Source: Methanoculleus sp. 7T
GTDB taxonomy: Archaea > Halobacteriota > Methanomicrobia > Methanomicrobiales > Methanoculleaceae
Direction: 5' to 3'
NCBI RefSeq assembly: GCF_023195915.1
Contig: NZ_JALPRP010000001.1
Coordinates: 1,054,001 to 1,118,000, forward strand
Length of the DNA: 64,000 bases
Part shown: piece after piece, positions 1 through 64,000 of the stretch
How the letters are laid out: every line of letters starts with the position of its first letter
Numbering within the stretch: position 1 is the stretch's first letter
Program-made: the position numbers and the translations under genes
Notes under the pieces: generated by a model
Told to the model about the DNA's origin: nothing
Database searches by the model: none
The model's input: only the letters and a program-made list of their open reading frames with translations

Positions 1-1
1 C

Positions 2-625
2 GATTTCTCAAATGATGCAATTGATATTGCTAAACAAAAGCAATTAAAGAACATTCAGGTAAGAGGAGGCGATCTATTTAAAATTAAAGAAAATAATAAG
101 GACATTGTTTTTCTGCTATTTGTTTTGGAACACATCAAGGATGATTGTGTAGCCTTAGTAAAAATCAACTCTTTTTTGAAAAATGGGGGTTATTTTATCC
201 TTTCACTTCCAGCGCATTCAAGAACCTATTCTTTGCAAGATAAACTCGCTGGGCATTATAGGAGATATGATAAAACAGACATAATAAAAAAGCTTAATGA
301 CAGTGGGTTCGAGACGAAAGTATTTTGGTCCTTTGGTTTCCCAATATCTAATGCATATACAAAAATGTATAATATTTTGCTTTCTTTTATCAAAACAGAT
401 TTAGAAGTCAGTAAAAAAGGAACAAAAAATGTCGGGATTAAATCCTACACAGAACACTTCCCAAGGATGCTAAGGCCAATTTTGGTACTAATATTTCCGC
501 TCCTTTCTGTGCTAGTTAGAATAGATTTCTTATTTCTAAATACAGATCTTGGGACACATTATATAATACTTACAAAGAAGATCGGTGAGCCAAACCCTGC
601 GCTTAAATTTAATAGTATGTTATGA
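2..625 (+). CDS. class I SAM-dependent methyltransferase, 5' partial
   Basis: The open frame runs in from the left edge, so the N-terminus with the SAM-binding glycine loop lies outside the window. What remains reads as the second half of a Rossmann methyltransferase: an acidic strand (VRGGDLF), the post-motif-II segment FVLEHIKDD, then LKNGGYFILSLPAH and the GHYRRYDKTD segment that is common in methyltransferases of surface-glycan clusters. The substrate cannot be read from the sequence; a sugar or polyprenyl-linked intermediate is likely given the flippase-like neighbour 30 bases downstream. The segment is AT-rich compared with the GC-rich core of the window. The family is fairly sure, the substrate unknown. 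Confidence 0.8.
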   Translation, partial: DFSNDAIDIAKQKQLKNIQVRGGDLFKIKENNKDIVFLLFVLEHIKDDCVALVKINSFLKNGGYFILSLPAHSRTYSLQDKLAGHYRRYDKTDIIKKLNDSGFETKVFWSFGFPISNAYTKMYNILLSFIKTDLEVSKKGTKNVGIKSYTEHFPRMLRPILVLIFPLLSVLVRIDFLFLNTDLGTHYIILTKKIGEPNPALKFNSML

Positions 626-655
626 GATGCGGTCAAATGAAGGGGTTATAAACAG

Positions 656-1594
656 ATGGTATTGAAAAGCATATCAAGAATAATACATGAGCATTCATTC
701 AAAATCAAATTAGCCATCACCCTTATATTTATAGGGATACTTTTTTCAAACTTTCTCCAAGCCAGTTCTTTTGAGTTAATTGAACGATTTAGTGCACAAA
801 CGATATCCTTTTTAATCACGCTATCCATAATAACCTTAATTCTCAGGGCATGGAGATGGAAATGTGTTTTAGAAATGTTAGGCTATGAAATACCCTTCCT
901 GAATTCCACACACCTATACGCAGCAGGAATTTATTACGGCTCAATCAGCCCTGCTAAAGTGGGAGAATTCGTTAGATGTTATTACCTAGCGAACTACGGT
1001 ATTCCAACCAAAGAGGGGTTTGGAAGCGTTATTTACGAGCGATTTTATGATATTGCACTGCCGATAACAGTAATTGGCCTATACTATCTCTTCGTAGACG
1101 ATGTAACCAATTATGGTTTTCTGATCCTCGCATACATCGGAACATTGCTTCTGTGGATCGGACTCATGGTCACATTTTGTGGTTTCAAACCGAAAATCCC
1201 ATACCTCAGAGATCTTAAGGATATAAACATCTCAAATACCCGTTTAATAGCTACATCGGGGTTTGTAACGCTCTTAATCTGGATATGTTTCGCTCTTATT
1301 GCGTACCTCATTTTATATGCGTTTGGAGTAGATGTAGAATTCTTATATATCCTATTTTCAGTATGTGTCGCTATAGTAGTGGGATTACTACCAATTACCG
1401 TAGGTGGCTGGGGAGTAAGGGAGGGAGCCTATATCATAATGCTATCTCCCTTTGCAGAACCTCCGGTGATAATTATTTTTTCACTCGTCTTTGTTTTTAT
1501 GACCACATACTTCCTTGCATTTATAGGCCTAATTTCTGAATGGATTGTAAAACATGATAAACCACCATTAGCGGGGGATAAAGACTTACTTTAG
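656..1594 (+). CDS. lysylphosphatidylglycerol synthase TM-region / UPF0104 family membrane protein
   Basis: A 312-residue polytopic protein made almost wholly of hydrophobic segments. The family hallmarks are visible: RAWRWKCVLE after the second membrane helix, YAAGIYYGSISPAKVGEFVR with its conserved glycine and charged KVGE core, ERFYDIALP, and VGGWGVREGA near the C-terminus. The family (COG0392, the membrane half of MprF) includes archaeal AglD and lipid or glycolipid flippase-like proteins. The gene follows the methyltransferase on the same strand and is probably cotranscribed. The charged tail HDKPPLAGDKD is cytosolic by inference. Transport of a polyprenyl-linked or lipid substrate is inferred from the family, not shown. 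Confidence 0.8.
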   Translation: MVLKSISRIIHEHSFKIKLAITLIFIGILFSNFLQASSFELIERFSAQTISFLITLSIITLILRAWRWKCVLEMLGYEIPFLNSTHLYAAGIYYGSISPAKVGEFVRCYYLANYGIPTKEGFGSVIYERFYDIALPITVIGLYYLFVDDVTNYGFLILAYIGTLLLWIGLMVTFCGFKPKIPYLRDLKDINISNTRLIATSGFVTLLIWICFALIAYLILYAFGVDVEFLYILFSVCVAIVVGLLPITVGGWGVREGAYIIMLSPFAEPPVIIIFSLVFVFMTTYFLAFIGLISEWIVKHDKPPLAGDKDLL

Positions 1595-1716
1595 TTTTAA
1601 CTGTTGAGAAGTATTTAATTGAAAAAGAATAAACAGAAATATCGATTTGTAACCGTATTCTCTCGATAAAAAGGGGTAAATCGCTTCGTTATTTGACGAC
1701 GTGCCCACCGGCCAGT

Positions 1717-3171
1717 CTAATAACCCATACCAAACTCGAAGACATTACTTCCCGCGAGAATGATCCGCTTAAGGTCGCCCAGATCTCTCACCTTACTTAG
1801 CGTTTTCAATACGTATTTTGGTCTGAAGTAAAAACTCCGATATGCTTGAGTCACAGCCTTTTCCAATTCTTCACTAGAAAGATCAGTGAAATACTCATTG
1901 TAAAATGCGTGCTCATGAACAACATTTAAACCGCATGAACTGCCATCTTGAATATCTCTATTTTTGTGAGCAACCTCATCGAACAGGGCTGTTCCGGGAT
2001 AGGGAGTGCATATCCCAAATGTCACAGTTGTGGGATCAATCTCCTTAACAAAACTTATAGTCGCATCAATCGTATCTCTGGTATCTCCCGGACAACCAAG
2101 CATGATGTGCGCATGCGTGTTGATACCCACCTCATGAGCAAGTTTAAACGTCTCCCGCGTTTGGCCGATATTGATTCCTTTCTTAATGTTGTCCAATATT
2201 TGCTGAACCCCAGATTCTACCCCAAACTTAATCGTATGGCAACCTGCTTTTTTCATTAAAGTCATCATATCCTTGTCAACGGTTCCGACTCTCGCGTTGC
2301 AAATCCAGGACAGATCAAGCCCTCTATCAAGCATTTCGTTGAAAATTTGGACATTCCTCTTTTTAAATATAGTAAATGTTTCATCTCTAATCCACACCTC
2401 TTTATATCCTTGATTCTGGATGAATTCCAATTCAGTCAGTACACTTTCGGCGGATCGAGATCTTACTTTTTGCCCATAAAACACGGGCACCGTACAAAAG
2501 TTACACTTGGCAGGGCACCCTCTAGAAGTCATTATAGTTGTATATGGCAGTCTTTTTACGAGAGGATTAAAATAATGAATGTCCTTTGGCAATAAACTGC
2601 GATCTATAATTGGTAAGTTGTCCAGATTGTCAATGAGGGGGTAATAGTCATTCAATACTATTTTTTCACCTTCTCTATAACCAATCCCCCCGACCTTTTT
2701 CCAAGAAGCACCCCCCGTTTCCAATGCATTTATTACATCTCTTATTATATACTCCGGCTCTCTTCTCACAATGATATCAACTTCCTCAAATTTCAGAGCA
2801 TGTTCAGGCATAAATGTCGGATGAGAACCAAATATCACCGTGATAATAGACTTATTTATTCTTTTAAATTCTGCTAAAACACCTATATCTTCGCTAAAAC
2901 TCATTGTGGAGGTCGATATGATGACTACATCGTACTCATCAATGCACTGAGAGATTTCTGTTAGTGGTTTCTGTTCCGCTAAAGCATCTATTAGTTTTAC
3001 ATCGTGCCCCTCTTTTATCAATACGGATGCAATAGAAAGCAAATTGATCGGAGGTATTTTTGCCCCACCTATTCGTTTTCCTTTACACCAACAGCCGTAA
3101 ATGAGGTCACGAACGACGTTTTTGGCATATTTGCTTGGAGGATTAAGAACCAAGACTTTAACCATATACAA
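1717..3171 (-). CDS. B12-binding domain radical SAM protein
   Basis: The 484-residue protein has an N-terminal cobalamin-binding fold (about 1-145, VKVLVLNPPSK start, PPINLLSIASVL and VVIISTST strands) followed by a radical SAM core. The iron-sulfur motif is TSRGCPAKCNFC, a CxxxCxxC; the downstream LGCPGDTRDTI and CTPYPGTALFDEV segments are typical of the B12-radical SAM superfamily (BchE/P-methylase-like). Such enzymes do methylations or cyclisations, often on lipids or glycans. No substrate is evident. Translation could also begin at the third codon, MVKVLVLN. It is convergent with the flippase-like gene and AT-rich like its neighbours. Confidence 0.85.
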   Translation of the reverse strand: MYMVKVLVLNPPSKYAKNVVRDLIYGCWCKGKRIGGAKIPPINLLSIASVLIKEGHDVKLIDALAEQKPLTEISQCIDEYDVVIISTSTMSFSEDIGVLAEFKRINKSIITVIFGSHPTFMPEHALKFEEVDIIVRREPEYIIRDVINALETGGASWKKVGGIGYREGEKIVLNDYYPLIDNLDNLPIIDRSLLPKDIHYFNPLVKRLPYTTIMTSRGCPAKCNFCTVPVFYGQKVRSRSAESVLTELEFIQNQGYKEVWIRDETFTIFKKRNVQIFNEMLDRGLDLSWICNARVGTVDKDMMTLMKKAGCHTIKFGVESGVQQILDNIKKGINIGQTRETFKLAHEVGINTHAHIMLGCPGDTRDTIDATISFVKEIDPTTVTFGICTPYPGTALFDEVAHKNRDIQDGSSCGLNVVHEHAFYNEYFTDLSSEELEKAVTQAYRSFYFRPKYVLKTLSKVRDLGDLKRIILAGSNVFEFGMGY

Positions 3172-3551
3172 AGGTCACCTCATAAATATAAGAGCTTTCG
3201 GGCCGTGATCCTGTGCTGCAGAATTCCACCCAAGTGGAAAGTCGTCACCGGACCAGATCTCCCGCAGACCGTCGCTTGAAATCATGGGGGTGGATCATTA
3301 AGGTTTAACCGCGCACCTCGGAGAAAAACAGAAGATTCTCATCACCTCAAGCAGGATACCAACCGATTGCAGTCTCTCCTTTCCTCTCCCGGGAAGCGCC
3401 CGGTTCTGGAGAGAGAACAATGCCCCCGCTCAACAGGTCAGATCATATCCTCGTTTTGCCGTAGAATTTACACCCAGCGCAAGAAGATTGAGATCCGTCC
3501 AAAAAGGGCAAATGAGAAACTATGTATTACTATAGAATACAGCCACATCAT
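3172..3551. other. intergenic, no convincing gene
   Basis: About 380 bases between the divergent radical SAM and KTSC genes. Short open frames here lack a believable start or similarity. Two hairpins are visible: TTCCAC/GTGGAA near 3222-3237, and a nested one at 3377-3412 with an outer CTCTCC/GGAGAG stem enclosing CCGGG/CCCGG. Neither matches a known RNA. An imperfect inverted repeat, GTATT and AATAC seven bases apart (3525-3541), lies over the likely TATA region of the KTSC gene. Confidence 0.5.
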
Positions 3552-3764
3552 ATGTTAAGGCAACCGGTTACCTCCAGCAATCTCCAAGCAGTCGGGTACG
3601 ACCCCACCTCTGGTATTCTGGAGGTTGAATTCAAGAATGGCTCTATCTACCGGTACACGGGTGTTCCTTCATCTGTCTATCAGGAACTGATGGCAGCCCC
3701 ATCCCACGGCACATACTTCGCCCAATACATCAGGACCCGGTACCCCTACACAAGAATCAGGTAG
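3552..3764 (+). CDS. KTSC domain protein
   Basis: A 70-residue protein starting MLRQPVTSSN. It follows the KTSC pattern: the P-V-T-S-S-N motif in place of KTSC, then a YDP turn, ILEVEFKNGSIYRYTGVP and a C-terminal YFAQYIRTRYPYTRI. The domain is small, often found alone, and is thought to bind RNA or sit beside nucleic-acid enzymes. An upstream ATG at 3522 is in frame, but the residues it adds (MYYYRIQPHH) do not belong to the domain, so 3552 is preferred. It ends 14 bases before the OLD nuclease gene and is probably cotranscribed with it. Confidence 0.7.
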   Translation: MLRQPVTSSNLQAVGYDPTSGILEVEFKNGSIYRYTGVPSSVYQELMAAPSHGTYFAQYIRTRYPYTRIR

Positions 3765-3778
3765 AGAAGGACGAGCCA

Positions 3779-5905
3779 GTGTACATCTCTTCCCTCCATG
3801 TCCGGAACTTCCGTTCCATCCGGGACGAAGCCCTCCCCTGCGACCGGCTGACCGCCCTCATCGGTGCAAACGGTGCCGGAAAATCATCTTTTTTACATGC
3901 CCTCGATCTCTTCTACCGGCCGGGAGCCCCCTATACCACAGAAGATTTCTATAATCAGGACGCATCCAAAGAGATCGTCATCGCCGTCACCTTTGCAGGC
4001 TTGAGCGACGAAGAGAAAGAACTCTTCAGGAAATATATTGAGGGCGACACCCTCACCGTGGAGAAAGTGATGGCATGGCCGGCTTCCCGCGGCAGCCAGA
4101 AATACCACGGAAGCCGACTTAAGAACCCGGATTTCGAGGCTTTCCGCAGCGCGAGTGGTGCCGTTGAACTCAGAAGAACCTACAACCAGTTGCGAGACGG
4201 CACCTATCCTGATCTCCCGCCATATTCAAACAAAGACGCCGCCGAAGCAGCCCTGCAGGAGCTGGAGGAAGCCCACCCTGAGCGATGTACCCGACAGAGA
4301 GACGAAGGGCAGTTCTTCGGGTTCAAGGAAGTCGGAGAAGCGCACCTCGAACGGTTCACTCGGTTCATATATGTCCCGCCGGTTCGTGAGGCCGCAAAGG
4401 ACGCCACCGACGGAAAGAACTCGGTCATGTCAGAACTGATGGACCTCGTCGTCAGGAAGGCCCTCATGAGCAGAGAAGACCTCCAGACACTGCAGAGGGA
4501 GGTGCAGGGGCGATACGATGAGATCTTCGATCCCGAGCATCTACCGGAACTGACGTCGCTTGGTGACCAACTCACCCGGACACTCGGGCAATATGCTCCG
4601 GGCACCAGTGTCTCGATAGACTGGTCGAGGGGGCAGGAGATCGCGATCCCGATGCCTGAGGGCAGGGTCAAGCTTATTGAAGACGACTACCCCGCGCCTG
4701 TCGAGGAGGCCATCCCAAAACGCCTCTGCCGGGAGGGGGACACCCCCTCCCGGTCCCTCCCCCGCGTGGCGATAGCCAATGGGAAGCCGTTTCAGCAATT
4801 TGATACAGGAAAGCGTTCAATTTGTTATGAGCGCTCGTAATTGCATTCTGAACCCAGTGAATCTTCAACCATGTGGCACTTTTGGGACGACTTCGAGAAT
4901 ACCGGCCATGGATTACAGCGCGCATTTATCATCACGCTCCTGCAGCACCTGGCTCTGGTACAGGCTGGAGCCGATGAAGAAACACCCGCCGCTACTCCTG
5001 AAAGGGGACAAAATATTATTCTCGGCATTGAAGAACCGGAACTCTATCAGCACCCGAACCGGCAGCGACACCTCTCGTCGATCCTGGAGCAACTCTGCTC
5101 AGGAGGGATTGGAGCGACCAGCTCGGTTCAGGTAATCTACACAACCCACTCACCGTTGTTCGTCGACATCGGCCACTTTGAGCGGATAAAAATTGTGCGA
5201 AAGGTTCAGATGTCTCCCGATCAGCCTAAGGAGACCATAATAACATCGACGACTCCCGAAGCGGTCCAGAGTGCCCTGAACGAGGTTGATGGAGGGAAGA
5301 GGAATCCCCCTACAGCCCGTTCCCTTGAGTCCAAGCTTAGAACTGTCATGACACCCATGGTCAACGAGGGCTTTTTCTCAGACGTTGTTGTTCTAGTCGA
5401 AGGAGAGGAGGACCGAGCTGCCCTGGTTGGCGTCGCAAGGGCGATGAAAGTTAATCTGAATTCTTGCGGCATTTCGGTCATTCCCTGCAATGGAAAAGAT
5501 TCCCTCCCAAAAGTGGGGACAGTATTCAAACATCTTGAGATACCCCTGTATGTCGTGTGGGACAGTGACAAGGACAAAAACGCTGCAACAAGTATTACGA
5601 CTAACCACAAGTTGCTCAGGTTATGTGGCCAGCCCGAGGATGACTGGCCAGAGGGGGTATTTGATCAGTATGCCTGCTTTGGAAACAACCTCACCGAAAC
5701 TCTTCGTCGTGATCTGGGAGAGGAATTCTACGATAGGACCCTTGCTGAAATCCAGCACGAATTTGGCTTGGATAGTCGGAACAACGCCAGGAAAAACCCA
5801 TTGGTTGTCGCTGAACTGATTAGCAAAGCAAAGGAGAACAGCATCACGTCCTCTATTATCGAGGAGACTGTTAATCGGATTGTGGTCCTCAGGGACTCAG
5901 GTTGA
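3779..5905 (+). pseudogene. OLD-family ATP-dependent endonuclease, interrupted by an in-frame insertion
   Basis: The two open frames 3779-4840 and 4841-5905 are the halves of one OLD (overcoming lysogenisation defect) protein, an AAA-like ATPase plus TOPRIM nuclease. Part one (GTG start) has Walker A GANGAGKS and VRNFRSIRDE. Part two has the signature-like GHGLQRAF, Walker B ILGIEEPELYQHP, the H-loop YTTHSP and the TOPRIM residues VLVEGEEDRAAL and VWDSDKDK. A 192-base insertion just before GHGLQR keeps the frame but brings one TAA at 4838-4840. All other catalytic motifs survive, so the break looks recent. OLD proteins commonly act in phage defence. Without the insert the protein would be about 645 residues. 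Confidence 0.8.
4706..4892. mobile_element. MITE-like insertion in the OLD gene
   Basis: About 187 bases flanked by the direct repeat TCGAG (4701-4705 and 4893-4897), the likely target duplication. The ends carry imperfect inverted repeats sharing TCCCAAAA (left 4712-4720, right read inward from 4889). Inside is a perfect 11-bp stem with a 3-base loop, CCGGGAGGGGG/CCCCCTCCCGG, near 4730-4754. No transposase is encoded. Insert plus duplication is 192 bases, exactly 64 codons. The boundaries are read from protein continuity (PVE before, NTGHGLQR after) and could shift by a few bases. Confidence 0.6.
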
Positions 5906-5960
5906 GGGCGCAGCCCCAGAAGCGTGGGTTCTGTAGGTTTGATGTGCCTCAATGATTCCC

Positions 5961-6301
5961 TCACCCACCCCCAAGCACCTTCACCAGCACCGCCACCACC
6001 CCGCCGACAATCCCTCCAGCCCCGGCGCTGATCGTCGAGATCCTCTTCTCTTCTCCGGCCTTCTCCGCCCGCCAGCCCTCCAGCGCCCGGATCCGGCCCT
6101 CGAATTCCTCGTTCGAAGACCTTCGGTCTTCTCACGCTCCGGTTCTAACGAACCGTCGCGAGTCGCACCTCACGGTGCTCCCGCTCCCGCCCTGCGGCCG
6201 GTCGCGTCCCACTCCTCCATCCGTTGCAGCGCTTTACAAATCCACTTCACATCCCGGTTCGTCTCGTAGACGAGCTCCCGGGTGGTCTTTTCGTTGGTCA
6301 T
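5961..6301 (-). pseudogene. XhlA-like small phage protein, split by a hairpin insertion
   Basis: Starting at ATG 6301 behind the ribosome site GGGAGGAT, the frame reads MTNEKTTRELVYETNRDVKW then ICKALQRMEEWDA before it is broken. Past about 100 inserted bases the protein resumes as EFEGRIRALEGWRAEK, AGEEKRISTISAGAGG, IVGGVVAVLVKVLGGG and stops at 5961. An amphipathic coil followed by one C-terminal membrane helix is the layout of haemolysin XhlA and holin-accessory proteins of phages. The rejoined product would be about 80 residues. With the gene at 6591 it suggests an old provirus remnant. The assignment rests on layout, not on strong sequence identity. Confidence 0.55.
6108..6207. repeat. 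three-hairpin insertion element (element D)
   Basis: A block of about 100 bases absent from the inferred ancestral XhlA-like frame. It holds three clean stem-loops in a row: GAAGACC/GGTCTTC with a TTC loop (6115-6131), CGGTTC/GAACCG with a TAAC loop (about 6139-6155), and GCACC/GGTGC with a TCAC loop (about 6164-6177). The first stem closely resembles the first stem of the element at 6465. The insert introduces a stop and a frameshift in the host gene. Confidence 0.55.
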
Positions 6302-6464
6302 CCAGGCAATCCTCCCGCGGGACTATAGGAGGCCGGGAACAAAAAGGCTGACCGTAACGGTTATATTTCAGGATTCGAGCCCAATTCGGGCTTCTCGATA
6401 AAGTCAGGCTGATGCCCTCCCGGGTCTACCCTATAGTTGTCTGTCATACTCCCGGGAGCATGCA

Positions 6465-6522
6465 GGCACGGAAGACGCTTCGCGTCTTCCTATCAGGCAC
6501 AACCAGAGGGTTGCGCCGTGCC
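6465..6522. repeat. cloverleaf-like double-hairpin element A
   Basis: A 58-bp unit with outer ends GGCACGG and CCGTGCC that pair with each other, enclosing two hairpins: GAAGACGC/GCGTCTTC (TTC loop) and GGCACAACC/GGTTGCGCC (AGAG loop, one G-T pair). It is directly followed by element B, which shares its last base. The two stems with a closing outer stem would fold like a small cloverleaf in RNA or a cruciform in DNA. Confidence 0.65.
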
Positions 6523-6576
6523 ACGGAAGATGCGAAGCATCTTCCTGCTGGGCACAACCGAGAGCGTTGTGCCGTG
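6522..6576. repeat. cloverleaf-like double-hairpin element B
   Basis: A 55-bp unit with outer stem CACGG/CCGTG, hairpin one GGAAGATGC/GCATCTTCC (GAA loop) and hairpin two GGCACAAC/GTTGTGCC. Its right end runs into the GAGGAG ribosome site of the gene at 6591, so folding could affect translation of that gene. The layout matches elements A and C. Confidence 0.65.
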
Positions 6577-6590
6577 AGGAGTTACCAACC

Positions 6591-7097
6591 ATGGCAGACT
6601 TCGTTCAGACAACCGTGAACAAAACGGCGGTCCGGGACCTCGCCGTCCCGATCGCCGACGTAACGTCGTTTAACAACCTCGTCCAGTCCGTCATCGACGA
6701 CAACCCGTTCGGGTGCGTCGGGTATACCGGCGCCGACGGGCAGCCGGTCGCTCCGGTCGTCCGCAACCGCGAGCACTACACCGCGAAGGTGAACTTCATC
6801 GACGGTGAGGGGAAGCGGGTGGGGACCGTCTCGCTCCAGTCCCCGACGATCGCCGCGTTCGAGGCGAACGCCGCCGAGGTTCTCGCAAACGCGGCCCTCG
6901 AGGCCGCGATGGGCGGCGAGGCCGTCCGGAACGGCCCCGGCGAGACCTACTACGCGCAGCTCAAGTGCCACGACCCCTCGGGTGACGACTACTACGTCAC
7001 CTTCACCCGCAAGACCGTCCGGATCTCGTCCTACCAGGACGACGCCATCCGCACCGCGGTCGAGGCGTGGGCCGACGCCGTCGCCTCGCTGGACTGA
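6591..7097 (+). CDS. hypothetical protein, two similar halves
   Basis: 168 residues from ATG 6591, preceded by the ribosome site GTGAGGAG. I do not recognise the family. It begins MADFVQTTVNKTAVRDLAVP and has no signal peptide or membrane segment. A first half ending FIDGEGKRVGTVSL and a second half (YYAQLKCHDPSGDDYYVTF then TRKTVRISSYQDD) look like two beta-rich repeats. The C-terminus is AVEAWADAVASLD. It lies beside the broken XhlA-like gene and could be a structural protein of an old provirus; that is inference only. The GC-rich codons match the host core. Two hairpin elements abut its ribosome site, and a terminator hairpin follows the stop. Confidence 0.7.
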   Translation: MADFVQTTVNKTAVRDLAVPIADVTSFNNLVQSVIDDNPFGCVGYTGADGQPVAPVVRNREHYTAKVNFIDGEGKRVGTVSLQSPTIAAFEANAAEVLANAALEAAMGGEAVRNGPGETYYAQLKCHDPSGDDYYVTFTRKTVRISSYQDDAIRTAVEAWADAVASLD

Positions 7098-7098
7098 A

Positions 7099-7130
7099 GA
7101 GGGGGACTCTTCCCCTCATCTACCATTTTT
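7099..7130 (+). terminator. hairpin plus T-run after the 6591 gene
   Basis: GAGGGG (7099-7104) pairs with CCCCTC (7112-7117), followed by TTTTT at 7126-7130. It begins right after the stop codon of the hypothetical gene, so it probably ends that transcript. Confidence 0.55.
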
Positions 7131-7188
7131 GACCCTGTTCGATATCGATAAAACCGGCTGACCACGATTGGCGATGAAAACCTCCGGT

Positions 7189-7736
7189 TTACTCATCCAT
7201 CTCCACTTCAAGAACGCGCCGGTAGAGGGCATCCTGGATCCAGAAGTTCCCCTCTTCCCGCAGTCGATCCATCTCCTCCACAAGGGAAGAGATCGCTCCT
7301 TCACGCTTCGCCTGAATCAGCAGCCCGATGATACCGGTGACTGGAAGGCCGTAGAGCCCCGCGACGCGACGCCCCTCGGCCTCGTCGAGGAGGAGCACAT
7401 CGGGCCGGATCTCGAGAGCAAGGGTGATGCTCTCCGCTTCGCCTCACGGCAAATTGGAGATTTGCCTGACAGGGAACTGTTCACAGTTCCCGTGGCGTGA
7501 AGTTCCTGCTCAAGCAGGCGTACCAGAGCCTTATCGGAGGGGTCGACCACACGCAGCCACCCCGACTCGTGTGCATCCCTGATCTCGGCCGCCCCCGGCC
7601 GGTTGCCGCCCAGTTCCACGACCTCTCTCCAGACCGCAGGAGGAATACATACGGTCGAAAAACGGCGAAGGAGACCAATGCGGCCGACCATCGAGAGGTG
7701 AATCAGCGGCGATGAGTTACTGACCGCGAGCGGCAT
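7189..7736 (-). pseudogene. DUF3368 PIN-like toxin, split by a double-hairpin element
   Basis: ATG 7736 opens MPLAVSNSSPLIHLSMVGRI, the N-terminus of DUF3368 (COG2405) proteins with its NSSPLI acidic-site region, and continues through IPPAVWREVVELG to LVRLLEQELH. Element C then shifts the frame. The protein resumes as EAESITLALEIRPDVLLLD, EAEGRRVAGLYGLPVTG and IIGLLIQAKREGAI and ends near VLEVEMDE at 7189. DUF3368 proteins are VapC-like nucleases paired with UPF0175 antitoxins, and the UPF0175 gene lies directly upstream, overlapping by 20 bases. As it stands the toxin should be inactive. Confidence 0.75.
7444..7500. repeat. cloverleaf-like double-hairpin element C
   Basis: A 57-bp unit inside the DUF3368 gene with outer stem TCACG/CGTGA, hairpin one GGCAAAT/ATTTGCC (TGGAG loop) and hairpin two GGGAACTG/CAGTTCCC (TTCA loop). 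Size and layout match elements A and B although the stem sequences differ, which means structure rather than sequence is conserved. It breaks the frame between LEQELH and EAESITLA. Confidence 0.65.
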
Positions 7737-7977
7737 AGGCAATGTCCTGGTCAAGGTCCTCCTCGGAGTAGTGCCGGGGAATCTTCCGCGACCCGAGCAG
7801 TTCCTCCCACTCCCACCGGTTCATCCCGGCAAGAGCGGCCGCCTTACCCGAAGAGAGGATACCCCGCTGGTAGAGCGCCACGGCAAGCTCTCGCTGCAGC
7901 TCGGTCTGAACGGCATCGGGAGGGAGTCGAAGCGCCTGAACGATATCCTGGGGAACCCTGATGGTAACATCGGACAT
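7717..7977 (-). CDS. UPF0175 family antitoxin
   Basis: 86 residues starting MSDVTIRVPQDIVQALRLP, with a ribosome site CAGGTGA upstream of ATG 7977. The longer frame to 8064 adds residues unlike the family. UPF0175 proteins have a helical DNA-binding region, here ELAVALYQRGILSSGKAAAL followed by AGMNRWEWEELLGSR, in which the SSGKAAALAGM helix-turn-helix is typical. The C-terminus HYSEEDLDQDIAYA is the usual acidic tail that blocks the partner toxin. Its partner, the DUF3368 gene, is broken, so this antitoxin may be an orphan now. Confidence 0.8.
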   Translation of the reverse strand: MSDVTIRVPQDIVQALRLPPDAVQTELQRELAVALYQRGILSSGKAAALAGMNRWEWEELLGSRKIPRHYSEEDLDQDIAYAARGQ

Positions 7978-8519
7978 AACCAGTTCACCTGATGAATAGA
8001 AGATAGAGAGGGAGAACTGATAAACGTGGTGGTGATATGTCCGCTGTTCTTGACGAAGGATCACATGCCCAATCCGATTTTAGACCCTCCGATTACCGTC
8101 ACCGCACTGGACTAAAGCAGGGACTATCCCCCTGCTCTTTTTTAAGATGGATTCACTCGTTGGATGACCGGCAGCTCATCCATCGGAAGTCTTGAGTCGG
8201 AACACTCCTTTCCGGCCGATACGACGGTGACCCGCCGCTGACCGAGACCGGGGAAAAGCGTTCACCCTGACGGGGAGACTGCGGCGATATGCACTCAATC
8301 CGTCATTGCGGACAATCCCGGATAGAAACCTGACTGAGGGAGAAGGGTAAAACCTGTATCCTACGGGCAAAACTGCCAAAAATTAAAGGATCTGGCACTG
8401 AACCCGGTAACAGTATCCGGACAATTGCGGACAGCCGGCATATGGCGGTCGTACTCCCCTTTCACTTTCAGCCCGCACACACCTCGCATTTAACAACCCC
8501 CTCTTCTCCAGAGTGACAT
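7978..8519. other. intergenic between UPF0175 and orc1/cdc6
   Basis: No convincing gene. At 8085-8110 the sequence resembles the 3' end of the 6591 gene (TVTALD-stop against AVASLD-stop) and is followed by a similar hairpin, which suggests a decayed copy of that gene's tail. Further right lie two copies of ATTGCGGACA (8305-8314 and 8424-8433) and an AT-rich patch near 8380, possible initiator-binding sites before the replication gene. Confidence 0.4.
8116..8143 (+). terminator. strong hairpin with T-run
   Basis: AGCAGGG (8116-8122) pairs with CCCTGCT (8130-8136), followed by TTTTTT at 8138-8143. No intact plus-strand gene precedes it; it matches a leftover tail of a copy of the 6591 gene. 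Confidence 0.6.
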
Positions 8520-9650
8520 ATGACGCACTCTTCCCTCCTCCGCTCCGACGAGACTCTTTTTCGGGATCCGGAGGTATTTGAGTCCACGTTCGTTCCGGAG
8601 CAGGTCCACTACCGCGACGCCCAGGTCCGGGAACTCGCCTTCCTTCTCCGGCCAGCCCTCCGGGGCGGGAGCGCGGGGAGCGCCATCCTCCGCGGTCAGC
8701 CGGGAACCGGGAAGACCACCACCGTCCGCCGGATCTTTGCCGAGGTTACCGAGACCACGAAGAAGGTCGTCCCGGTCTACGTCAACTGCCGCCACGACCG
8801 CACAGCGCTTGCAGTCTTCGGGTGCATCTTCGAACAGGCCTTCGGCTACGCACCGCCGTCGCGCCACCTCGACGGGATCAAGCGGGGGATCGCCGCCCGG
8901 CTCCGGGACCGCGATGCCGCACTCGTCGTCTGCCTCGACGACGCAAACGAGCTCATCCCGGCCGGGACCTATAACACCCTCCTCTACCAGATCCTCCGGC
9001 TCTACGAGCGGTGGGATGTCCGGAAGCCCGGGGTCTTCGCGGTCGCAAGCGACCTCGGCCTCAACCTCTACGCGGAGGCCGACGAGAGTGTCCGGTCGGT
9101 CTTCCACCCGACCGAGGTCAACTTCCCGCCCTACACGAAAGCCGAGGTCCGGGGGATCCTCGCCGACCGCATCCGGCAGGGCCTCTACCCGGGGGTGGTC
9201 TCAACGTCCCTCCTCGACCGTATCGCGGGAATCGCCGCCGACGAACAGGACATCCGGGTCGGGATCGACCTCGTCCGGCTCGCGGTCCTCCGGGCGGAGA
9301 AGGATGGGCGCAGAAGGGTCGCACCCGCCGACGTGACGGCAGCAGCGCAGGCGGTCAGGTCGCCGGCGCTCCGGGCCCGGGTTGCAGGGCTCTCGGAGGG
9401 TGAACGGGCGCTGCTCTACCGGATCGCGGAACTGTCGGTTGCGGGCACCGATATGATAGGGGGAGCTGTCTTTGAGGAGGTGCAGGACTACCTCCCGGTC
9501 GGGAAGACGGCCTATCACGAGCACCTCAACGGGCTTGCGAGGGCCGGGATCGTCGATCTCGTGCCCGGGGCGGGCCGAGGACGGGAGGTGCGGCTCCGGT
9601 ACGACCCGGGGGAGGTGCTCGCCGTCTGCAAACCCCCGGACAGAAGGTGA
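8520..9650 (+). CDS. Orc1/Cdc6-family replication initiator
   Basis: A 376-residue AAA+ protein of the archaeal Orc1/Cdc6 family that binds origins and loads MCM. Residues 1-45 (HYRDAQVRELAFLLRPAL) match the N-terminal lead. Walker A is GQPGTGKTTT near 60, Walker B is VVCLDDANEL near 145, where the usual acidic pair is kept as DD but the next position is Ala-Asn rather than the common E/D. Sensor and lid segments follow, then a C-terminal winged helix (GGAVFEEVQDYLPVGK, AYHEHLNGLARAGIVD). ATG 8520 begins right after ACAT with no strong ribosome site. It is shorter and more divergent than a main Orc1, so it may be an accessory paralogue. Confidence 0.85.
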   Translation: MTHSSLLRSDETLFRDPEVFESTFVPEQVHYRDAQVRELAFLLRPALRGGSAGSAILRGQPGTGKTTTVRRIFAEVTETTKKVVPVYVNCRHDRTALAVFGCIFEQAFGYAPPSRHLDGIKRGIAARLRDRDAALVVCLDDANELIPAGTYNTLLYQILRLYERWDVRKPGVFAVASDLGLNLYAEADESVRSVFHPTEVNFPPYTKAEVRGILADRIRQGLYPGVVSTSLLDRIAGIAADEQDIRVGIDLVRLAVLRAEKDGRRRVAPADVTAAAQAVRSPALRARVAGLSEGERALLYRIAELSVAGTDMIGGAVFEEVQDYLPVGKTAYHEHLNGLARAGIVDLVPGAGRGREVRLRYDPGEVLAVCKPPDRR

Positions 9651-9730
9651 GTTTTTACAAACCCGGATTCTCTCCGGGATCTGATATTCCTTCCCGATTC
9701 TTCGATTTTGTGATCGGCCCGTAAAGCAAC

Positions 9731-9738
9731 GCTTATAT
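9731..9738 (+). promoter_or_regulatory. TATA box for the 9844 gene
   Basis: GCTTATAT at 9731-9738. A start about 25 bases later leaves an 80-base leader containing the hairpin CCGGGAT/ATCCCGG (9810-9825), which ends six bases before the ribosome site GAGGTAAAG. Confidence 0.4.
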
Positions 9739-9843
9739 GGGGTCGGCTGCTTTTTCCGGGATATTTGGCGCACCCTTTTAACCGGCGGCTCCCGACGATG
9801 GTGTATGCGCCGGGATGAATCCCGGTGTGTGAGGTAAAGAACC

Positions 9844-10116
9844 ATGCAACGCGACAACAAACCCCCCGACAGGGGAGGAACCGAACCGAAAACCAGCGGC
9901 GGCAGCCCGGACCAGAAGTGTGACCGCACCGTCGGCCAGGCCGCCACTGGTATATCTTCACCGGAAGAGATAAACGTCTCCCCGGTGCCGCTCTTCCTCG
10001 TCCCGCGAGCGGTCGCCGATGAGATCCGGCGGCACGGGAGAGCGGTGCGGGAGATCAACGTCAGAAGGACCAGGAATCACCAGTACGCTATCAGCGTCGA
10101 GCGGGGGCGGCCATGA
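9844..10116 (+). CDS. hypothetical protein, 90 residues
   Basis: ATG 9844 follows the ribosome site GAGGTAAAG. The first 40 residues are polar and low-complexity (KPPDRGGTEPKTSGGSPDQK), the rest forms a small compact segment (VSPVPLFLVPRAVADEIRRH then GRAVREINVRRT) that could be a swapped-hairpin or small DNA-binding fold. I do not recognise the family. It follows Orc1/Cdc6 with its own TATA box and a leader hairpin, which supports it being a real gene. Confidence 0.5.
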   Translation: MQRDNKPPDRGGTEPKTSGGSPDQKCDRTVGQAATGISSPEEINVSPVPLFLVPRAVADEIRRHGRAVREINVRRTRNHQYAISVERGRP

Positions 10117-10600
10117 CCTGAGCGGCAATAAAGCTGGCCCTCTGGACACAAAGCGAAGGGACAGGGTTATCAAAAAGACTGTCACCCTGCTCATGAGAAG
10201 ATCTATTCCGGATGCCAGCCGGTTTGCGGGGGCATTCTCAACCACCATAGTTACCCGGGCAAAGCAGAAGACGACCAGGCCCCCCCACCCTTAGCGGTCA
10301 ACCTGTCCATCGAGAACAGACAGCGAGGATCACACCGTGACCTGCCGACGCAGAGTTTCACCGGCAAGAGCAACTTCGGGGTAATTCTGCAGAAATTGCT
10401 ATCAATCCATCGGAATACCATGACCTAAATTTTAGGTGAGGCCTACGTTTTAAGGATGGACCCTAACCCCATATTGCGCCGGATAGAAGGGTTGATGCGC
10501 ACAAGGTGGTGACAATTCCGCTACAGTAATCTAGGAGAACAGGATTGCAGCGCGATGATGACGAGGGTTATAACGGCTTTGGGGGGTAGCGTAACGAAAG
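10117..10600. other. intergenic, decayed sequence before the IS
   Basis: Nearly 500 bases with no supportable gene. Base composition falls from GC-rich to balanced. A 15-bp palindrome ACCTAAA-T-TTTAGGT sits at 10423-10437 with no gene beside it. The stretch looks like eroded accessory DNA. Confidence 0.4.
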
Positions 10601-10661
10601 TTCTGTAAAATTGAATTGGCCCTGGATCCAACCTAGATTTGGACAAAGGAGAAACAGGGCC

Positions 10662-11821
10662 ATGGATCCCTTAGCGTTAATCGAAGATTATCTTTCCGAT
10701 CAGGAGAACGGCATGAAGACGCTCATCACCTGGTTCCTCAACCAGGTGATGCTCGCAGAGGCCCTCCAGCAGGCAGGAGCCGCCCAGTACGAACGCACCG
10801 ATGCGCGGAAAGCGCATCGAAACGGTTACAAGGACCGATCCCTCAAGACCCGATACGGGGAGACGATCCTCCGGAAACCGCAGTTTCGGGAGTTCCCGTT
10901 CGAGACACAGGTCTTTGGACGGTATGCCCGGGTGGAGAAGGCTCTGGTGAATGCAATCGTCGAATCCTACCTCTAGGGACGTTAGTCGAGAAAATCTCCG
11001 ATTTTCGCTGCGTCTCAACGAGGAGAGTCCAGGAGATCGTCAGTCATCTGGGGATCGATCAGCTCTCTCCGGCTTCGGTCTCCCGGATGGCCAAGGACCT
11101 CGACGATCAGGTGCAGGCATTCCTCCTGCGGCCGATCGAACAGGCTATCTCGTATCTCTTCGTGGATGCTTCCTACTACAAAATCCGGGACGGAGCACGG
11201 TACGTCACCAAGGCGGTCCTGGTGGTCGCCGGAGTGCGCGAGGATGGTTACCGGGAGATCTTGGGCGCGAGAGTCACCGACTGTGAGAATGAAGAATTCT
11301 GGTCGGGACTCTTCGAGGACCTCAAAGAACGAGGACTTGCCGGGGTTCAACTGGTCATCTCGGATGGGCATACCGGCATCCAGAAGGCGGCTGAAGCCGC
11401 CTTCCTCGGTGCATCCTGGCAGATGTGTCAGGTTCATTGTACCCGAGCCGTCTTGAGGAATATTCCTCGGAAACACCAGAAAGAGGTTGTAGAAGGCCTG
11501 AAGGAGGCCTATGGAAGTGAACAAAGGCTTCAAGATCTCGCCGATGACCTGAATGCCAGGGGGTACCGGAAAGCAGCCAATACCATCGAACGGTTCCTCC
11601 CGGGGTTGATGAGTTACACGGCATTCCCAAAACAGCACGGGAAACGGATCCGAACCACAAACCTGATGGAACGGGTCAATAAGGAGCTAAAACGAAGGAC
11701 CAAGGTCGTAGGAGCGTTCCCGAACGAGGAATCCCTTCTCCGGCTGGTCGGATCCATCCTGATGGACATCAACGAGGAGTGGGTCACCGGCAGAAGGTAT
11801 TTGACCATGGAGAAGGAATGA
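10662..11821 (+). pseudogene. IS256-family transposase, broken by a hairpin insertion
   Basis: ATG 10662 starts MDPLALIEDYLSDQ and runs to ALVNAIVESYL, then TAG at 10974. The rest continues in another frame from 11012 as VSTRRVQEIVSHLGIDQLSP to 11821. The catalytic DDE parts are present: YLFVDASYYKIRDG, QLVISDGHTGI and the NTIERFLPG helix, with RTTNLMERVNKELKRRTKV near the end, all typical of IS256 (Mutator-like) enzymes. The 38-base join carries a hairpin absent from the family. A full product would be about 385 residues; as written it is inactive unless frameshifted. Confidence 0.8.
10974..11011. repeat. short hairpin insertion (element E)
   Basis: A single stem GAAAATC/GATTTTC with a TCC loop (about 10989-11006) in a 38-base segment that replaces about two codons of the transposase. 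The core AAATCTCCRATTT is shared with the first hairpin of element C read on the other strand, which links the two insertions. Confidence 0.5.
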
Positions 11822-12120
11822 TCAAGCAAGGAGACAGGGCTCAGGCAAATTACAGAAGATCTGAGACGTTACCCTTTGGGGAGAGGGGGACACCTCACGT
11901 TGAAATCACGCAATTTATTAATTCGCGCTAGAAAATGTATAAGACGGAACAATGGGAGTATCGACTCCGCAAAGAAAATGAGCATGGTGGTGAGAGAGGT
12001 TTGTGAGCACTGGGGGTTTGGGAGACCAGACCATTCGATAGTGGTTTTATCAGTATTCAAGGATAATTCAGAGATGATCCACGATTTCCAGGCCTTTTGA
12101 GATAAGTTCAAGGTAATACT

Positions 12121-13455
12121 ATGATCCCCAGCGATTTATTTCGATCAAACATTAGTTATCTGGAGGCGAAAATCCCGAAACCATATCGTGAGATCTGTTT
12201 TTGGGTTTTGATTGCGTTGCTCATCAGGTTACTCTTTTTGCCTTTCGCATGCCATGCCGATCTTTTAAGCACATATTATCGCTCAAATCTCCTGATGACC
12301 GGAGAAATATCGATATTCTTTGGACTTAACGAGTTATCGGTATATTTTCAGGCTTTAACCCTTTTTATTTTTCAAGCATGGATTCCAAGAATCATTTGGT
12401 CTCCGGATTGGGGTTCACCGATAGGGTTTGGAACGGCTAGTGTGGTTGATTGGATGGAATTTGTCTCATTTGAGACTGTATTCCAATACATTACGATATT
12501 CAAGATGCCTTACCTGATCTTCGATTTGCTTTGCGTGGTATTACTGTATTACATCTTTCACGAAAATGAAGAGAGTAGGGTTATCGCCTTGTCTGCCTGG
12601 GTCGCTTGTCCGGTGCTGATATATGCGGCCTATATTTTCTCTCGATATGAAACAATTGCATTCTTTTTCATTCTGCTGAGTTTATTTTGCGTAAAGATTA
12701 GAAAAAATCGATTCGCCGTTTTTGCGTTAGGTACTGCAGTACTTATCCGGATGTACCCGCTCATGCTCCTTCCGTTCTATGTAGTAATACTTGAAGAAGA
12801 TCTGCATGAACGAATAAAATTAGCAACCATAGGTGTAATCCCGCTTATTATCTCATATATAAGTAAAAGAATAACTATTCAACCGATTTTCGTCTCATCG
12901 ACTGTGTTTGATCCTGTAAATAGTTTCAGTCGCCATTTGTTGGAGTTACGTATCGGAGATATCTCTCTATTTCTCATATCTTACCTTCTGATATTGGGTA
13001 TTTCGGTGTATTATATACGCCATAACCGAAAAGAAACAGGCGAATTTGAAGCGCTGGTATCATTTGGTTTACTATTGCTCATATCGATGTACCTCTTCGC
13101 ACCATACATGGCGATAAAAACGTCATGGTTTTCATGGATTCTTCCATTTTTAATAGTCTGGGTTGCATTGGATCGAACGGAAGATGGAAGAAAAGCTTAT
13201 TTACTGTTAATCGCCTCCTGGATCATATTAATGTTAATTAGGATCGATCCAAGTCAATTTGGTGGAGGGTTGTTTGCCCCGGCAAATTTCGCATTGATCG
13301 ATCTGCCAAACTTTGGGAACGTAATATCCTCAATAACAGGATACCCTGCATCAATACTCAAGACACTAGTTGTAACACTGTTCTCCGCGGCCCTTATCTG
13401 GACCATGTCAATTGTAACCTTAAGGTTATTTAAAAAATGGAGCGGGCCAGAATGA
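12121..13455 (+). CDS. GT-C type polyprenyl-phosphate glycosyltransferase, putative
   Basis: A 444-residue protein with about ten membrane helices. The first luminal loop after helix one holds HADLLSTYYRSNLLMTGE, and SRYETIAFFFILLSLF plus VLIRMYPLMLLPFYV follow, the pattern of GT87/PIG-M-like mannosyltransferases in which a Q/R-x-E/D-x-I/L motif precedes a helix. Such enzymes move a sugar from a polyprenyl-phosphate carrier on the outer face of the membrane. Its stop overlaps the start of the next gene (ATGA), so the two form a unit. Codon use is AT-rich, unlike the core, which points to transfer. The sugar is unknown. Confidence 0.65.
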   Translation: MIPSDLFRSNISYLEAKIPKPYREICFWVLIALLIRLLFLPFACHADLLSTYYRSNLLMTGEISIFFGLNELSVYFQALTLFIFQAWIPRIIWSPDWGSPIGFGTASVVDWMEFVSFETVFQYITIFKMPYLIFDLLCVVLLYYIFHENEESRVIALSAWVACPVLIYAAYIFSRYETIAFFFILLSLFCVKIRKNRFAVFALGTAVLIRMYPLMLLPFYVVILEEDLHERIKLATIGVIPLIISYISKRITIQPIFVSSTVFDPVNSFSRHLLELRIGDISLFLISYLLILGISVYYIRHNRKETGEFEALVSFGLLLLISMYLFAPYMAIKTSWFSWILPFLIVWVALDRTEDGRKAYLLLIASWIILMLIRIDPSQFGGGLFAPANFALIDLPNFGNVISSITGYPASILKTLVVTLFSAALIWTMSIVTLRLFKKWSGPE

Positions 13456-14114
13456 CAAACAAATTGATGTCTCACCAACTGCTTCTCCTAATAGCTATGC
13501 TTTGTGGAATGGTGCTGGTACCTATGGTCTATTCGTGGGGAACGAATATTATCGTATCAGATGGAGGGATCATCCGCAACGAAGACACTGTTGGAGGACT
13601 CTACGGATCAACTACGTCCGGGCAATCATTTTCCGCAGCATATGACAATTTATATAGAATCGATATCCGTTTTGCAACCTATGCACGAGAGAATACCAAC
13701 ACTATAGATGTCTCTATCTTAGAGAAACAAAATACTACAGTTGTACGTCATATAACAATAGATGCACGTAATCTGAAAGATTGCGATCTTCATCCAATAG
13801 AGTTCGATCCAATCCCAACTTCACGAGGAAAAGAATACTTGATATCGTTAAAATCAATCGATGCATCTCCCACCAATACCATAACCATATGGTATAGTGG
13901 CAATGATGCCTATGCTGAGGGGACGAGATACCATAACGGGGAGCCTGCCGAAGGCGATCTTTGCTTTGTCCCGTACTACCAACTGAGCATCGTTGAAGCA
14001 ATAGCATATTTTATGCAAAAAATCACCTGCCATTGGCTTTTCTTCACATTCTATGCAATAGTAGCTTTTGCCACTCTCTATGGAGTAATCGTGCTAAGAG
14101 AGACGTTGAAATGA
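13452..14114 (+). CDS. membrane protein with an exported beta-sandwich domain
   Basis: 220 residues from ATG 13452 (ATGA overlap with the GT-C gene; an upstream in-frame ATG at 13437 is less likely). An N-terminal hydrophobic helix (QLLLLIAMLCGMVLVPMV) and a C-terminal one (LFFTFYAIVAFATLYGVIVL) bracket an exported domain of about 150 residues. That domain contains DPIPTSRGKEYLISLKS and ITIWYSGND, the same pattern as residues 480-585 of the large glycosyltransferase encoded at 14285, so it is probably a shared carbohydrate-binding fold. A role as partner of the GT-C transferase is inferred from the tight coupling. Confidence 0.6.
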   Translation: MTNKLMSHQLLLLIAMLCGMVLVPMVYSWGTNIIVSDGGIIRNEDTVGGLYGSTTSGQSFSAAYDNLYRIDIRFATYARENTNTIDVSILEKQNTTVVRHITIDARNLKDCDLHPIEFDPIPTSRGKEYLISLKSIDASPTNTITIWYSGNDAYAEGTRYHNGEPAEGDLCFVPYYQLSIVEAIAYFMQKITCHWLFFTFYAIVAFATLYGVIVLRETLK

Positions 14115-14284
14115 CCAGATTCGATGATATCTTGCTACATGCAAGATTTGCCGGTTCAAGAAAGGAACTCCACACAATAGATGGGGAAGGAAATCCCTTT
14201 TTAGATCTTCCCCAAAATAACTCTAAGGTCACTGAATACCGCGGCATAACTGTACATGGGGTGATCTAAAGAGCCATATTTAAG

Positions 14285-17200
14285 TCAATTTGAATGAACA
14301 TCATTACGGACGACACTATATGGAGTGTAAACATTCATATTCCCTCTCTCGATTGCCATTTCACAGAGATAACGTACGATTTCAAAATTGGAGTCGCCTC
14401 CCGGCAGTTCTCCAAGAGATAGCATGAGATCTTTGGATAGAGCAACACAATCCGGGGAAGGATACTTGCAGCTGCGTACAATGCTTAGCATACTTGGATT
14501 GAACCAGAACGAAGAATAAAGATCATTTGCCATCGGCAATTTGCCTTTCCCGGTAGAAGGCCATCGTTCGAATCCGGCATGTACAATTCCTCCAAATCGA
14601 TTGACTGTCTTGCCACCCACAACGCCGACACCATTGCATAAAGCATGTTCGATAAGAGATAGATACCAATCGGAACAGTTAACCATAACATGACCCCCCA
14701 TAAAAATGAGAACTGTGCCTTTTACAGGAGTATTTTGCCCCTCGATTATTGAGGAAACTGAAGTAATTCTCCGATCAACACAATGTACAAATTTGGCACC
14801 TTTTGAGAGATGTCTTTTAAGAGCACTGCATGTCTGATCATCCGGACAGAGCGCTACGATATCGTATTCCCTCCCAACAGTATACTGCTGTATTTTATTA
14901 ATGCATTTAACAGCTTGCTGCAGGTCCTTCACAAGGATAAAAATTGAAAATGTCGCATCGCCTGAATTGTATCTTAACCGATAACTCCCTTTCCAACTTC
15001 CGAATTCAACCCTATCAACAGCAATACCCCGCCTCTTCATCGCATCGGCGATTGCCGACCGTGCCGCTTCGTAAGCATACGGTTTCGCCGAATCGGAAGA
15101 CGCGGCAGAGGTTTGAATCATCCTCCAATGATACAAAATTTTAGGGATATGGCATATCTCCTGGTCTTCAAGTAACTCTGTTACTCTCAAGAACAAGTCA
15201 TAGTCCTGTGAACCATCGTAATCGCTTCTAAAGCCCCCAACGGATTGAATAATTGAAGAATCAATGACAGTAAAATGTACCAGATAGTTGCAGGACAGAA
15301 ACGTAATTGGAGACCAATCCGGTTTAAAAAAGGGATTAACACGTCGTCCGCTTGAATCCAATTTATCCTCATCGGAGTATAATAATCTGAGATCAGGATT
15401 TCGGTTTAGAGCCTTGACTATTTCATAAATCGCAGACGAAGCTATCTCATCATCGTGATCGAGTAATCCAACGTATTCACCGGTTGCAAGTGATAGTGCC
15501 TCGTTTGAGTTGCCAGAAATACCCTTATTTTCCTCCAGGAACTTTACCTTAATTCTTGGATCCCCATGGGCATACTCTTCGAGGATAGATCTGACATGTG
15601 GCTTCTCCGAACCTCCGTCAGCAATACAGAGTTCCCAGTTGTCATAGATCTGTTCAAGAACCGACTCAATGGCACGCCGCAACCACCTCTCATCAGTATT
15701 CCATACCGGCATTACGATACTGATCTTCGGTCGATACGAAAATTTTGTGCATTCTTCCCGCATCTGCTCCAGTTGGGCCCCCGAAGGCTCGTTCTGCAGG
15801 ATCCAGAGTTCATATGGGTCCCGGATTACCTCCTTCGTAAAACACTGAAACCCAATCCGACCGTTGATCCCCTTCCCATCTCTGAAAAGCTGTAATTTCT
15901 CATGAGGTGCAGTCGGATTATACCAGACCGCAGCCGACGGAGATCCGGTCGATGCAATCTGGAAATAATACGTTTTTCCCTTGCTGTCAGGGATAGGTTT
16001 GAATCCCCACCTACTATACCCATTGTTTACGATCCTGCTCCCCTTGAGCATCACATCTCTGATTACCGGTCCCTCAAGGGAACCTTCCCTGATAGATAAC
16101 CGCAGGTTCGCATTTAGCCTACCATATGTCCAGGTAAAAACTTCAATGGCATTTAATTGATTTATTGGCGAAATAAATCGCCCATCTAATGAGATATCCA
16201 GTGCCAGTGGTACATTCCCATCATATATCTCGACAGGCACTCTCAATATCGGTCGGATAGCGCTTATCGGCATTAATGAAAATCTACCTCGCAGCCTGCT
16301 CTTCCCCCGCATCCAGAGACTTCCAGGACCCTCGTGCACAAGAATTTGCAATGAGAGGAGCCCCAGATCGTAGAAATGTCTCCGGCGCGTCCCAAGAGGC
16401 ATTAGTCGTTCAACAAGTGCATGGAACTTTGTGACCATAATCCAGGTAGTGCTGTTCTGGATTGCGGACAGAGTAGACGAAAGTTGAACGATCTCTTCAT
16501 CTTTTCTCTTTAGGTCTTCGGATAGCGGGTCAACCATCTCCTCTAGTCTCTCAATTTGTATGTTCTTTTCTTGGACCGAAGATTTGAGGCGGGCCAACTC
16601 AGCCTCATTTGATCGGGACTTCGCGCGGAGATCTTCGATGACACCCTCAAGATCACCGATATGCGCATCTTTTGCCTGAACCAGAGACCTGAGATGGGCC
16701 AACTCAGTTTCACCCGATTGATATTTCGAACGAAGATCCGCAATAATTCCTTCAAGGTTGGTGATATGGGTCTCCTTTCTCTGATTTATCCCATCAAGAG
16801 CCTTAAAAACCAGAGAGAGGAGTTCTTGATGCTTGTAAGGATCAGAGGGAGTTTCGGCCAGGATTGTGTTTATCCCGGGGACAGTTCCTTCCTTTCCAAT
16901 CAGATAAAGAGTCCGGTACGTTGGTTCCTGAAAGTCTCCCAGTTCAACAAAGTTTTCGTTGTAATAACGATATACAGCATTGACCTCATCCTCAGGGATC
17001 CCATAGAGGTACGCAGAAAAGATAAATTGTTGCAGGATGAGCCAGTGATGAAGGTTATTGGAGTTAACGAACGTGAATTCATACCCGTTTTCCTGCAGGA
17101 ATGTTTCAAATTCTAATTTTGAAGGCAGACCGTTCCTGATATGCTCCTCAAGCCAGGGATGGGGTCTCCCCGCAGAAGCAGCAAAGAAATCATTTGCTCT

Positions 17201-17590
17201 TTCTTCTGCATCCTTTGCATATTCGGAATAAAAGGGAGCTCCCAGCACTACAAAATTTTTACTCAGCCTGAGCATCTCTAGTACTGCAGTGTTCCGATCT
17301 GTTGGCGGGATGTGTTCAAATACATCCGAACTGACGACTACATCGAACGATCCAGCCTGAAAAGGGGGCGCAAAAATATTCCCATGAACATAATTGTCCT
17401 CTTCGGGAGAGGGAGGCAATACATCCAGAACAAGTACATTATCCTCTGGAAGGAAGTCACTTAATAGTCCACTTTTGCCTCCCACATCTAAAATGTTCAA
17501 AGACTCTCTGTCTCGTATTGCTGCAACAAATTCGGAGATGATAACGTTGCGCGTATAAAGGTCAAAAGGAAGGTCCCGTATATCTTTCAT
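14285..17590 (-). CDS. multidomain methyltransferase-glycosyltransferase
   Basis: 1101 residues. Domains: a SAM methyltransferase (1-235; NILDVGGKSGLLSDFLP loop, SSDVFEHIPP); a coiled coil of about 33-residue repeats (270-375; NLEGIIADLRSK, DLEGVIEDLRAK, RLEEMVDPL); the STTW segment typical of surface glycosyltransferases; a beta-sandwich (450-590; KPIPDSKGKTYYFQI, AVWYN); a GT2 domain (620-850; ISIVMPVWNTDERWL, LLDHDDE, YSDEDKLD, GSQDYDLF); and a second, weaker GT2-like domain (878-1101). The parts suggest it extends a surface polysaccharide and caps it by methylation, with the coil acting as a length ruler as in WbdA/WbdD. It lies downstream of Wzt on the same strand. The order of action is inferred. 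Confidence 0.8.
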   Translation of the reverse strand: MKDIRDLPFDLYTRNVIISEFVAAIRDRESLNILDVGGKSGLLSDFLPEDNVLVLDVLPPSPEEDNYVHGNIFAPPFQAGSFDVVVSSDVFEHIPPTDRNTAVLEMLRLSKNFVVLGAPFYSEYAKDAEERANDFFAASAGRPHPWLEEHIRNGLPSKLEFETFLQENGYEFTFVNSNNLHHWLILQQFIFSAYLYGIPEDEVNAVYRYYNENFVELGDFQEPTYRTLYLIGKEGTVPGINTILAETPSDPYKHQELLSLVFKALDGINQRKETHITNLEGIIADLRSKYQSGETELAHLRSLVQAKDAHIGDLEGVIEDLRAKSRSNEAELARLKSSVQEKNIQIERLEEMVDPLSEDLKRKDEEIVQLSSTLSAIQNSTTWIMVTKFHALVERLMPLGTRRRHFYDLGLLSLQILVHEGPGSLWMRGKSRLRGRFSLMPISAIRPILRVPVEIYDGNVPLALDISLDGRFISPINQLNAIEVFTWTYGRLNANLRLSIREGSLEGPVIRDVMLKGSRIVNNGYSRWGFKPIPDSKGKTYYFQIASTGSPSAAVWYNPTAPHEKLQLFRDGKGINGRIGFQCFTKEVIRDPYELWILQNEPSGAQLEQMREECTKFSYRPKISIVMPVWNTDERWLRRAIESVLEQIYDNWELCIADGGSEKPHVRSILEEYAHGDPRIKVKFLEENKGISGNSNEALSLATGEYVGLLDHDDEIASSAIYEIVKALNRNPDLRLLYSDEDKLDSSGRRVNPFFKPDWSPITFLSCNYLVHFTVIDSSIIQSVGGFRSDYDGSQDYDLFLRVTELLEDQEICHIPKILYHWRMIQTSAASSDSAKPYAYEAARSAIADAMKRRGIAVDRVEFGSWKGSYRLRYNSGDATFSIFILVKDLQQAVKCINKIQQYTVGREYDIVALCPDDQTCSALKRHLSKGAKFVHCVDRRITSVSSIIEGQNTPVKGTVLIFMGGHVMVNCSDWYLSLIEHALCNGVGVVGGKTVNRFGGIVHAGFERWPSTGKGKLPMANDLYSSFWFNPSMLSIVRSCKYPSPDCVALSKDLMLSLGELPGGDSNFEIVRYLCEMAIERGNMNVYTPYSVVRNDVHSN

Positions 17591-17662
17591 CTATGACATC
17601 ACCGAAGCTAAGTCCACAATAATGTTCTTAAACTGTAGTTAAACTGTATTGCTCATCCAGAT

Positions 17663-18415
17663 TCATCCCGTAGTAGCCGAAGGCTCAAGATAATCATGAA
17701 TAACGTTATCCGTCGCGCCGAGTGATATCGCTTTCCCGCCCTGTAACAGCATACACCGCTCGCACAGCTCCTGCACCGTCCCGAGGGCGTGCGAAACGAT
17801 GATGATCGTCTTCCCCTCGCGCCGGATCTCCTCGATCTTCGCGCTGCACTTGCGCTGGAAGGCCTCGTCACCGACGGCAAGCACCTCGTCGACTAGGAGG
17901 ATGTCGGGGTCGGTCTGGACCGCTGTAGCAAACGCAAGCCGGACCGCCATCCCCGACGAGAAGTTCTTGAGCTTCATGTTCTCGAAGCGCCGCAACTCGG
18001 AAAAGTCGAGGATCTCATCGTAGCGCTTCTCAATCTCCTTCCGGGTCAGGCCCATGATCGAGCCGTAGAGGTAGATGTTCTCCTTGGCCGTGAGGTCTGG
18101 CTGGAACCCGACCCCGAGCTCGAGGAAGGGGGCGATCTTGCCGTTCACCCGGACCGTCCCCGAGTCGGGGTAGAGCACCCCGGCGAGGATCTTTAAGAGC
18201 GTGCTCTTACCGCTCCCGTTCGGCCCGATGACCCCGAAGGTCTCCCCGCGCCGGACGGTGAAGGAGACGTCATCCAGGGCCTGGAACTGCTCGTAGGAGT
18301 ACTTCCCGCCCTTGAGGAGCCCGATGATATGCTCGTACACGGTGACCTTGCGGTCGTGGGGGATCCGGAACTCCTTGGAGAGGTGGTCGACCACGATCGC
18401 TTCTTCACTCTTCAT
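17663..18415 (-). CDS. polysaccharide ABC exporter, ATP-binding protein (Wzt-like)
   Basis: 250 residues: Walker [12 protein letters not shown], the polysaccharide-exporter Q-loop region [20 protein letters not shown], signature LKNFSSGM, Walker [19 protein letters not shown] and H-loop IIIVSHALG. The [15 protein letters not shown] lead is typical of the Wzt/TagH group. It lacks the C-terminal glycan-binding domain of O9a-type Wzt. ATG 18415 overlaps the permease stop by one base, so the pair is translationally coupled. It energises export of the rhamnose-containing polymer made by this locus. Confidence 0.9.
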
Positions 18416-19176
18416 TAGATCTCCTCCGCAAACCGGCGCTCAAGCCGACCGAAGACTAGGGCCCCTGCAACGACCATCGCGACCCCCACCCCGAGGAGGG
18501 CAAGAAGGCCCGCTAGAGATGGCGTCACCCCGTAGAGCAGGAACTCCCGGTAGGTCTCGATGAGCACGGTCATCGGGTTGAGCATGTAGTACTTGAGGAA
18601 CGCTTCCGGGATGATGCCGACCGGGTAGACGATCGGGGACAGGAAGAACCCGGCTTGGAGGACCACGTCCCAGACCTGATTTAAGTCCCGGAAGTAGACG
18701 AAGAGGGAGGCGAGGACCAAGGACGCGCCGTAGACGATCAGGAAGTAGATACCATGCACTACCGGGAAGAGGAGGATGTTTGGCGTCACCACCGCACCCA
18801 GGATGAAGAGCAGCGGGATCAGCACTGCAAACTCGAGTATGGAACTGATGAAACTCGAGAGTACAGAACTCATCACGAGGATCTGGCGCGGGATGTAGAG
18901 TTTGGTCACGAGACCCGGCCTGCCGACGATCGAGCCCATCGCTGTCATGGTCCCGTTGGCAAGGAACCGCCAGGCGATGATCCCTATCAAGAGGTAGAGC
19001 GCAAAGTTCTCCTGCTCAAACCGAAAGACGTTCATGAAGACGACGTAGAGAACCAGCATCATCAGGAGCGGGTTCAAGAGCGACCAAGCAAACCCGAGCA
19101 CCGAACTCTGGTACTTAACCTTCAGGTCGCTGATCGTAAGGTTCCAGATGAGATCTCTGTAATCAACAAGCCACAT
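18415..19176 (-). CDS. polysaccharide ABC exporter, permease (Wzm-like)
   Basis: 253 residues from ATG 19176, starting MWLVDYRDLIWNLTISDLKV. Six membrane helices and the conserved QSSVLGFAWSLLNPLLMM and FFLSPIVYPVGIIPE segments place it in the ABC-2 polyol/polysaccharide permease family. The frame stays open to 19296, but the extra residues run through the end of the upstream glycosyltransferase and do not fit the family, so 19176 is chosen; the two genes overlap by 14 bases. It forms the channel with the Wzt-like ATPase. Confidence 0.88.
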   Translation of the reverse strand: MWLVDYRDLIWNLTISDLKVKYQSSVLGFAWSLLNPLLMMLVLYVVFMNVFRFEQENFALYLLIGIIAWRFLANGTMTAMGSIVGRPGLVTKLYIPRQILVMSSVLSSFISSILEFAVLIPLLFILGAVVTPNILLFPVVHGIYFLIVYGASLVLASLFVYFRDLNQVWDVVLQAGFFLSPIVYPVGIIPEAFLKYYMLNPMTVLIETYREFLLYGVTPSLAGLLALLGVGVAMVVAGALVFGRLERRFAEEI

Positions 19177-20119
19177 GTGGGGGTCTCCCGATGTTACTCC
19201 ATGTCTGTGTGAATCGCTTGATATCGCTCTCCGGCACCCTCCGCCGGATCGTAGAACGCTTGCGGAGCATCCGGGGAATGCCTCGCACAGCATCAATCTT
19301 TGACCTAACGATGGCCCTTCCCCGCCCCTTCACCGTGTAGTAGGGGACGACGGCGAGGTTTCGCCCCAGTATCCAGGGGATCGAGGTGACGAGCAGCCGG
19401 GACGGGAAGTTCTTCACGACATACCAGACGACATTCCGATTCACGCAGTAGACGGTGAGGTCGGTCCCGACGCCTGCCGTCCCGCCGTGGTGGTGGTAGA
19501 CCTCCGCCTCCGGGACATACCGGCACGTCCACCCGGCAAGCCGTGCCCGGAATGCCAGGTCGACGTCCTCCATATAGAGGAAGAAGTCCTCGTCGAAGAG
19601 CCCGATCTCATTGAGCATCTCCCGCCGGTAGAGGGCAGCGCCGGCACAGGGACCGAAGACCTCCTCCGGATGGTCGTACTGCCCGCGGTCCGGCTCGTAC
19701 ATCCCCCGATCCCAGGCAGCGCCGCTCCGCGAGATGCAGATCCCAGTGGAGTTGATTGTGCCGTCCACAAAGAGCATCTTTGCGGCGCACATCCCCGTGC
19801 CAGGGTCGGCGTCCATAGTACTCTTGAGGTGCTCCATGAAGCAAGGTTCGGCCCGTGTGTCGTTGTTCAGGGTGAGGATGTACTCCCCCAGGGCGGCACG
19901 GATACCGGCGTTCGTCCCCCCGGCGAACCCCAGGTTTTTCCGGTTCCGGACGATCCTGACCGCCGGATAATGCTCCTCGACAAACTCTGCGCTCCCATCG
20001 GTTGAGGCGTTATCGACCACGATCGTCTCGAAGTCCCGATAGGTCTGCACTGCTAGAGAGGAGAGGCAGGTTGGCAGGTAGCGCCGGCCGTTATAGTTTG
20101 TGATGACGACGCTGATCAT
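19163..20119 (-). CDS. GT2 glycosyltransferase, rhamnosyltransferase-like
   Basis: 318 residues with SVVITNYNGRRYLPTCLSSL at the N-terminus, VVDNASTDGSAEF, NRKNLGFAGGTNAGI, the DxD-like LTLNNDTRAEP and the acceptor-side EDVDLAFRARLAGW. This is the WbbL-like group that commonly transfers rhamnose from dTDP-L-rhamnose. It sits between rfbA and the exporter, so it most likely uses the sugar made by the adjacent pathway. The specificity is inferred. The basic C-terminus (RMLRKRSTIRRRVPESD) probably rests on the membrane. Confidence 0.82.
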   Translation of the reverse strand: MISVVITNYNGRRYLPTCLSSLAVQTYRDFETIVVDNASTDGSAEFVEEHYPAVRIVRNRKNLGFAGGTNAGIRAALGEYILTLNNDTRAEPCFMEHLKSTMDADPGTGMCAAKMLFVDGTINSTGICISRSGAAWDRGMYEPDRGQYDHPEEVFGPCAGAALYRREMLNEIGLFDEDFFLYMEDVDLAFRARLAGWTCRYVPEAEVYHHHGGTAGVGTDLTVYCVNRNVVWYVVKNFPSRLLVTSIPWILGRNLAVVPYYTVKGRGRAIVRSKIDAVRGIPRMLRKRSTIRRRVPESDIKRFTQTWSNIGRPPHVAC

Positions 20120-20142
20120 CCGGTCGCTCTCCTCACTCCGGG

Positions 20143-20877
20143 TTACCGCCGGGCGACAGACTCCACCTGCTTCTTCCGGTGCTGCTGGACCATCATGCCT
20201 GCCCGTATCAGGCTGTCGAACGTCCCGGCATCGCTCCAGAAACCCGAGAGGACGCCGTACTCCATCTCGCCCTTCCGGACGTAGACGTTGTTCACGTCGG
20301 TGATCTCGAGTTCGCCGCGGCCGGAAGGCTTGAGGGTGCGGATGATCTTGAAGACCCGGGCGTCGTAGAGATACAGGCCCGTGACGGCAAGGTTCGACTT
20401 CGGCGCCTGCGGCTTTTCTTCGATCGAGAGGATCCGGCTGCCGTTGACTTCGGCCACCCCGAACCGCTGTGGATCCGGAACTTCCTTCAAGAAGACCTTC
20501 GCACCCCCGTCGAACGACTCGACGTCGTTCCGGAAGTCGTCCTCGAAGATGTTATCGCCGAGGATGACGGCAAGGTTATCGGTCCCGGCCCACTTCCGGG
20601 CGAGACCGAGTGCTTGGGCGATCCCCCCGGCCCCCTCCTGGATCTCGTAGGCGATGCTGACGCCGAAATCCGACCCCGAACCGAGCAGCTCAAGGAAGTG
20701 TCCCACATGGCCGCGGCCGGAGACGATCATGATCTCCTCGATACCGGCGTTGATCAACTTCTCCAGGGGATAGCAGATCATCGGTTTATCGTATACGGGC
20801 AACAGGTGCTTGTTCGTCACCTTCGTCAGCGGGTACAGGCGGGACCCGGTACCCCCGGCTAGAATTACGCCTTTCAA
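20143..20877 (-). CDS. rfbA: glucose-1-phosphate thymidylyltransferase
   Basis: 244 residues. The nucleotidyltransferase signature GVILAGGTGSRLYPLT is followed by NKHLLPVYDKPMICYPLE, AVILGDNIFEDD and VSIAYEIQEGAGGIAQAL. It makes dTDP-glucose from dTTP and glucose-1-phosphate, the first step to dTDP-L-rhamnose. It is shorter than the enterobacterial RmlA (about 290), lacking the C-terminal extension, as in many archaea and in RffH-like short forms. It overlaps rfbD by four bases and ends the rfbCBDA run. Confidence 0.92.
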   Translation of the reverse strand: MKGVILAGGTGSRLYPLTKVTNKHLLPVYDKPMICYPLEKLINAGIEEIMIVSGRGHVGHFLELLGSGSDFGVSIAYEIQEGAGGIAQALGLARKWAGTDNLAVILGDNIFEDDFRNDVESFDGGAKVFLKEVPDPQRFGVAEVNGSRILSIEEKPQAPKSNLAVTGLYLYDARVFKIIRTLKPSGRGELEITDVNNVYVRKGEMEYGVLSGFWSDAGTFDSLIRAGMMVQQHRKKQVESVARR

Positions 20878-21704
20878 TCGGATTCACCTTTCACATTCAG
20901 ATAATCAGCAAGCGCACCGCTCCAGTGCCGGAGGGGGGCTGTCTTGGTGTTCAACAGTACCGAATATGCCGGGCGCTTGGCCTTCCGCGGGAACTCTGCG
21001 CTCGAGCAGGGGGCCACGTTCTCGATGATCGCACGGGCAAACTCATACCACGAGCAGACACCGTCGTTTGTGACATGGTAGATCCCCGGCTCAAGACTGA
21101 CAATCTCCGGCGTCTTCCGGGCGAGGTCGACCGTATACGTCGGTTTCCCGACTTGGTCGTTCACCACCCGGACCTGGTCCATCTGCCCGGAGAGGTGGAG
21201 CATAGTCTCGACGAAGTTCCTCCCGTGCGCCCCAAAGAGCCAGGACGTGCGGATGATCCGGTAGTCGTCCGTATTTTCCGCAATATTTTGCTCCCCGAGG
21301 AGTTTGGAAGCCCCGTAGATGTTGATGGGGTTCGGTACGTCGGATTCAACATACTCCTTCTTTGAGCCGTCAAAGATGTAGTCAGTGCTGTAGTGGACGA
21401 GCGTGGCCCCGACGTCGGAGCAGGCAGACGCGATATGCCCGAGCGCCTCCCCGTTGACGGCGAACGCCAGATCCCGGTTATCCTCGCACCCGTCGACGTC
21501 GGTATAGGCCGCGGCGTTGACGACCAGGTCGGGAGAGAGGTCGCGGATGCACGCAGAAACTGCCCGCTCGTCGGTGATATCCAGTTCATGGCCGCGGAGG
21601 ACCGCTCCGGGAAAGACCGCCTGCAGGTCGTGACCAAGCATCCCATATGCGCCGAGGATGAGGACCTTCCGGGGGTTTACTGCTTTAATGGCCGCCACCA
21701 CCAC
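20874..21704 (-). CDS. rfbD: dTDP-4-dehydrorhamnose reductase
   Basis: 276 residues with KVLILGAYGMLGHDL for NADPH binding, the catalytic YxxxK of the SDR fold in NIYGASKLLGE, and VVNAAAYTDVDGCED typical of RmlD. It reduces dTDP-4-dehydro-L-rhamnose to dTDP-L-rhamnose. The start is a GTG within a run of GTG codons (21704, 21701, 21698) overlapping the end of rfbB; which is used cannot be decided by eye. Its stop overlaps rfbA. Confidence 0.92.
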   Translation of the reverse strand: MVVAAIKAVNPRKVLILGAYGMLGHDLQAVFPGAVLRGHELDITDERAVSACIRDLSPDLVVNAAAYTDVDGCEDNRDLAFAVNGEALGHIASACSDVGATLVHYSTDYIFDGSKKEYVESDVPNPINIYGASKLLGEQNIAENTDDYRIIRTSWLFGAHGRNFVETMLHLSGQMDQVRVVNDQVGKPTYTVDLARKTPEIVSLEPGIYHVTNDGVCSWYEFARAIIENVAPCSSAEFPRKAKRPAYSVLLNTKTAPLRHWSGALADYLNVKGESD

Positions 21705-22651
21705 GTATTCTCAACATACCATTCGACAGTCGCCTGTAAGGCGGTTCCGAAATCGAACTCCGGCTTCCAGCCCATCGTCCGGAGCTTCGAGGAGTCCAGC
21801 GAGTAACGCCAGTCGTGCCCGGGGCGGTCGCGCACGTACTCGATCATCGACTCATCCTTTCCAAGGGCCCCGAGGATCCCTTCGGTGATCTCGAGGTTAC
21901 TCTTCTCGTTGTCGCCGCCGATGTTGTAGATCTCGCCCGGCTCCCCGTGACGGAGGACGAAATCGATCGCCCGGCAGTGGTCAAGTACGTAGATCCAGTC
22001 ACGGACGTTTTTGCCGGTGCCGTAGACAGGGACCTTCTTCCCGTCCAGGAGGTTGGTGGTAAAGAGCGGGATGAGTTTCTCGGGGTACTGGTAGGGTCCG
22101 AAGTTGTTCGTGCAGCGGGTGACGACGACGGGGAGATCGTGGGTGATATAGTATGACCGTGCAAGAAGGTCGGAGGCCGCCTTGCTCGCCGAGTAGGGGC
22201 TCGAAGGGTTCAGGTTGTCCGTCTCCCGGAAGGACCCGGACCGGATGCTCCCGTAGACCTCATCAGTCGAGACGTGGACGAACCGCTCAACACCGTGGCT
22301 CAGCGCCCCCTCAAGCAACACGTGAGTTCCGAGGACGTTTGTCCTGACAAAGACGGAGGCGTCGTGTATCGACCGATCAACGTGGCTTTCCGCCGCGAAG
22401 TGGACGACGGCGTCGATCCGGTGTTCCCGGAAGACGGAACCGACAACATCCGGGTCACAGATGTCGCCCCTGATGAACGTATACCGCGGGTCTCCGGCAA
22501 GATCCTTCAGGTTTTCCGGATTTCCCGCATACGTAACTTTATCCAGGTTTACAATGGAGTCGTCGGGATGCTCCTCAAGCATCTGCCTGATGAAGTTGCT
22601 CCCGATGAACCCAAGCCCGCCCGTAACAAGGAGTCGCACACTATCACCCAT
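21677..22651 (-). CDS. rfbB: dTDP-glucose 4,6-dehydratase
   Basis: 324 residues: NAD-binding VTGGLGFIGSNFIRQML, the active-site HVSTDEVYGS, YSASKAASDLLARSY with the catalytic Tyr-Lys pair, and TRCTNNFGPYQYPEKLIPLF. It converts dTDP-glucose to dTDP-4-dehydro-6-deoxyglucose. The start overlaps the end of rfbC by eight bases, consistent with one operon. The C-terminus is ENTWWWRPLKQ. Confidence 0.94.
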   Translation of the reverse strand: MGDSVRLLVTGGLGFIGSNFIRQMLEEHPDDSIVNLDKVTYAGNPENLKDLAGDPRYTFIRGDICDPDVVGSVFREHRIDAVVHFAAESHVDRSIHDASVFVRTNVLGTHVLLEGALSHGVERFVHVSTDEVYGSIRSGSFRETDNLNPSSPYSASKAASDLLARSYYITHDLPVVVTRCTNNFGPYQYPEKLIPLFTTNLLDGKKVPVYGTGKNVRDWIYVLDHCRAIDFVLRHGEPGEIYNIGGDNEKSNLEITEGILGALGKDESMIEYVRDRPGHDWRYSLDSSKLRTMGWKPEFDFGTALQATVEWYVENTWWWRPLKQ

Positions 22652-23120
22652 GTTTCAGCCCGGGAGCAAGGCCCCAGTCGTAGGGGATCTCACTCGTATC
22701 AGGTGGAAGCCGGAATTCGTCCGGGTCTTCGTAGTTGTATGGCAGGGTTGGGACGCTCACGAAGAACGCGGTCTCGGTGCCGATGCCCTTGAACCCGTGA
22801 TAGACGCCGGGGGGAACGCTGATGAGGATTGGGTTCTTCTCCCCGACGAAGAACTCCATGAGGTTTCCCCGGGTGGGCGAGTCCTCCCGTGCATCGTAGA
22901 GCGCGACCTTCATCATGCCATGGACACAGGTGAAGTTATCGGTCTGCTTTTTATGGTAGTGCCAAGCTTTCACAACCCCGGGATACGCCGTCGTGCAGTA
23001 GACCTGCCCGAACTTCTCGAAAATGGCGTCGTCACACCGGAGGATCTCCATGAGCCACCCGCGCTCATCCGGAATGAGACGTAAGTTTTTAATAGCCACC
23101 CCGTCGATGGTCGCATTCAT
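22644..23120 (-). CDS. rfbC: dTDP-4-dehydrorhamnose 3,5-epimerase family protein
   Basis: 158 residues of the RmlC cupin fold: PDERGWLMEILRCDD, TTAYPGVVKAWHYHKKQTDN with the catalytic His region, KVALYDAREDSPT and PPGVYHGFKGIG. It is the first gene of the rfbCBDA run. It is shorter than the classic RmlC (about 180) and of the type found in archaeal and sugar-epimerase clusters. A TATA box lies 27 bases upstream of the ATG. Confidence 0.85.
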   Translation of the reverse strand: MNATIDGVAIKNLRLIPDERGWLMEILRCDDAIFEKFGQVYCTTAYPGVVKAWHYHKKQTDNFTCVHGMMKVALYDAREDSPTRGNLMEFFVGEKNPILISVPPGVYHGFKGIGTETAFFVSVPTLPYNYEDPDEFRLPPDTSEIPYDWGLAPGLKHG

Positions 23121-23142
23121 GACAAAATAGTGGTGATTTTAC

Positions 23143-23152
23143 CCGTATAATG
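23143..23152 (-). promoter_or_regulatory. TATA box of the rfbCBDA operon
   Basis: On the minus strand GCATTATACGGG is centred about 27 bases upstream of the rfbC ATG (23120). With archaeal initiation about 25 bases past the TATA box, the message would start at or next to the ATG, so rfbC is probably translated from a leaderless transcript. No ribosome site precedes the ATG, which agrees. Confidence 0.5.
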
Positions 23153-23301
23153 CTTCTGAATTGACCGGGGCCGGAAGTATACGGTTGCTGGAAAAGCGGG
23201 CTCAATACCTACGCTCTGATTATTCACATCCTGAGTGCTGCAGTTTTAGTTTTGAAACAGAGAAACGCCAGGTAACTCCTGACACCGTCATATATCCCCA
23301 C

Positions 23302-24243
23302 TTAAAGTAATTTCATCTCGCCCGAAATACCCAAAAGCCCGTCCCTTAAACCGGAAAGGTAAAACCGTATCTTCCTCAACTCACCTCTCCGGAACAACAG
23401 GTAACAGTAATAAGGGAGTCGGATCAGGAACTCCGTCAGCAGGACGTAGAGATATCTGGAAAATGTGAAATGCTCTTTTGCGACCAGAACCCAGTTGCGG
23501 GCAACATAGTAAAGATACGGTGCGCTGAGAGACCCTAGTGTTGCCGAAACCTTATGTTGCACTTGAGCGGCAGGAACGACGAGCAGGCTGCACCCCACCT
23601 CTTTTGCTCTGATGCACCAGTCGGTCTCTTCGTGCATGAGAAATAGAGATTCGTCAAACAGACCGATATCCCCGAATACAGAGGCTCTGAAGAGCAGGGC
23701 GCACCCGACGAGCCCGAACGGAGGTTTCTCGGTCTGTTTGGGGAGACTCGAACCGTTCTTCAGGTATAACCTCGGATATCCAAGATACATCTCCGTCCCG
23801 GCAGACCAAACGACATCAGGCTTCTCCGAATACATCACCAGTGGCTGGCAGACAGCACAATCACGGTGAGTCTCTAGTTCACGAACGAGAGTTGTCAACG
23901 CATCGGGTTCGACAAAGATGTCGTTGTTCAGCAAGAAAATGTATTCTGGCTCCCGTTCCATTGCGCGGAGGATGCCGGCGTTATTCCCGCCTGCGTATCC
24001 CAGGTTCCGCCCGGTCTCTAGTATCTCGATACCGGGAAACTGGACCCGAATTGCATCGATAATCTCATGATCCGTGCTGTTTTCCACCAAGAGCACCCTG
24101 AAGTTATCATACTCCATCGCCAGCACGGAGCGGATCGTCTCTACGGTGTCGCGAAGGTTATTGTAGTTGAGGATAATGACGTAGACCAGAGGAGATCGGT
24201 CGTTTACGTTGGGAATCATTGGGTCTGTCGCGGAATCGTACAT
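23302..24243 (-). CDS. GT2 family glycosyltransferase
   Basis: 313 residues with PLVYVIILNYNNLRDTVETI, LLVENSTDHE, GRNLGYAGGNNAGIL, the DxD-like LLNNDIFVEP and MHEETDWCIRAKEVGC. The C-terminal region is hydrophobic and basic (FLIRLPYYCYLLFRRGELRK), suggesting membrane association. Likely role: adding a sugar to the surface polysaccharide; the donor is unknown. A second start at the internal ATG (MIPNVNDRS) is possible. It lies between the GT4 gene and the rfb operon on the same strand. Confidence 0.8.
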   Translation of the reverse strand: MYDSATDPMIPNVNDRSPLVYVIILNYNNLRDTVETIRSVLAMEYDNFRVLLVENSTDHEIIDAIRVQFPGIEILETGRNLGYAGGNNAGILRAMEREPEYIFLLNNDIFVEPDALTTLVRELETHRDCAVCQPLVMYSEKPDVVWSAGTEMYLGYPRLYLKNGSSLPKQTEKPPFGLVGCALLFRASVFGDIGLFDESLFLMHEETDWCIRAKEVGCSLLVVPAAQVQHKVSATLGSLSAPYLYYVARNWVLVAKEHFTFSRYLYVLLTEFLIRLPYYCYLLFRRGELRKIRFYLSGLRDGLLGISGEMKLL

Positions 24244-24284
24244 TTACCTGCTCCTGTGGTTACGCTCTCGCGAAACGTTCTGAG

Positions 24285-25409
24285 TCATAACAAATTACTA
24301 TAGTATTTCTCGACCTGCACCGTGACCTTATCCCAATCAAAAGCTCTCGTAGTCCCGGTTATCAGATCTCGATTTTCCGGCCCTTTGTTCAGCCAAAGGA
24401 GGATCCCCTCCCCCATCTCCCCAGCCGAGAGTTCACAACAGAACCCATTCACCCCCTCCACCACCAGGTCCCCAGCCGCGTTCCCGGGGTGGTCGGTCGT
24501 CACCACCGGAATCCCGCAGGCCATCGCTTCCAGCGCCGCGATCCCGAAGCCCTCGCGGGTCGAGGGGAGGACGAAGACCCTCGACGCCTTCATAGCGGCG
24601 ATGACCGAGTCGTAGTCGGGGAGGAAGCCGGTGAAGGCGACCGCCCCGGCAAGCCCGAGGTCGCGGGCGAGGGCTTCGAGCGCCGGCCGCTCGGGGCCGT
24701 CCCCGACGATCAGGGCCCGGAGGTCGGGGACCCCCTCACGGACCTGCACGAGCGCCCGGAGGAGCACGTCGACGTTTTTTTCCCGGATCAGCCGGCCGGC
24801 GAAGATGACGTCCGAACCCTCCCTCGCCGGGGCGACGGCGGCGATCCGCGCGAGATCGATCCCGTTCGGGATCACCGGGACAGGCCCCGGAACCCCGAGG
24901 CCCGCAAGCGCCCGGGCAGTCGAGGGCGAGACTGCGACGGGATGCTCGGTAAGCCCGGCTGCCAGCCGCTCGACGGCCTTCCCGAAGACCCCCCGCCGCC
25001 CGAGGTAGTCGTACCAGTAGTCGCCCCAGACCTCGTGCCAGGTGACCGTGAGCGGGACCCCCCGCAACGCCGAGGCGGCCTTTGCAGAAAAACACGAGAA
25101 GTAGGGGAAGTTCTGGCAGTCGACGACGTCGGCGCCGGAGGCAAGGAGCGGCCTGAGCACCGAAGAGCCGAACCTGAGCGCCTGCGGGACCGTCCGACGG
25201 CCATCTGCGTAGAGAGCCTCCCCCGGACAGACTCCGTGGAGCGTCACCCCGTCCCGCTCGATCGTCGCCGGGCCGTCCCAGGAGCGCATCCCGTAGACGT
25301 GGACCTCGTGCCCCCGGTCCGCAAGCCTGACCGAGACCTCGTGGATGCGCTTCTCGACCCCGCCCTTCACCCAGGGGTAGACGGCGTCGTAGACGTAGGC
25401 GATCTTCAG
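24285..25409 (-). CDS. GT4 family glycosyltransferase, apparent CTG start
   Basis: 374 residues of the GT-B fold: KIAYVYDAVYPWVKGGVEKR, the middle VIPNGIDLARI, DVIFAGRLIREKNVDVLLRA, and the donor-site PSTREGFGIAALEAMACGIP with its E-x7-E motif. The frame is open to 25568, but upstream residues are unlike any GT4 protein. The protein proper begins LKIAYVYD with codon CTG at 25409, eight bases after the strong ribosome site GGAGG, and no ATG, GTG or TTG is close. A CTG start is therefore inferred. Role: a step of surface glycan assembly, using a nucleotide sugar. Confidence 0.82.
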   Translation of the reverse strand: MKIAYVYDAVYPWVKGGVEKRIHEVSVRLADRGHEVHVYGMRSWDGPATIERDGVTLHGVCPGEALYADGRRTVPQALRFGSSVLRPLLASGADVVDCQNFPYFSCFSAKAASALRGVPLTVTWHEVWGDYWYDYLGRRGVFGKAVERLAAGLTEHPVAVSPSTARALAGLGVPGPVPVIPNGIDLARIAAVAPAREGSDVIFAGRLIREKNVDVLLRALVQVREGVPDLRALIVGDGPERPALEALARDLGLAGAVAFTGFLPDYDSVIAAMKASRVFVLPSTREGFGIAALEAMACGIPVVTTDHPGNAAGDLVVEGVNGFCCELSAGEMGEGILLWLNKGPENRDLITGTTRAFDWDKVTVQVEKYYSNLL

Positions 25410-25679
25410 GGGGTGCCCTCCTGGGGATAAGGTTGCGGGAGGAGCAGAATAAACATATTCGTTTGAAGGCGGGATAGAGCAGAGACGCGGTTCGGGGCCA
25501 CAAGAACAGCAAGACCTGCGCAAAAAAACCTGTAACGTCAACCGAAATGCCGTCAAGCCACACCCCACGCGGCCCCCTCCCCAGCCTCCACAGCGAAAGC
25601 CTCAACTTCCGATTGCACGAATCCCGCCCCCAGTCGTACCCCTTAATTACCGGCCGCCCCCTAGATCATCATAAGACCT

Positions 25680-28139
25680 ATGGCTCCCGCTGCATTGAAA
25701 GAACACCAATCCGCCCTCACCGCCGCCGCGCTCCTCGCCTTCATGCTCGCGGCGGTCCTCCTCCGCGCAATCCCCCACGCCGCGCTCGTCGACGGCTCGT
25801 TCACGAGCCTCGTCGGCACCGACGCCTGGTACAACCTTCGGCAGGTCGAGGCGATGGCGGCAAACTACCCCCACTACGCTTGGTTCGACCCCATGACCGC
25901 CTACCCGACCGGGAAGGAGGTCGCGTGGGGCCCGCTCTTCCCCTTCATCACCGCCACCTTCTGCATCATCGCCGGGGCGGCGACCAGGCCGGAGATCGTC
26001 TATGTCGCCGCGTGGGTCCCCCCGCTCCTCGCGGCCGCCGTCGTCCCGCTCGCCTACCTCATCGGGAAGACCATCGGCGACAGAACGACCGGCCTCGTCG
26101 CCGCCGGACTCATCCCGATCGTCTCGGCGTCGTTCTTCGCCCGCTCGATCTTCGGGTTCGTCGACCACCACGTCGCCGAGACCCTCTTCTCCACCCTCTT
26201 CTGCCTCGCCTACATCGCCGCGCTCGCGTACGCGGCCCGGCACCCGGTCTCGTTCCGGGAGTATAAAACCATCCTCCCCGTCGCGCTCCTCGCCCTCGGC
26301 GCCGGAGGCGCATACCTCCTCGGCCTCCTCGTCATGCCGACGATCATCCTCTTCGCGCTCATCGCCGGAGTCTTCACGCTGGTCCAGGCCGCGAGAAACC
26401 ACCTCGACGGCACCGCATCAGAGGGGCTCCTCGTCACGAACGCCGTCACCTTCGCCGTCCCGGCGGTCTTCCTGCCGCTGTCCGGGTTCATGGTCGACGC
26501 CCCCGCGCTCTCGCTCTACTCGGTCGCCCACGTCTACGCCTACCTCCTCCTGATCGGGGCCACCGCCCTTCTCTACGGGATCTCCACGGCCCTTCACGGA
26601 AAGCGGCGCGAATATCTTGCCGCCCTCGCCGCCCTCGGTGCCGCCGGCATCGCCTTCCTCGGTCTCACCCCGGTCGGTAAGACGATGTCCGCCGGCCTCT
26701 GGGCGTTCTTCGGCCAGGATATGGCGACCACCGCCATCCGGGAGATGGCCCCGTGGGACCCCGCGCTCGCGTGGCAGAGTTTCAACGTCGGCCTCCTCCT
26801 CATCCCTGCCGGGCTCGTCATCCTCGCGCTCCGGACCAGGCGCGAGAACCGCCCCGAACTCCTCTTTACGATCGTCTGGTCGGTCGTCGTCCTCATCGCG
26901 ACCATCCAGCACCTCCGGTTCGAGTACTACCTCGCCGTGAACCTCGCGCTCCTGACCGGGGTCTTCGTCACGTGGGCGCTCGACTACGGCTGGAAGGCGA
27001 CAGCCACATACTTCCGGCGGCCCGAGGAGAAGAAGAAAAATCAGCGGAGGGTCCCCGTCCCCGAGGTCGCGGCCGTCGCCGTGGCGGTCCTCCTCGCCGG
27101 GACCCTCGTCGGCGCATCGGCCGCCGAGAACATCGGCTACGCCCAGTACGGCGTTCCCCGCGTCGTCCTCTCCGACGACTGGCGCAGCGCCCTCGAGTGG
27201 ATGAATGCAAACACGCCGGACCCGGGCGTGGACTACTACGCCGCCTACGAGAAGGACGGCTTCACCTACCCCGAGGGCTCCTACGGCGTCATGTCGTGGT
27301 GGGACTACGGCCACTGGATCACCTTCGTGGCGCAGCGGATACCGAACACCAACCCCTTCCAGGACCACGTCGCCGGGGCGACCAGGTTCTTCCTCGCCAC
27401 ATCGGAGGAAGAGGCCGGGAAAGCCATCACAGCGGCCGGCTCCCGCTACATCGTCACCGACGGCAAGATGGCGGCCGGGACGTTCCCGGCCATCGCCTAC
27501 TGGCACGACCCGGCGGCGGGCACCACCCCCTACGTGACGCCGCTCCTCACGTCGGTGCCGGGGAGAGCGAACACCTACAGCATCGAGCCGTTTTACAGAG
27601 ACACCTACTACCGGACCATGGTGGTGCGGCTCCAGGCCCTCGACGGGACGATGATGGAGCCGTCGGAGGCCCTCTACGTCGAGTACGATACCGGATCGGT
27701 CCCTGAGACCGGGTATGCGAGGCTGGCCGGGAGCCGGACGCTCGCCCCGGCCGAGGCCCGAGCGGCGGTCGACGCCTATAAAGGACTCGGGAAGGCCGCC
27801 GTCTTCGGGACTGACACCCGCTCCCCGCCCGAGACCGTCCCCGCACTCCGGCACTACCGGCTCGTCTACGAGTCCTCCTCTGACCCCGCGACGAGCGTCA
27901 AGGTCTTTGAGTACGTGAACGGCGCCGTGATCCGGGGCGAGGGGGTCATCGAGGTCCCAATCGTCACCAACACCGGGCGGGAGTTCGTCTACCGGCAGCA
28001 GAGCGAGAACGGGACGTTCGTCGTCCCCTACTCAACGGTCGAAAACCCCTACGGCGTGAAGACCGCCGGGAACTACCGGATCGTCGGCGGAACGGAGGAG
28101 TTCACGGTGACCGAGGAGGCCGTGAAGGGGGGAGCGTAG
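25680..28139 (+). CDS. aglB: archaeal oligosaccharyltransferase AglB (STT3 family)
   Basis: 819 residues. About a dozen membrane helices are followed by a globular exported domain. The metal-binding loop is GTDAWYNLRQ near residue 46, and the acceptor-binding WWDYGHWI lies near 540, as in all STT3 proteins. It moves a preassembled glycan from a dolichol carrier to Asn in N-x-S/T sites of exported proteins such as the S-layer. The C-terminal 250 residues hold the variable domain. It stands alone on the plus strand next to the glycan cluster whose products it may use. Its 3' end overlaps the convergent phosphatidyltransferase gene by 38 bases. Confidence 0.95.
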   Translation: MAPAALKEHQSALTAAALLAFMLAAVLLRAIPHAALVDGSFTSLVGTDAWYNLRQVEAMAANYPHYAWFDPMTAYPTGKEVAWGPLFPFITATFCIIAGAATRPEIVYVAAWVPPLLAAAVVPLAYLIGKTIGDRTTGLVAAGLIPIVSASFFARSIFGFVDHHVAETLFSTLFCLAYIAALAYAARHPVSFREYKTILPVALLALGAGGAYLLGLLVMPTIILFALIAGVFTLVQAARNHLDGTASEGLLVTNAVTFAVPAVFLPLSGFMVDAPALSLYSVAHVYAYLLLIGATALLYGISTALHGKRREYLAALAALGAAGIAFLGLTPVGKTMSAGLWAFFGQDMATTAIREMAPWDPALAWQSFNVGLLLIPAGLVILALRTRRENRPELLFTIVWSVVVLIATIQHLRFEYYLAVNLALLTGVFVTWALDYGWKATATYFRRPEEKKKNQRRVPVPEVAAVAVAVLLAGTLVGASAAENIGYAQYGVPRVVLSDDWRSALEWMNANTPDPGVDYYAAYEKDGFTYPEGSYGVMSWWDYGHWITFVAQRIPNTNPFQDHVAGATRFFLATSEEEAGKAITAAGSRYIVTDGKMAAGTFPAIAYWHDPAAGTTPYVTPLLTSVPGRANTYSIEPFYRDTYYRTMVVRLQALDGTMMEPSEALYVEYDTGSVPETGYARLAGSRTLAPAEARAAVDAYKGLGKAAVFGTDTRSPPETVPALRHYRLVYESSSDPATSVKVFEYVNGAVIRGEGVIEVPIVTNTGREFVYRQQSENGTFVVPYSTVENPYGVKTAGNYRIVGGTEEFTVTEEAVKGGA

Positions 28140-28704
28140 CCCCCCGGACGTAAAAGAGCCGTCGGAGCGCGGTGGCGTTCGTCGCGACCGCGAGGACCAC
28201 GAGCGCCGGGAGGACAAGGCCGGTGACCAGCCCAACGATGAGGACCGCGATCCGCTCCGGCCTGGCAAAGAGCCCGGCCCGGCACGCCACCCCGAGCCCC
28301 TCGGCCCGTGCCCGGGCGTAACTGACCATCAGCGACCCGATTGCGGCGAAAAAAGCGGCCTCCACACCCCACGCCGAACCCTCGCCCGCGTAGTGGACGA
28401 GGAGCCCGGCGTAGACCGCCGCCTCCGCGTAGCGGTCGAGGAACGAGTCGAGGAACGCACCGAAGACCGAAGCGGCGCCGCTCGCGCGGGCGAGCGCCCC
28501 GTCGAGCACATCGAAGACGCACGATGCCGCAACGACAAGCCCGGCGAAGAAGAACGAACCGGCGGCGCAGAGCATCCCGGCGCCTGCCATCCCAAGAAAT
28601 CCGAGCAGGGTGAGGGTGTTCGGGGTCACGCCCGTCCCGGCGATGAGGCCTGCCGCCCGCATGAGCGCCCCGTTCGTCCGCGCCCGGAGCCGGTCCTCGA
28701 TCAC
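28102..28704 (-). CDS. CDP-alcohol phosphatidyltransferase family protein
   Basis: 200 residues from GTG 28704. The family motif D-x2-D-G-x2-A-R-x8-G-x3-D-x3-D is complete: DVLDGALARASGAASVFG followed by AFLDSFLD. Several membrane helices follow. The start is chosen for the strong ribosome site GGGGGTGA six bases upstream; the frame is open to 28842 but its N-terminal part (SPGGDGP) is non-coding in appearance. Such enzymes join a CDP-linked lipid (CDP-archaeol here) to an alcohol such as inositol phosphate or serine; the alcohol cannot be told. Confidence 0.85.
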   Translation of the reverse strand: MIEDRLRARTNGALMRAAGLIAGTGVTPNTLTLLGFLGMAGAGMLCAAGSFFFAGLVVAASCVFDVLDGALARASGAASVFGAFLDSFLDRYAEAAVYAGLLVHYAGEGSAWGVEAAFFAAIGSLMVSYARARAEGLGVACRAGLFARPERIAVLIVGLVTGLVLPALVVLAVATNATALRRLFYVRGATLPPSRPPRSP

Positions 28705-28810
28705 CGGCCCGTCACCCCCGGGAGAGAAACCACGACCGCCCCCGACCAATCCATGGCAGGGAATCGGCACTCCCGAGAGATAAGGGTGTCTCTCCCGGAG
28801 GCGGGTAATG

Positions 28811-28841
28811 ATTACATCCATAATTATTATGGATATAATCA
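28811..28841. promoter_or_regulatory. 31-bp near-perfect palindrome
   Basis: GATTACATCCATAAT at 28811-28825 and ATTATGGATATAATC at 28827-28841 are inverse copies with one mismatch around a central T. The site lies between the phosphatidyltransferase gene and the ATPase remnant, covers the start codon of the remnant, and is strikingly AT-rich for its surroundings. It looks like an operator. Confidence 0.45.
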
Positions 28842-28970
28842 CTGCGACGTTCTACGGCAGGGAGAACTCTGGCCGACTGAGCACTCCTACGCCTGGGCCC
28901 CTTCCTTTCTCGCCGTCACCGGCAGACGAAGAGTCGGCAAAACAGAACTGCAGAGGACTTTCGTCTTCGT
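28829..28970 (+). pseudogene. archaeal ATPase (PF01637-like) N-terminal fragment
   Basis: ATG 28829 opens MDIITATFYGREN, matching the FYxRE start of archaeal-type ATPases. After a one-base loss near 28850 the next frame reads GELWPTE, then APSFLAVTGRRRVGKTELQR with the family Walker A, and the coding likeness ends around 28970. No ATPase core or DUF234 domain follows, so only the first 45 codons remain. It is a decayed defence- or stress-type gene next to toxin-antitoxin genes. Confidence 0.6.
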
Positions 28971-29120
28971 AAGTACCTCACCGGGCTTGCATTCGATCTG
29001 TTGATGCGGGATGCTCCGCTCCGCCGAACCTGCACACGCCAAACAGGGAGGCGTTTTGGATAGCGGCCAGCGGCCGAGAGACGAAGCTGTCGGGGGATAC
29101 CCAATACACCGGCAATGTTT

Positions 29121-29137
29121 TCTGTCAGTAATACAGA
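29121..29137 (+). promoter_or_regulatory. inverted repeat before the toxin-antitoxin pair
   Basis: TCTGT-N7-ACAGA, ending 13 bases before the antitoxin ATG. It may be the autoregulatory operator usual for such pairs. Confidence 0.35.
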
Positions 29138-29150
29138 TACCACGAACGCC

Positions 29151-29336
29151 ATGAATGCCACAAAGCGCATTGTTGTCAAGGAAGAGGTCTGGGCTGCCCT
29201 CTCCAATATGCGAGAGCCGGGGATGACCTTCTCTGAACTGATAGAGGAGATGATCGAGCACGAAAAGAAGCGGCGTCTTGTAGAAGATATAAAGCGGGTC
29301 CAGGAAACGGAAGAACTCGTGGAGATCCCGTTGTGA
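29151..29336 (+). CDS. VapB/RHH-like antitoxin
   Basis: 61 residues from ATG 29151: MNATKRIVVKEEVWAALSNM, then GMTFSELIEEMIEHEKKRR, the pattern of archaeal VapB-type (UPF0330/DUF7557) antitoxins with a short strand-helix-helix DNA-binding head and an acidic tail. An in-frame ATG at 29115 would add 12 residues not seen in the family. The stop overlaps the GTG start of the toxin gene, so the two are coupled. Confidence 0.7.
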   Translation: MNATKRIVVKEEVWAALSNMREPGMTFSELIEEMIEHEKKRRLVEDIKRVQETEELVEIPL

Positions 29337-29626
29337 CGTTTGCCGTTCTGTTCAGACGGTCGGCAGCGGATCTCCTGAATGCTCTTCCGGAGAAGTCGCA
29401 ACGCATCATCACGGCAAAACTTACCATTCTGCAAACGGATCCTTATCCCGGTAACGGGGGAGATAAAGAACGTCTGAATACGGATGGCATGGAGGTATTT
29501 CGCCTCCATATAGGGCGATCGTTTACCGCGCTCTATATCATCCATACCGATACCGACAGGGATTGGGTCGAGATCACCCATCTGATGACCATCGAGCAGG
29601 CGCATAAACGCTACGGCAGGCTCTGA
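29333..29626 (+). CDS. RelE/ParE-type toxin
   Basis: 97 residues from GTG 29333, overlapping the antitoxin stop. VLFRRSAADLLNALPEKSQR then IITAKLTILQTDPYPGNGGD and RLHIGRSFTALYIIHTD match RelE/ParE-fold toxins, with Arg-x-His and a terminal HKRYGRL segment. In this family the toxin cleaves mRNA at the ribosome or blocks gyrase; which one cannot be told. All family parts look intact, the only complete pair in this patch. Confidence 0.75.
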   Translation: MTFAVLFRRSAADLLNALPEKSQRIITAKLTILQTDPYPGNGGDKERLNTDGMEVFRLHIGRSFTALYIIHTDTDRDWVEITHLMTIEQAHKRYGRL

Positions 29627-29628
29627 CG

Positions 29629-29721
29629 CCATCCGAATACTACGACCGGGAGGATGCCGAAGAATGCATCGAGTACGCGGATTCGATCTCCAGTGCCGCG
29701 AGGCAATCGCTCTCCAGGTGA
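29629..29721 (+). pseudogene. HEPN domain C-terminal fragment
   Basis: Directly after the toxin stop, one frame reads PSEYYDREDAEECIEYADSI then SSAARQSLSR and TGA at 29719. That is the end of a HEPN protein, including the tyrosine-rich and EECIEYA stretch. The N-terminal helices and the R-x4-H catalytic motif are gone. The stop overlaps a GTG that begins the following MNT fragment, keeping the usual HEPN-MNT gene order. Confidence 0.55.
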
Positions 29722-29951
29722 GCGAGAAGGTCCGAGACCTCGCCCGCGGGGACTTCCATGAGGCAAGCGACGTCGATCTGATCGTCGTCGGGGACTTCCG
29801 CGAGCGGCACCATAAGCGGGCGGCGGCTATTCTCGACCTCACCGACCTCCCGATTGAACCGCTCTGCGACACCGAGGAAGAGTTCGCCGAACTGGTCCGG
29901 AGCGGCAACCCCTTCATTCTCCAGGCGCTCGCCGAAGGCATCCGGGTATAG
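29718..29951 (+). pseudogene. MNT nucleotidyltransferase, active-site motif damaged
   Basis: From GTG 29718: VSEKVRDLARGDFHEASDVD, then LIVVGDFRERHHKRAAAILD and a normal C-terminus. MNT antitoxins carry FGSRARG before the D-x-D; here Phe-Gly-Ser-Arg is missing and RDLARGDF stands in its place, so it should not transfer nucleotides. DVDLIVV retains the acidic pair. It overlaps the HEPN fragment. The whole HEPN/MNT module is thus dead or dying. Confidence 0.6.
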
Positions 29952-29963
29952 GAAGCGCCGGCT

Positions 29964-31139
29964 TCATGCACAGACGGCCTGCTCATCCGAGCGCTCGCGC
30001 AGGAGGTACTCGTGCGCCGAGAGCGCCGCCTTCGCCCCCTCCCCGGCGGCGATGATGATCTGCTTGCCCTTGATGCAGGTCGCATCCCCGGCCGCAAAGA
30101 CGCCCTCGACGTTCGTATGGTTGTTCTCGTCGATGAGGATCTCGCCCCGCTCGTTCAGCGCCACCAGATCCCCGAGGAACTCCGTATTCGGCACGAGCCC
30201 GATCGCAAGGAAGAGACCCTCCACATCGAGGACCGTCTCCTCTCCGGTCTCGCGGTCCCTGACCGTGATCCCGGTCAGAGCCCGGTCACCGTGGAGTTCC
30301 GTCACATCGCTGTGGAGGAAGACCTGCACCCCCGCCTCCTTTGCACGGCTGATGTAGATCTCATCGCATCGCAGAACGCTCCTGACGATCAGGGCCACCG
30401 AACTCGCGATCTTCGCCATCTCGATGGCGGTCTGGAGAGCCGCGTTTCCTCCGCCGACGACGGCGACCGGCTTATCCCGGAAGAGCGGGCCGTCGCAGGT
30501 CGAGCAGACCGAGATACCTCTCCCGATCAGCCGGTCCTCGCCCGGGATCCCAAGGGTCTGGGGCTGCTTCCCGGGGGCGAGGATGACCGTCCGGGCTCGG
30601 TAGGTGCTCCCCGAGACCGTCGAGACGAGGAAGATATCGCCCTCCTTCCGGACCTCACGGACGCGGTCGAGTTCGAGGCCGACCTCAAACCCCCGGGCTT
30701 GGTCCTCGAACTTCCGGATCAGGTCCTCCCCCGTGATCATCCGAAAACCCATGTAGTTCTCGATCGCCCAGCTCCAAGCCGCCTGGCCGCCGACACTCTC
30801 CGATACGACGACGGTCTTCATGAGTTTCCGGGCGCAGTAGACCGCGGCCGTCAGCCCGGCCGGCCCGGCGCCCACGATGACCGCGTCGTAGACGCCTTCG
30901 GTCACCGGCGCCGCGAAGAGCTCCCGGAGCCGCTTTGCATCGAACCCGACGATCACCTCATCGCCAAAGACCGTGACCGGCACGCCCCGCTGCCCCGAGG
31001 CCGTTATCATCTCCCGGGCCGCCTCACGGTCTCTCCCGACATCGACGGTCTCGTACTCGACGCCGTACTTCGTAAGGAACGCCTGGACCATCCGGCAGTA
31101 AGGGCAGTTCTCCGTCGTGTAGACCTTCACACCTGGCAT
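29964..31139 (-). CDS. glutaredoxin-thioredoxin reductase fusion
   Basis: 391 residues from ATG 31139. Residues 1-75 form a glutaredoxin-like domain (VKVYTTENCPYCRMVQAFL with CPYC, GVPVTVFGDEVIVGF). The rest is a flavin thioredoxin reductase: FAD loop VIVGAGPAGLTAAVYCA, redox-active CSTCDG, NADP loop VAVVGGGNAALQTA, and GVFAAGDATCIKGKQI. It passes electrons from a reduced cofactor through the flavin to the disulfide and perhaps to its own glutaredoxin domain. The longer frame to 31295 has no family likeness. The TATA box at 31162-31170 lies 26 bases before the ATG, so the message is probably leaderless. Confidence 0.9.
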   Translation of the reverse strand: MPGVKVYTTENCPYCRMVQAFLTKYGVEYETVDVGRDREAAREMITASGQRGVPVTVFGDEVIVGFDAKRLRELFAAPVTEGVYDAVIVGAGPAGLTAAVYCARKLMKTVVVSESVGGQAAWSWAIENYMGFRMITGEDLIRKFEDQARGFEVGLELDRVREVRKEGDIFLVSTVSGSTYRARTVILAPGKQPQTLGIPGEDRLIGRGISVCSTCDGPLFRDKPVAVVGGGNAALQTAIEMAKIASSVALIVRSVLRCDEIYISRAKEAGVQVFLHSDVTELHGDRALTGITVRDRETGEETVLDVEGLFLAIGLVPNTEFLGDLVALNERGEILIDENNHTNVEGVFAAGDATCIKGKQIIIAAGEGAKAALSAHEYLLRERSDEQAVCA

Positions 31140-31161
31140 GGAAGGGGATAGCTCGGGAGCC

Positions 31162-31170
31162 CTATTTAAG
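31162..31170 (-). promoter_or_regulatory. TATA box of the thioredoxin reductase gene
   Basis: CTTAAATAG on the minus strand, centred 26 bases before ATG 31139. There is no ribosome site between, which fits a leaderless message and supports the chosen start. Confidence 0.55.
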
Positions 31171-31246
31171 TTGTGGGGGTGGTGCAGAGGCGAGTAGGCT
31201 CGTTGAGATCCGGACGCACCACCGAATTGATCGAAAAGAAGAGGGG

Positions 31247-31747
31247 TTATTGGACTTCGCGGAACATGCGGGCCGGAACTCCGCAGATCGGGCACTTCTC
31301 CGGCGCCGCGCCGAGCTCGATGTTTCCGCAGACCGGACAGAGGTAGATCTTCTCCACATCGATGTCGTTGCCTTCCCTGACGGCCTCAAGAGCCTGGAGG
31401 TAGAGGTTCGCGTGCACCTCTTCCGCCTTCATGGCATGGGTGAAGACGATCGAAGCCTCGTTCTTCCGCTCCTCCTTCGCCTCGGCGACGAACTCGGGGT
31501 ACATCTTCGTGAACTCGTAAGTCTCACCCTCGATCGCACCCTTCAGGTTCTCCTCGGTGCTCCCGACGGCGTTTCGGATGAAAAGAAGGCGTTTTGCGTG
31601 GATGGCTTCCGCCTCGCTCGCCGCCTTGAAGAGCTTCCCGACCACCGGGTAACCCTCGGCGGCCGCCTTCTCGGCAAATACGGAGTACTTTCTGTTCGCC
31701 TGGGACTCCCCGGCGTACGCGCTCTGAGCATTCTCATCTGTCGGCAT
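31247..31747 (-). CDS. rubrerythrin
   Basis: 166 residues from ATG 31747. The ferritin-like diiron domain has the ligand stretches YAGESQANRKYSVFAEKA, EAEAIHAKRL, EGETYEFTKMYPEF and HAMKAEEVHANLY. The C-terminal rubredoxin-like knuckles are CPVCGNIELG and CPICGVPARMF. Rubrerythrins reduce hydrogen peroxide to water in anaerobes. The frame is open further upstream, but the family begins at MPTDENAQSAYAGE. A TATA-like TTTTTAACC lies about 29 bases upstream. It neighbours other oxygen-defence genes. Confidence 0.93.
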   Translation of the reverse strand: MPTDENAQSAYAGESQANRKYSVFAEKAAAEGYPVVGKLFKAASEAEAIHAKRLLFIRNAVGSTEENLKGAIEGETYEFTKMYPEFVAEAKEERKNEASIVFTHAMKAEEVHANLYLQALEAVREGNDIDVEKIYLCPVCGNIELGAAPEKCPICGVPARMFREVQ

Positions 31748-31950
31748 AACGTAATTGTTTCGGGAGTCACCGGTTAAAAATGTTTCACCTTGCTCTCCGG
31801 AAGCAGGCATGCGCCCCGCAGATACAAGTATCCTGCTCCGGCCTTTTTTCGGGCGATCCCGGGGAAGACTCCCCGGCACCGGTCGGGCCCAAGACACCGC
31901 CTCCATCATGGCAAACCCTATGCCGCAGGAGCAACCACTACCGGGATGAC

Positions 31951-32817
31951 ATGCTGGGTGACCGGGTGCAGCGGGTCTTCATCATCGTTCTCATCTTAAA
32001 CCTCGCCGTTGCGCTCGCAAAAGCAATCTTCGGCCTCATCGCCGGGTCGGTGAGCATGGTAGCCGACGCTCTCCACTCGGGGTTCGACTCCTTCTCAAAC
32101 ATCGTCGGGATCATCGCCCTCTACCTCGCAGGGAAACCCCCCGACCCGGAACACCCCTATGGCCACGGCAAGATCGAGACGCTCGGAACCCTCGTCATCG
32201 GGGCGATGCTCCTCCTGACCGCCGTCGGTATCCTCATCGAGGGCTATCGGCGGCTCGTCGCCCCCGTCACCCCCTCGATCACCGCGGTCACCGTCGGCGT
32301 CATGATCGGGACGCTCATCATCAACATCGCCGTCTCCACCTACGAGCGGCGGAAGGGCGAGGAGTATCAGAGCCAGATCCTCGTCGCCGACTCCCTGCAC
32401 ACCAGAAGCGACATCTTCGTCTCCATCGCCGTCCTCGGCGGATTCCTCGCGGTCAGGCTCGGTTACCCCGAGGCAGACCCGATCATCGCCTTCGCCATCG
32501 GCCTCCTCATCGCAAGGATGGGGATCGGGATCCTCTACGAGGCGGCGCAGGTCCTCACCGACTCGATGAACCTCCCCTGCGACCCGGCGCTCGTCAGGGC
32601 GGTGGTGATCGATACCCCGGGAGTCGCCGGATACCACGATTTCCGGTGCCGGGGGAAACCCGGCGAGATCTTCGCCGACATCCACATCGTCGTCGACCCG
32701 GCTCTCCCCGTCTCCCGGGCCCACGAGATCTCCGACGAGGTGGAACGAAGGCTCAAAGAGACGGTGCCGGGGCTCGTCGAGGTCGTCGTCCATATCGAGC
32801 CCGACGACTCCCCCTAG
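31951..32817 (+). CDS. cation diffusion facilitator (CDF) transporter
   Basis: 288 residues from ATG 31951 (MLGDRVQRVFIIVLILN). Six membrane helices with the metal site pairs of the family: ADALHSGFDSFSN in helix two and ADSLHTRSDIFVS in helix five, plus PPDPEHPYGHGKIETLG. The C-terminal cytosolic domain (VVIDTPGVAGYHDFRCR, ADIHIVVDPALPV) is the metallochaperone-like CDF tail. CDF proteins export Zn, Fe, Mn or Co in exchange for protons; in a block of iron and peroxide genes iron or manganese is likely, though unproven. Confidence 0.88.
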   Translation: MLGDRVQRVFIIVLILNLAVALAKAIFGLIAGSVSMVADALHSGFDSFSNIVGIIALYLAGKPPDPEHPYGHGKIETLGTLVIGAMLLLTAVGILIEGYRRLVAPVTPSITAVTVGVMIGTLIINIAVSTYERRKGEEYQSQILVADSLHTRSDIFVSIAVLGGFLAVRLGYPEADPIIAFAIGLLIARMGIGILYEAAQVLTDSMNLPCDPALVRAVVIDTPGVAGYHDFRCRGKPGEIFADIHIVVDPALPVSRAHEISDEVERRLKETVPGLVEVVVHIEPDDSP

Positions 32818-32860
32818 TGCTCCGAATCCCTCACGTACCAAAACTCTCAAACTAAGCGAC

Positions 32861-33454
32861 TTACTCCACCAGGAGCCGCCCGAGCTCGTAGCCCTTCCGG
32901 TAGGCCGCCTCCATCACCTCCGGCCGCGTCCTGATGTCCTGGATCGTGTCCATATCGTTTTGGAGCACGTCGCCCCAGTAAGGGCAGTCGATGATCTCCC
33001 CAAACGCCCGGACGGTCATCTTCGCGCCGTCAAAGACGGTCGGGAGGTTCATCCCCGCGATCGATATGAAGAGCATCTTCCGTCTTCTCCGCCGTTCCGG
33101 GGAGACGAAGGACTTCCCCCGGTAGTACTTGGCCATGTAGAAGACCTGGAACCGGTCCATGAACGACTTGAGTTTCCCCGGGATGCCCATCGTCATCACC
33201 GGGGTGGCGACGATCAGGCCGTCCATCTCCCTGAATTTATCGTAAAACTCAATCATATCGTCCCGGATTCGGCAGGTCTCGTTCTCCATGCAGTAGAAGA
33301 TCTCCATGCAGGGCGCAAAGTCCAGGTGCGCGACCGCGATCTTCTCGACCTCGCACCCGGCGTCTTCAGCACCCTTGATGGCTTTGTCGAGGAGGCGAGC
33401 GGTGTTTCCGTCAAGGAGCGGGCTTCCGAGCAGCGCGATAACCTTCTTGGGCAT
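32861..33454 (-). CDS. NADPH-dependent FMN reductase / flavodoxin-fold iron-sulfur protein
   Basis: 197 residues from ATG 33454. The FMN phosphate loop is GSPLLDGNTARLL, followed by the cysteine-bearing FAPCMEIFYCMENETCRIRD typical of iron-sulfur flavoproteins, then VATPVMTMGIPGKLKSFMDR. Methanogen Isf-type proteins of this fold use CxxCxxC clusters to pass electrons and reduce oxygen species. An ATG five codons upstream exists, but a TATA box centred 26 bases before 33454 suggests a leaderless message starting there. Confidence 0.75.
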   Translation of the reverse strand: MPKKVIALLGSPLLDGNTARLLDKAIKGAEDAGCEVEKIAVAHLDFAPCMEIFYCMENETCRIRDDMIEFYDKFREMDGLIVATPVMTMGIPGKLKSFMDRFQVFYMAKYYRGKSFVSPERRRRRKMLFISIAGMNLPTVFDGAKMTVRAFGEIIDCPYWGDVLQNDMDTIQDIRTRPEVMEAAYRKGYELGRLLVE

Positions 33455-33473
33455 GATGCAGGGTTGCACACTG

Positions 33474-33487
33474 CCCTATTAATAGGG
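33474..33487 (-). promoter_or_regulatory. palindromic TATA site
   Basis: CCCTATTAATAGGG is a perfect 14-bp palindrome that includes the TATA box of the minus-strand FMN reductase gene. It faces the plus-strand stress operon promoter (TATA CTAAATACC at 33521-33529), so a regulator bound here could control both directions. Confidence 0.5.
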
Positions 33488-33561
33488 TGCGGGCAACCCG
33501 TCCTGCCCCGGAGGATACTGCTAAATACCTTGGAGAGCCACTACCGCTTTGGTGAATCTCT

Positions 33562-33801
33562 GTGGCCGAACCAGAAACCAGAAAGACAGCGAAAGCTGGA
33601 GAGAAGCCGGGCCCCGGCCGGTTCATCTGTATCGACTGCGGGCGGGAGATCCGGCTCGACAGCACCGACGCGGATCTCGTCAGGTGTCCGACCTGCGCCT
33701 GCGAGGTCTACAACTGCCTCCCGATGACCCACATCAGGCCGGATATCAGGACCCCCGAGGATGCACGGCGTCCCCCGGAGAGGAAGAGCAAGGCGGAGTA
33801 A
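33562..33801 (+). CDS. small zinc-ribbon protein
   Basis: 79 residues from GTG 33562, with the ribosome site GGTGA six bases upstream. The core is [20 protein letters not shown] followed by [11 protein letters not shown]: two CxxC pairs forming a rubredoxin-like or zinc-ribbon knuckle. The ends are charged and probably flexible. No enzymatic motif. It heads a run of four genes for peroxide and oxygen defence, so an electron-carrier or regulatory role is plausible but not established. Confidence 0.65.
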
Positions 33802-33815
33802 CCGAGGTGAGAGGA

Positions 33816-33941
33816 ATGGTGAACGTATCAGCCGAAGGGCAGGTCTACCACTGTGAGATCTGCGGAAACGTGGTCAAAGTGCTGGAAGTCGGCGGCGGCG
33901 AACTGGTCTGCTGCGGCGAACCGATGGTGCTTGAGGAGTGA
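33816..33941 (+). CDS. desulforedoxin-like protein (desulfoferrodoxin N-terminal domain)
   Basis: 41 residues from ATG 33816, with ribosome site GAGGTGA five bases before. The sequence [20 protein letters not shown] then [10 protein letters not shown] has the CxxC and CC cysteines that hold a single iron in desulforedoxin. It lacks the superoxide-reductase neelaredoxin domain that usually follows, so it is a stand-alone electron-transfer unit. It lies 14 bases after the zinc-ribbon gene and its stop region overlaps the ribosome site of the CMD gene. Confidence 0.75.
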
Positions 33942-33946
33942 TAGGG

Positions 33947-34297
33947 ATGGAAGAGAAGAGACTCGAAGAGAAGATCGGGAAAATCCCAGAGATCTTCAAG
34001 GAACTCAAAGAGACCGACCCCGACCTCTATGGCCGGGTGATGGGGCTCGACCAGATGATCTGGGCCGACGGCGCCCTCTCGAAGCAGACGAAGAAGGTCA
34101 TTGCGATCGCGATCGCCGCCGCGCTCCGGGACGAGCACGCCGTCCGGGCGCAGCTTGCGGGTGCGGGAAAACTGGGCGTAAAGAAAGAGGAGATCGAAGA
34201 GGGGCTTCGGGTCGCGTTCCTGCTCGCGGGGATGCCGGCCTACGTCTACGGCAAGACCGCCCTCGAAGAGTACCTCGGGAACCGCCCGAAGAGGTGA
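33947..34297 (+). CDS. carboxymuconolactone decarboxylase (CMD) family protein without the redox cysteines
   Basis: 116 residues from ATG 33947 (a GTG three codons earlier is possible; GGAGTGAT serves as ribosome site for 33947). The AhpD-like helical fold is seen in MIWADGALSKQTKKVIAIAI then AAALRDEHAVRAQLAGAGKL and EIEEGLRVAFLLAGMPAY. Where AhpD-type proteins carry CxxC before a histidine, this one has RDEHAVRAQ with no cysteine, so alkylhydroperoxidase activity of the classic kind is unlikely. It sits between desulforedoxin and peroxiredoxin in one operon. Confidence 0.8.
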   Translation: MEEKRLEEKIGKIPEIFKELKETDPDLYGRVMGLDQMIWADGALSKQTKKVIAIAIAAALRDEHAVRAQLAGAGKLGVKKEEIEEGLRVAFLLAGMPAYVYGKTALEEYLGNRPKR

Positions 34298-34300
34298 ATC

Positions 34301-34945
34301 ATGGAACCTGAAGAGGCGCCGTGCATGCCGGTGATCGGTGAAGCGGCGCCCGATTTCGAGGCGGTGACCACGCACGGCCCCCTGAAACTCTCCGATCTTC
34401 GGGGGAAGTGGGTCATCCTCTTCTCCCATCCGGCCGACTTCACGCCGGTCTGCACCACGGAGTTTATGGCGTTTGCCGGGATCGCCGACGAACTCGCGAG
34501 ACTGAACGTCCAGCTCGTCGGCCTCTCCATCGACAGCGTCCACTCGCACCTCGCCTGGGTCAGGAACATCAAGGAGAAGATGGGCGTCGATATCCCGTTC
34601 CCGGTCATCGCCGACCTCGACATGAAGGTCGCCCGGCGCTACGGGATGATCCACCCCGGGCAGAGCAGCACCTCCACCATCAGGACGGTCTTCTTCATCG
34701 ACGACAAAGGCGTCATGCGGGCCATGCTCTACTACCCGATGTCCAACGGCCGCTCCATGCCCGAGATCCTCAGGCTCACAAAGGCCCTCCAGACCTCTGA
34801 TGCCCACGGTGTCGCGACGCCGGCGAACTGGCAGCCGGGCGAGAAAGTTATCGTCCCGGCGCCGAAGACACCCGAAGAGATCGAGAAGAGGATGAAAGAG
34901 GGGTACGAGTGCAAAGACTGGTACCTCTGCTTCAAGAAAATCTAA
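34301..34945 (+). CDS. peroxiredoxin, Prx6-like archaeal type
   Basis: 214 residues. The peroxidatic motif is PADFTPVCTTEFMAF with Cys near residue 50; arginine and the VFFIDDKGVMRAMLYYP strand complete the site. The long C-terminal arm PKTPEEIEKRMKEGYECKDW then YLCFK carries two further cysteines near 205-211, as in the Aeropyrum enzyme, which could resolve the disulfide. It reduces hydrogen peroxide and organic peroxides. A GAGGTGAATC ribosome site precedes ATG 34301. It ends the stress operon and is followed by a T-run. Confidence 0.92.
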   Translation: MEPEEAPCMPVIGEAAPDFEAVTTHGPLKLSDLRGKWVILFSHPADFTPVCTTEFMAFAGIADELARLNVQLVGLSIDSVHSHLAWVRNIKEKMGVDIPFPVIADLDMKVARRYGMIHPGQSSTSTIRTVFFIDDKGVMRAMLYYPMSNGRSMPEILRLTKALQTSDAHGVATPANWQPGEKVIVPAPKTPEEIEKRMKEGYECKDWYLCFKKI

Positions 34946-34954
34946 CCCCGGCAC

Positions 34955-34961
34955 TTTTTTT
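34955..34961 (+). terminator. T-run after peroxiredoxin
   Basis: Seven Ts starting ten bases past the stop codon. Archaeal RNA polymerase stops at such runs without needing a hairpin. Confidence 0.5.
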
Positions 34962-34987
34962 GCCTCCGACCGGACAATACTTCATGT

Positions 34988-35599
34988 ATGACCATTGACG
35001 TCCTCGCGTTTGCGACCTCGCCCCGCCGCCACGGCAACTCCGAGACCCTGCTCGACTGGGTGCTCGACGCAATGAAGGGAGAAGGAGCGGCGGTCGAGAA
35101 GATCGTCGTCCCAGAGGCCGATATCAGGCCCTGCCGGGGGTGCAACATCTGCGAGAGGCTCAACCGGTGCGTCCAGCGGGACTACATGGATTATGTCCAC
35201 GACCGGATCATAGCGGCCGACTGCATCGTCCTTGCATCCCCCATCTACTGCATGGGGCTTGCGGCGCAGGCGAAGGTGCTGGTCGACCGGACGCAGGTCT
35301 TCCGCTCGCGGAAGTACGTCCTCGGCCTCCCGGTCGTCCCGCCGGAGCGCAAAGGGAAGCGAGCCGGGATCTTTCTCTCGACCGCGGGGCAGAACTGGGA
35401 GAACGTCTTTGATGCGGCGATCCCGTCGGTGAAGTGTTTCTTCAACGTGATCGACGTCAAGAATAAGGATACCAGATACCTGATGGTGAACGGCGTCGAC
35501 GAGAAGGGCGCGATCGCCCGCCACCCCACCGCCATGCGCGATGCGCAAGCCCTCGGAAGAGAGGTCGTCGCACACCTGCGGGAGGTCCTCGCGGCATGA
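34988..35599 (+). CDS. iron-sulfur flavoprotein / NADPH-dependent FMN reductase
   Basis: 203 residues. FMN loop ATSPRRHGNSETLLD, then the cluster motif PCRGCNICERLNRCVQRDYM (CxxCxxC with a further Cys), and VLASPIYCMGLAAQAKVLVD. The layout is that of Isf-type flavoproteins in methanogens. It overlaps the next paralogue by four bases (ATGA), and the two share about half of their residues, so they arose by tandem duplication. Confidence 0.85.
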   Translation: MTIDVLAFATSPRRHGNSETLLDWVLDAMKGEGAAVEKIVVPEADIRPCRGCNICERLNRCVQRDYMDYVHDRIIAADCIVLASPIYCMGLAAQAKVLVDRTQVFRSRKYVLGLPVVPPERKGKRAGIFLSTAGQNWENVFDAAIPSVKCFFNVIDVKNKDTRYLMVNGVDEKGAIARHPTAMRDAQALGREVVAHLREVLAA

Positions 35600-36222
35600 C
35601 CGAACCCATAAAAGTCCTCGGGATATCGGGGAGCCCCCGGCGGCACGGAAACACCGAGACCCTGCTCGACGCCGTGCTCGAGGGCGCCCAAGAGGAGGGG
35701 GCCGCGGTCGAGAAGATCGTCCTCCGGTCGCTCGACTACGCCTCGTGCCGGGGGTGCAACGCCTGCCACAGGACCGGGGTCTGCGTCATAGAAGACGACC
35801 TCACGCCGGTCTTCGAGAAGATCGCGGCCGCCGACGTCCTTGCCGTCGCGTCTCCCATCTACTCGATGGGAATCACGGCCGAACTCAAGGGGCTGATCGA
35901 CCGGGCCCAGTATATCTGGGCGCGCAAGTTCATCCTAAAGAACCTCTACTTCACGGCCGAACACACCCGGCGTCACAAAGGGATATTCATATCGACCGCG
36001 GGGCTCGGGTGGGAGAACGTCTTTGACGCGGCGTTCCCCGCGATCACCGCCTTCTTCAACACCACCGGGTTCGAGTACTGGGACAACGTCATAGCAAACG
36101 ACCTGGACCGCTACGGCGGAATTGCAGGACATCCCGCCGCGCTCGCGGAAGGGCGGGCGAAGGGGCGGAACGTGGTCGCCCTCCTCCGGAAGATGCAGGC
36201 GCCGGGCGATACGGAGGCCTGA
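35596..36222 (+). CDS. iron-sulfur flavoprotein / NADPH-dependent FMN reductase, paralogue
   Basis: 208 residues. GISGSPRRHGNTETLLD and the cysteine motif SCRGCNACHRTGVCVIEDD parallel the preceding protein; VASPIYSMGITAELKGLIDR follows. It is translationally coupled to its neighbour and may form a heteromer with it. The exact electron donor and acceptor are unknown. With the enzyme at 32861 this makes three flavodoxin-fold proteins within 4 kb. Confidence 0.85.
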   Translation: MTEPIKVLGISGSPRRHGNTETLLDAVLEGAQEEGAAVEKIVLRSLDYASCRGCNACHRTGVCVIEDDLTPVFEKIAAADVLAVASPIYSMGITAELKGLIDRAQYIWARKFILKNLYFTAEHTRRHKGIFISTAGLGWENVFDAAFPAITAFFNTTGFEYWDNVIANDLDRYGGIAGHPAALAEGRAKGRNVVALLRKMQAPGDTEA

Positions 36223-36345
36223 TACAAAAGATCAACAATATTTCCCGAACTCGTCCGTGCAGGTGCATCCCGCTCGAGCTCCTGATACATAAATCAACAA
36301 TATTTCCTGCTCCTCCGCGACCGAAGTATTTTAATACGGTCCTAA
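36221..36345 (+). promoter_or_regulatory. direct repeats and palindromic TATA before the PAS kinase
   Basis: CTGATACA near 36221 and again near 36281, each followed by ATCAACAATATTTCC (ending 36247 and 36306), give two copies of a 27-base motif about 60 bases apart. Downstream, GACCG-AA-GTATT-TT-AATACGGTC (36320-36342) is an inverted repeat holding the TATA-like TATTTTAATA. This looks like a regulated promoter for the kinase at 36408. Confidence 0.5.
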
Positions 36346-36407
36346 TAAGATCCCTCTTCTGTAACAACCGGCAAGACAACTCTTCCCGACTGCAGAAGGA
36401 CGAATAT

Positions 36408-39400
36408 GTGACTCCCATCGAGCCTCCAGACCCTCTCTACGACACGCTGCCGTACCGGTTACTCGACGGTATCGGCGACGGGCTCCTCCTCATCGGGGAC
36501 GATGCCGGCATAATCTGGGCGAACTCGGGCTTCCGCCGGATCTTCGGTGCGCCGACGGACGACCTTGAGGAGATCCTCGGAGCGGCCGGATGCCCCGCCG
36601 GGAAGATCCTTACGGCGCTCAAGAGGGGTGAAGAGATTCCGGAGTTCGAGTGCCGGCTCCGGAGTCCGGAGGGAAGGAAACTGCGGTGCCTCTGCTCGGG
36701 CCGGAAGGTGCCGTCCGGAGAGGGCTGGTTACTACAGTTCCGGGAAGTCCCGGATGCCGGAGATTACGAGGATATCGTCGAGTATACCGGAACGGCGACG
36801 ATCCTCATCGAGGGCGACGGCATCATCTCGGTGGCGAACACGGAGTTCGAGCGGCTCTCCGGGTACTCGCGCCGGGAGATCGCCGGCGCAAAACGGCTGA
36901 CCGATTTCATCGTCGGTGCCGACGAATGCCGGCGAATACGGGAATACCACGCTCTCCGACGGAGCGATCCCGTGGCCGCGCCGAAGAACTACTCCTTCTC
37001 GTTCATCGACCGGACCGGCAACCCCCATGCCGTCGAAGCCACCATCGGCATGATCCCGGGGACGGCCCGGTCGGTGATGTCGCTTCTCGACGTGACCGAG
37101 CAGAGACGTGCCGAGCAGGCACTGCAGGAGAGCGAGGAGCGGCTGAACCTCGCACTCTCGGCGGCAAACGACGGACTGGTCGATTGGGACGTCCGCACCG
37201 GGACGATCTTCTATAGCCCGCGTTGCTTCACGATGCTCGGCTACGAACCGGGGGTGTTCGTACCCACCATCCCCGCAATCCTCTCGTTCGTTCACCCCGA
37301 GGACCGGAACCGTGTGGCGGCGGCGCTCACCGCCCTGGCCACCGGAGAGAGCGACCGTTGCGAGATGGAGTTCCGGGCGCGCTCCGCGTCCGGGGTATGG
37401 ACCCACGTGCTGGACCGGCTCCAAGTAGTCGGCCGCGACGCGGACGGGACGCCGCTTCGGATCGTAGGGACGCATTCCGATATCACGGAGAGGAAACAGG
37501 CAGAGAGAGAACTCCTAATCCGGGGGATGGCGATGGAGTCGTCGCTCTCAGCCATCGCGATCGCCGATCTCGACGGCCGCCTGACTTACGTCAACCGGGC
37601 GCTGCTCGAGATGGCTGGGTTCGCCGACCCCGGCGAGGTACTCGGGCGGCACGCTTCGGAGTACTGGGTCGAGCCCGGGAAAGTCGAGGAAGTGATCCGG
37701 ACGCTCGCAGAGCGGGGCAGGTGCACCGGGGAACTGGTCGGCAGGAGAGCTGACGGAACACTCTTTTCCGCCCATGTGACCGCGAACATCGTCACCGACG
37801 GGTCCGGAAGTCCGGTCTGCATCATGGCCACCGCCGTCGATATCACCGAGAAGCGGCGGATGGAAGAGGCGCTCCGGGAGAGCGAGGAGCGCTACCGGAC
37901 GCTTGCGGAGTCGGCGCCGGACATCATCTTCCTCGTCGGCGTGGAAGGGAATGTCCTCTACGTGAACAGTGCCGGCGGCCGCCTGCTCGGTAGAGAACCG
38001 GAGACCCTGCCGGGGAAGAACGTCAGGGAGCTGTTTCCACCCCGGATCGCGGAGAGATGGCTCGCGATGCTCCGGGTAGCGGCGGAGTCGGCCGAAGGGA
38101 TCCTCACCGAGGAGACCAAGCTTCCCGGAGACGGCGGCATCTGGCTTGAGACGCGCCTCATCCCGATGACGGGAAGAGACGGCGCCGCTCGGGTCCTCCT
38201 CGGGATCAGCCGCGACGTCACCGGGCGGAGACGGGCGGAAGAGCAACTCCGGTTCCAGGCGCAAGTGCTCTCGCAGGTGGACGACGCCGTGATCGCGATC
38301 GACACCGAGCAGCGGATCACCTACATGAACCGGGCCGCAGAGCGGCTCTACGGCGTCTCGTCAAGCGAGGTTACCGGCCGGCCCGGAACAGAACTCTTCA
38401 CCTACCGATGGCTCGACCCTGGCGACGAAGAGGAGGCACGGAACGCTCTCCGGACTTCCGGAACCTGGCGCGGCGTTACCATCCACCGGAAGAGGGACGG
38501 GGAGACCATCGTCGTCGATGCGACCGTCAGCGCCTTAAGCGGCGAGCGGGGAACCACCACCGGTATGCTCTGCTCCCTCCGCGACATAACCGATCAGGAG
38601 CGGGCGGACCTCGAACTCCGGATCAAGGATATGGCGATAGCGTCGTCGCTCGGCGCCGTCACCCTCACCGATCTCGAGGGGAGGATCATCTACGTCAACC
38701 GCGCCTCCCTCGCCGTGCACGGGTGGGAGCGGGAGGAGGAGGCCGTCGGGCAGCCCGTCTCGGTGCTCTGGGCCGACCCTGAGGAGGCGGAGCGGGTCAG
38801 GAGAGAGGTCCTCCGGAACGGCGCATGGTTTGGGGAGACGACGGCGCGGCGATGTGGCGGGGAAACCTTCCCTATGCAACTTGCGCTCTCCGTCGTCACC
38901 GACGAGTCGGGGAGGCCGCTCTGCATGATGGGCTCGGGAGTAGATATCACCGAGCGGAGAGCAGCCGAGCAGGAACTGCGGATCCGCGATATGGCGATGG
39001 CGTCCTCGCTCAACGCGTTCACCATCGCGAACCTCGACGGCCGCCTGACCTACGCCAACCAAGCGTTTCTCTCCATGTGGGGCTACACCTCCGCCGCGGA
39101 GGTTCTCGGGAGATCGGTCACGGAGTTCTGGCAGGACGGGGAAGAGGCCGCGAATGCTCTCCGGGCGCTCCGCGACACCGGGAGGTACGTCGGCGAGCGA
39201 ATCGGGAGGCGTCGGGACGGGACAATCTTCTACGTCATGTTCTCCGGGAACCTGGTCAGGACCGATGCCGGAGCCCCTATCTGTCTGATGGCTTCGCTCG
39301 CCGACATCACCGACCTGAAGCGGGCCGAGGCGGAGGTCCAGGCCCATAACCGGGAGCTCTCGGTCTTGAACCAGATCATCGGGGTATCGACGTCCGCGAT

Positions 39401-40463
39401 GGATATCGATGAGACTCTGGAGGATGTGCTCGCGGCGACGCTCGCTCTCCTCGATCTTCAGGGCGGCGGCATCTACTTGGTCGACCCGAACCGGCAGAGC
39501 GCACGGCTCGTCTGCGTCCGGGGCATGCCGGAAGGCTACACCCCGCAAACGTGCGTCCCTGATATTACCGTGCCGCCGTACGCGGACGTATTCGTGGCAG
39601 GAGAGCCCCTCTTCGCCGACGACCCGGGGGAGAGCGGCATACCCCCGTATGCCAGCATCCCGATTGTGGCGCACCGGGGAATCGTCGGGGCCCTGAACGT
39701 GGTGCCCCGGGACGGGAACCGGTTCGCCGATGCCGACCGCTCCCTCCTTGTGGCTATCGGCCGGGAGATCGGCAGTTCCATTGAGCGCACCATACTGATT
39801 CGGCAGTTTGAGGAGGCCGAGCGGGAGGCGAACCTCTACCTCGATATCCTCAGCCACGATATCAGGAACGCCGAGAACGTCTCAAGCCTCTACACCGACC
39901 TCCTCATCGATATGCTCGAGGGGGAAGCAAAGGGCTACGCCCAGAAACTCCGGAGCAGCATCAGGAAGAGCATCGAGATCTTGCGGAACGTCTCGACCAT
40001 CCGTCGGATCCACCACGAGTCTGCGATGCTCGTGCCGGTCGACCTCGATCGGGTGATCCAGGACGAGATTGGGATCTTCTCCGAGGTCAGGTTCCACTAC
40101 GACGGCACGGCCCTCGCGGTCATGGCCGATCCCCTCCTCCCCGAGGTCTTCACGAACCTCATCGGGAACGCCACCAAGTTCGGGGGACCGTCGGTCGAGG
40201 TCGCCATCAGGGTGGAGGAGAACGGCGGCGACGTCTTGGTCTCGGTCGAGGATACCGGGCCGGGAGTCCCCGACGAGATGAAGGAGGCCGTATTCATGCG
40301 GTTCGGGATGAACAGGAACCGGAAGAGCGGCCAGGGCCTCGGGCTCTACATCACCCGGATGCTTGTTACGCGCTACGGCGGCCGGATCCGGGTCGACGAC
40401 CGGGTGCCGGGGCACCCGGAGTGCGGCGCGGCGTTCCGCTTTTCGCTGAAGAAAGCGCCCTAA
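36408..40463 (+). CDS. multi-PAS sensor histidine kinase with GAF domain
   Basis: 1351 residues from GTG 36408, no membrane segment or signal peptide, so cytosolic. Eight PAS domains in series fill residues 10-980, most ending in a PAC motif such as VGTHSDITERKQAE or GISRDVTGRRRAEE. PAS4, 7 and 8 share MAxxSSLxAxxxxxLxGRxxYxN, evidence of internal duplication. A GAF domain (985-1115) precedes the kinase core: H-box DILSHDIRNAENVSS (His near 1149), N-box TNLIGNATKFG near 1249, DTGPGVPDE and KSGQGLGLYITRML. The signal sensed is unknown; no response regulator lies beside it. Its stop overlaps the T-run terminator of the convergent protease gene. Confidence 0.92.
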   Translation: MTPIEPPDPLYDTLPYRLLDGIGDGLLLIGDDAGIIWANSGFRRIFGAPTDDLEEILGAAGCPAGKILTALKRGEEIPEFECRLRSPEGRKLRCLCSGRKVPSGEGWLLQFREVPDAGDYEDIVEYTGTATILIEGDGIISVANTEFERLSGYSRREIAGAKRLTDFIVGADECRRIREYHALRRSDPVAAPKNYSFSFIDRTGNPHAVEATIGMIPGTARSVMSLLDVTEQRRAEQALQESEERLNLALSAANDGLVDWDVRTGTIFYSPRCFTMLGYEPGVFVPTIPAILSFVHPEDRNRVAAALTALATGESDRCEMEFRARSASGVWTHVLDRLQVVGRDADGTPLRIVGTHSDITERKQAERELLIRGMAMESSLSAIAIADLDGRLTYVNRALLEMAGFADPGEVLGRHASEYWVEPGKVEEVIRTLAERGRCTGELVGRRADGTLFSAHVTANIVTDGSGSPVCIMATAVDITEKRRMEEALRESEERYRTLAESAPDIIFLVGVEGNVLYVNSAGGRLLGREPETLPGKNVRELFPPRIAERWLAMLRVAAESAEGILTEETKLPGDGGIWLETRLIPMTGRDGAARVLLGISRDVTGRRRAEEQLRFQAQVLSQVDDAVIAIDTEQRITYMNRAAERLYGVSSSEVTGRPGTELFTYRWLDPGDEEEARNALRTSGTWRGVTIHRKRDGETIVVDATVSALSGERGTTTGMLCSLRDITDQERADLELRIKDMAIASSLGAVTLTDLEGRIIYVNRASLAVHGWEREEEAVGQPVSVLWADPEEAERVRREVLRNGAWFGETTARRCGGETFPMQLALSVVTDESGRPLCMMGSGVDITERRAAEQELRIRDMAMASSLNAFTIANLDGRLTYANQAFLSMWGYTSAAEVLGRSVTEFWQDGEEAANALRALRDTGRYVGERIGRRRDGTIFYVMFSGNLVRTDAGAPICLMASLADITDLKRAEAEVQAHNRELSVLNQIIGVSTSAMDIDETLEDVLAATLALLDLQGGGIYLVDPNRQSARLVCVRGMPEGYTPQTCVPDITVPPYADVFVAGEPLFADDPGESGIPPYASIPIVAHRGIVGALNVVPRDGNRFADADRSLLVAIGREIGSSIERTILIRQFEEAEREANLYLDILSHDIRNAENVSSLYTDLLIDMLEGEAKGYAQKLRSSIRKSIEILRNVSTIRRIHHESAMLVPVDLDRVIQDEIGIFSEVRFHYDGTALAVMADPLLPEVFTNLIGNATKFGGPSVEVAIRVEENGGDVLVSVEDTGPGVPDEMKEAVFMRFGMNRNRKSGQGLGLYITRMLVTRYGGRIRVDDRVPGHPECGAAFRFSLKKAP

Positions 40464-40468
40464 AAAAG
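40462..40468 (-). terminator. T-run after the site-2 protease gene
   Basis: On the minus strand TTTTTTA follows the stop of the 40482 gene by about 14 bases, overlapping the stop codon of the kinase gene on the other strand. Confidence 0.45.
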
Positions 40469-40481
40469 AGGATGACGCTCC

Positions 40482-41066
40482 TCACAGGAGCGACCAGATG
40501 AGGACCCCGGCGGACGCGGCCATGAGCGCCGCAAACGCGGCCGGGTTCCAGGCGAGGACTTTACGCCCGTCGAGAACGCTGATCGGGAGCATGTTGAAGG
40601 CGGCGATCATCGCGTTGACCCGGAGCCCGACGAGGCCAACGAGGCCGATGAGACCGCCGCCGAAGATCCAGAGGGCGGCGAACGGGATGCAGAGGAGGAG
40701 GTTCGTAATCGGTCCTGCCGCAGATATCCGCCCGTTCTCAGCCCTTGTTGCATTCCCGTAGATGTAGGTCGCTCCCGGGGCCGCAAAGACGACCCCCACA
40801 AGCGCCGCCATCACCACAGCGACGAGGAGCATCTGGTTATCCTTCTGAAATTCAGCCCAGTAGCCGTAGCGCATGGCGGCGAACTTGTGCGCGAGCTCGT
40901 GCAGAACGAAGGCGACCCCTACCGTGAGAAGGGACATCACGAAGAAGAAGATGAGCCCGAAGACATCCACCCCACCCCTGATATAGATCAGGGTGAAGGC
41001 GATTGAGATGGCAAGCCACGCGATCAGGAGGTCCCGACGCTCGCGTGGCGGTATTCGTTCCAGCAT
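40482..41066 (-). CDS. site-2 protease family (M50) intramembrane metalloprotease
   Basis: 194 residues from ATG 41066 (a GTG at 41090 is an alternative). The zinc motif is VAFVLHELAHKFAAMRYG with HExxH in a membrane helix, and the third ligand region is FNMLPISVLDGRKVLAWNP, the LDG form of the family motif. About six membrane helices. Site-2 proteases cut membrane-bound regulators to release them. No target is visible beside it. The open frame continues to 41369, but that part is antisense to the chorismate mutase gene and is not coding. Confidence 0.85.
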   Translation of the reverse strand: MLERIPPRERRDLLIAWLAISIAFTLIYIRGGVDVFGLIFFFVMSLLTVGVAFVLHELAHKFAAMRYGYWAEFQKDNQMLLVAVVMAALVGVVFAAPGATYIYGNATRAENGRISAAGPITNLLLCIPFAALWIFGGGLIGLVGLVGLRVNAMIAAFNMLPISVLDGRKVLAWNPAAFAALMAASAGVLIWSLL

Positions 41067-41168
41067 TCGGTACCAGATTTGCGCCGGCACGATAATATCC
41101 TTCGCTTCCTCCGGGGTGGGGGTGAGCCACGGGGTGCGACGGGATGCCGGTCCCGCCGACCCATCAGG

Positions 41169-41177
41169 TTTATTCCT
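41169..41177 (+). promoter_or_regulatory. TATA box of the chorismate mutase gene
   Basis: GTTTATTCC at 41169-41177, centred about 27 bases before ATG 41200, giving a leaderless or nearly leaderless message. Confidence 0.45.
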
Positions 41178-41199
41178 CCGCCGGGGCCAATCATGGAGT

Positions 41200-41484
41200 A
41201 TGTCCCTTGATGCCGTCAGGAACGGAATCCGGGAGATCGACGAGCAAATCATTGATCTCGTTGCAGAACGGCAGAGACTGGCGGCGCGGATCGCCCGCCT
41301 CAAGCAGGAGAACGGTCTTCCCATCCGCGACGACGAGCAGCGGAGAGCGGTCCTCGACCGGGCCTTCACCTATGCCGTCGAGAGCAGGATCGACCCCGTC
41401 GCCGTCCGGAGGATCTTCGAGATCCTGATCGATATGAACGAAGAACGGCAGCGGGAGTGTAGTGGGGACGGCAATCTGCCGTAA
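41200..41484 (+). CDS. chorismate mutase, AroQ class
   Basis: 94 residues of the all-helical AroQ fold: MSLDAVRNGIREIDEQIIDL then VAERQRLAARIARLKQENGL, PIRDDEQRRAVLDRAFTYA and VRRIFEILIDMNEERQRE. The active-site residues Arg of helix one, Arg and Lys of RIARLKQ, the RDDEQR segment and the C-terminal Glu-Arg-Gln fit. It converts chorismate to prephenate for Phe and Tyr. It is a stand-alone domain, not fused to prephenate dehydratase or dehydrogenase. The start at 41200 is 27 bases past a TATA box. Confidence 0.88.
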   Translation: MSLDAVRNGIREIDEQIIDLVAERQRLAARIARLKQENGLPIRDDEQRRAVLDRAFTYAVESRIDPVAVRRIFEILIDMNEERQRECSGDGNLP

Positions 41485-41490
41485 AAAAAA
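41483..41490 (-). terminator. T8 terminator of the arginine operon
   Basis: Eight consecutive Ts on the minus strand a few bases after the argB stop. No hairpin is needed in archaea. Confidence 0.55.
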
Positions 41491-41493
41491 GAT

Positions 41494-42363
41494 TTAGAGG
41501 GAGAGCATCGTGCCGACGCCCTCGTCGGTGAAGAGCTCGAGGAGCAGGTTGTGCTCCCGGTTGCCGTTCACGACGTGGGCGCTCGTCACACCGTTTCTGA
41601 CCGCCTTCATGCATCCCTCGAGTTTCGGGATCATCCCTCCGGCGATCGTCCCGTCGTCGATCATCGCCTCGGCTTCGGAGAGTGTCAGCCGGTGGTAAAC
41701 CTGGGTCCGGCCGGCGTTCATTACCCCGTCGACGTCTGTTAGGTTGATCAACTTGAATGCGCGAAGAGCGATCGCGATCTCGGCGGCCGCGGTATCGGCG
41801 TTGATGTTCAGGCTCCCGCCCTGACGGTCGATGGCCATCGGGGCCACCACCGGGATGTAGCCTTGGGCGAGGAGACAGTGGAGCACCTCGGGGTCGACCT
41901 CCTCGATCTCGCCGACCCGGCCGAGGTCCACCTCTTGGACGACCTCGCCCACCTTCACCCGCTGGGGGTCCATCTTCCGGGCGATGAGGAGGTTGCCGTC
42001 GTTGCCGGAGATCCCGACCGCCCGGGTGCCGCAGTTCGCGATGAGGGAGACGATTCCGTCGTTGATCTTGCCGACAAGGACCATCTGGGCGATCTCCAGG
42101 GTCTCGAGGTCGGTGATCCGCAGCCCGCCGACGAACTTCGGTTCCTTGCCCATCGCCTGCATCTTTGCGGTGATCTCGGGGCCCCCGCCGTGGACCAGAA
42201 CAACCTTCATCCCCACGTAGCGGAGGAGGACGGCGTCCCGGATCACCGTCTCGAGGATGTTTGGGTCGACCATCGCGTGGCCGCCGAGTTTGATCACGAT
42301 CGTCTTGCCGTAAAATTTCTGGATATAGGGGAGTGCCTCCATCAGCACGTCTTCTCGTTTCAT
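41494..42363 (-). CDS. argB: acetylglutamate kinase
   Basis: 289 residues from ATG 42363. Amino-acid kinase fold: [38 protein letters not shown], the substrate segment [49 protein letters not shown] and [14 protein letters not shown]. It phosphorylates N-acetylglutamate in arginine synthesis. The N-terminal helix [20 protein letters not shown] is the type found in arginine-sensitive hexameric enzymes, so feedback control is possible. The start overlaps the argJ stop. Confidence 0.95.
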
Positions 42364-43511
42364 GTCGTATACTTCCCGTTGATCTCTACGTACTTCTCGG
42401 TGAGGTCGCATCCCCACGCCGTCGCCTTTCCGTCGCCTGCGGCAAGGTCGAGGTCGAAGGCGACGGTATCGCCGTGCATCGCAATCTTCGCCTTCGCAAG
42501 GTCGGCGACGATCTCGCCGCGGAGGACGAGCGGCGTCCGCCTAGCCCCCTCTCCCACCCAGAGAGAGACCGCGTAGGGGTCGAACTCGGCGCCCGACCTC
42601 CCCGCCGCCGCGACAACCCGGCCCCAGTTCGGGTCCTCCCCGTAGATGGCGGTCTTGACGAGCGGGGACGCGACGACCGTCCGAGCCACGAGGGCGGCTT
42701 CGTCCTCGTCGGCGGCGCCGCGGACCGTGACCTCGAGGAGTTTCGTCGCCCCCTCGCCGTCGCGGGCGATCTGGACTGCGAGGTTGCGGCAGACTGCCTC
42801 GATCGCGTTTGCGAGTTCGGCGCGGTCCACCCGGCCTGCCGCGCCGGTTGCGGTGCAGAGGGCCACGTCGTTCGTGCTCGTATCCCCATCGACCACGACC
42901 CGGTTGAAGGACCGCCGGGCCGCCTGGCGGAGGATGTCGTGCAGGACCGGGGCCTCGACCTCGGCGTCGGTGTAGAGGAACGCAAGCATCGTCCCCATGT
43001 TGGGCGCGATCATCCCGCTCCCTTTGGTGATCCCGCCGACCGAGAACGACCCCGTCTCGACGAGAGCGTGTTTTGGGAAGGTATCGGTCGTCATGATCGC
43101 CCGGGCCGCCGCGGCCTCGGCGTCGCCGTTCCGGGCGAGGAGCGGCGCGACCCGCTCGCACTGGTCCCGGATAAGCGGGAGGTCGAGGTAGCGCCCGATC
43201 ACCCCGGTGCTCGCGACACCGACCGTCTCAGGCTCAAGCCCGAGGACGCCGCCCGCGACGGCGCACATCTCCTCAGCGTCGCGGATTCCCCGCTCGCCGG
43301 TGTAGGCGTTCGCGCACCCGCTATTCACGACGACGGCATCGAGCCTTCCTTTGCGCATCCGGTCCATCATCACCTCGACCGGGGCCGCCCGCATCTTGTT
43401 CGAGGTGAAGACCCCGGCCGCGGTCCCGCTCGCCCGGATCAGGGCAAGCCCGAACTTCCCTTCCTTGATTCCCCAGGCACTGACGCCTTCCACTGCACAG
43501 ATACTCTTCAT
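42360..43511 (-). CDS. argJ: glutamate N-acetyltransferase / ornithine acetyltransferase
   Basis: 383 residues. [19 protein letters not shown] at the start, [16 protein letters not shown] forming the oxyanion region, and the self-cleavage site [17 protein letters not shown], where the Thr after Gly becomes the nucleophile (most relatives have Ala-Thr here). [11 protein letters not shown] and [15 protein letters not shown] are further hallmarks. It recycles the acetyl group from N-acetylornithine to glutamate. No separate argA-like gene is seen here, so it may supply both activities. Overlaps argB and the CBS gene. Confidence 0.95.
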
Positions 43512-43993
43512 GCTTCTTCCTCCTCGGAGGACGCCCCGATGCCCCGGACGATATCGGCCCTGGTGACGATCCCGACCAGCTTTCCGTTGCGGATCACCGG
43601 GAGGCGTGCAATCCCCTCACGGAGCATCAGGGATGCCGCATCGGTGAGATCCGACTCCTCGTCGATCGTGTAGACCGGGCTGCTCATCACCCTTCGGACC
43701 TCCATATCCCCGATATCGGTGAGCGCCCGCTTTGTCTTCTCCCAGTTGATGAACTCCCTGACCGGGACCTCGATCACCTCAAGCGGCGACGGGAGCCAGA
43801 GGTCGCTTGAGAGGTCGCCGGTATCGAGGAGCGAGAGGATATCGGTCTCGGTGACGATTCCCGCCACCCGGTCGCCCTCCATGACGGGAAGCCCGCCGAT
43901 ATGGTACTTCCGGAGCAGCCCCGCCGCTTCGCGGACCGGCGAGTCGACCCGGACGGTCACGGGGTCCGGGGTCATAACGTCCTTGATCAGCAC
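43508..43993 (-). CDS. two-CBS-domain protein inside the arginine operon
   Basis: 161 residues from GTG 43993, chosen for the ribosome site GAGGTG six bases upstream; the frame is open to 44047 but overlaps argC. CBS domain one: IKDVMTPDPVTVRVDSPVRE to VAGIVTETDILSLL. CBS domain two: VRRVMSSPVYTIDEESDLTD to VGIVTRADIVRGIG. Paired CBS domains bind adenine nucleotides or SAM. Overlaps on both sides (argC, argJ) show it is part of the operon, so it probably adjusts arginine synthesis to energy state; that role is inferred. Confidence 0.85.
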   Translation of the reverse strand: MLIKDVMTPDPVTVRVDSPVREAAGLLRKYHIGGLPVMEGDRVAGIVTETDILSLLDTGDLSSDLWLPSPLEVIEVPVREFINWEKTKRALTDIGDMEVRRVMSSPVYTIDEESDLTDAASLMLREGIARLPVIRNGKLVGIVTRADIVRGIGASSEEEEA

Positions 43994-44003
43994 CGCCGCC
44001 ACC

Positions 44004-44990
44004 TCACGGGAGCATGCCGGCGAGGCGGAGACCGTCGTCTTCCGCAAACCCGCACATCAGGTTCATGTTCTGGATGGCCTGGCCGCTCGCACCCTTGACC
44101 AGGTTGTCGATCGCCGAGACCGCGACGACGCGGTCGCCCTCGCTCTCCACCGCCACGTCGCAGAAGTTCGTCCCCCGCACGGCGGCAAGGGTCGGTTTCT
44201 GATAGCGGACGAAGAACTCGCCCTCGTAGAACTTCCGGTAGAGCGCCTCAACCTCGGCCTGCTCCATCGGCTCGCGGAGGAGGATGTGGGCCGTCGTGAG
44301 GATCCCCCGGTTCACCGGGAGGAGGTGCGGCGTGAAGTAGCACCGGGCGTCAGAGCCGAGTCTGGCGACCTCCTGCTTCATCTCGGCAAGGTGGCGGTGG
44401 GTCGTCCACTTGTAGGCGCTGAAGTTGTCGCCGACGTTCGCGTAGTGGGTGGTCGCGGAGGGGGAGTTCCCGGCCCCGGAGACCCCGGTCTTCGAGTCGT
44501 AGATGATCGTGTGGGCGAGTTTTGCGAGCGGAGCCGCCGCGAGCGTCGCTCCGGTCGGGAAGCACCCCGGGTTCGCGACGAATGAGGCGCCCTTGACCTC
44601 GTCGCGGTGGAGTTCGGTCAGGCCGTAGGGGGCCTTGAAGTAGGCCTCATGGGTCACACCGTAGGTCTTCTCGTAGACGTCCTTTGCGAGCCGGTAGTCG
44701 GCGGAGAGGTCGACGGTCTTGATCCCCCGCTCCACGAGCGTCCCGGCGACCTTCATCGCCGCGGTGTGCGGTACGGCGAGGAAGGCAAAGTCGGCGTCGA
44801 TATCGCCGGCTTCGATGTTCCGGAATGCAAGATCGGTCAGTCCCCGGAGGTGGGGGTGAACCGAGGCGACGGGGGTGCCGTCCAGTTTCCGGGATGTCGC
44901 AGCGACGACATCTGCGGACGAGTGGTTCAGCAGGAGCCGCATTAACTCGCCGCCGGTGTATCCGGATGCACCGATAATCGCAATTTCCAT
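44004..44990 (-). CDS. argC: N-acetyl-gamma-glutamyl-phosphate reductase
   Basis: 328 residues: NADP loop [18 protein letters not shown], the active-site cysteine in [34 protein letters not shown], and the histidine region [17 protein letters not shown]. It reduces acetylglutamyl phosphate to the semialdehyde. It is the first gene of the argC-CBS-argJ-argB run. A TATA-like stretch and the short inverted repeat AAAGA/TCTTT lie just upstream of the ATG. Confidence 0.95.
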
Positions 44991-45016
44991 AAGAAAGATG
45001 TGTCTTTTACAGAATC

Positions 45017-45922
45017 TTAAGGCTTTGTGGTGTATCGCTCGTAGAGCCGGGCCGCCATCGACTCGATCTCGTCCCGGCCCTCGAGCCCTTCGAGGAGATC
45101 CTGCGGCAACGCGGATTTTCCGTAGACCGCGCCTGCGTAGGCGCCGCAGATGAGCGCGATGGTATCGGTGTTCCCCCCGACGTGCGCAGCGGTGTTGAGG
45201 AGGGTTGCGACATCTCTGATGCGATAGATCAGGAAGAACGCGAGCGGGACGGTCTGGTAGACGGTGACGTCGTTCCCGATCACCGACAATGCGCTCTCAA
45301 GGCTGATCCCCTCGTTTGCGAGGCGGACGGCGGCGCGGATCTTGCTGCCGAGGACGACGTCTTCGAGCCCCGCATGCTTCTCGGCGAGCGTAAGGGCATC
45401 GGAACGGCCGCGGACGGCGTAGTGGACGAGCATCGCGACGGTGACCGCACCGGCATGCGCCGCCGGGTGGGTATGGGTGACGCTGCAGGCCTGGACCACC
45501 CGTTCGGTCACATCGATCGGGTCGGCGTAGGCAAGTGCGAACGGGATGGAGATGCTGATACAACCGGCGGTGTTGGAGGCAACACCGCCCGGTTTCTCGC
45601 CGGAGAGGAGGAGGTGCCGGCATGCGGCATCCACGGCACCGTCTGGGAACCGGAGGTCCTCGTTCATGTACATACGGGCAAGGGCGGCCGCATACCCCTG
45701 CTCCGAGTAAGTGCCGTCGACGAGCAGCCCGGCGACGAGGAGCATCATCTGGGTGTCGTCGGTGAACTGCCCGGGTTTCAACCCCGCGTTCGGGTGCCCC
45801 CGCCACGCCCGGCGGTATCCCTCGTGGAGACGCTGGAAGTCGGGCGGGGTGCTCTCCCGCGCCATACCGAGCGCGTCTCCGATGGCGGCCCCGAGAAGAC
45901 AGCCCTTGAACTGATCGAGCAT
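45017..45922 (-). CDS. ADP-ribosylglycohydrolase family protein
   Basis: 301 residues from ATG 45922 (a TTG one codon earlier is possible). All magnesium-site motifs of the DraG/ARH group are seen: [48 protein letters not shown] and [20 protein letters not shown]. These enzymes remove ADP-ribose from proteins or nucleic acids. There is no ADP-ribosyltransferase beside it, so it is not an obvious DraT/DraG nitrogenase pair. A TATA-like CCCTTAAGTT is about 29 bases upstream, suggesting a leaderless message. Confidence 0.9.
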
Positions 45923-46133
45923 CAAATAGTATCTCTCTTAAGATTCAACTTAAGGGTTGTTATTCGACAATGGAGACGCCCAAAGCCCCCGCCGGTGTCC
46001 CGGGTGCGACAGGTGGGGGCGAGGGCGGTTAACGCTCAGGTGAGGTATTCCTTCATCACGAAAAGCAGGCGCGCATCCGCGTTCAACCCCCGCGCGAACT
46101 GCTTTCGCTCGTCACCGAAACCCGTGAGTACGG

Positions 46134-46316
46134 TCACAGCCGCCTCCCGATCCGGATTGCGAGCACCCCCCAGGAGAGCGCCATGACCGCAGAGAGAGCA
46201 CCGAAACCCGGCGCGGCGACAGCCGGGTCGTCCGGAACCGCCACGAAGATGCCGTCTCCATCGCTCACTGCGATTACTCGCCCGTCGGGCTCCGGCAACG
46301 ACAAGAACCGTCTCAA
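46134..46316 (-). pseudogene. orphan PGF-CTERM tail
   Basis: The frame, open from TTG 46316, ends in DPAVAAPGFGALSAVMALSW then GVLAIRIGRRL. That is a full PGF-CTERM sorting signal (PGF, one hydrophobic helix, basic end) used by archaeosortase-processed surface proteins. Before it there are only about 30 residues, with no signal peptide. It is probably the tail of a lost surface protein, though a TTGA overlap with the lipoprotein stop makes a tiny coupled gene conceivable. Confidence 0.4.
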
Positions 46317-46906
46317 TCATCGTTCAGCCCTTCAGTATCGATGATCGCATACGACGGGTAGAGGTAGAAGATCGTTGTCTTGTTGTAGATCATAACTGCT
46401 CTGTCGTTTTTGCGGTCAAATACCCCGTACATCACTGAGGAGTCCTCATCAAACCATTTCCACTTGTAGTAATCCTCGGGGGGAGAGTCAGAGGGGCGAG
46501 CCCGCAGCTTGGCTCCTGAATGCCCTTCAAGCGTCCGGTTCGCCGTTTCATCGACCTCGATAAAGTACGACAAACCTTCTTTTTCGAATTCCACATCGGT
46601 GTATCTCCGGTTCGGGCTGTCTCTGTCCACCGCCCCGGAGACCGAGGTGATCTTCCAGCCGTTCTCAAGCAGGATCCCGGTTCGCTGGTCGGCGAGGAGG
46701 GTCTCAATCACCCCTGTGACGTTGGCAGTGGAATTTCTTACGGGGAGCTCCGAGATATTAAGAGGAGTTGAGATATTTCCCCTCTCATAGTAGAGGAACG
46801 GGGCGAGTGTGGTGTTTTCCGTTGGGTTGATCTCCTGAGAGTCGATACACCCGGACACGAACACCAAGGACATAAGCGTAAAAAGGAGAATGGAGATCAA
46901 TCTCAT
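46313..46906 (-). CDS. hypothetical lipoprotein (promoter P1)
   Basis: 197 residues with an N-terminal hydrophobic stretch and lipobox-like VFVSGCID, so lipid-anchored outside the cell. Several N-x-S/T sites (NST, NVT, NKT) fit AglB glycosylation. I do not recognise the rest (WKITSVSGAVDRDSPNRRYT then DVEFEKEGLSYFIEV; DEDSSVMYGVFDRKNDRAVM). The start has the strong ribosome site GGAGGTGAC. It has a roughly 265-base leader from promoter P1 that contains a stable hairpin and a 33-codon open frame overlapping the start codon. Confidence 0.7.
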   Translation of the reverse strand: MRLISILLFTLMSLVFVSGCIDSQEINPTENTTLAPFLYYERGNISTPLNISELPVRNSTANVTGVIETLLADQRTGILLENGWKITSVSGAVDRDSPNRRYTDVEFEKEGLSYFIEVDETANRTLEGHSGAKLRARPSDSPPEDYYKWKWFDEDSSVMYGVFDRKNDRAVMIYNKTTIFYLYPSYAIIDTEGLNDD

Positions 46907-47004
46907 CCCGTCACCTCCGTCAGTTGTAGGTATGGAGCCGCACCCGTGACGGGTTCAGGATGATCTCGTAGGAGCATGGGAAATGCATGCATTCCGTTTT
47001 TCAT
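46903..47004 (-). CDS. possible 33-residue leader peptide
   Basis: ATG 47004 follows the ribosome-like GAGGT by seven bases and reads MKNGMHAFPMLLRDHPEPVT then GAAPYLQLTEVTG. Its TGA overlaps the ATG of the lipoprotein gene, so ribosomes could pass directly to it. No similarity is recognised. It may be a leader peptide that tunes the downstream gene, or chance. Confidence 0.3.
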   Translation of the reverse strand: MKNGMHAFPMLLRDHPEPVTGAAPYLQLTEVTG

Positions 47005-47094
47005 GGAGTCTACCTCTGTGTATTTAGAGGCCAGAGGCAGACGGGAGCATACATTCAATTACGGGGAATGCGTGCATCCCATTGCCTCCGGGCA

Positions 47095-47145
47095 TGCGGA
47101 GTGCGCCATCCGGGGCGTCAGACCTGGGGATGGGCGCCCTCCGCA
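47095..47145 (-). ncRNA. stable leader hairpin upstream of the lipoprotein gene
   Basis: TGCGGAG pairs with CTCCGCA at the base, then GCGCC(C)ATCC pairs with GGATGGCGC, leaving a loop of about 16 bases. It lies in the predicted 5' leader of the P1 gene. A cis-acting RNA element is inferred from the stem only. Confidence 0.35.
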
Positions 47146-47194
47146 CATTGCGGAATACTGTTTTTGGTTTCCACGCGTGAAAAGTCAACGTACT

Positions 47195-47235
47195 TCCATA
47201 TACATTTTCTGTGCTGCGCGTCTACGTATCGGGTC
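47195..47235 (-). promoter_or_regulatory. shared-type promoter P1
   Basis: On the minus strand: box ATACGTA (first base 47229), exactly 17 bases to ACAGAAAA (first base 47212), then TGTATATGG (TATA). The A-rich ACAGAAAA stands where the archaeal BRE lies. It drives the lipoprotein gene at 46906. The sequence after the TATA box (GTTGACTTTTCACGCGTGG) is nearly the same as after P2. Confidence 0.65.
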
Positions 47236-47376
47236 CACCAGATTGCCTTTAAACCCGAATGGGACCGCAAAGGGCTAGAAACGAGTGCCGCGCCGGACGA
47301 CGAGAGGGCTTACACGGCGGCGAGAGCAGGTAGCCGGGTTGTTGAACAACAAAAAGAGGGCATCCGTAATTCTGGC

Positions 47377-48234
47377 CTATCTCCGCCTCCGGTACAGGAC
47401 AAAACCCACCCCGGCACCAAGAACCGCGAAGGCCGCTCCAAACCCCGGCGTCGTCCGGATCGACTGCCCGGGTGCCGGGTCCGAGGGGACCTGCATGACG
47501 TCCGTCTTCTGACCGGCCTGAACGGTAACCTCCCAGACGATCCGGTCATTGCCGTAGACTTTCAGCACGATCTTCTCGACGCGGGCGTCCGGGGACTGTC
47601 CGGAGAGGGCCTGCGCCTCCGCTTCGGCTCTCCCGACCGTGAGGTTCTCTTCCGAGACGTACGTCGTAGAGACGATCTCCCCTCCCGAGAGGTCGACGAT
47701 ATACTCCGTGAACATGCCAGTATCGTTGATGAAATAGACTTGTGTCCGCGAAGGTTTGGCCGTAGCCTCTTCATAGCGGTTCGGGGATTGATTCTCGACA
47801 TACGACCGCAACCCTCCGTCGCTGCTGAGCGCCGGGTACTTCGCAAAGATCTCCGGGAACCGGAGCTCCGCGGCCAGGGGCATCGACTCGTCGCAGCCGA
47901 TGATCCAGATGTTGCCGATAGACGGTTCGCCGCCGTGTTCGTCGGCACCAATCTTGTTTAAGTAGACGAGCTGTTCTTCGCAGGCGTTCGCCGGCACGAC
48001 GTACACGTACTTGTGGGTGTGGTTATAAGCACCCTCATGCCACCAGATCTCCCCATGTTCGGCTATGAACGCGGTGATCGTCTCGTTGGTCTTCGCGTTC
48101 GGGTGAACCCCGAACAGAATCCAGGTTTGGTTTCCCTGGCCGGGGAGAGGGGTCACTACCGCACCTACAGGGGCGCTGCAGACGAGCACCGCAACGGTGA
48201 GCCCGAGTACCAGAAGGACACTATGTTTCGACAT
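47377..48234 (-). CDS. PGF-CTERM surface protein (promoter P2)
   Basis: 285 residues with a signal peptide (MSKHSVLLVLGLTVAVLVCS, cut near APVGA), a long exported part with N-glycosylation sequons (NQT, NET, NHT, NQS, NDT, NLT), and the C-terminal sorting signal TTPGFGAAFAVLGAGVG then FVLYRRRR. The last third before the tail (EIVSTTYVSEENLTVGRAEA, VWEVTVQAGQ) resembles a PepSY-like fold. The middle (WILFGVHPNAKTNETITAF, NIWIIGCDESMPLA) is unrecognised. It should be cleaved by archaeosortase and linked to the lipid membrane. Confidence 0.75.
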   Translation of the reverse strand: MSKHSVLLVLGLTVAVLVCSAPVGAVVTPLPGQGNQTWILFGVHPNAKTNETITAFIAEHGEIWWHEGAYNHTHKYVYVVPANACEEQLVYLNKIGADEHGGEPSIGNIWIIGCDESMPLAAELRFPEIFAKYPALSSDGGLRSYVENQSPNRYEEATAKPSRTQVYFINDTGMFTEYIVDLSGGEIVSTTYVSEENLTVGRAEAEAQALSGQSPDARVEKIVLKVYGNDRIVWEVTVQAGQKTDVMQVPSDPAPGQSIRTTPGFGAAFAVLGAGVGFVLYRRRR

Positions 48235-48540
48235 AAAAATGGGTTAGTTATACCTCGGAACCTCTCCGAGGAGAATCTGTGTTCTGAAATCATCGTACCT
48301 GAAAATGCCGTCGCCGGTCGGGTCGTTCGGATCCTGGGTGAAGGCAGTATGTAGGTTTCAGTATCCACGCGTGAGAAGTCAACGCTCTTCCATATACCTT
48401 TTCTGTGGCACGCATCTACACGTTAGGTCTTTTTGATCGGTCCCACACCAAAAAGAGCCACCAGCGGGCCCGGAACCGGGGCCGCGCCGGGCGGTAGAGA
48501 ACGGATCCCCACCCCGGCAGGCCCACGGCCGCTCTGGTCA
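48235..48540. other. leader of the P2 gene with a coding-like relic
   Basis: On the minus strand at about 48246-48345 one frame reads TQDPNDPTGDGIFRYDDFRT then QILLGEVPRYN before a stop. DPNDPTGDG resembles the calcium loop of dockerin-like repeats found at the ends of archaeal surface proteins. It has no start codon. The hairpin CCTCGGA/TCCGAGG (near 48257-48275) lies within it. To the right are promoter P2 and the 3' flank of the 48541 gene. Confidence 0.35.
48390..48427 (-). promoter_or_regulatory. shared-type promoter P2
   Basis: Minus strand: box ACGTGTA (first base 48423), 17 bases to ACAGAAAA (48406), then GGTATATGG. It drives the PGF-CTERM gene at 48234 with a leader of about 130 bases. 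Confidence 0.7.
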
Positions 48541-49020
48541 TCACTTGCCGATCGATGCGGCGACCTTCGTTATCTCACCTGCAGGAAGCCTCCCTGTCAT
48601 GCAGAAGGGGGCATCGTTCCAGTTCCACCGGAGCAGCCAGAGAGAGCCTTCCGAGGGGTCGTCACCCTCGTAGACCAACCGGCCCTCGATGCCGTTGCCC
48701 TGGACGATCCGTTTCTCGTTCCCGGCAACCGTCGGGCCGGGGCACGGGGCGTCCGGGGACGAGAGCCGCGTTACCAGGAGGTCGCCGGCGGTGCTGTTAT
48801 AGGTAAGTGTGACGCTGCCGTCGGGAGAGCGGGTGGCGTTTGCAAAGACGTAACCTTCGGGGAGGTATGACGGCGCGGGAATGTCGGAGCCGAAGACCTC
48901 ACGGGCCTCATCGAGCGTACCGGCGTACTCAGGGGTGACCACCGCCGGCTCCGTGCCGATGCATCCGGCAGCGGCAAGGAGGCAGCAGAGCAGGAGAATG
49001 GAAGGGAGAATGTGTTTCAT
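48541..49020 (-). CDS. hypothetical lipoprotein (promoter P3)
   Basis: 159 residues from ATG 49020, ribosome site AGGAG. Signal MKHILPSILLLCCLLAAAGC with the lipobox LAAAGC. The exported part (SDIPAPSYLPEGYVFANATR, SPDGSVTLTYNSTAGDLLV, LRWNWNDAPFCMTGRLP) recalls the DUF4367 type of domain seen in lipoproteins and anti-sigma-like proteins: YLPEGY followed by a beta-sheet and WxxxxxxFxLxG. That likeness is moderate. The frame is open to 49200 but the added residues cover the promoter. Confidence 0.7.
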   Translation of the reverse strand: MKHILPSILLLCCLLAAAGCIGTEPAVVTPEYAGTLDEAREVFGSDIPAPSYLPEGYVFANATRSPDGSVTLTYNSTAGDLLVTRLSSPDAPCPGPTVAGNEKRIVQGNGIEGRLVYEGDDPSEGSLWLLRWNWNDAPFCMTGRLPAGEITKVAASIGK

Positions 49021-49138
49021 GACAGCTCCTCGGTGCGGATGCACGGAGTTTCGCGGCCGACCATGGAGAGAAGAGAGAGGCATGCTCCCCTGCAGGGGGC
49101 CGGCTCCGGCATCCGCACAGTGAGGCTTTCGCCCCGAC

Positions 49139-49176
49139 CCATATACCTTTTCTGTGTCGGGAACATGCATATCGGG
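49139..49176 (-). promoter_or_regulatory. shared-type promoter P3
   Basis: Minus strand: ATATGCA (first base 49172) in the box position, 17 bases to ACAGAAAA (49155), then GGTATATGG. The box is the most degenerate of the seven, while the BRE/TATA part is identical to P2. Confidence 0.6.
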
Positions 49177-49180
49177 CCGG

Positions 49181-49588
49181 TCAGGAGAGGCCGTGCTCAT
49201 GGAAACAGTCGGTGTAGCGCGTGTCCGACCCCCGGATGTGAGTCGCCACCCACTGGCTGAGGAAGTTCATGACCTGAATCGAGAGGCCGAGCCTGCCTTC
49301 CTCGAATCCCTGCGCAAACTCGCTGACCTTCGCGACAAAGGCCTGGTGCTCACGCCGATGCGCGGGAAGGCCGGCATAGCCGAACTTCTGCATGTATTGC
49401 TCCTCGGCCGAGAAATGATACTGTGTGTAGGCGGCAAGGTCCGCAAGCACCTTACCGAGAACATCTTTCCCGCGTTTTGCGAGCATCGCGTCGTGGAGGT
49501 CATTGATAAGCGATACAAGCCGCTGGTGCTGGCCGTCGATTTCTTTGACGCCGACGGAGAGGTCGTCGGACCACTTCATAAATGTCAT
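49181..49588 (-). CDS. bacteriohemerythrin
   Basis: 135 residues from ATG 49588 (49579 is possible). All diiron ligands of hemerythrin are present: VGVKEIDGQHQRLVSLINDL, YTQYHFSAEEQYMQKFGY, LPAHRREHQAFVAKV and FLSQWVATHIRGSDTRYTD. It binds oxygen reversibly and in anaerobes either stores it or delivers it for removal, in keeping with the peroxide-defence genes elsewhere in the window. An inverted repeat GTTCG/CGAAC surrounds the TATA-like segment upstream. Confidence 0.93.
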   Translation of the reverse strand: MTFMKWSDDLSVGVKEIDGQHQRLVSLINDLHDAMLAKRGKDVLGKVLADLAAYTQYHFSAEEQYMQKFGYAGLPAHRREHQAFVAKVSEFAQGFEEGRLGLSIQVMNFLSQWVATHIRGSDTRYTDCFHEHGLS

Positions 49589-49620
49589 GATCTGGGATGG
49601 TGCCTCCCTCCGCATAAATT

Positions 49621-49638
49621 GTTCGCTTTTATACGAAC
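49621..49638 (-). promoter_or_regulatory. inverted repeat around the hemerythrin TATA
   Basis: GTTCG-N8-CGAAC with the TATA-like TATAAAAG between the arms on the minus strand, about 40 bases upstream of the start. A repressor bound here would block TBP. Confidence 0.4.
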
Positions 49639-49759
49639 ATTGTAGGGTGAATACCGATCATCGCTCGCCAAGCCGGTGATCACTTATAACACCGCGGCGA
49701 ACCCTCCAATCAGGACATCGGCCGCGTCCGGGGGGCCGCGCAGCCGGGGAGACGATACC

Positions 49760-51484
49760 ATGCAACAACTATCTCTACGGACGGTCGCCGCCGTGCTTCT
49801 GATCGTGATCGCCGGGATCGCGCCGGCGGCCGCACTCGACGATCTTACGGCCGATCCTGCAAAAATCGAGGAGATGACCCGCGACCTCTGCACGTTCGAG
49901 CGAGCAGAAGGGTCGGAAGAGCGAACGGCGGCGGCGACCTATATCGCCGGTGCGATGGAGGAGCGCGGGCTCTCGGTCAGCACCGGGAGATTTGCGTATA
50001 CCAACTGCTACTTCGACCCGCCGCTTGCCCTCTCCTCAAACATCATCGGCGTCAGGGAGGGGGCGACCGACCGGATCGTCGTCATCTCTGCGCACTACGA
50101 CACCGCCGGCCCGGAGACGCCCGGCGCCGACGATAATGCCGCGGGCGTTGCAACGATGCTCGAAGTCGCCCGGATCCTCAACGATACACCCCTGAACCGG
50201 ACGGTCTATTTCATCGCCTTCGGCGGCGAGGAGACCGGACTTGACGGGAGCAGGCGGTGGCTCGCCGACAACCCGGACCTCCACAGTCGGATCGTCGCCG
50301 CGATCAACCTCGACTGCATCGCCTCCGGGGACCGTCTGCTGGCCACGGTGCTCCCCCAGCACTGGTGGATCCTTGACGCGCTCCCGCCGTCGGGGTGCAT
50401 CGAGGAGACGCCGGCCCGGCTGCTTGACGCTGCACGGGGGGACGAACATGCCTTCCGTGCCGCCGGGATACCGACGATCCGGCTCTACGAGCGCGACAGT
50501 CATGCAATCATCCATACCGCCGACGACCGGCCGGAGAGGCTCAACTACACCCTTGCCGCAGAGTGTGCTGAGATTGTCGTCGGGACGGTTGTGGGGCTTG
50601 ACGCGGGCGGTGACGGGCCGGGAATCGACCTTTCGGTCGAGAACGGGACAGTCATCTTCACAACTCTAAATGACGCACCGATCGAGGTGATCGTCGACGG
50701 CACCAGCCTCGGGGTGCTCCCGTCGGGGTCGGTCACCCTCCCGAAAGGTCCGCACGTTGTGCAGGCAGTCACCTACGGCCCCACCGGGGCGAAAGCGGTC
50801 GCGACGGTCATGGGGGAGGGGGTAGAGATCGTGCCGCCGACGGTATCGGGGAGCGCCGTCACCATTCCCTGGGGAGCTGACCCTGGCGAAGACCCAATGA
50901 TCCACCTCACCTTTGCGGCCGTCCCGCTCTCCTACCGCCTCGACCGCCCGGAAGAGGTCGCCCGCGTCGACGGTTGCTTCGATGGGATCCTGATCCGGGG
51001 TCTCGAGGACGGCCAGGCGGTGATCCCGGTCCGGGAGCCGCACTCCTTCACGGCCGTGGCCTACGGAGCCGACGGCTCGGTCCTCGGGGCCGACCGGGCC
51101 GATTTCTCCCTTGCGAGTTACCGGGCGGTGGATCTCGACGGAGGGCTTCTGCAGGTTGATGAGACCGGCGGGGTTACCTGCTCCGCGTCGGCCCGCACCT
51201 ATACCCGCACCTACACTCCCGGAGAGCGCTACGATATCGTGGTGGGGTGCGACTACCGGGACACTGCGGACGTGTTCCTGCAGACAGCAGAGTTCCGGGT
51301 GGACGGCCCCGGCGGCCAGAAGTCTGAATGCCACTTCTTCGACGTGCCGGTCCTCAACGATTCCCGACGAGGGGAGATCAGGTTCTGGCTGGAGCCGGAG
51401 GGGCCGGGCACCTACCGCTGGACCATCTCCTGCAGCGAGGGGGACAGAAGGGGCGCGGAGACCGGGAGCCTCGTCCTCAGCTGA
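49760..51484 (+). CDS. exported M28-family zinc peptidase
   Basis: 574 residues from ATG 49760. Signal peptide SLRTVAAVLLIVIAGIAPAA. The M28 dizinc site is complete: VVISAHYDTAGPETPGADDN (His and bridging Asp), AFGGEETGLDGSRRW (Glu-Glu), INLDCIA and a later HAIIHTADDRPE. These aminopeptidases act outside the cell. The C-terminal 270 residues are beta-rich repeats unlike the catalytic part and may bind the cell surface or substrates. TATA CTTATAAC lies near 49682. It is convergent with the 51534 gene. Confidence 0.88.
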   Translation: MQQLSLRTVAAVLLIVIAGIAPAAALDDLTADPAKIEEMTRDLCTFERAEGSEERTAAATYIAGAMEERGLSVSTGRFAYTNCYFDPPLALSSNIIGVREGATDRIVVISAHYDTAGPETPGADDNAAGVATMLEVARILNDTPLNRTVYFIAFGGEETGLDGSRRWLADNPDLHSRIVAAINLDCIASGDRLLATVLPQHWWILDALPPSGCIEETPARLLDAARGDEHAFRAAGIPTIRLYERDSHAIIHTADDRPERLNYTLAAECAEIVVGTVVGLDAGGDGPGIDLSVENGTVIFTTLNDAPIEVIVDGTSLGVLPSGSVTLPKGPHVVQAVTYGPTGAKAVATVMGEGVEIVPPTVSGSAVTIPWGADPGEDPMIHLTFAAVPLSYRLDRPEEVARVDGCFDGILIRGLEDGQAVIPVREPHSFTAVAYGADGSVLGADRADFSLASYRAVDLDGGLLQVDETGGVTCSASARTYTRTYTPGERYDIVVGCDYRDTADVFLQTAEFRVDGPGGQKSECHFFDVPVLNDSRRGEIRFWLEPEGPGTYRWTISCSEGDRRGAETGSLVLS

Positions 51485-51533
51485 ACCAGCTACCCAGGGG
51501 CCAGCCGGTACCCCCGCACCAGCGCCCCCTCAG

Positions 51534-52457
51534 TCATCTGGCTCTTCCCGGCCTCATAGCGTCGATCAGGCTCTTTGAAAGGCTTGCAACCCGGTTTCCG
51601 GTAACATCCGGAGAGCCCCCGGCCCCGCCCGGCGGCACGCAGCTGTCGGTCGCCAGGGGCCGGAATCTCGGGATGACGTCCCGCTCGTCGTAGACGACGT
51701 GTACAATTCTCTGCTCCCCGCCGATACCGATAGTCCCGGCCTGGGCGATGACGAGCGACGTCGTGCCGTACCGGATCGTCCCGAGGATCACGTCGTCGCC
51801 GACCGTGAAGGATGCAAAACTCCCGGGTTCCCCGGCGACCGCCCCCTCAAAGGACGAGATGCGGGGCAGGGCGACGGCGAACGTGCCCGACTCGTTCTTA
51901 ACGAAGGCCCGGGCGCCTTCTGCAACGGGACCCGGCACCGGATCGAGGTCGAGCACGAAATCTTGACCGCGGAGGCGGAGCGCTACCTGGCTCCCCGAAC
52001 CCACGGCGGCGACGAACGCCCCCGGGTCGGCGGTCACAAGGTCGTAGTTCCGGAGGGGCGGTAGGTTTGTGAGGTTCGCCCTCAAGGTCGGCGGGACCGG
52101 GCTGAAATACGCAGGATCGGCCACGGCCACCTGCGCCGTAGGGCCGGACGGGATGCCCGACACCGTTGCAGGTGCGATATCGGGGAACGTCACATTCTCC
52201 CCGAGCAGGATCATGCCGGGATACTTGATCAGGTCTTCGGGGCCCGGGCGCACCGGTTTTTCCGTAACTATCGGCTTGTTGTACATCGACATGTCCCGGG
52301 GTGTGACCCACTCGTCGAAGGTATCAAGCCAGTTCGTGTTCTTCCCGCCGGCAGAAGAGGGCGCCGAAGCGGCGGTGGAAACCGCCGGGATAATGAACAT
52401 CCCGATGAGCAATGAGGCCAGCAACAGGCCAGGCAGTCCTAATCCTATTTCTCCCAT
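51534..52457 (-). CDS. exported protein resembling a metalloprotease propeptide (promoter P4)
   Basis: 307 residues with an N-terminal signal (GLPGLLLASLLIGMFIIPAV). The C-terminal half (GEPGSFASFTVGDDVILGTI, RYGTTSLVIAQAG, RIVHVVYDERDVIPRF) looks like the inhibitory prodomain of archaeal and bacterial zincin proteases, which ends in a HVVY-DV-like stretch. No HExxH catalytic domain follows; the protein ends 50 residues later at IDAMRPGRAR. It may be a truncated protease or a free inhibitor. Family likeness is by pattern and not certain. Confidence 0.55.
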   Translation of the reverse strand: MGEIGLGLPGLLLASLLIGMFIIPAVSTAASAPSSAGGKNTNWLDTFDEWVTPRDMSMYNKPIVTEKPVRPGPEDLIKYPGMILLGENVTFPDIAPATVSGIPSGPTAQVAVADPAYFSPVPPTLRANLTNLPPLRNYDLVTADPGAFVAAVGSGSQVALRLRGQDFVLDLDPVPGPVAEGARAFVKNESGTFAVALPRISSFEGAVAGEPGSFASFTVGDDVILGTIRYGTTSLVIAQAGTIGIGGEQRIVHVVYDERDVIPRFRPLATDSCVPPGGAGGSPDVTGNRVASLSKSLIDAMRPGRAR

Positions 52458-52504
52458 ATCCAGAGCACCCGATCATTTCATTGGATGAGGGGATCTCAGC
52501 ATTC

Positions 52505-52545
52505 TCCTATAAACGATTTCTGTGTTGCCGACCTACATGTTAGGT
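52505..52545 (-). promoter_or_regulatory. shared-type promoter P4
   Basis: Minus strand: box ACATGTA (first base 52540), 17 bases to ACAGAAAT (52523), then CGTTTATAGG. It drives the exported protein at 52457. Confidence 0.65.
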
Positions 52546-52597
52546 CGCCCCTCACCCCATCTCAGGGATAGGCCCCGGCGGAGGACCACTGACCAAG

Positions 52598-53008
52598 TCA
52601 ACGCTCTGGTTCACTCCTGCCCCCAAACAACCCCCGGAACTGCTCAGCAAGGTCCATCGCCGCCGCCTCCTCGGGCGCAACCCAAGTGTAGTCCTCGTGC
52701 TCCGGACTGAGGCTGACCTCGGTTCTGTCGGCATCGCAGGCCATGATCAGGTAGGCGATCCTCTTCGTCGGGAGGTCGAGTTCCCCGGCGCCCGCGACGT
52801 GCCGGAGGGTGACCCGCATCCCGGTCTCTTCCCGGGCCTCCCTCCTGAGGGCACGGTCGAAGGTCTCCCCGGGGTCGAGCGTCCCTCCGGGAAGATCCCA
52901 CTTTTCCGGATTGATGGGGCCGTCGGCGGCACGCTTCAGGAGGAGGACCTTCCCCGTGCCGTCCCGGATGAGCGCTGAGACTGCGAGGTAGAACGGTTTT
53001 TCCGGCAT
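52598..53008 (-). CDS. Nudix hydrolase
   Basis: 136 residues from ATG 53008. The Nudix box is complete: GGTLDPGETFDRALRREARE followed by ETGM, fitting Gx5Ex7REUxEExGU. The start MPEKPFYLAVSALIRDGTGK and LLLKRAADGPINPEKWDLPG are typical of MutT/ADP-ribose-type members. It hydrolyses a nucleoside diphosphate linked to another moiety; the substrate is unknown. The frame is open to 53080 but the added residues do not fit. Divergent from the AEC transporter. Confidence 0.88.
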   Translation of the reverse strand: MPEKPFYLAVSALIRDGTGKVLLLKRAADGPINPEKWDLPGGTLDPGETFDRALRREAREETGMRVTLRHVAGAGELDLPTKRIAYLIMACDADRTEVSLSPEHEDYTWVAPEEAAAMDLAEQFRGLFGGRSEPER

Positions 53009-53111
53009 GCGGCAAGATAGATCCCTACCGATAGAAAAACCTCTCCTGCGGCAGAACCGTAAAGAGTCATCAGGACCCATACTGCTGGATCAGGAGGGAG
53101 CGCCTCAATCC

Positions 53112-54044
53112 ATGACAGGTACGGTTACGGATTTCCTGGTCGTCGCCGACCAGATCTTCATTCTGGTGCTGCTGATCGCCGCCGGCTACGTCGCCGTCTC
53201 CACAAAGATCATGGACCCCCGGGCCACTCGGGGGCTCTCCGGGCTCCTCATCAACATCACCATCCCGGCGCTGATCGTCGCATCTATGCAGGTTCCCATC
53301 ACCCCCGCACGCCTCGCCGGCGCCGAGACCCTACTCCTCGCAACCGGGGTATTCTATGTCTTCTCGTTCGCCGTAGCCTGGGTGGTCTCGAAAGCCATGC
53401 GGGTCCCGCCTGAAAAGGAGGGTGTTCTCCAATTCGCGATCGTCTTCGGGAACGTGGGGTTCATGGGGTTTCCGGTCGCCCAGACGCTCTTCGGCGCCGA
53501 CTCCCTCTTCTACGTCGCCATCTTCAACCTCGTCTTCAACCTCCTCGTCTTCTCGGTCGGGATAGCGATGCTCACCGGGGAGAAGGAGGGGGGATTCGAC
53601 CCGAGACTGCTTGCGAACCCCGGTATCGCTGCCTCCGTCGCCGGGTTCCTCCTCTTCCTCGGGTCGGTGGAGATCCCAAGCCCGTTCATCGACGCGATCG
53701 GCCTCCTCGGCGGCGTGACCACGCCGCTTGCGATGATCATCGTCGGGGCGATGCTCGCTACGTTTCCAGCACGCGAAATGATCGGGAACTGGCGGATCTG
53801 GGCGGCAAGCGCCGTCCTCCTCATAGCGGTCCCGGTGGCCTACCGCTACCTCTTCTCCCCGGTCTTCTCAGACCCCCTCATCAACGGCGTCATGATCACG
53901 ATGGCCGCGATGCCGGCCGCCGCAAACACCGTTATCTTCGCGGAGCAGTACGGCGCCGACGCCCGGCTCGCGTCGCAGATCGTCTTCGTCTCAACGATCG
54001 GGTCGCTCGTTACGATTCCACTGATGACGACGGTGCTGCTGTAG
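53112..54044 (+). CDS. AEC family transporter
   Basis: 310 residues from ATG 53112, about ten membrane helices in two halves. Family signs: GYVAVSTKIMDPRATRGLSG, LLINITIPALIVASM, FGNVGFMGFPVAQTLFG, TTPLAMIIVGAMLA and MPAAANTVIFAEQYGADARL. AEC (auxin efflux carrier-like) proteins in prokaryotes move malate, malonate or similar organic acids. The substrate is not predictable here. In-frame codons upstream to 53007 overlap the Nudix gene start on the other strand and are unlikely to be used. Confidence 0.9.
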   Translation: MTGTVTDFLVVADQIFILVLLIAAGYVAVSTKIMDPRATRGLSGLLINITIPALIVASMQVPITPARLAGAETLLLATGVFYVFSFAVAWVVSKAMRVPPEKEGVLQFAIVFGNVGFMGFPVAQTLFGADSLFYVAIFNLVFNLLVFSVGIAMLTGEKEGGFDPRLLANPGIAASVAGFLLFLGSVEIPSPFIDAIGLLGGVTTPLAMIIVGAMLATFPAREMIGNWRIWAASAVLLIAVPVAYRYLFSPVFSDPLINGVMITMAAMPAAANTVIFAEQYGADARLASQIVFVSTIGSLVTIPLMTTVLL

Positions 54045-54281
54045 GGCGGGAGCACGCAAGGACTGGTGGGAGGTCGACTACAAACTGGCCTGTCCGGGCT
54101 CTTCGACCGGGGTCGGCTCCACCACCGGGACCTGTACAGCGTCCGCACCCGGTGCGTGCAACAACACCACGCTCGCCAAGGGGCGGGAAGAGGAACCACG
54201 TTGCCGCTCTTCTCTTCATCGTGCCTTTCTCCGCAGACCCCGCTTATCCTGCATCATGGACCATCTTTCCCCCGCACACGA

Positions 54282-54581
54282 TCACGGCAGCGGGTGTCCA
54301 TAATAGGTCATCAGGAAACCCCCAACAGCAGCAAGGACCGTCACTGTGGTCCCGTAGAGACGCACAGCGCTGGGACTGGCATTGGCAGCAACTTTGATGA
54401 AAAATTGCGAGGACAGGACCAGGAGAACTACGGGAACAGAGGCCAGCCCGGCCAATATCGATGACGCCAGATGTGCTGGACCTACGTACTCCGGATACCA
54501 GAGCAACGCGGTATACCGGATGGCCGTAGCGACTATAAATAGCACCAAAAAAATGAGAAGCAACCCGATTTTTCTTTTCAT
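54282..54581 (-). CDS. small membrane protein (promoter P5)
   Basis: 99 residues from ATG 54581, with the strong ribosome site AGGAGGCAG. Three predicted membrane helices: IGLLLIFLVLFIVATAIRY, LASSILAGLASVPVVLLVLS and LYGTTVTVLAAVGGFLMTYY. I do not recognise a family. Between it and the AEC gene (54045-54281) a minus-strand frame with a ribosome site (MKRRAATWFLFPPLGERG near 54219) may be another worn small gene. Confidence 0.65.
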   Translation of the reverse strand: MKRKIGLLLIFLVLFIVATAIRYTALLWYPEYVGPAHLASSILAGLASVPVVLLVLSSQFFIKVAANASPSAVRLYGTTVTVLAAVGGFLMTYYGHPLP

Positions 54582-54930
54582 CTTTTCTGCCTCCTTGTTC
54601 GGTGAACTACCCCGGCCTGAAGACCGGGAACTTTCCGTTCCGCCCCCGCAAGTTAAAGTGCTCGGGGAAACGAGCGGCATAGAGTGAGGGTTCAACGTTC
54701 TCCTATAAACCCTTTTTGTAATACGCATCTACGTGTCGGACCTGCTACATCAACTCCTGACCGGGACCGACCGCCACGAACTCGGGGCCGGGGAACTGAA
54801 AAACTATCCACGATACGGGCAGCCCTTAAGATATCCCCGTACTGCCACTGCAGGTCGCACCGATCAATCCTGGCTCACCCCGCAGACCGGCCGTAAGTTT
54901 TCAGTCCACTCTCCTCGGTGCACGCCGCCG
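54582..54930. other. leader of the P5 gene and spacer
   Basis: 349 bases holding promoter P5 (54700-54741) and a leader of about 100 bases. The remaining 54742-54930 shows no gene or repeat that I can support. Confidence 0.4.
54700..54741 (-). promoter_or_regulatory. shared-type promoter P5
   Basis: Minus strand: box ACACGTA (first base 54736), 17 bases to ACAAAAA (54719), then GGGTTTATAGG. The box continues GATGCG, as in P2. Confidence 0.65.
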
Positions 54931-55527
54931 TTACCAGAAATAGAGGATGGGAAATGATGCGATACCAACGAGCACGATTGCCTGGAGGAGAGGAAGGGCG
55001 GGATACCCCAGCACCAGGTAGCGCAGAAGGAGAATCACGGAGGCTACGGCGTAGAAGACGACCGATCGTGCGAGAGTGAAGCGGCGCTCGCCGCCGTCGA
55101 TGAAGACAATCCGCGCCAGGAGTATGCCGATGACGACAAGAACAGGGAGCCAGAAGGCCTGGCTGATAGAGGATGCAAGGGACGCGTAGAGATAGATCAG
55201 GAGGATTACGGCGATGAGAACGGCATCGACCGCTTTTTCGACGACGGCCCTTCTCTGCTTCTTTTCCCCTTCTCCGTATTCCCCCGACCGGAGGGCATGG
55301 CGGAGGATACTCGCGGGGTTAGGATCGGCCAGATCTTCCTTTCGCCTGTACCACACCATGACGAGAAAGTGCGCCACAGTTGGGATCAGCGCCAGGGGGA
55401 ATATGTAGAAGAGCGGTACCGGAAGGTAGCCGTTCATAATGAGAATGCCGATGATGATAAATGATATCCAATAGATTGCCCCAATTGAGCGCCAGAATTC
55501 CTCTTTGACGATGGAATCGATCTTCAT
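54931..55527 (-). CDS. hypothetical membrane protein, six helices
   Basis: 198 residues. Hydrophobic segments IGAIYWISFIIIGILIMNG, LFYIFPLALIPTVAHFLVMV, AVLIAVILLIYLYASLASSI, WLPVLVVIGILLARIVFI, VVFYAVASVILLLRYLVLG and LQAIVLVGIASFPILYF, with a charged cytosolic loop (RRKEDLADPNPASILRHALR). Unrecognised family. Its start overlaps the stop of a gene remnant just upstream, which suggests it was once the second gene of a coupled pair. Confidence 0.7.
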   Translation of the reverse strand: MKIDSIVKEEFWRSIGAIYWISFIIIGILIMNGYLPVPLFYIFPLALIPTVAHFLVMVWYRRKEDLADPNPASILRHALRSGEYGEGEKKQRRAVVEKAVDAVLIAVILLIYLYASLASSISQAFWLPVLVVIGILLARIVFIDGGERRFTLARSVVFYAVASVILLLRYLVLGYPALPLLQAIVLVGIASFPILYFW

Positions 55528-55620
55528 CAGAACCTGATACCCCCTGCAATAACCCGGTATTCAGCCGGGATAAACCCGGATTCTGTGCCCGGAACAGTCG
55601 CATTCACCGTAGCCGTAGTA
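55527..55620 (-). pseudogene. C-terminal remnant of a paralogue of the 56686 gene
   Basis: The minus strand reads TTATVNATVPGTESGFIPAE, then YRVIAGGIRF and TGA. The protein encoded at 56686 ends TATVNATVPSTASGFIPIPA, EYHVTPGGIYL. About 30 codons match with one two-residue gap, and nothing upstream continues the likeness. It is the tail of a lost duplicate, still in coupled order with the membrane protein gene that follows. Confidence 0.65.
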
Positions 55621-55643
55621 TCGCAGCACGGCAGAACCCCCTT

Positions 55644-56090
55644 TCAGGGCCACGTCGTCAGGACCACGTAGTACGCACCCTCGTACTCCACGAGCGGGTA
55701 CAGCCCCCTCTCCCCTTGGGGACCGTAAGCATCGTGGAGCGCCTTGCTCTCCCGGTACGAGGCCTTAGTTCCTCCAATGACGCGCTGGTCCCGGTAGCCC
55801 CACTCCCACGCCGACGGGTTCCGTTCCTCGCCCCGGATGACTGCGTCGAGTGCGGGATGCCGTTCGAAGTCCTGCTCGGTCAGGGGAACGATCATGCTCT
55901 CTCCCGGCTCCGCTCTCTCCATAACGTAGAACATCGGCTGCCCGCCTGAACTCTCGTAAGCATAGACGATGAGGGCGTCGGCGAGCATGAAGCCGAGGAC
56001 GACGGCAACGACACCGACGAGGCCGCAGGCGAGAACGATTCCTGCCGTTTTGAGCTGGTTCATTGGTTCAGGTCCCATACTTTCCTCCAT
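55644..56090 (-). CDS. membrane-anchored protein, tandem paralogue A
   Basis: 148 residues (a start at MNQLKTAG is also possible). One N-terminal membrane helix (IVLACGLVGVVAVVLGFMLA) then an exported domain with LTEQDFERHPALDAVIRGEE, RNPSAW and VEYEGAYYVVLTTWP. The same elements occur in the next protein (56112), so they are tandem paralogues of an unrecognised family. It lies 21 bases after the 56112 gene and is probably cotranscribed with it. Confidence 0.7.
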   Translation of the reverse strand: MEESMGPEPMNQLKTAGIVLACGLVGVVAVVLGFMLADALIVYAYESSGGQPMFYVMERAEPGESMIVPLTEQDFERHPALDAVIRGEERNPSAWEWGYRDQRVIGGTKASYRESKALHDAYGPQGERGLYPLVEYEGAYYVVLTTWP

Positions 56091-56111
56091 TTTGTCTGTT
56101 TTGACCCGATC

Positions 56112-56558
56112 CTAGGGGATCAGGGTGAGAAAGTAGTAATACGCACCCTCGTATTCGAGGTACGGCTGGTTCCTCACCTCGACATCGGGACCGAACGACT
56201 CGATAAGTACTCCCCGTTCCACATACGTCACCGGAGCACTCCCGATCGTTCGCTTGTCGAGGACACCGTACGGTGTGTCTCCCGGATACCAGGGTCCGGG
56301 ATTCCGTTTGTCGCCCCGGATCGCGGAGTCGAGCGCCGGGTGCTGCTCGAAGTCTTTCCCGGTCAGGTGAATGATGGATGCATTCTCCGGCCATTCTCCC
56401 CTGACCTCCCAGACGTTCAATCTCGGAGACCCGCCGCTTGCTTCGAGCCAGGTGAAGAGGGCAGTGCACGTGAGCACGACCGTCGCAACGAGGAGGATAA
56501 CGCCGATGAACGCAAGAACCGCCACGATGATCAAACGTCTGTCAGGTTTCGATTCCAT
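56112..56558 (-). CDS. membrane-anchored protein, tandem paralogue B
   Basis: 148 residues. An N-terminal helix (LIIVAVLAFIGVILLVATVV) precedes an exported domain with LTGKDFEQHPALDSAIRGDK, RNPGPW and LEYEGAYYYFLTLIP, matching paralogue A. The ribosome site AAAGGAGGTC is seven bases before the ATG. Function unknown; the conserved DFExHPALDxxIRG pattern may define the family. No shared-type promoter is clear upstream. Confidence 0.7.
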   Translation of the reverse strand: MESKPDRRLIIVAVLAFIGVILLVATVVLTCTALFTWLEASGGSPRLNVWEVRGEWPENASIIHLTGKDFEQHPALDSAIRGDKRNPGPWYPGDTPYGVLDKRTIGSAPVTYVERGVLIESFGPDVEVRNQPYLEYEGAYYYFLTLIP

Positions 56559-56685
56559 ATGACCTCCTTTATCATCCGATCCTGGCGGAAGGAGAACGCT
56601 CTACCCATTCTTCGTTCCTGACGCATGTTGGCCCTGGTTTCCGCAGCCCCAAACCCTTCGATAACTTTTCGCCGGGATTCATCCA

Positions 56686-57372
56686 TCAGAGATAGATGCC
56701 CCCGGGGGTGACATGATATTCGGCAGGGATCGGGATGAAGCCGGACGCTGTGCTCGGAACGGTCGCATTCACCGTCGCCGTCCAGACGTTCTCCTTGATC
56801 AGGTGTTTCATGCCTCCGCCTCCCTGGTACCTGAGGTTGAACGTGATCGGGGTGGCGTTCTCCGGCGGCGGGACAAAGCCGTCGAGGAAGACGACCGTGG
56901 TGTAGGTCCCGCCCGATGTTCGGCTGAACTCTTCGACGCTCATGTTATCGGGCGTCGCAAGCACAGGGACGAGCAGCCGGGGTTCTTCTTTCGTCTCGAA
57001 CTCCCCGAACGGCACGGAGATGCTTGGCCCGTAGCCGTCCGTGGTCGTGAACGCAAGCATCTTCCCATACGGCGTCTCCCGGATCGCCGTCCGCCACCCA
57101 AAGACCTGCTTGCTGGAGAATACCTCCGACATCACCGGTTCACCCTCTGCGTTCGCCGGAACCGGGATCATGACCGTGGCGGTGCCGTTCACGGCAAGAC
57201 TGCCAATGCCGGTGATCTCGATTATATAGGCGTTGTTCGGTGTAGTCGTCTCGACGAACCCAACAGCAAGGAAGATGAGGAAGATCATCAGGACGACCAC
57301 CACGGCGAGGATGCAGAGTGCTATGAGCAGGTTCTTGACCTGCTTTCGCGTTGTTTGACGTTTTTCATCCAT
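56686..57372 (-). CDS. membrane-anchored exported protein (promoter P6)
   Basis: 228 residues from ATG 57372 (MDEKRQTTRKQVKNLLIALC). One N-terminal helix (LLIALCILAVVVVLMIFLIF), then an exported beta-rich domain with repeated Pro-Val strands (NGTATVMIPVPANAEGEPV, EPRLLVPVLATPDNMSVEEF, TTVVFLDGFVPPPENATPIT). Sequons NGT, NMS, NAT fit N-glycosylation. The family is not recognised. The last 30 residues recur as the remnant at 55527, so it once had a neighbour copy. Confidence 0.7.
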   Translation of the reverse strand: MDEKRQTTRKQVKNLLIALCILAVVVVLMIFLIFLAVGFVETTTPNNAYIIEITGIGSLAVNGTATVMIPVPANAEGEPVMSEVFSSKQVFGWRTAIRETPYGKMLAFTTTDGYGPSISVPFGEFETKEEPRLLVPVLATPDNMSVEEFSRTSGGTYTTVVFLDGFVPPPENATPITFNLRYQGGGGMKHLIKENVWTATVNATVPSTASGFIPIPAEYHVTPGGIYL

Positions 57373-57856
57373 CCTCTCACCTGAGGGCCTGATCTGCAGC
57401 ACACCCGATCATACCCTCAACCACACAGGGCGCACCGCGTTGAGCGGCCATACAATGACCTGGACGTCCGGATTTATATGGATTCTGTCACAATCCTTTA
57501 CACGTCCAAGGATGTGCTCACAAATGAGGGAACAGAGCCCCGGTAAGAGACAAAAGGAACAAGGAGGCCTGTTTAGTTGCAGTGGACAGTGTGCCAGGAG
57601 CAGCACTACCGATAGTTGCAATCATAGTTCTTTAAACAACCCGGATGCGACCCTGTAGCCAATGGAAAGCAGGTGATCTCTTCGAATAGGAGGGTTCCTC
57701 CAGAGCCCCACTCATGTAACGGTTATGCCCGGTTCCCGGCAGCGGAGGAATTCTGCAGACCAAACAGGCCTGCAGGGTAACTACACAAGTCCTATCATCC
57801 GTGACAACGGTACCATCAACTATCGAGACTACGCGTCCTGGTCCGGAGGTCCAATA
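57373..57856. other. divergent intergenic region with P6
   Basis: Holds promoter P6 (57469-57510) for the minus-strand gene, and further right a TATA-like CTTTAAAC near 57630 that could serve the plus-strand gene at 57857. No gene or repeat is otherwise seen. Confidence 0.45.
57469..57510 (-). promoter_or_regulatory. shared-type promoter P6
   Basis: Minus strand: box ACGTGTA (first base 57505) followed by AAGGA, 17 bases to ACAGAATC (57488), then CATATAAATCC. With P7 it forms a subgroup sharing ACGTGTAAAGGA. Confidence 0.65.
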
Positions 57857-58543
57857 ATGAAAAAGATCCCGCTCATCGTCTGGGTAATCCTCATCTGCCT
57901 CGTCTTCGTGCACTACTTCTACACGCCCGAAAAGCCCGAGATTGACACGGGAGAGATGAGGATCGACCTAGGGGAGCATCAGCCCGATCTCGTGAACCTC
58001 TGGGACGCACTGGTGCATGAACAGGGGTTCGCAAACGAGTCGGCTATACTCATTCAATTGAATCAGTTCGTCGATAAGGACGGGGCGGTGCAGTGCACCC
58101 AGGCGTACTACACCGGGGACGTTGACGGAGGGCAGCACTTTTATGAGGTATACGCCTATCCAAGCGGCAATGTGCTCTATAAAGACCAGGTACTCGAGTT
58201 CCCCCTGCAGGGAGCGCATCCCCTCGCCGTCTTCCGCGAAGCAACCCTGATCGAGTTCGCCGACCTCACCCGGGGAGAATGCAATCTAACGCTTCAGACA
58301 CTCAAACATGAGAAAGAGCGAAGATATAACGAAACCCACGGCGACCTCTGCATCCTCTCAGAAGGCTCGCTCCGTCCCCTGAAAGAAGCGGCGTTCTCTC
58401 ACGGTACCTGCTGGTACACGATTGAGATCGTCCCGGAGGTTCCGCAGCCGGAAGGGAACGCGACCACCGACAGCGTGCCCAATCGCCTCACCCTCTTCAC
58501 CGAACAGGATATCGCCCTGGCCGATACGGTTGTTTATGCATGA
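57857..58543 (+). CDS. hypothetical membrane-anchored protein
   Basis: 228 residues from ATG 57857, ribosome site GGAGGT. One N-terminal helix (IPLIVWVILICLVFVHYF) and an exported domain without recognised likeness: WDALVHEQGFANESAILIQL, GDVDGGQHFYEVYAYPSGNV, ECNLTLQTLKHEKERRYNET, LFTEQDIALADTVVYA. Sequons NES, NLT, NET and NAT are present. It is the only plus-strand member of this cluster of unknown membrane proteins and lacks the shared promoter. Confidence 0.7.
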   Translation: MKKIPLIVWVILICLVFVHYFYTPEKPEIDTGEMRIDLGEHQPDLVNLWDALVHEQGFANESAILIQLNQFVDKDGAVQCTQAYYTGDVDGGQHFYEVYAYPSGNVLYKDQVLEFPLQGAHPLAVFREATLIEFADLTRGECNLTLQTLKHEKERRYNETHGDLCILSEGSLRPLKEAAFSHGTCWYTIEIVPEVPQPEGNATTDSVPNRLTLFTEQDIALADTVVYA

Positions 58544-58584
58544 TGCGGATGCTCAATCCGGCCGGTTCCAATTTCAGGAGAGTA

Positions 58585-59403
58585 TCATCCCGAATCCCTA
58601 GATCCCCGGAGCTTCACGGCAGCGTAAGGTGCCTGCTTCCCCGCCTCAGGGTGTGCGCAGGAATTCCACGGTTCATGGTCCTCTAGATACTCATCCACAT
58701 CCGGGCAGAGATAATATCGCATATTTCGCCCTTCCCTCTCGTTTCGGATGATACCATCCCTGATCAACGACTTCATATGGCAGGTGACATTCGGGCCCGA
58801 CATGATGAGCCTGAACGCGATATCCTTTCTCGTGCATCCCGGGTGCCGCAGGACAAAGCGTAATATCCGGCTCTTCTGGTGATCATGGAGATATCCGGCG
58901 ATCTTCCTCTCCAGGTCGGAGAAAGGATCTGCATTGACAAAATAACTCACTCCTCCGGAGTTCTGCTCCGGGAAAACCTTACCCATCCTGCATAACACTT
59001 CCACGTGGTATCTGGTGGTCCCGATGTTCATACAGAGCACCCGGGAGAGAGCTTTCATAAGGATTCCAGGGTTCTCCTGTATGCACATATACACCGCATT
59101 TCGGTTTTCGTTGTCCAGGACGTTCCGGTACGTGACTCTTTTCTGGCCGAGGCGCAGCCATATGGAGAGCGAGAAGAGGATCTGTATCGGGATGAAGAGC
59201 GCCGGGGCGGACACGCACACGAATTCAAGGATAAGGATGTTCAGGGGAACATTCCAGATATACAGCGGATTCGGATCCGAAGGTAACTGCTCCGAGTATG
59301 GGCCATGAACTGGCTGAATGGGAGTGGCGCACGCGACAGACGGCAGTAACAGGATGCAGAAGACGATCAGAGCAATTCTGGCGAACCGCGACCCTGGAGC
59401 CAT
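58585..59403 (-). CDS. membrane-anchored winged-helix transcription regulator
   Basis: 272 residues from ATG 59403. A signal-like N-terminus (IALIVFCILLLPSVACA) and an internal membrane segment (LNILILEFVCVSAPALFIPI then QILFSLSIWLRLG) are followed by two winged helices: one near 90-150 (NRNAVYMCIQENPGILMKAL, IGTTRYHVEVLCRMGKV) and one near 170-235 (ILRFVLRHPGCTRKDIAFRL, SGPNVTCHMKSLIRDGIIRN, GRNMRYYL). This layout is common in Methanomicrobia and couples an envelope signal to DNA binding. Its place in the cluster makes it a candidate regulator of the seven shared promoters; that is inference. Confidence 0.8.
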   Translation of the reverse strand: MAPGSRFARIALIVFCILLLPSVACATPIQPVHGPYSEQLPSDPNPLYIWNVPLNILILEFVCVSAPALFIPIQILFSLSIWLRLGQKRVTYRNVLDNENRNAVYMCIQENPGILMKALSRVLCMNIGTTRYHVEVLCRMGKVFPEQNSGGVSYFVNADPFSDLERKIAGYLHDHQKSRILRFVLRHPGCTRKDIAFRLIMSGPNVTCHMKSLIRDGIIRNEREGRNMRYYLCPDVDEYLEDHEPWNSCAHPEAGKQAPYAAVKLRGSRDSG

Positions 59404-59739
59404 GGAGTTACATAAAACTAGTGGCAATAAAAATGTTTAGTTTCAGAAAATAGTTAAATGCATTCGGTTGAATCCCGGTCACATCCTCTCCGCAGACCTT
59501 AAATTTCCAGAGCCCGGGCACAGGGTTGGGTATCCCAAAACGGATCTGCCCATCTGAGGCCACGACCGTCATCGCCACAAAGTATGACCCCAAATGGATA
59601 CCGCGTTCGATCTATCTCGTCGTGGCGAATATCCGCGTCAGCGATAAAGTTGCTTGACCAACCAAGGTCACGTGTACCTCCACTTAACCTGCATCTCCCC
59701 TCCATTCCGGGAACAACCAGACATCGACCGAATGATCCG
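59404..59739. other. intergenic, possible decayed gene
   Basis: The minus-strand start region of the regulator has an AT-rich promoter (ACATTTTTATTGCC about 30 bases before the ATG). Farther right, minus-strand frames such as MGSYFVAMTVVASDGQIRFG and FGVILCGDDGRGLRWADPFW have coding-like pieces in alternate frames but no whole gene. Confidence 0.35.
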
Positions 59740-59970
59740 CTAACGGTGGTACAAACGGCGGTACAAGCGCCGAATGACCAGCAAAACCAGGCCAATGAAA
59801 CAGAATATAAGGAGTATCGCGAGAACAAGACCGACAACCTGGCCAAAGATCATGAGGAAGGGATCGTACTCCGGATAAAACTCCTTAATGGAGTGATAGA
59901 AGAGTAAGAGGAAGAGCATCACAGCAAACAATCCCGTTAAAATAGAGTCTATCGATACCTTTTGCCGCAT
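59740..59970 (-). CDS. small two-helix membrane protein
   Basis: 76 residues with ribosome site GGTGGATGA before the ATG. Two helices: SILTGLFAVMLFLLLFYHSI and IFGQVVGLVLAILLIFCFIG, LVLLVIRR. The C-terminus is basic (RRLYRRLYHR) and stays inside. The family is not recognised. It lies between the regulator and the P7 gene on the same strand and may belong to the same group. Confidence 0.6.
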   Translation of the reverse strand: MRQKVSIDSILTGLFAVMLFLLLFYHSIKEFYPEYDPFLMIFGQVVGLVLAILLIFCFIGLVLLVIRRLYRRLYHR

Positions 59971-60087
59971 GCTTCATCCACCCATTATGAAACCGTTACC
60001 GTAAACCGAAAACAATCCCAAACCGGAACTCCAGAAAGTATCTTCAGTTCGTCACTCGAAGAGATAAAATCTGCGAATCCCACCGCA

Positions 60088-60414
60088 TTACGGCGCATCC
60101 CTCCTGCGATGCGTTCGGATGAGATAGTACCCCACCAAGAGCATGATCACGGCCCCTAGAGCAACCCCCTGAAGCACAGGATTATAGAATACGCTGAATG
60201 CGCTTTCGGATCCCTGATATGTCACCGTATCTGGGGGTTCTTCGAGCACGGTCTGCCGGGCATTCCCTGTATCAACTGACAATGCCTCACCGTTTTTCGG
60301 GTCGATCCGCACGTCTTCACCCGGCTGAGCGGATGCATGCGCTATGCCGCCGCCAGCAAGGATGAAGAGCAGCAGGACAACACAGATCAACCGTCCCCTA
60401 CCGATACCATTCAT
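60088..60414 (-). CDS. small exported membrane protein (promoter P7)
   Basis: 108 residues with ribosome site GGAGGAAG. Signal peptide RLICVVLLLFILAGGGIAHA, an exported stretch of about 50 residues (GEDVRIDPKNGEALSVDTGN, PPDTVTYQGSESAF), and a C-terminal helix (GVALGAVIMLLVGYYLI) with a basic end RTHRRRDAP. There is no PGF motif, so it is not a classic sorted protein. Function unknown. Confidence 0.65.
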   Translation of the reverse strand: MNGIGRGRLICVVLLLFILAGGGIAHASAQPGEDVRIDPKNGEALSVDTGNARQTVLEEPPDTVTYQGSESAFSVFYNPVLQGVALGAVIMLLVGYYLIRTHRRRDAP

Positions 60415-60742
60415 GCCTTATCTTCCTCCAGATGGGGGATCCCCACAAACTATTGCGGACGCATCACCGGGCGCCCCCACAATGACTTGTACAGAACTCC
60501 ACTTATAAATTCTGTCCCATTCCTTTACACGTTCTGGGGCCGTTATCAAAACTGCCGAAAACAAATCCTCCTGAGGTAAAAGCACAGGAGATCATTCTTC
60601 TTGCGACGGTGTGTGCAACCGTCTCCGGCTGGCAACCCTCAAGGGATGCGATGAGGAACAGGATACTAGAAAAGTTCCGCTACCTGATATGACCCGCGGG
60701 AAAAGAGGGTGTACTCAATCCCCACAGGAACGAGCCGGATAC
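60415..60742. other. promoter P7 and spacer before the sulfur operon
   Basis: Promoter P7 and a short leader occupy the left part. From about 60545 to 60742, downstream of the comDE stop, no gene, repeat or clear terminator hairpin is seen. Confidence 0.4.
60499..60537 (-). promoter_or_regulatory. shared-type promoter P7
   Basis: Minus strand: box ACGTGTA (first base 60532) followed by AAGGA, 17 bases to ACAGAATT (60515), then TTATAAG. It drives the gene starting at 60414. Confidence 0.65.
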
Positions 60743-61864
60743 CTACCTCCCAACCGCCCGCACAAACCGCTCCCGGATCTCGGCCGGGGTAAGGGGAATA
60801 TTCGGGACCGGTGCATTCCCGGGGGCGAGCACAACGTGGATGAAATTCGGGCCCCGGCCCCGGTTATCCCAGGCCTCACTGAGTTCCTCCTCATCCTGCA
60901 CCTTGCACGTATTCCGGATCCCGGCGGCGAGGGCGAGGAGTTCCATGTCCACCTGGCCGGAGGCCGGGGTAGGCTGGTTCCCGGTGCTCCCGAAGGCCCC
61001 GTTGTCCAGACAGGCGATCGTGAGGTTCTCGGGAGCCTCTGCCGCCACCACCGGGAGGACGGCGGTGCCAAGCAGGCTCCCATCGCCGTCGAGGACGACG
61101 ACGTCCTTATCCGTCGCGAGCGCAAGCCCGAGCCCGATCGGCGTCGCCTGGGTGTAACTCCCGAGCATGTAGAAGTTGAGGTCCCGGTCGTTCGCCGCGT
61201 AGAGTTCCTTTGAGGGAACCCCGATGTTTGCAACCACCGCCTCACTGTCGAGGGCGGCCGCGATCACGCGGATAGCATCGTTCCGGGTCATCACCGGGTC
61301 GCGGAACATCCGCCGGTAGGCAAGCGCCGACTCCCGGGCCCTGGTCGGAAACACCCGCTCCGGCAGGCAGGCCTCCTCTTCCCCCTCCCAGAACGCGGGG
61401 AGGATCAGCCCCACGTGCGGCCGCATCGAGTCATAGGCGTCGCGGACGACCGTATCTATTAATTCCTCATCCGATGGATCGCGGATGATCGTGAAGGGTA
61501 TCCCGAGCGCCGCGAGCACCTCCGGGACCGCACGGTTGAACGGCACCTGGGCCGGGATCGCCTCATGGTAGACGCCCCGCCAGCTCGCGAGGACGGGGAG
61601 GGGGAGGCCGAAGGTGACGGTGAGCGACATGATGGCATTTAAGGAGTTCCCGAGCCCCGAACTCTGCATATGGAGCACCGGCCGCTCCCCGGCCATCGCG
61701 AGCCCGGCGCAGATCCCAACACCGTCCTCCTCCCGGGTGAGGTTCACTGCACGGAATCGCTCCGGGATCAGGGCGCAGAGGTCCTGCGTCCGGTCGCAGG
61801 GGAGCGACGCCACGGTATCGACCCCGAGGGCCGCGAGGCGGTCGAGGACACAGCCCTCACGCAT
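60743..61864 (-). CDS. comDE: sulfopyruvate decarboxylase, fused alpha and beta chains
   Basis: 373 residues from ATG 61864. The N-terminal half is the alpha (ComD) part: LGVDTVASLPCDRTQDLCAL, NLTREEDGVGICAGLAMAGE, HMQSSGLGNSLNAI. The C-terminal half is the beta (ComE) part with the thiamine-pyrophosphate motif VVLDGDGSLLGTAVLPVVAA, NLTIACLDN. It makes sulfoacetaldehyde from sulfopyruvate on the way to coenzyme M. In other methanogens the halves are separate genes or fused as here. The start overlaps the cysteate synthase stop by eight bases. Confidence 0.93.
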   Translation of the reverse strand: MREGCVLDRLAALGVDTVASLPCDRTQDLCALIPERFRAVNLTREEDGVGICAGLAMAGERPVLHMQSSGLGNSLNAIMSLTVTFGLPLPVLASWRGVYHEAIPAQVPFNRAVPEVLAALGIPFTIIRDPSDEELIDTVVRDAYDSMRPHVGLILPAFWEGEEEACLPERVFPTRARESALAYRRMFRDPVMTRNDAIRVIAAALDSEAVVANIGVPSKELYAANDRDLNFYMLGSYTQATPIGLGLALATDKDVVVLDGDGSLLGTAVLPVVAAEAPENLTIACLDNGAFGSTGNQPTPASGQVDMELLALAAGIRNTCKVQDEEELSEAWDNRGRGPNFIHVVLAPGNAPVPNIPLTPAEIRERFVRAVGR

Positions 61865-63146
61865 AGGCAGCCACCTCCTGCTCCGCAAGCCAGGCCCCGA
61901 TATCGTCCCTGATGTCCCCGCCGAGGGTCGCCCCGGCCGCGACGCGGAGGAAGGGCTCGACCGGGTAGCAGTCGAGGTCCTCGGCCGCACGCTGATACCC
62001 CCCACCGGTCACGTTCAGGAGCACCCGCTTCTTTTGGTCGATGAGGCCCTCCTCCACCGCCCGGGCGAGCGACGCGACCGCGACCGCGGCTGCCGGGTCG
62101 AGGTCGATCTCCTCGGTCTCGGCAAAAAGCCTCCCGGCGCTCCGGGCATCCTCGTTTGCGACCGGATACATCCTCCCGCCCGAGGCCAAAAGTGCGTCGC
62201 GGACCCCGCCCCGTATTCCCCAGGGCGGGTGGCGATTCGTCAGGACGTCAGCGTAGACCCGGGCGATCGAGGCCTCAGCGTCGGGCATATCCTCGGCCGC
62301 GATCGTCCTCCTCCCCGCCTCCCACGCCCTGACCATCGGGACGAAGGGGAGGTTCTGGGAGAGGTGGAGTTCCGGGAGGCGGGAGCCGAACCGGCCGTCG
62401 GCGACGAGCCGCTCCGCCGCCTCCCACGCGGCGATCCCCCCGGTCCCGCTCCCGACCGCCTGGAAGTAGTAGTCGGGGAGCCTGCCGGCGGTGAGAGCCC
62501 CATCGAGCATCACCGTCCCCATCCCGTCCCGGCGGGCGACATTCTTCGCCCCGCCCTCGGGGACGATTCCCGGGAGGGAGCAGACCTCCCTCCCGAATGC
62601 GATGGAGTCTGAGTAGTCCCCGTCCACCGTGATGAGGCAGACGTTCTCTGCCGGGACGGTCGTCCAGAGCCGGCCGGCGGCGGCCGTCGGGACCACCACC
62701 ACGATCGGGGTCCCGGTCAGCCCCGAGACCTGGCAGAACGCCCGGCCGGTGTTCCCAGCCGACGAGACCTGGATGACGCCGGCTCCCTTCTCCCGGAGGC
62801 GCAGGGCCGTCGGCTGGGCTTCGAGTTCCTTGAAGGAGCAGGTTTCCATCCCCGCACCCCGCTCGGGCCAGTAGCCCGAGAAGGTGACGGTGAGGTGTGC
62901 AAGACCGAGCTCCCGGGCGAGCCCGACGCTCTCGTAGGAGACCGGACCGGCATCGACCCCGAAGTGGCCCTCGACCGGGAGCCAGTCCTTGTAGCGGAAG
63001 ACCCCAGGGAGGTTCCGGAGGGTGAGGCGGCGCTCGGCGTAGACCGTCCTGAGCAGGGTATCACACCCCGAGGGACAGTCGAGGGTGTAGCGGTCGGGAA
63101 ATGACCGGCCGCACCCCGGGCACCGGAGGAGGTATTTCTCAGTCAC
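61857..63146 (-). CDS. cysteate synthase (threonine-synthase-like PLP enzyme)
   Basis: 429 residues. Fold type II PLP enzyme: N-terminal zinc-like CPGCGRSFPDRYTLDCPSGC, the Lys site SGYWPERGAGMETCSFKELE, QVSSAGNTGRAFCQVSGLTG and the phosphate cup GSGTGGIAAWEAAERL. Placed next to comDE, it is the cysteate synthase that makes L-cysteate from phosphoserine and sulfite in Methanosarcinales and Methanomicrobiales, rather than a true threonine synthase. That reading rests on established work on the family and on the neighbour. Its start overlaps the stop of the DUF39 gene. Confidence 0.88.
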   Translation of the reverse strand: MTEKYLLRCPGCGRSFPDRYTLDCPSGCDTLLRTVYAERRLTLRNLPGVFRYKDWLPVEGHFGVDAGPVSYESVGLARELGLAHLTVTFSGYWPERGAGMETCSFKELEAQPTALRLREKGAGVIQVSSAGNTGRAFCQVSGLTGTPIVVVVPTAAAGRLWTTVPAENVCLITVDGDYSDSIAFGREVCSLPGIVPEGGAKNVARRDGMGTVMLDGALTAGRLPDYYFQAVGSGTGGIAAWEAAERLVADGRFGSRLPELHLSQNLPFVPMVRAWEAGRRTIAAEDMPDAEASIARVYADVLTNRHPPWGIRGGVRDALLASGGRMYPVANEDARSAGRLFAETEEIDLDPAAAVAVASLARAVEEGLIDQKKRVLLNVTGGGYQRAAEDLDCYPVEPFLRVAAGATLGGDIRDDIGAWLAEQEVAAYA

Positions 63147-64000
63147 CGCATCCCGCCCCCCGTGAAGGTGAACCGGCGGTCGAGGACCATCTCTTTTAAG
63201 TCCCGGCAGAGGTCTTCGGCGAGCGTCCGGCCCGACTGGCGGAGGGTGATCGGGATCTTCCGTCCCCTGACCCGGAGCGAGCCCTCGCCGGCCTCAAGGG
63301 CGTCGTTCGGGCAGGCAGTGAGACAGGCGGTGCAGGCAAGACAGCGGTCAGGGTCGATACCGGTCTTCCGGGAGAACGCACCGGTGGGGCAGAGCGTAGC
63401 CACAACACAGGTCGAGCACTCCTCACACCACTCGGGGTAGTAGGTCACCTCACGGTCGGGCCGTTGCCAGACATCGGCGTAGGTCGCCTCCCCGAGGACG
63501 GCCCGGGTGTTGATGTCGGCGACCGGGAGGGGGATCTCCTCGTCGAGGACGCGGAGCCCCGCGACCTGCCGGTCGTCGAGGACCGGGACGGCGACGCCGA
63601 GGCTCGTGATGCACTCCGGCCCGGCGGAGGTTTTAAACCCGCCCATGTAGCGGGGCCGCATCCCGGCCATATCGGCGATAACCGTGAGGTTGGGCCGCTC
63701 GGGGGTGCTCCGGGTCCCTTCGCCGGTCACCATGCCGACGGAGCCGTTCAGGAGGACCGGCGTCCCGGCACCGACCGCGAGCCCGAGCGGGTCGTTCTGG
63801 AGGGGGTTGATCTCGCCGCACCCGCTGACCGAGACCTCTCGGCAGGGCCCCTCGAGCCCCTCGATGGAGAAGATCGTCTTTATCCGGGTCGGCTGGGTGT
63901 TGACGTAGGCGGTGTAGTTCCGGTAGGCGGTCCGGGTGGTGAAGAGCCGGGCGTAGGAGAAGTCGTCGATGGTCACCCGTGCCTCGACCGAGCGGTCGGC
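63143..64000 (-). CDS. DUF39/ferredoxin sulfurtransferase (methanogenesis marker 16 type), partial
   Basis: The frame runs through the right edge, so the N-terminus (probably about 100 residues) is missing. The DUF39 part includes EGPCREVSVSGCGEINPLQN, GSVGMVTGEGTRSTPERPNL, GFKTSAGPECITSLGVAVPV. The C-terminus has two 4Fe-4S motifs: CEECSTCVVATLCPTGAF and DPDRCLACTACLTACPNDAL. The family makes homocysteine from aspartate semialdehyde with a persulfide, using the ferredoxin for electrons; in some archaea the two parts are separate genes. Overlap with cysteate synthase shows one sulfur-assimilation operon. Confidence 0.88.
   Translation of the reverse strand, partial: ADRSVEARVTIDDFSYARLFTTRTAYRNYTAYVNTQPTRIKTIFSIEGLEGPCREVSVSGCGEINPLQNDPLGLAVGAGTPVLLNGSVGMVTGEGTRSTPERPNLTVIADMAGMRPRYMGGFKTSAGPECITSLGVAVPVLDDRQVAGLRVLDEEIPLPVADINTRAVLGEATYADVWQRPDREVTYYPEWCEECSTCVVATLCPTGAFSRKTGIDPDRCLACTACLTACPNDALEAGEGSLRVRGRKIPITLRQSGRTLAEDLCRDLKEMVLDRRFTFTGGGMR

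Follow-up and report, generated by a model that had tools for sequence, protein, structure and literature searches.

The window, i.e., the whole 64,000-nucleotide stretch of Methanoculleus sp. 7T DNA that was analysed, carries two genes whose products, P0001 and P0002, share a segment. They lie between a gene for a membrane glycosyltransferase and a set of putative sugar and polysaccharide export genes, as listed below; loci of other genomes are cited by their L numbers.

12121..13455, plus strand: GT-C-type (GT87/PIG-M-like) polytopic membrane glycosyltransferase, 444 aa, at least 8 TM segments
13452..14114, plus strand: P0001, a TM-domain-TM protein of 220 aa (AlphaFold mean pLDDT 84.3)
13590..13985, plus strand: domain copy predicted to be exported, P0001 residues ~47-178 (profile matches; predicted strands at 44-176)
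14285..17590, minus strand: P0002, 1101 aa, with methyltransferase, coiled coil, domain, GT2 and degenerate GT2 (Pfam profiles and alignments)
16871..17590, minus strand: N-terminal methyltransferase of P0002, residues ~1-240 (Methyltransf_11, E 6e-7)
16448..16807, minus strand: coiled-coil stretch of P0002, residues ~262-381 (matches to SMC and crescentin-type families)
15791..16213, minus strand: domain copy predicted to be cytosolic, P0002 residues ~460-600 (BLASTP, profiles and model)
15101..15733, minus strand: first GT2 of P0002, residues ~620-830 (PF00535, E 2e-30; DHDDE motif intact)
14288..15025, minus strand: second, degenerate GT2 region of P0002, residues 856-1101 (alignment with L022 and L023)
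17663..18415, minus strand: Wzt-like ATPase of 250 aa without Wzt_C (ABC_tran, E 1e-24; no PF14524 match)
18415..19146, minus strand: Wzm-like transmembrane component (ABC2_membrane, E 1e-15; start uncertain, the ORF extending to 19296)
20143..23120, minus strand: putative rml-type (dTDP-rhamnose) sugar genes, read from translations

The window GT-C protein has no Pfam match of its own and is 29% identical over 416 aa (E 1e-40) to the product of 3173-4468 in the Chloroflexota locus L076, which shows weak matches to the GT87 and PIG-M Pfam models and whose gene is directly followed by a TM-domain-TM gene. The product of this following gene is homologous to P0001 (E 8e-23), and the two genes again overlap by 4 nt, as they do in the window, where the P0001 ATG overlaps the GT-C stop (ATGA, 13452-13455).

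P0002 combines an N-terminal catalytic domain of a terminating type with a subsequent coiled coil, the latter being assigned by profile matches only. Its methyltransferase is 34-57% identical to the methyltransferase regions of L022, L023, L024, L077 and L141, and no kinase domain was recognised in the protein. The orthologues in L022, L023 and L025 have the same module order, with two GT2 domains; in the second GT2 of P0002, GGH stands in place of the NND-type motif of its relatives and the C-terminal end is missing. The genes preceding the P0002 gene in the window (rml-type genes, two glycosyltransferases, Wzm and Wzt) correspond to those preceding its orthologue in L022 (rmlD- and rmlC-like genes, two glycosyltransferases, Wzm and Wzt), and in both loci the Wzm- and Wzt-like genes of an ABC exporter are adjacent. 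The G+C content of the 12.1-17.6 kb interval is 39-49%, compared with ~60% in the neighbouring rml/wzm/wzt genes and in most of the window to 40 kb. Together with the patchy distribution of the domain, described below, this low G+C suggests that the 12.1-17.6 kb genes were recently acquired.

Homology and spread of the shared domain

The initial annotation had drawn attention to motifs common to the proteins encoded at 13452 and 14285, and these are indeed present: PIPTSRGKEYLISLKS in P0001 is paired with PIPDSKGKTYYFQIAS in P0002, ITIWY with AAVWY, NG with DG, and CFVPYY with GFQCFT. In pairwise BLASTP, P0001 and the P0002 segment are 25% identical over 114 residues (E = 2e-6); when all window ORFs of at least 100 aa are compared with the P0001 domain, the runner-up has E = 5. 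The pair also passes a shuffle control, scoring 35.0 bits, whereas 2000 shuffled versions of the P0002 segment reached at most 24.3 bits. A profile of exported-type sequences that contains no P0002-type sequence detects P0002 at E 1.6e-15, and a profile of cytosolic archaeal glycosyltransferase copies detects P0001 at E 6.4e-12 (for a database size of 2500). The profile-profile comparison proposed in the initial annotation points the same way, hhalign matching the exported and cytosolic sets with a probability of 99.2 and E 2.6e-19. At the level of sequence, the two segments are confirmed as a truly homologous shared domain, of which P0001 and P0002 carry the only copies found in the whole genome at E ≤10. 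Neither shared segment has a Pfam or NCBIfam match.

The domain, about 125-145 residues in length, is present in other archaea, Chloroflexota, Planctomycetota and other bacteria. It had been proposed to look for it in other archaeal glycan loci, and a two-sequence profile retrieved it from five further archaeal genomes in the phylum sample, the DNA around these copies then being read in longer stretches. A scan of the genome collection with a degenerate DNA pattern based on the FxPxxDSxGKxYxFxxxS stretch yielded 13 loci, of which 10, from Chloroflexota, Planctomycetota, Woesebacteria and others, are strong profile matches (E 2e-15 to 5e-31). L030 is a weaker one; L037 and L040 gave no profile match, and neither did the remainder of the L040 genome. 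With a 15-row profile (A3), the domain was found in 9 of 295 genomes of the window's phylum (3 of these being marginal) and in 51 of 251 sampled genomes of the phylum of L031, a Chloroflexota record, both at a threshold of 1e-3, and in 5 of 149 genomes of the phylum of a Planctomycetota record at a threshold of 1e-5, so the three counts are not directly comparable. Within the window's own family, 1 of 40 genomes contains the domain, namely the window's, when P0001 alone serves as the query.

Searches of Pfam, NCBIfam, PHROGs and PDB sequences returned no match of substance to the domain family, and its sequences do not belong to any CBM family with a Pfam model or a solved structure. PDB matches to PrgX (E 0.27) were taken as chance. 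No domain match was obtained by tblastn in the plasmid collection and no relative by alignment A1 in the viral contigs, where two pattern matches were judged on inspection to be due to chance (best profile E 7e-4). In the sample, the domain is carried almost only by glycan enzymes or their neighbours, the carbohydrate-active carriers including GT2, GT4, GT-C, YfhO and methyltransferase architectures. Both segments belong to a single conserved CBM-like accessory family that has no name and is absent from the libraries searched, despite recurring in glycan enzymes from several phyla.

Predicted fold, membrane side and gene partners

The AlphaFold model of P0001, built from a 10-row alignment without the P0002 sequence, shows a beta-sandwich between two long helices (helix 3-31, domain, helix 180-219), with pLDDT mostly >88 across the strands. 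The model of the P0002 segment, built from a 5-row alignment without the P0001 sequence, is weak (mean pLDDT 56, core blocks 65-86). The initial annotation had named different folds as the outcome that would speak against it. Instead, the strand order of the two models agrees and one PDB entry is the top match of both, although the predictions are not fully independent, some alignment rows being common to both. This match is the phage phi812 baseplate protein 9euj_G, with Z 16.2 for P0001 (19% identity) and Z 9.0 for the P0002 segment. Further neighbours of P0001 include the lectin-like domain of Cwp84 (Z 11.7), the CBM BT0996-C (Z 9.7), CBM-bearing xylan esterases (Z 8-9) and CBM15, CBM6 and CBM35 (~Z 7.2-7.5), so that the P0001 domain is predicted to form an independent CBM-like beta-sandwich, aligned to lectins and CBMs with Z 7-12 over 100-140 residues. 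BcsB appears among the Foldseek matches at E about 4e-3; Wzt and EmbC are not among the structural matches listed. Conservation in the domain is highest at positions that mostly belong to its core or turns (L67, F60, F118, F172, P120 and S124), a pattern indicative of a common fold and not of a common site. Likeness between predicted folds, including that to the phage baseplate and to Cwp84, is no demonstration of shared function.

Each P0001 helix contains one hydrophobic segment (10-28 and 196-214; here as elsewhere, TM segments were called with a simple hydropathy window), and the predicted placement of the domain outside the membrane, flanked by the two helices, is supported. In several bacterial homologues, the domain directly follows a lipoprotein-type signal; many of the exported copies in bacteria are either preceded by a lipoprotein-like or another hydrophobic signal at the N-terminus or found within YfhO/DUF6541-type membrane proteins. 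The cytosolic copies all reside within glycosyltransferase or methyltransferase proteins, which, beyond the P0002 type, have GT4, GT2-GT4, MTase-GT4 or MTase architectures, and the archaeal orthologues of P0002 contain no predicted TM segment. The predictions are thereby in keeping with the placement initially put forward, i.e., one copy held by membrane helices and the other within a soluble glycosyltransferase.

P0001 is linked to GT-C proteins both by fusion and by gene order. When joined in silico, the window GT-C and P0001 align along a single ORF of L024 (E 2e-34), and GT-C-domain fusions also occur in L081/L141; the window and L076 have the split pair. Of the TM-domain-TM genes examined, 7, of which several belong to a single close clade, directly follow a multi-TM gene: beside those of the window and L076, these are the genes of L087, L089, L122, L034 and L129. 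In L124, the multi-TM gene is one gene away, and L127 is an exception. Since L087, L089 and L034 are close relatives, the independent cases number about 5.

Cytosolic copies lie beside Wzm and/or Wzt in the window, L022, L027, L075, L077, L088 and L141, these components being recognised from motifs and translations in L027, L088 and L141. No Wzm or Wzt was found in the stretch read around the cytosolic copies of L025, L082/L142, L083, L085 and L144. L141 brings together a GT-C-domain protein, Wzm, Wzt and a MTase-domain protein whose methyltransferase is homologous to that of P0002 (E 3e-37). The 250-aa window Wzt has no Wzt_C match and so does not appear to read a terminal residue through a CBM of its own. 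A general rule by which the module is present where Wzt_C is absent was rejected: the L077 Wzt has Wzt_C, and the L141 Wzt has, by eye, a similar C-terminal extension.

Proposed roles of the two copies and rival readings

It appears somewhat probable that both copies are CBM-like accessory modules, the outside one holding the acceptor for the GT-C enzyme and the inside one forming part of a protein of the terminator/ruler type. P0001 would then be a split-off C-terminal part of the GT-C glycosyltransferase that keeps the domain at the outer face of the membrane, where it would most likely bind the growing or exported glycan acceptor. The inside copy, which comes after the coiled coil and before GT2 in a multi-module enzyme made beside a Wzm/Wzt exporter, would most likely grip the lipid-linked polysaccharide near the polymerising site. 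P0002 may thus represent a terminator/ruler arrangement like that of WbdD or Klebsiella pneumoniae O7 ORF6. Because no kinase domain is recognised in it, plain methylation of the chain end would be the simplest guess as to its activity. By analogy with EmbC on the outside and with terminators on the inside, acceptor holding and chain holding, respectively, are the most likely roles. Points that count against this reading are the low confidence of the P0002 model, the degenerate second GT2 and those cytosolic loci in which no Wzm or Wzt was seen in the stretch read, along with the features of conservation and fold taken up next.

A beta-sandwich need not bind sugar, and it is conceivable, though less likely, that the domain serves as a structural or protein-docking unit, which would connect the GT-C enzyme to partners outside the membrane and, inside, space or oligomerise the coiled coil and the glycosyltransferase. 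The concentration of conservation in core and turn residues would fit such a role, as would the fact that P0001 has its highest Z-scores with phage baseplate and giant-virus capsid proteins and not with CBMs, and that jelly-roll folds often act as scaffolds. Yet lectins and CBMs recur frequently among the other structural matches, the domain is in this sample nearly confined to glycan enzymes and their neighbours, and the beta-sandwiches found at comparable places in EmbC and O7 ORF6 have been described as CBMs (PMC3044687, PMC11231755). CBM-like modules that hold glycans remain the preferred reading.

How the two copies relate to each other bears on two further possibilities. Inside and outside copies occur in one locus in the window, L022, L085, L082/L142 and L141; as L082/L142 and L141 are two genomes of one small bacterial group, these five loci represent four lineages. 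Such recurrence would be expected if both copies read the same glycan end, inside before export and outside after it, but glycan genes cluster anyway, and clustering alone could yield these pairs. In a 47-row tree, moreover, the domains sort by membrane side, with 3 changes compared with 10.8 in shuffles (0/500); sorting by side, not by locus, gives no indication that both copies read one glycan. Nor are partners from the same locus clearly closer than copies from elsewhere: when the 35 exported copies are ordered by identity to P0002, P0001 comes 24th, and the within-locus rank is 24 for the L082 pair and 3-6 for the L085 and L022 pairs. A relay between the two copies is accordingly improbable. 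That adjacent genes of one locus have a domain in common could also reflect a local duplication, P0001 being derived from P0002 or the reverse, but this is highly improbable: the tree places P0001 beside an exported copy from Chloroflexota (98/89) and P0002 within the archaeal glycosyltransferase copies (99/95), the window and Chloroflexota have the GT-C/TM-domain-TM pair itself in common, and forcing the two as sisters costs 38.8 log-likelihood units, with a borderline p-AU of 0.049. The same kind of test does not reject a history in which the family crossed the membrane only once (p-AU 0.379).

The family thus appears to serve both sides of the membrane, and its sequences give no sign of a matched pair. 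The initial proposal of a glycan-recognition module used on both sides of the membrane in one polysaccharide locus therefore stands as far as homology, a CBM-typical predicted fold and the recurrence of pairs in other loci are concerned, while the notion of one unit for one glycan is not supported, given the rank of P0001, the cost of the sister constraint and the sorting by side. A wider version, in which this one module family would read glycans on either side of the membrane in ABC-exported polysaccharide loci of archaea and bacteria, inside in a terminator/polymerase and outside in a chain-finishing GT-C, and in the window would replace the CBM usual on Wzt, is rather doubtful. The finding also offers a testable link between the small TM-domain-TM proteins and their GT-C partners.

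Comparison with known systems

The likeness to the phi812 baseplate (PDB 9euj chain G) and to Clostridioides Cwp84 is one of fold only, these being a virion and a surface-protease protein, respectively. The C-terminal CBM of Wzt (Wzt_C, PF14524) is a known cytosolic-side reader of ABC-exported polysaccharides, but it belongs to another sequence family: no member of the present domain matches its profile at E ≤1 and, in reverse, the L077 Wzt, which has Wzt_C, is not matched by the domain profile.

On the outer side, the closest parallel is EmbC of Mycobacterium tuberculosis, a GT-C enzyme whose C-terminal lectin-like CBM is needed for acceptor binding (PMC3044687). In both cases, a multi-TM GT-C has an extracytoplasmic beta-sandwich, predicted in the window, after its membrane part. 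The window domain differs in being a separate small TM-domain-TM protein, and the likeness is drawn by layout.

On the inner side, the chain length of ABC-exported O antigens is set by coiled-coil proteins whose terminating enzyme sits at the distal end of the coil (PMC11231755; WbdD, PMC3482155). WbdD, WbbB and O7 ORF6 are chain terminators or molecular rulers of this kind. WbdD of E. coli O9a (PMC3482155) resembles P0002 in uniting a methyltransferase and a coiled coil in one protein that works with an ABC exporter, but it has a kinase and, as described, neither such a beta-sandwich nor a fused glycosyltransferase. The terminator/polymerase ORF6 of K. pneumoniae O7, which has an Ig-like, CBM-like domain of putative function (PMC11231755), is another parallel: like P0002, it has a methyltransferase at its N-terminus, GT2 modules at its C-terminus, a coiled coil and a CBM-like domain, and its gene likewise shares a locus with rml genes and wzm/wzt. 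This parallel, too, is drawn by layout. The CBM precedes the coiled coil in ORF6, and the domain follows it in P0002; ORF6 also has a kinase domain, which was not recognised in P0002, and P0002, unlike ORF6, has a degenerate second GT2. According to PMC11231755, the terminator-with-CBM layout of O7 ORF6 had been seen in no other terminator enzyme. If the terminator reading of P0002 is true, this layout would be extended to archaea, where the module is positioned differently.

Second glycosyltransferase region of P0002

The archaeal orthologues of P0002, the 1101-aa glycosyltransferase, at loci L022 and L023 carry two GT2 domains, with which its second region was compared:

Window 14288-15025, minus strand: second GT2 region of P0002

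This region has GGH where the orthologues have an NND-type motif and its C-terminal end is absent, and by sequence it looks degenerate; the first GT2, unlike the second, retains its motif (DHDDE).

Base composition and apparently broken reading frames

The G+C content of window 12001-17500 is 39-49%, versus approximately 55-60% in the flanks, which suggests that this stretch was recently acquired. Two ORF pairs look broken, judging by their translations alone:

Window 10611-11821, plus strand: adjacent pair in different frames
Window 3779-5905, plus strand: abutting pair

The former, located immediately upstream of the low-G+C stretch, reads like a broken IS256-type transposase, and the latter like a single putative AAA/OLD-type ATPase split mid-gene.

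The shared domain elsewhere

Locus L144, 7144-10659, plus strand: soluble 1171-aa protein with two domain copies
Locus L122, 7825-9732, minus strand: GT-C-like protein adjoining a TM-domain-TM gene

The two-copy protein adjoins a second soluble protein with a single copy. The GT-C-like protein has its own weak, below-cutoff CBM_4_9 match (residues 293-406). For the modelled domain of P0001, the 220-aa TM-domain-TM protein (residues 33-178; window 13548-13985), the top structural match, with a Z of 16.2 and an identity of 19%, is a baseplate protein of phage phi812, which far outscores the CBMs.

Follow-up and report, generated by a model that had tools for sequence, protein, structure and literature searches.

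Background

A terminating enzyme joined to a polymerase in one chain is already known from WsaE, WbbB and Klebsiella O7 ORF6. As described in PMC2943079, WsaE of the Geobacillus stearothermophilus S-layer glycan system combines a methyltransferase at its N-terminus with two rhamnosyltransferase domains; the Geobacillus wzm, wzt and wsaE are named there as overlapping genes, and WsaE methylation in vitro is reported to be length-independent. The O7 polymer is described as containing rhamnose, and homologues of O7 ORF6 and ORF7 were noted by Kelly et al. 2024 in the archaeon Methanoculleus marisnigri JR1 (PMC11231755). For E. coli, the O8 WbdD is described as a methyltransferase only (PMC3482155).

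The window analysed here, 64,000 nucleotides of Methanoculleus sp. 7T, contains a gene for a protein of this kind (14285..17590, minus strand, 1101 aa; the first-pass annotation gave these limits correctly). It had been set beside the O9a WbdD and read as a possible one-protein chain-length and capping machine in an archaeon. The design is known in bacteria (WsaE, WbbB, O7 ORF6) and noted in M. marisnigri, and is therefore new neither to science nor to archaea. The O9a model fits less well: no kinase domain was found, for which reason a WsaE- or O8-type terminator is preferred, and the quality-control logic of O9a is unmet because the exporter lacks Wzt_C. On our analysis, the closest model is a direct O-methyl terminator, either WsaE or the methyltransferase-only WbdD of O8.

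Domain architecture of the fusion protein

Pfam, the AlphaFold2 model (mean pLDDT 75.3, pTM 0.56) and alignments place a SAM-type methyltransferase first, followed by a coil, a hinge, a beta-sandwich of jelly-roll-like form and two GT-A domains. The reading frame is open across all 1101 codons. All five parts of the first-pass annotation were found by Pfam, the model, motifs or heptad repeats, but its list overlooked a sixth element, the conserved hinge of ~65 aa. In NCBIfam the best 25 of 32 matches to the protein are to GT2, coil and methyltransferase families only, far under the cut-offs. No kinase domain was found by the Pfam scan or in the model; the coil starts ~20 residues past the methyltransferase, with no O9a-type kinase found between the two.

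Residues 1-235 (16886..17590, minus strand) were assigned to a class I SAM-dependent methyltransferase domain from Pfam (Methyltransf_11, E 6e-7), the model and a family alignment of wzt-linked methyltransferases from bacteria and archaea. The model alternates strands and helices in a Rossmann-type fold (pLDDT blocks 64-94). The glycine-rich SAM loop ILD(V/I/L)GG is present in 5/5 full-length members, the window counted, so a fold lacking a SAM site is not what is seen; fold and loop together predict a terminating enzyme at the N-terminal end. The domain is 49-59% identical to that of the four full-length orthologues. A profile search of solved structures returned 34 sequences at E <= 1, mainly general SAM methyltransferases (best 6uak, 2.6e-5). 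Methyltransferases of the same subfamily come after wzm-wzt in three further loci (L038, L039, L064). At L046 the ORF immediately upstream matches part of Wzt only, and the contig begins there.

Concerning the coil (residues ~253-379; 16454..16834, minus strand; repeat analysis and model), helices with heptad repeats were found, and it extends between terminator and polymerase. The repeat is 35 residues, i.e. five heptads, in ~3 copies (residues 272-376; 30/91 pairs identical), and the score for this period was reached by 0/2000 heptad-preserving shuffles. The period of 33 residues proposed previously scores negatively and is wrong. In the model, a monomer prediction, the coil forms long helices, and confidence is low for both coil and hinge. 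Comparison across relatives, as had been suggested, shows that coil lengths differ: 127, 130, 140, 182 and 210 residues in the five full-length members and 101-114 in two congeners. In a survey of 11 coils with 300 shuffles each (the G030 coil left out), a repeat period above all shuffles was found in six (35, 14, 35, 28, 28 and 28, all multiples of 7) and in none of the other five (L104, L107, L036, L038, L046). Short coils are found in the bacterial L038 (53 residues) and L046 (41 residues); L039 (828 aa) has methyltransferase and glycosyltransferases with no coil evident by eye, and at L112 a methyltransferase-coil protein stands alone.

The hinge (residues ~377-445; 16256..16462, minus strand; S-x-T-W...LLP..TRRR..YDLGL...EG) was recognised in the family alignment. 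It matches no Pfam family above cut-off; an AbiEii match, below cut-off and in 1/12 members, was ignored. Hinge matches occur in 12/232 genomes of the order.

The beta-sandwich (residues 446-592; 15815..16255, minus strand) appears to have a jelly-roll, CBM-like fold, with weak matches in structure searches. Six strands lie at 468-548 in the full model, and the domain was also modelled alone (pLDDT 62). With this pLDDT-62 model, a phage baseplate chain scored Z 11.2 in VIA; the CBM 7tok reached Z 8.5 (rmsd 2.8, 106 aligned) and other CBMs Z 6-7.7, in both cases level with unrelated rows. Foldseek gave a weak best E of 2.1e-3 with the same model, and the sequence profile found none of the solved structures at E <= 5. 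Two membrane-protein ORFs lie in the same low-GC stretch (12121..14114, plus strand), and the second (13437-14114) carries the same sandwich.

The first GT2/GT-A domain (residues 593-876; 14963..15814, minus strand; Pfam, motifs, structure match) has intact motifs (DHDD, SDED, QDYD, HWR) and is 61-70% identical to that of the four full-length orthologues. It matches the structure of the K4CP chondroitin polymerase (Z 27.5, rmsd 3.4, 258 aligned). A quick tree (80 rows, SH-aLRT only, 28/77 inner branches open) places it in a starred set of eight rows from loci of the same phylum; the corresponding domain of congener G019 falls elsewhere. The second GT-A-like domain (residues 880-1101; 14288..14953, minus strand) is degenerate by motifs and identity comparison. 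Motif alignment places the lost DxD at G-G-H (residues 965-967; 14690..14698, minus strand): the domain reads FMGGH where the motif's D is present in 60/68 relatives. Its identity to the four full-length orthologues is 24-29%, against 50-91% for this domain among those four, and ~60 C-terminal residues of the orthologues are missing. A frameshift behind the missing tail was rejected, since inspection by eye of the three downstream minus-strand frames showed no tail. Pfam gives the second domain no GT2 stretch of its own, whereas the four orthologues give two each. The model remains at pLDDT blocks of 67-94 except at 1010-1030 (~40) and the last residues. The two C-terminal modules thus differ, the first being intact and the second, without DxD, probably inactive as judged from its sequence. 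Among relatives, the motif is lost in the second domain in 9/69 rows, in the first in 13/69 and in both in 0/69.

Gene cluster and exporter

The fusion gene comes directly after the exporter and the rml genes, in the order rml-GT2-wzm-wzt-fusion; the adjacency to Wzm/Wzt noted earlier is thereby confirmed. Library scans identified a Wzt-type ABC ATPase (17663..18415) and a Wzm-type ABC-2 permease (18415..19296, start codon unsure). These are preceded by a stand-alone GT2 glycosyltransferase, a likely partner (19163..20119; scans, similar proteins in related clusters), by rmlA, rmlD, rmlB and rmlC for dTDP-L-rhamnose (20143..23120; named from translations and matched in neighbouring clusters), and by a GT2 (23302-24243) and a GT4 (24285-25568) of the same operon found by scans (23302..25568 together). 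All are on the minus strand.

The Wzt of the window has 250 aa, with ABC_tran and other ATPase-type matches, and Wzt_C, the carbohydrate-binding domain associated with cap-dependent export in O9a and O12, is absent. Wzt_C is present in the Wzt of L105, L038 and L110. Since the window's Wzt lacks it, capping is probably not an export licence as in E. coli O9a. The sandwich as a stand-in for Wzt_C was rejected as a rule: L105 has both, so the sandwich is not a simple replacement of the cap reader, and three congeners apparently have neither (no sandwich match; Wzt frames of 250-258 aa, Wzt_C absence judged by length).

Orthologues and proposed exchange of the gene behind the exporter

Four further archaeal genomes from this phylum encode full-length orthologues (L104-L107) that keep the domain order; their coils measure 130-210 residues. 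Three of the four loci have a Wzt sequence on the contig (L104, L105, L107). In L064 (Paenibacillus) the methyltransferase and the dual glycosyltransferase are two adjoining genes. At L149 (G089) a Wzm/Wzt match is absent within 17 kb. The contig of L151 (G112) is 3.6 kb, too short to judge Wzm/Wzt. Among plasmids, 45 records matched, none of them covering 80% of the query at a single site.

Three congeners share the rml-wzm-wzt DNA at 87-88% identity until close to the end of wzt; the identity ends at 17736..17747, 73-84 bp before the wzt end. The gene after wzt differs per congener and is each time another coil-hinge fusion, with a methyltransferase or a radical-SAM domain in front and dual GT2, GT2+GT4 or WbsX+GT4+GT2 behind. 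In one congener (G019), unlike in the window, the fusion adjoins a ribofuranosyltransferase (7shg, E 2e-17). This Wzt (88-100%) is common to 4/35 genomes of the genus, and within the genus hinge matches occur in those four only. In two congeners the DNA of the coil and of the beginning of the hinge is 85-89% alike and the flanking ends are unlike, which suggests recombination within the coil that would alter ruler length by whole repeats.

We tentatively propose that in this genus coil and hinge form a standard chassis and that the gene behind a cap-blind, non-selective exporter is swapped among species, with differing caps and polymerases. The hinge would then be a docking module for the exporter, and the exchange would parallel, in archaea, the switching of O serotypes. 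Searches of open-licence literature showed no report of archaea exchanging genes for fusions of this type.

Proposed function and alternatives

We infer that the fusion is probably the builder of a rhamnose-type surface chain and its methyl capper. We consider it reasonably likely that, in a methanogen, it acts as WsaE, WbbB and O7 ORF6 do in bacteria, namely as a one-chain terminator-ruler-polymerase. At the membrane, the first GT2 domain and the stand-alone GT2s of the operon would extend a lipid-linked chain with rhamnose-type residues. The hinge would keep the chain-building end close to both the exporter and the membrane, and the degenerate second domain would serve as a structural or acceptor-binding partner. 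A coil rises about 1.5 A per residue; 105-127 residues would hold the methyltransferase about 155-190 A off, where it would O-methylate the non-reducing end once the chain is long enough to reach it, so that growth stops. The exporter of Klebsiella O1/O2 lacks a CBM and is not cap-selective; likewise, the exporter of the window, without a cap-reading domain, would pass any chain made by the fusion, and the fusion gene could therefore be exchanged between related species while the rml-wzm-wzt block is kept. The methyltransferase could instead target an internal sugar or another substrate. The evidently coil-less L039, the short coils of L038 and L046 and the five coils with no period above the shuffles also speak against this reading. 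Of the one-protein chain-length and capping machine proposed earlier, the terminator-type methyltransferase, coil, polymerase-type glycosyltransferases and exporter stand; it is doubtful that the one chain is a complete polymerase, because only one glycosyltransferase domain looks active, and it may depend on further GT2 genes in the cluster.

The coil could belong to a polymerase scaffold with no ruler, in which, as in Klebsiella O2a, the balance of exporter and synthase sets the length; the methyltransferase would then only decorate the end. The short Wzt without Wzt_C and the length-independent methylation described for WsaE in vitro (PMC2943079) agree with this, but a long coil (127-210 residues) is kept between terminator and glycosyltransferases in 5/5 full-length members and Klebsiella coil proteins are described as marking ruler systems (PMC11231755); we regard a mere scaffold as doubtful. 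An O9a-like terminator, with an exporter that reads the cap before it passes the chain, is very unlikely: against a general resemblance to WbdD systems and the Wzt_C of L105 and L038 stand its absence from the window's own Wzt and the kinase found neither by Pfam nor in the model.

The degenerate second domain and its missing tail may also mean gene decay, or a simple polymer. In a decaying or non-functional gene the full polymer would no longer be made, with which the lost DxD, the ~60 missing residues and the divergence from the orthologues (24-29% vs 50-91% among them) are consistent. The open frame, however, and the conservation of the methyltransferase (49-59%) and of the first glycosyltransferase (61-70%), with motifs intact, argue against decay, and the frequent loss of exactly one motif in relatives, never of both, points to a tolerated state; decay is unlikely. 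Under the ruler reading, a bacterial route to surface polysaccharides of set length extends to methanogens with several natural coil lengths. The natural module swaps behind one exporter and the coils of 101-210 residues form a test series for coil-measured chain length, and the same series tests whether a cap-blind exporter allows polymer switching. For the archaeal cell surface the prediction is a rhamnose polymer bearing a terminal O-methyl sugar.

Comparison with known systems

Like WsaE, the fusion has an N-terminal methyltransferase and two glycosyltransferase domains, with wzm-wzt neighbours and rhamnose genes, and the gene order wzm-wzt-wsaE with rml genes is found in the window. Compared with the published description of WsaE, both glycosyltransferases of WsaE are active while the second of the window lacks DxD (judged from the motif), and the window's protein adds a beta-sandwich and hinge. 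WbdD of E. coli O9a and O8 likewise has a coil with the methyltransferase at its far end, but is separate from the polymerase, and the O9a protein has a kinase (PMC3482155). K4CP and heparosan synthase 2 (PmHS2; Z 24.8 across 415 residues, though with an rmsd of 22.9) have tandem GT-A domains like those of the window; their matches span residues ~592-1101 only, and they have no counterpart of its methyltransferase, coil and sandwich.

As described in PMC11231755, WbbB (Raoultella terrigena / Klebsiella O12) polymerises and terminates in one chain with a coil; unlike in the window, its terminator is a Kdo transferase and its glycosyltransferase modules are named as other families. The Klebsiella pneumoniae O7 ORF6 of the same description shares the N-terminal methyltransferase, the coil, two C-terminal GT2 modules and Wzm/Wzt in the cluster; the exporter stands beside the fusion as in the WbbB and O7 systems. 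In ORF6 the coil is preceded by a kinase and an Ig-like CBM, whereas in the window's protein the sandwich follows the coil and no kinase was found. Against the known one-chain design, the fusion of the window thus has an extra domain and one apparently dead catalytic domain.

Domain architecture of the fusion protein

The minus-strand ORF at window positions 14285-17590 encodes a fusion protein of 1101 amino acids, comprising a methyltransferase (residues 1-235), a coil (residues ~253-379), a conserved hinge module (residues ~377-445), a jelly-roll-like beta-sandwich with only middling CBM matches (residues 446-592), a first GT-A glycosyltransferase (GT) domain (residues 593-876) and a second, degenerate one (residues 880-1101). 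The five parts named in the first-pass annotation are all present; the second GT is degenerate, and the repeat unit of the coil is 35 residues (five heptads) instead of the 33 given there. Copies 1 and 2 of this repeat share 65% DNA identity. The full-length model has a mean pLDDT of 75.3 and a pTM of 0.56, with the coil and hinge poorly predicted. The closest solved structures are two two-domain polymerases, K4CP, aligned over the first domain (Z 27.5, 258 aligned), and heparosan synthase 2, aligned over both domains (Z 24.8, 415 aligned, rmsd 22.9).

The DxD motif of the second GT is without its D. Among 69 rows compared (window included), this D is missing in nine and D711 or D714 of the first GT in 13; no row lacks the motif in both GTs.

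The gene cluster and its neighbours

Two mcrA-type matches mark the source as a methanogenic archaeon. The cluster reads, 5' to 3' of transcription, GT4, GT2, rmlC, rmlB, rmlD, rmlA, GT2, Wzm, Wzt and the fusion (the rml names being a reading of translations), and adjoins an archaeosortase-system AglB (25680-28139). GC content is 39-49% across the fusion and the next two ORFs past it, versus ~59-63% in most other cluster DNA; one block around 23-24 kb has 51%. The low-GC stretch is separated from an orc1/cdc6-type gene by a mutator-family transposase at 10611-11821 (+), apparently broken, with frames of 121 and 244 aa; a 125-bp piece of the transposase shares 85% identity with sequence lying downstream of the cluster in the congener G019. 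At 3779-5905 (+), two adjoining ORFs (353 and 354 aa) share one reading frame and are separated by a single stop; judged from translation, they resemble an interrupted OLD-type ATPase-nuclease.

The convergent neighbour at 13437-14114 shares the beta-sandwich of the fusion (BLASTP 2e-6, single comparison), as do membrane proteins adjoining related loci. At window 12121-14114 (+), L104 11093-13645, L112 981-2132 and L036 15024-17165, a multi-pass membrane protein precedes a fusion-like beta-sandwich anchored in the membrane; immediately after the L104 fusion gene lies an 851-aa YfhO-like membrane protein with the same sandwich. These proteins are possibly extracytoplasmic glycosyltransferases acting on the fusion's polymer.

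Exchange of the gene behind the exporter

Three other genomes of the 35 in the genus (G019, G011 and G030) have a Wzt 88-89% identical to that of the window. Window DNA from rmlC almost to the end of wzt is 87-88% identical to each; this identity ends at 17736-17747, and a different gene follows in each genome: MT-coil-hinge-GT2-GT2 in G019 (MT, methyltransferase; 1008-1010 aa, both DxD intact), radical-SAM-coil-hinge-GT2-GT4 in G011 and MT-coil-hinge-WbsX-GT4-GT2 in G030. The coil and first part of the hinge are 85-89% identical in DNA between G011 and G019, yet the ends are unlike; by eye, there are about three 28-residue repeat copies in G011 and two in G019. At L124 8486-13633 (-), a radical-SAM N-terminal domain (Pfam 6.6e-13) replaces the methyltransferase behind the same exporter and is a candidate for unusual cap chemistry. 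The GT2 at window 23302-24243 (-), in the block of 51% GC, corresponds in position to a 370-aa GT4-like frame in G019 and G030, possibly a second swap.

The hinge profile matches 12 of the 232 genomes of the order. The fetched stretch includes a Wzm/Wzt pair in 10 of these; the 17 kb of G089 contain none, and the G112 contig is too short to judge. L147 6364-11087 (+) and L148 2170-6881 (-) each carry two consecutive post-Wzt genes with a hinge match apiece, one weak, possibly a split form of the coil-hinge chassis.

Archaeal and bacterial relatives

Matches at E <= 1e-30 occur in 12 of the 392 genomes of the phylum, the window's own counted. The complete domain order is found at four loci in four genomes (L104, L105, L106 and L107; the L106 tail reaches the contig end). 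An intact Wzm-Wzt immediately precedes the L104 and L105 fusions, with rml-like genes near; L106 has no exporter within its 6.3 kb, and the L107 Wzt is split into short frames, some 2 kb off. L097 and L098 are interrupted by contig ends, and L035 (Methanosarcina) is without the methyltransferase. The second-GT D is kept in five of eight (L104, L106, L107, L097, L098) and absent in L105, L035 and the window.

Both Wzm and Wzt were matched in the fetched flank of 29 of 52 loci, several contigs being too short to tell. In bacteria, methyltransferase-coil-GT2-GT2 proteins with short coils follow Wzm-Wzt immediately in L038 (Nitrospinota; 53 residues) and a partial Wzt match in L046 (41 residues). 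The methyltransferase of L038 was identified by BLAST and alignment; Pfam gave no call for it at E 1e-3. L064 (Paenibacillus) has Wzm, Wzt, separate methyltransferase and dual-GT genes and an rmlB match.

Proposed mechanism and comparison with known systems

The coil would keep a methyl-capping terminator at a distance from a membrane-docked transferase pair, one member of which would be a pseudo-enzyme; the fusion would work with stand-alone GT2 enzymes and dTDP-rhamnose, behind an exporter that would be cap-blind. The sequences establish the architecture, the orthologues, the lost motif and the swap; we infer the chemistry, docking and ruler action. The proposed one-protein chain-length and capping machine is supported in part. 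The strongest doubts about this model are the missing Wzt_C, the cap-reading domain of Wzt; the methylation by WsaE, length-independent in vitro (PMC2943079); and possible decay of the gene. What makes the system interesting is mainly that the gene is swapped behind one exporter and that the coil lengths form a natural series, not the one-chain design itself.

With the CBM-less O1/O2 exporter, a cap is not needed and another polymer can be carried. The archaeal L112 5818-7182 (-) encodes a stand-alone methyltransferase-coil protein (455 aa; by eye, ~four 35-residue repeats), resembling a separate WbdD-type terminator. WsaE is described as trifunctional: it combines a cap methyltransferase with two rhamnosyltransferase domains, and its gene cluster also contains wzm-wzt and rml genes (PMC2943079). 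Klebsiella O7 ORF6 and O12 WbbB are one-chain machines whose coil is termed a molecular ruler, and a polysaccharide sharing the O7 backbone, together with ORF6 and ORF7 homologues, is reported for Methanoculleus marisnigri JR1 (PMC11231755). A pointer, short of proof, to Methanoculleus as the genus is that the gene after the G019 fusion matches 7shg, a solved ribofuranosyl transferase (E 2e-17), as expected of a cluster like that of JR1.
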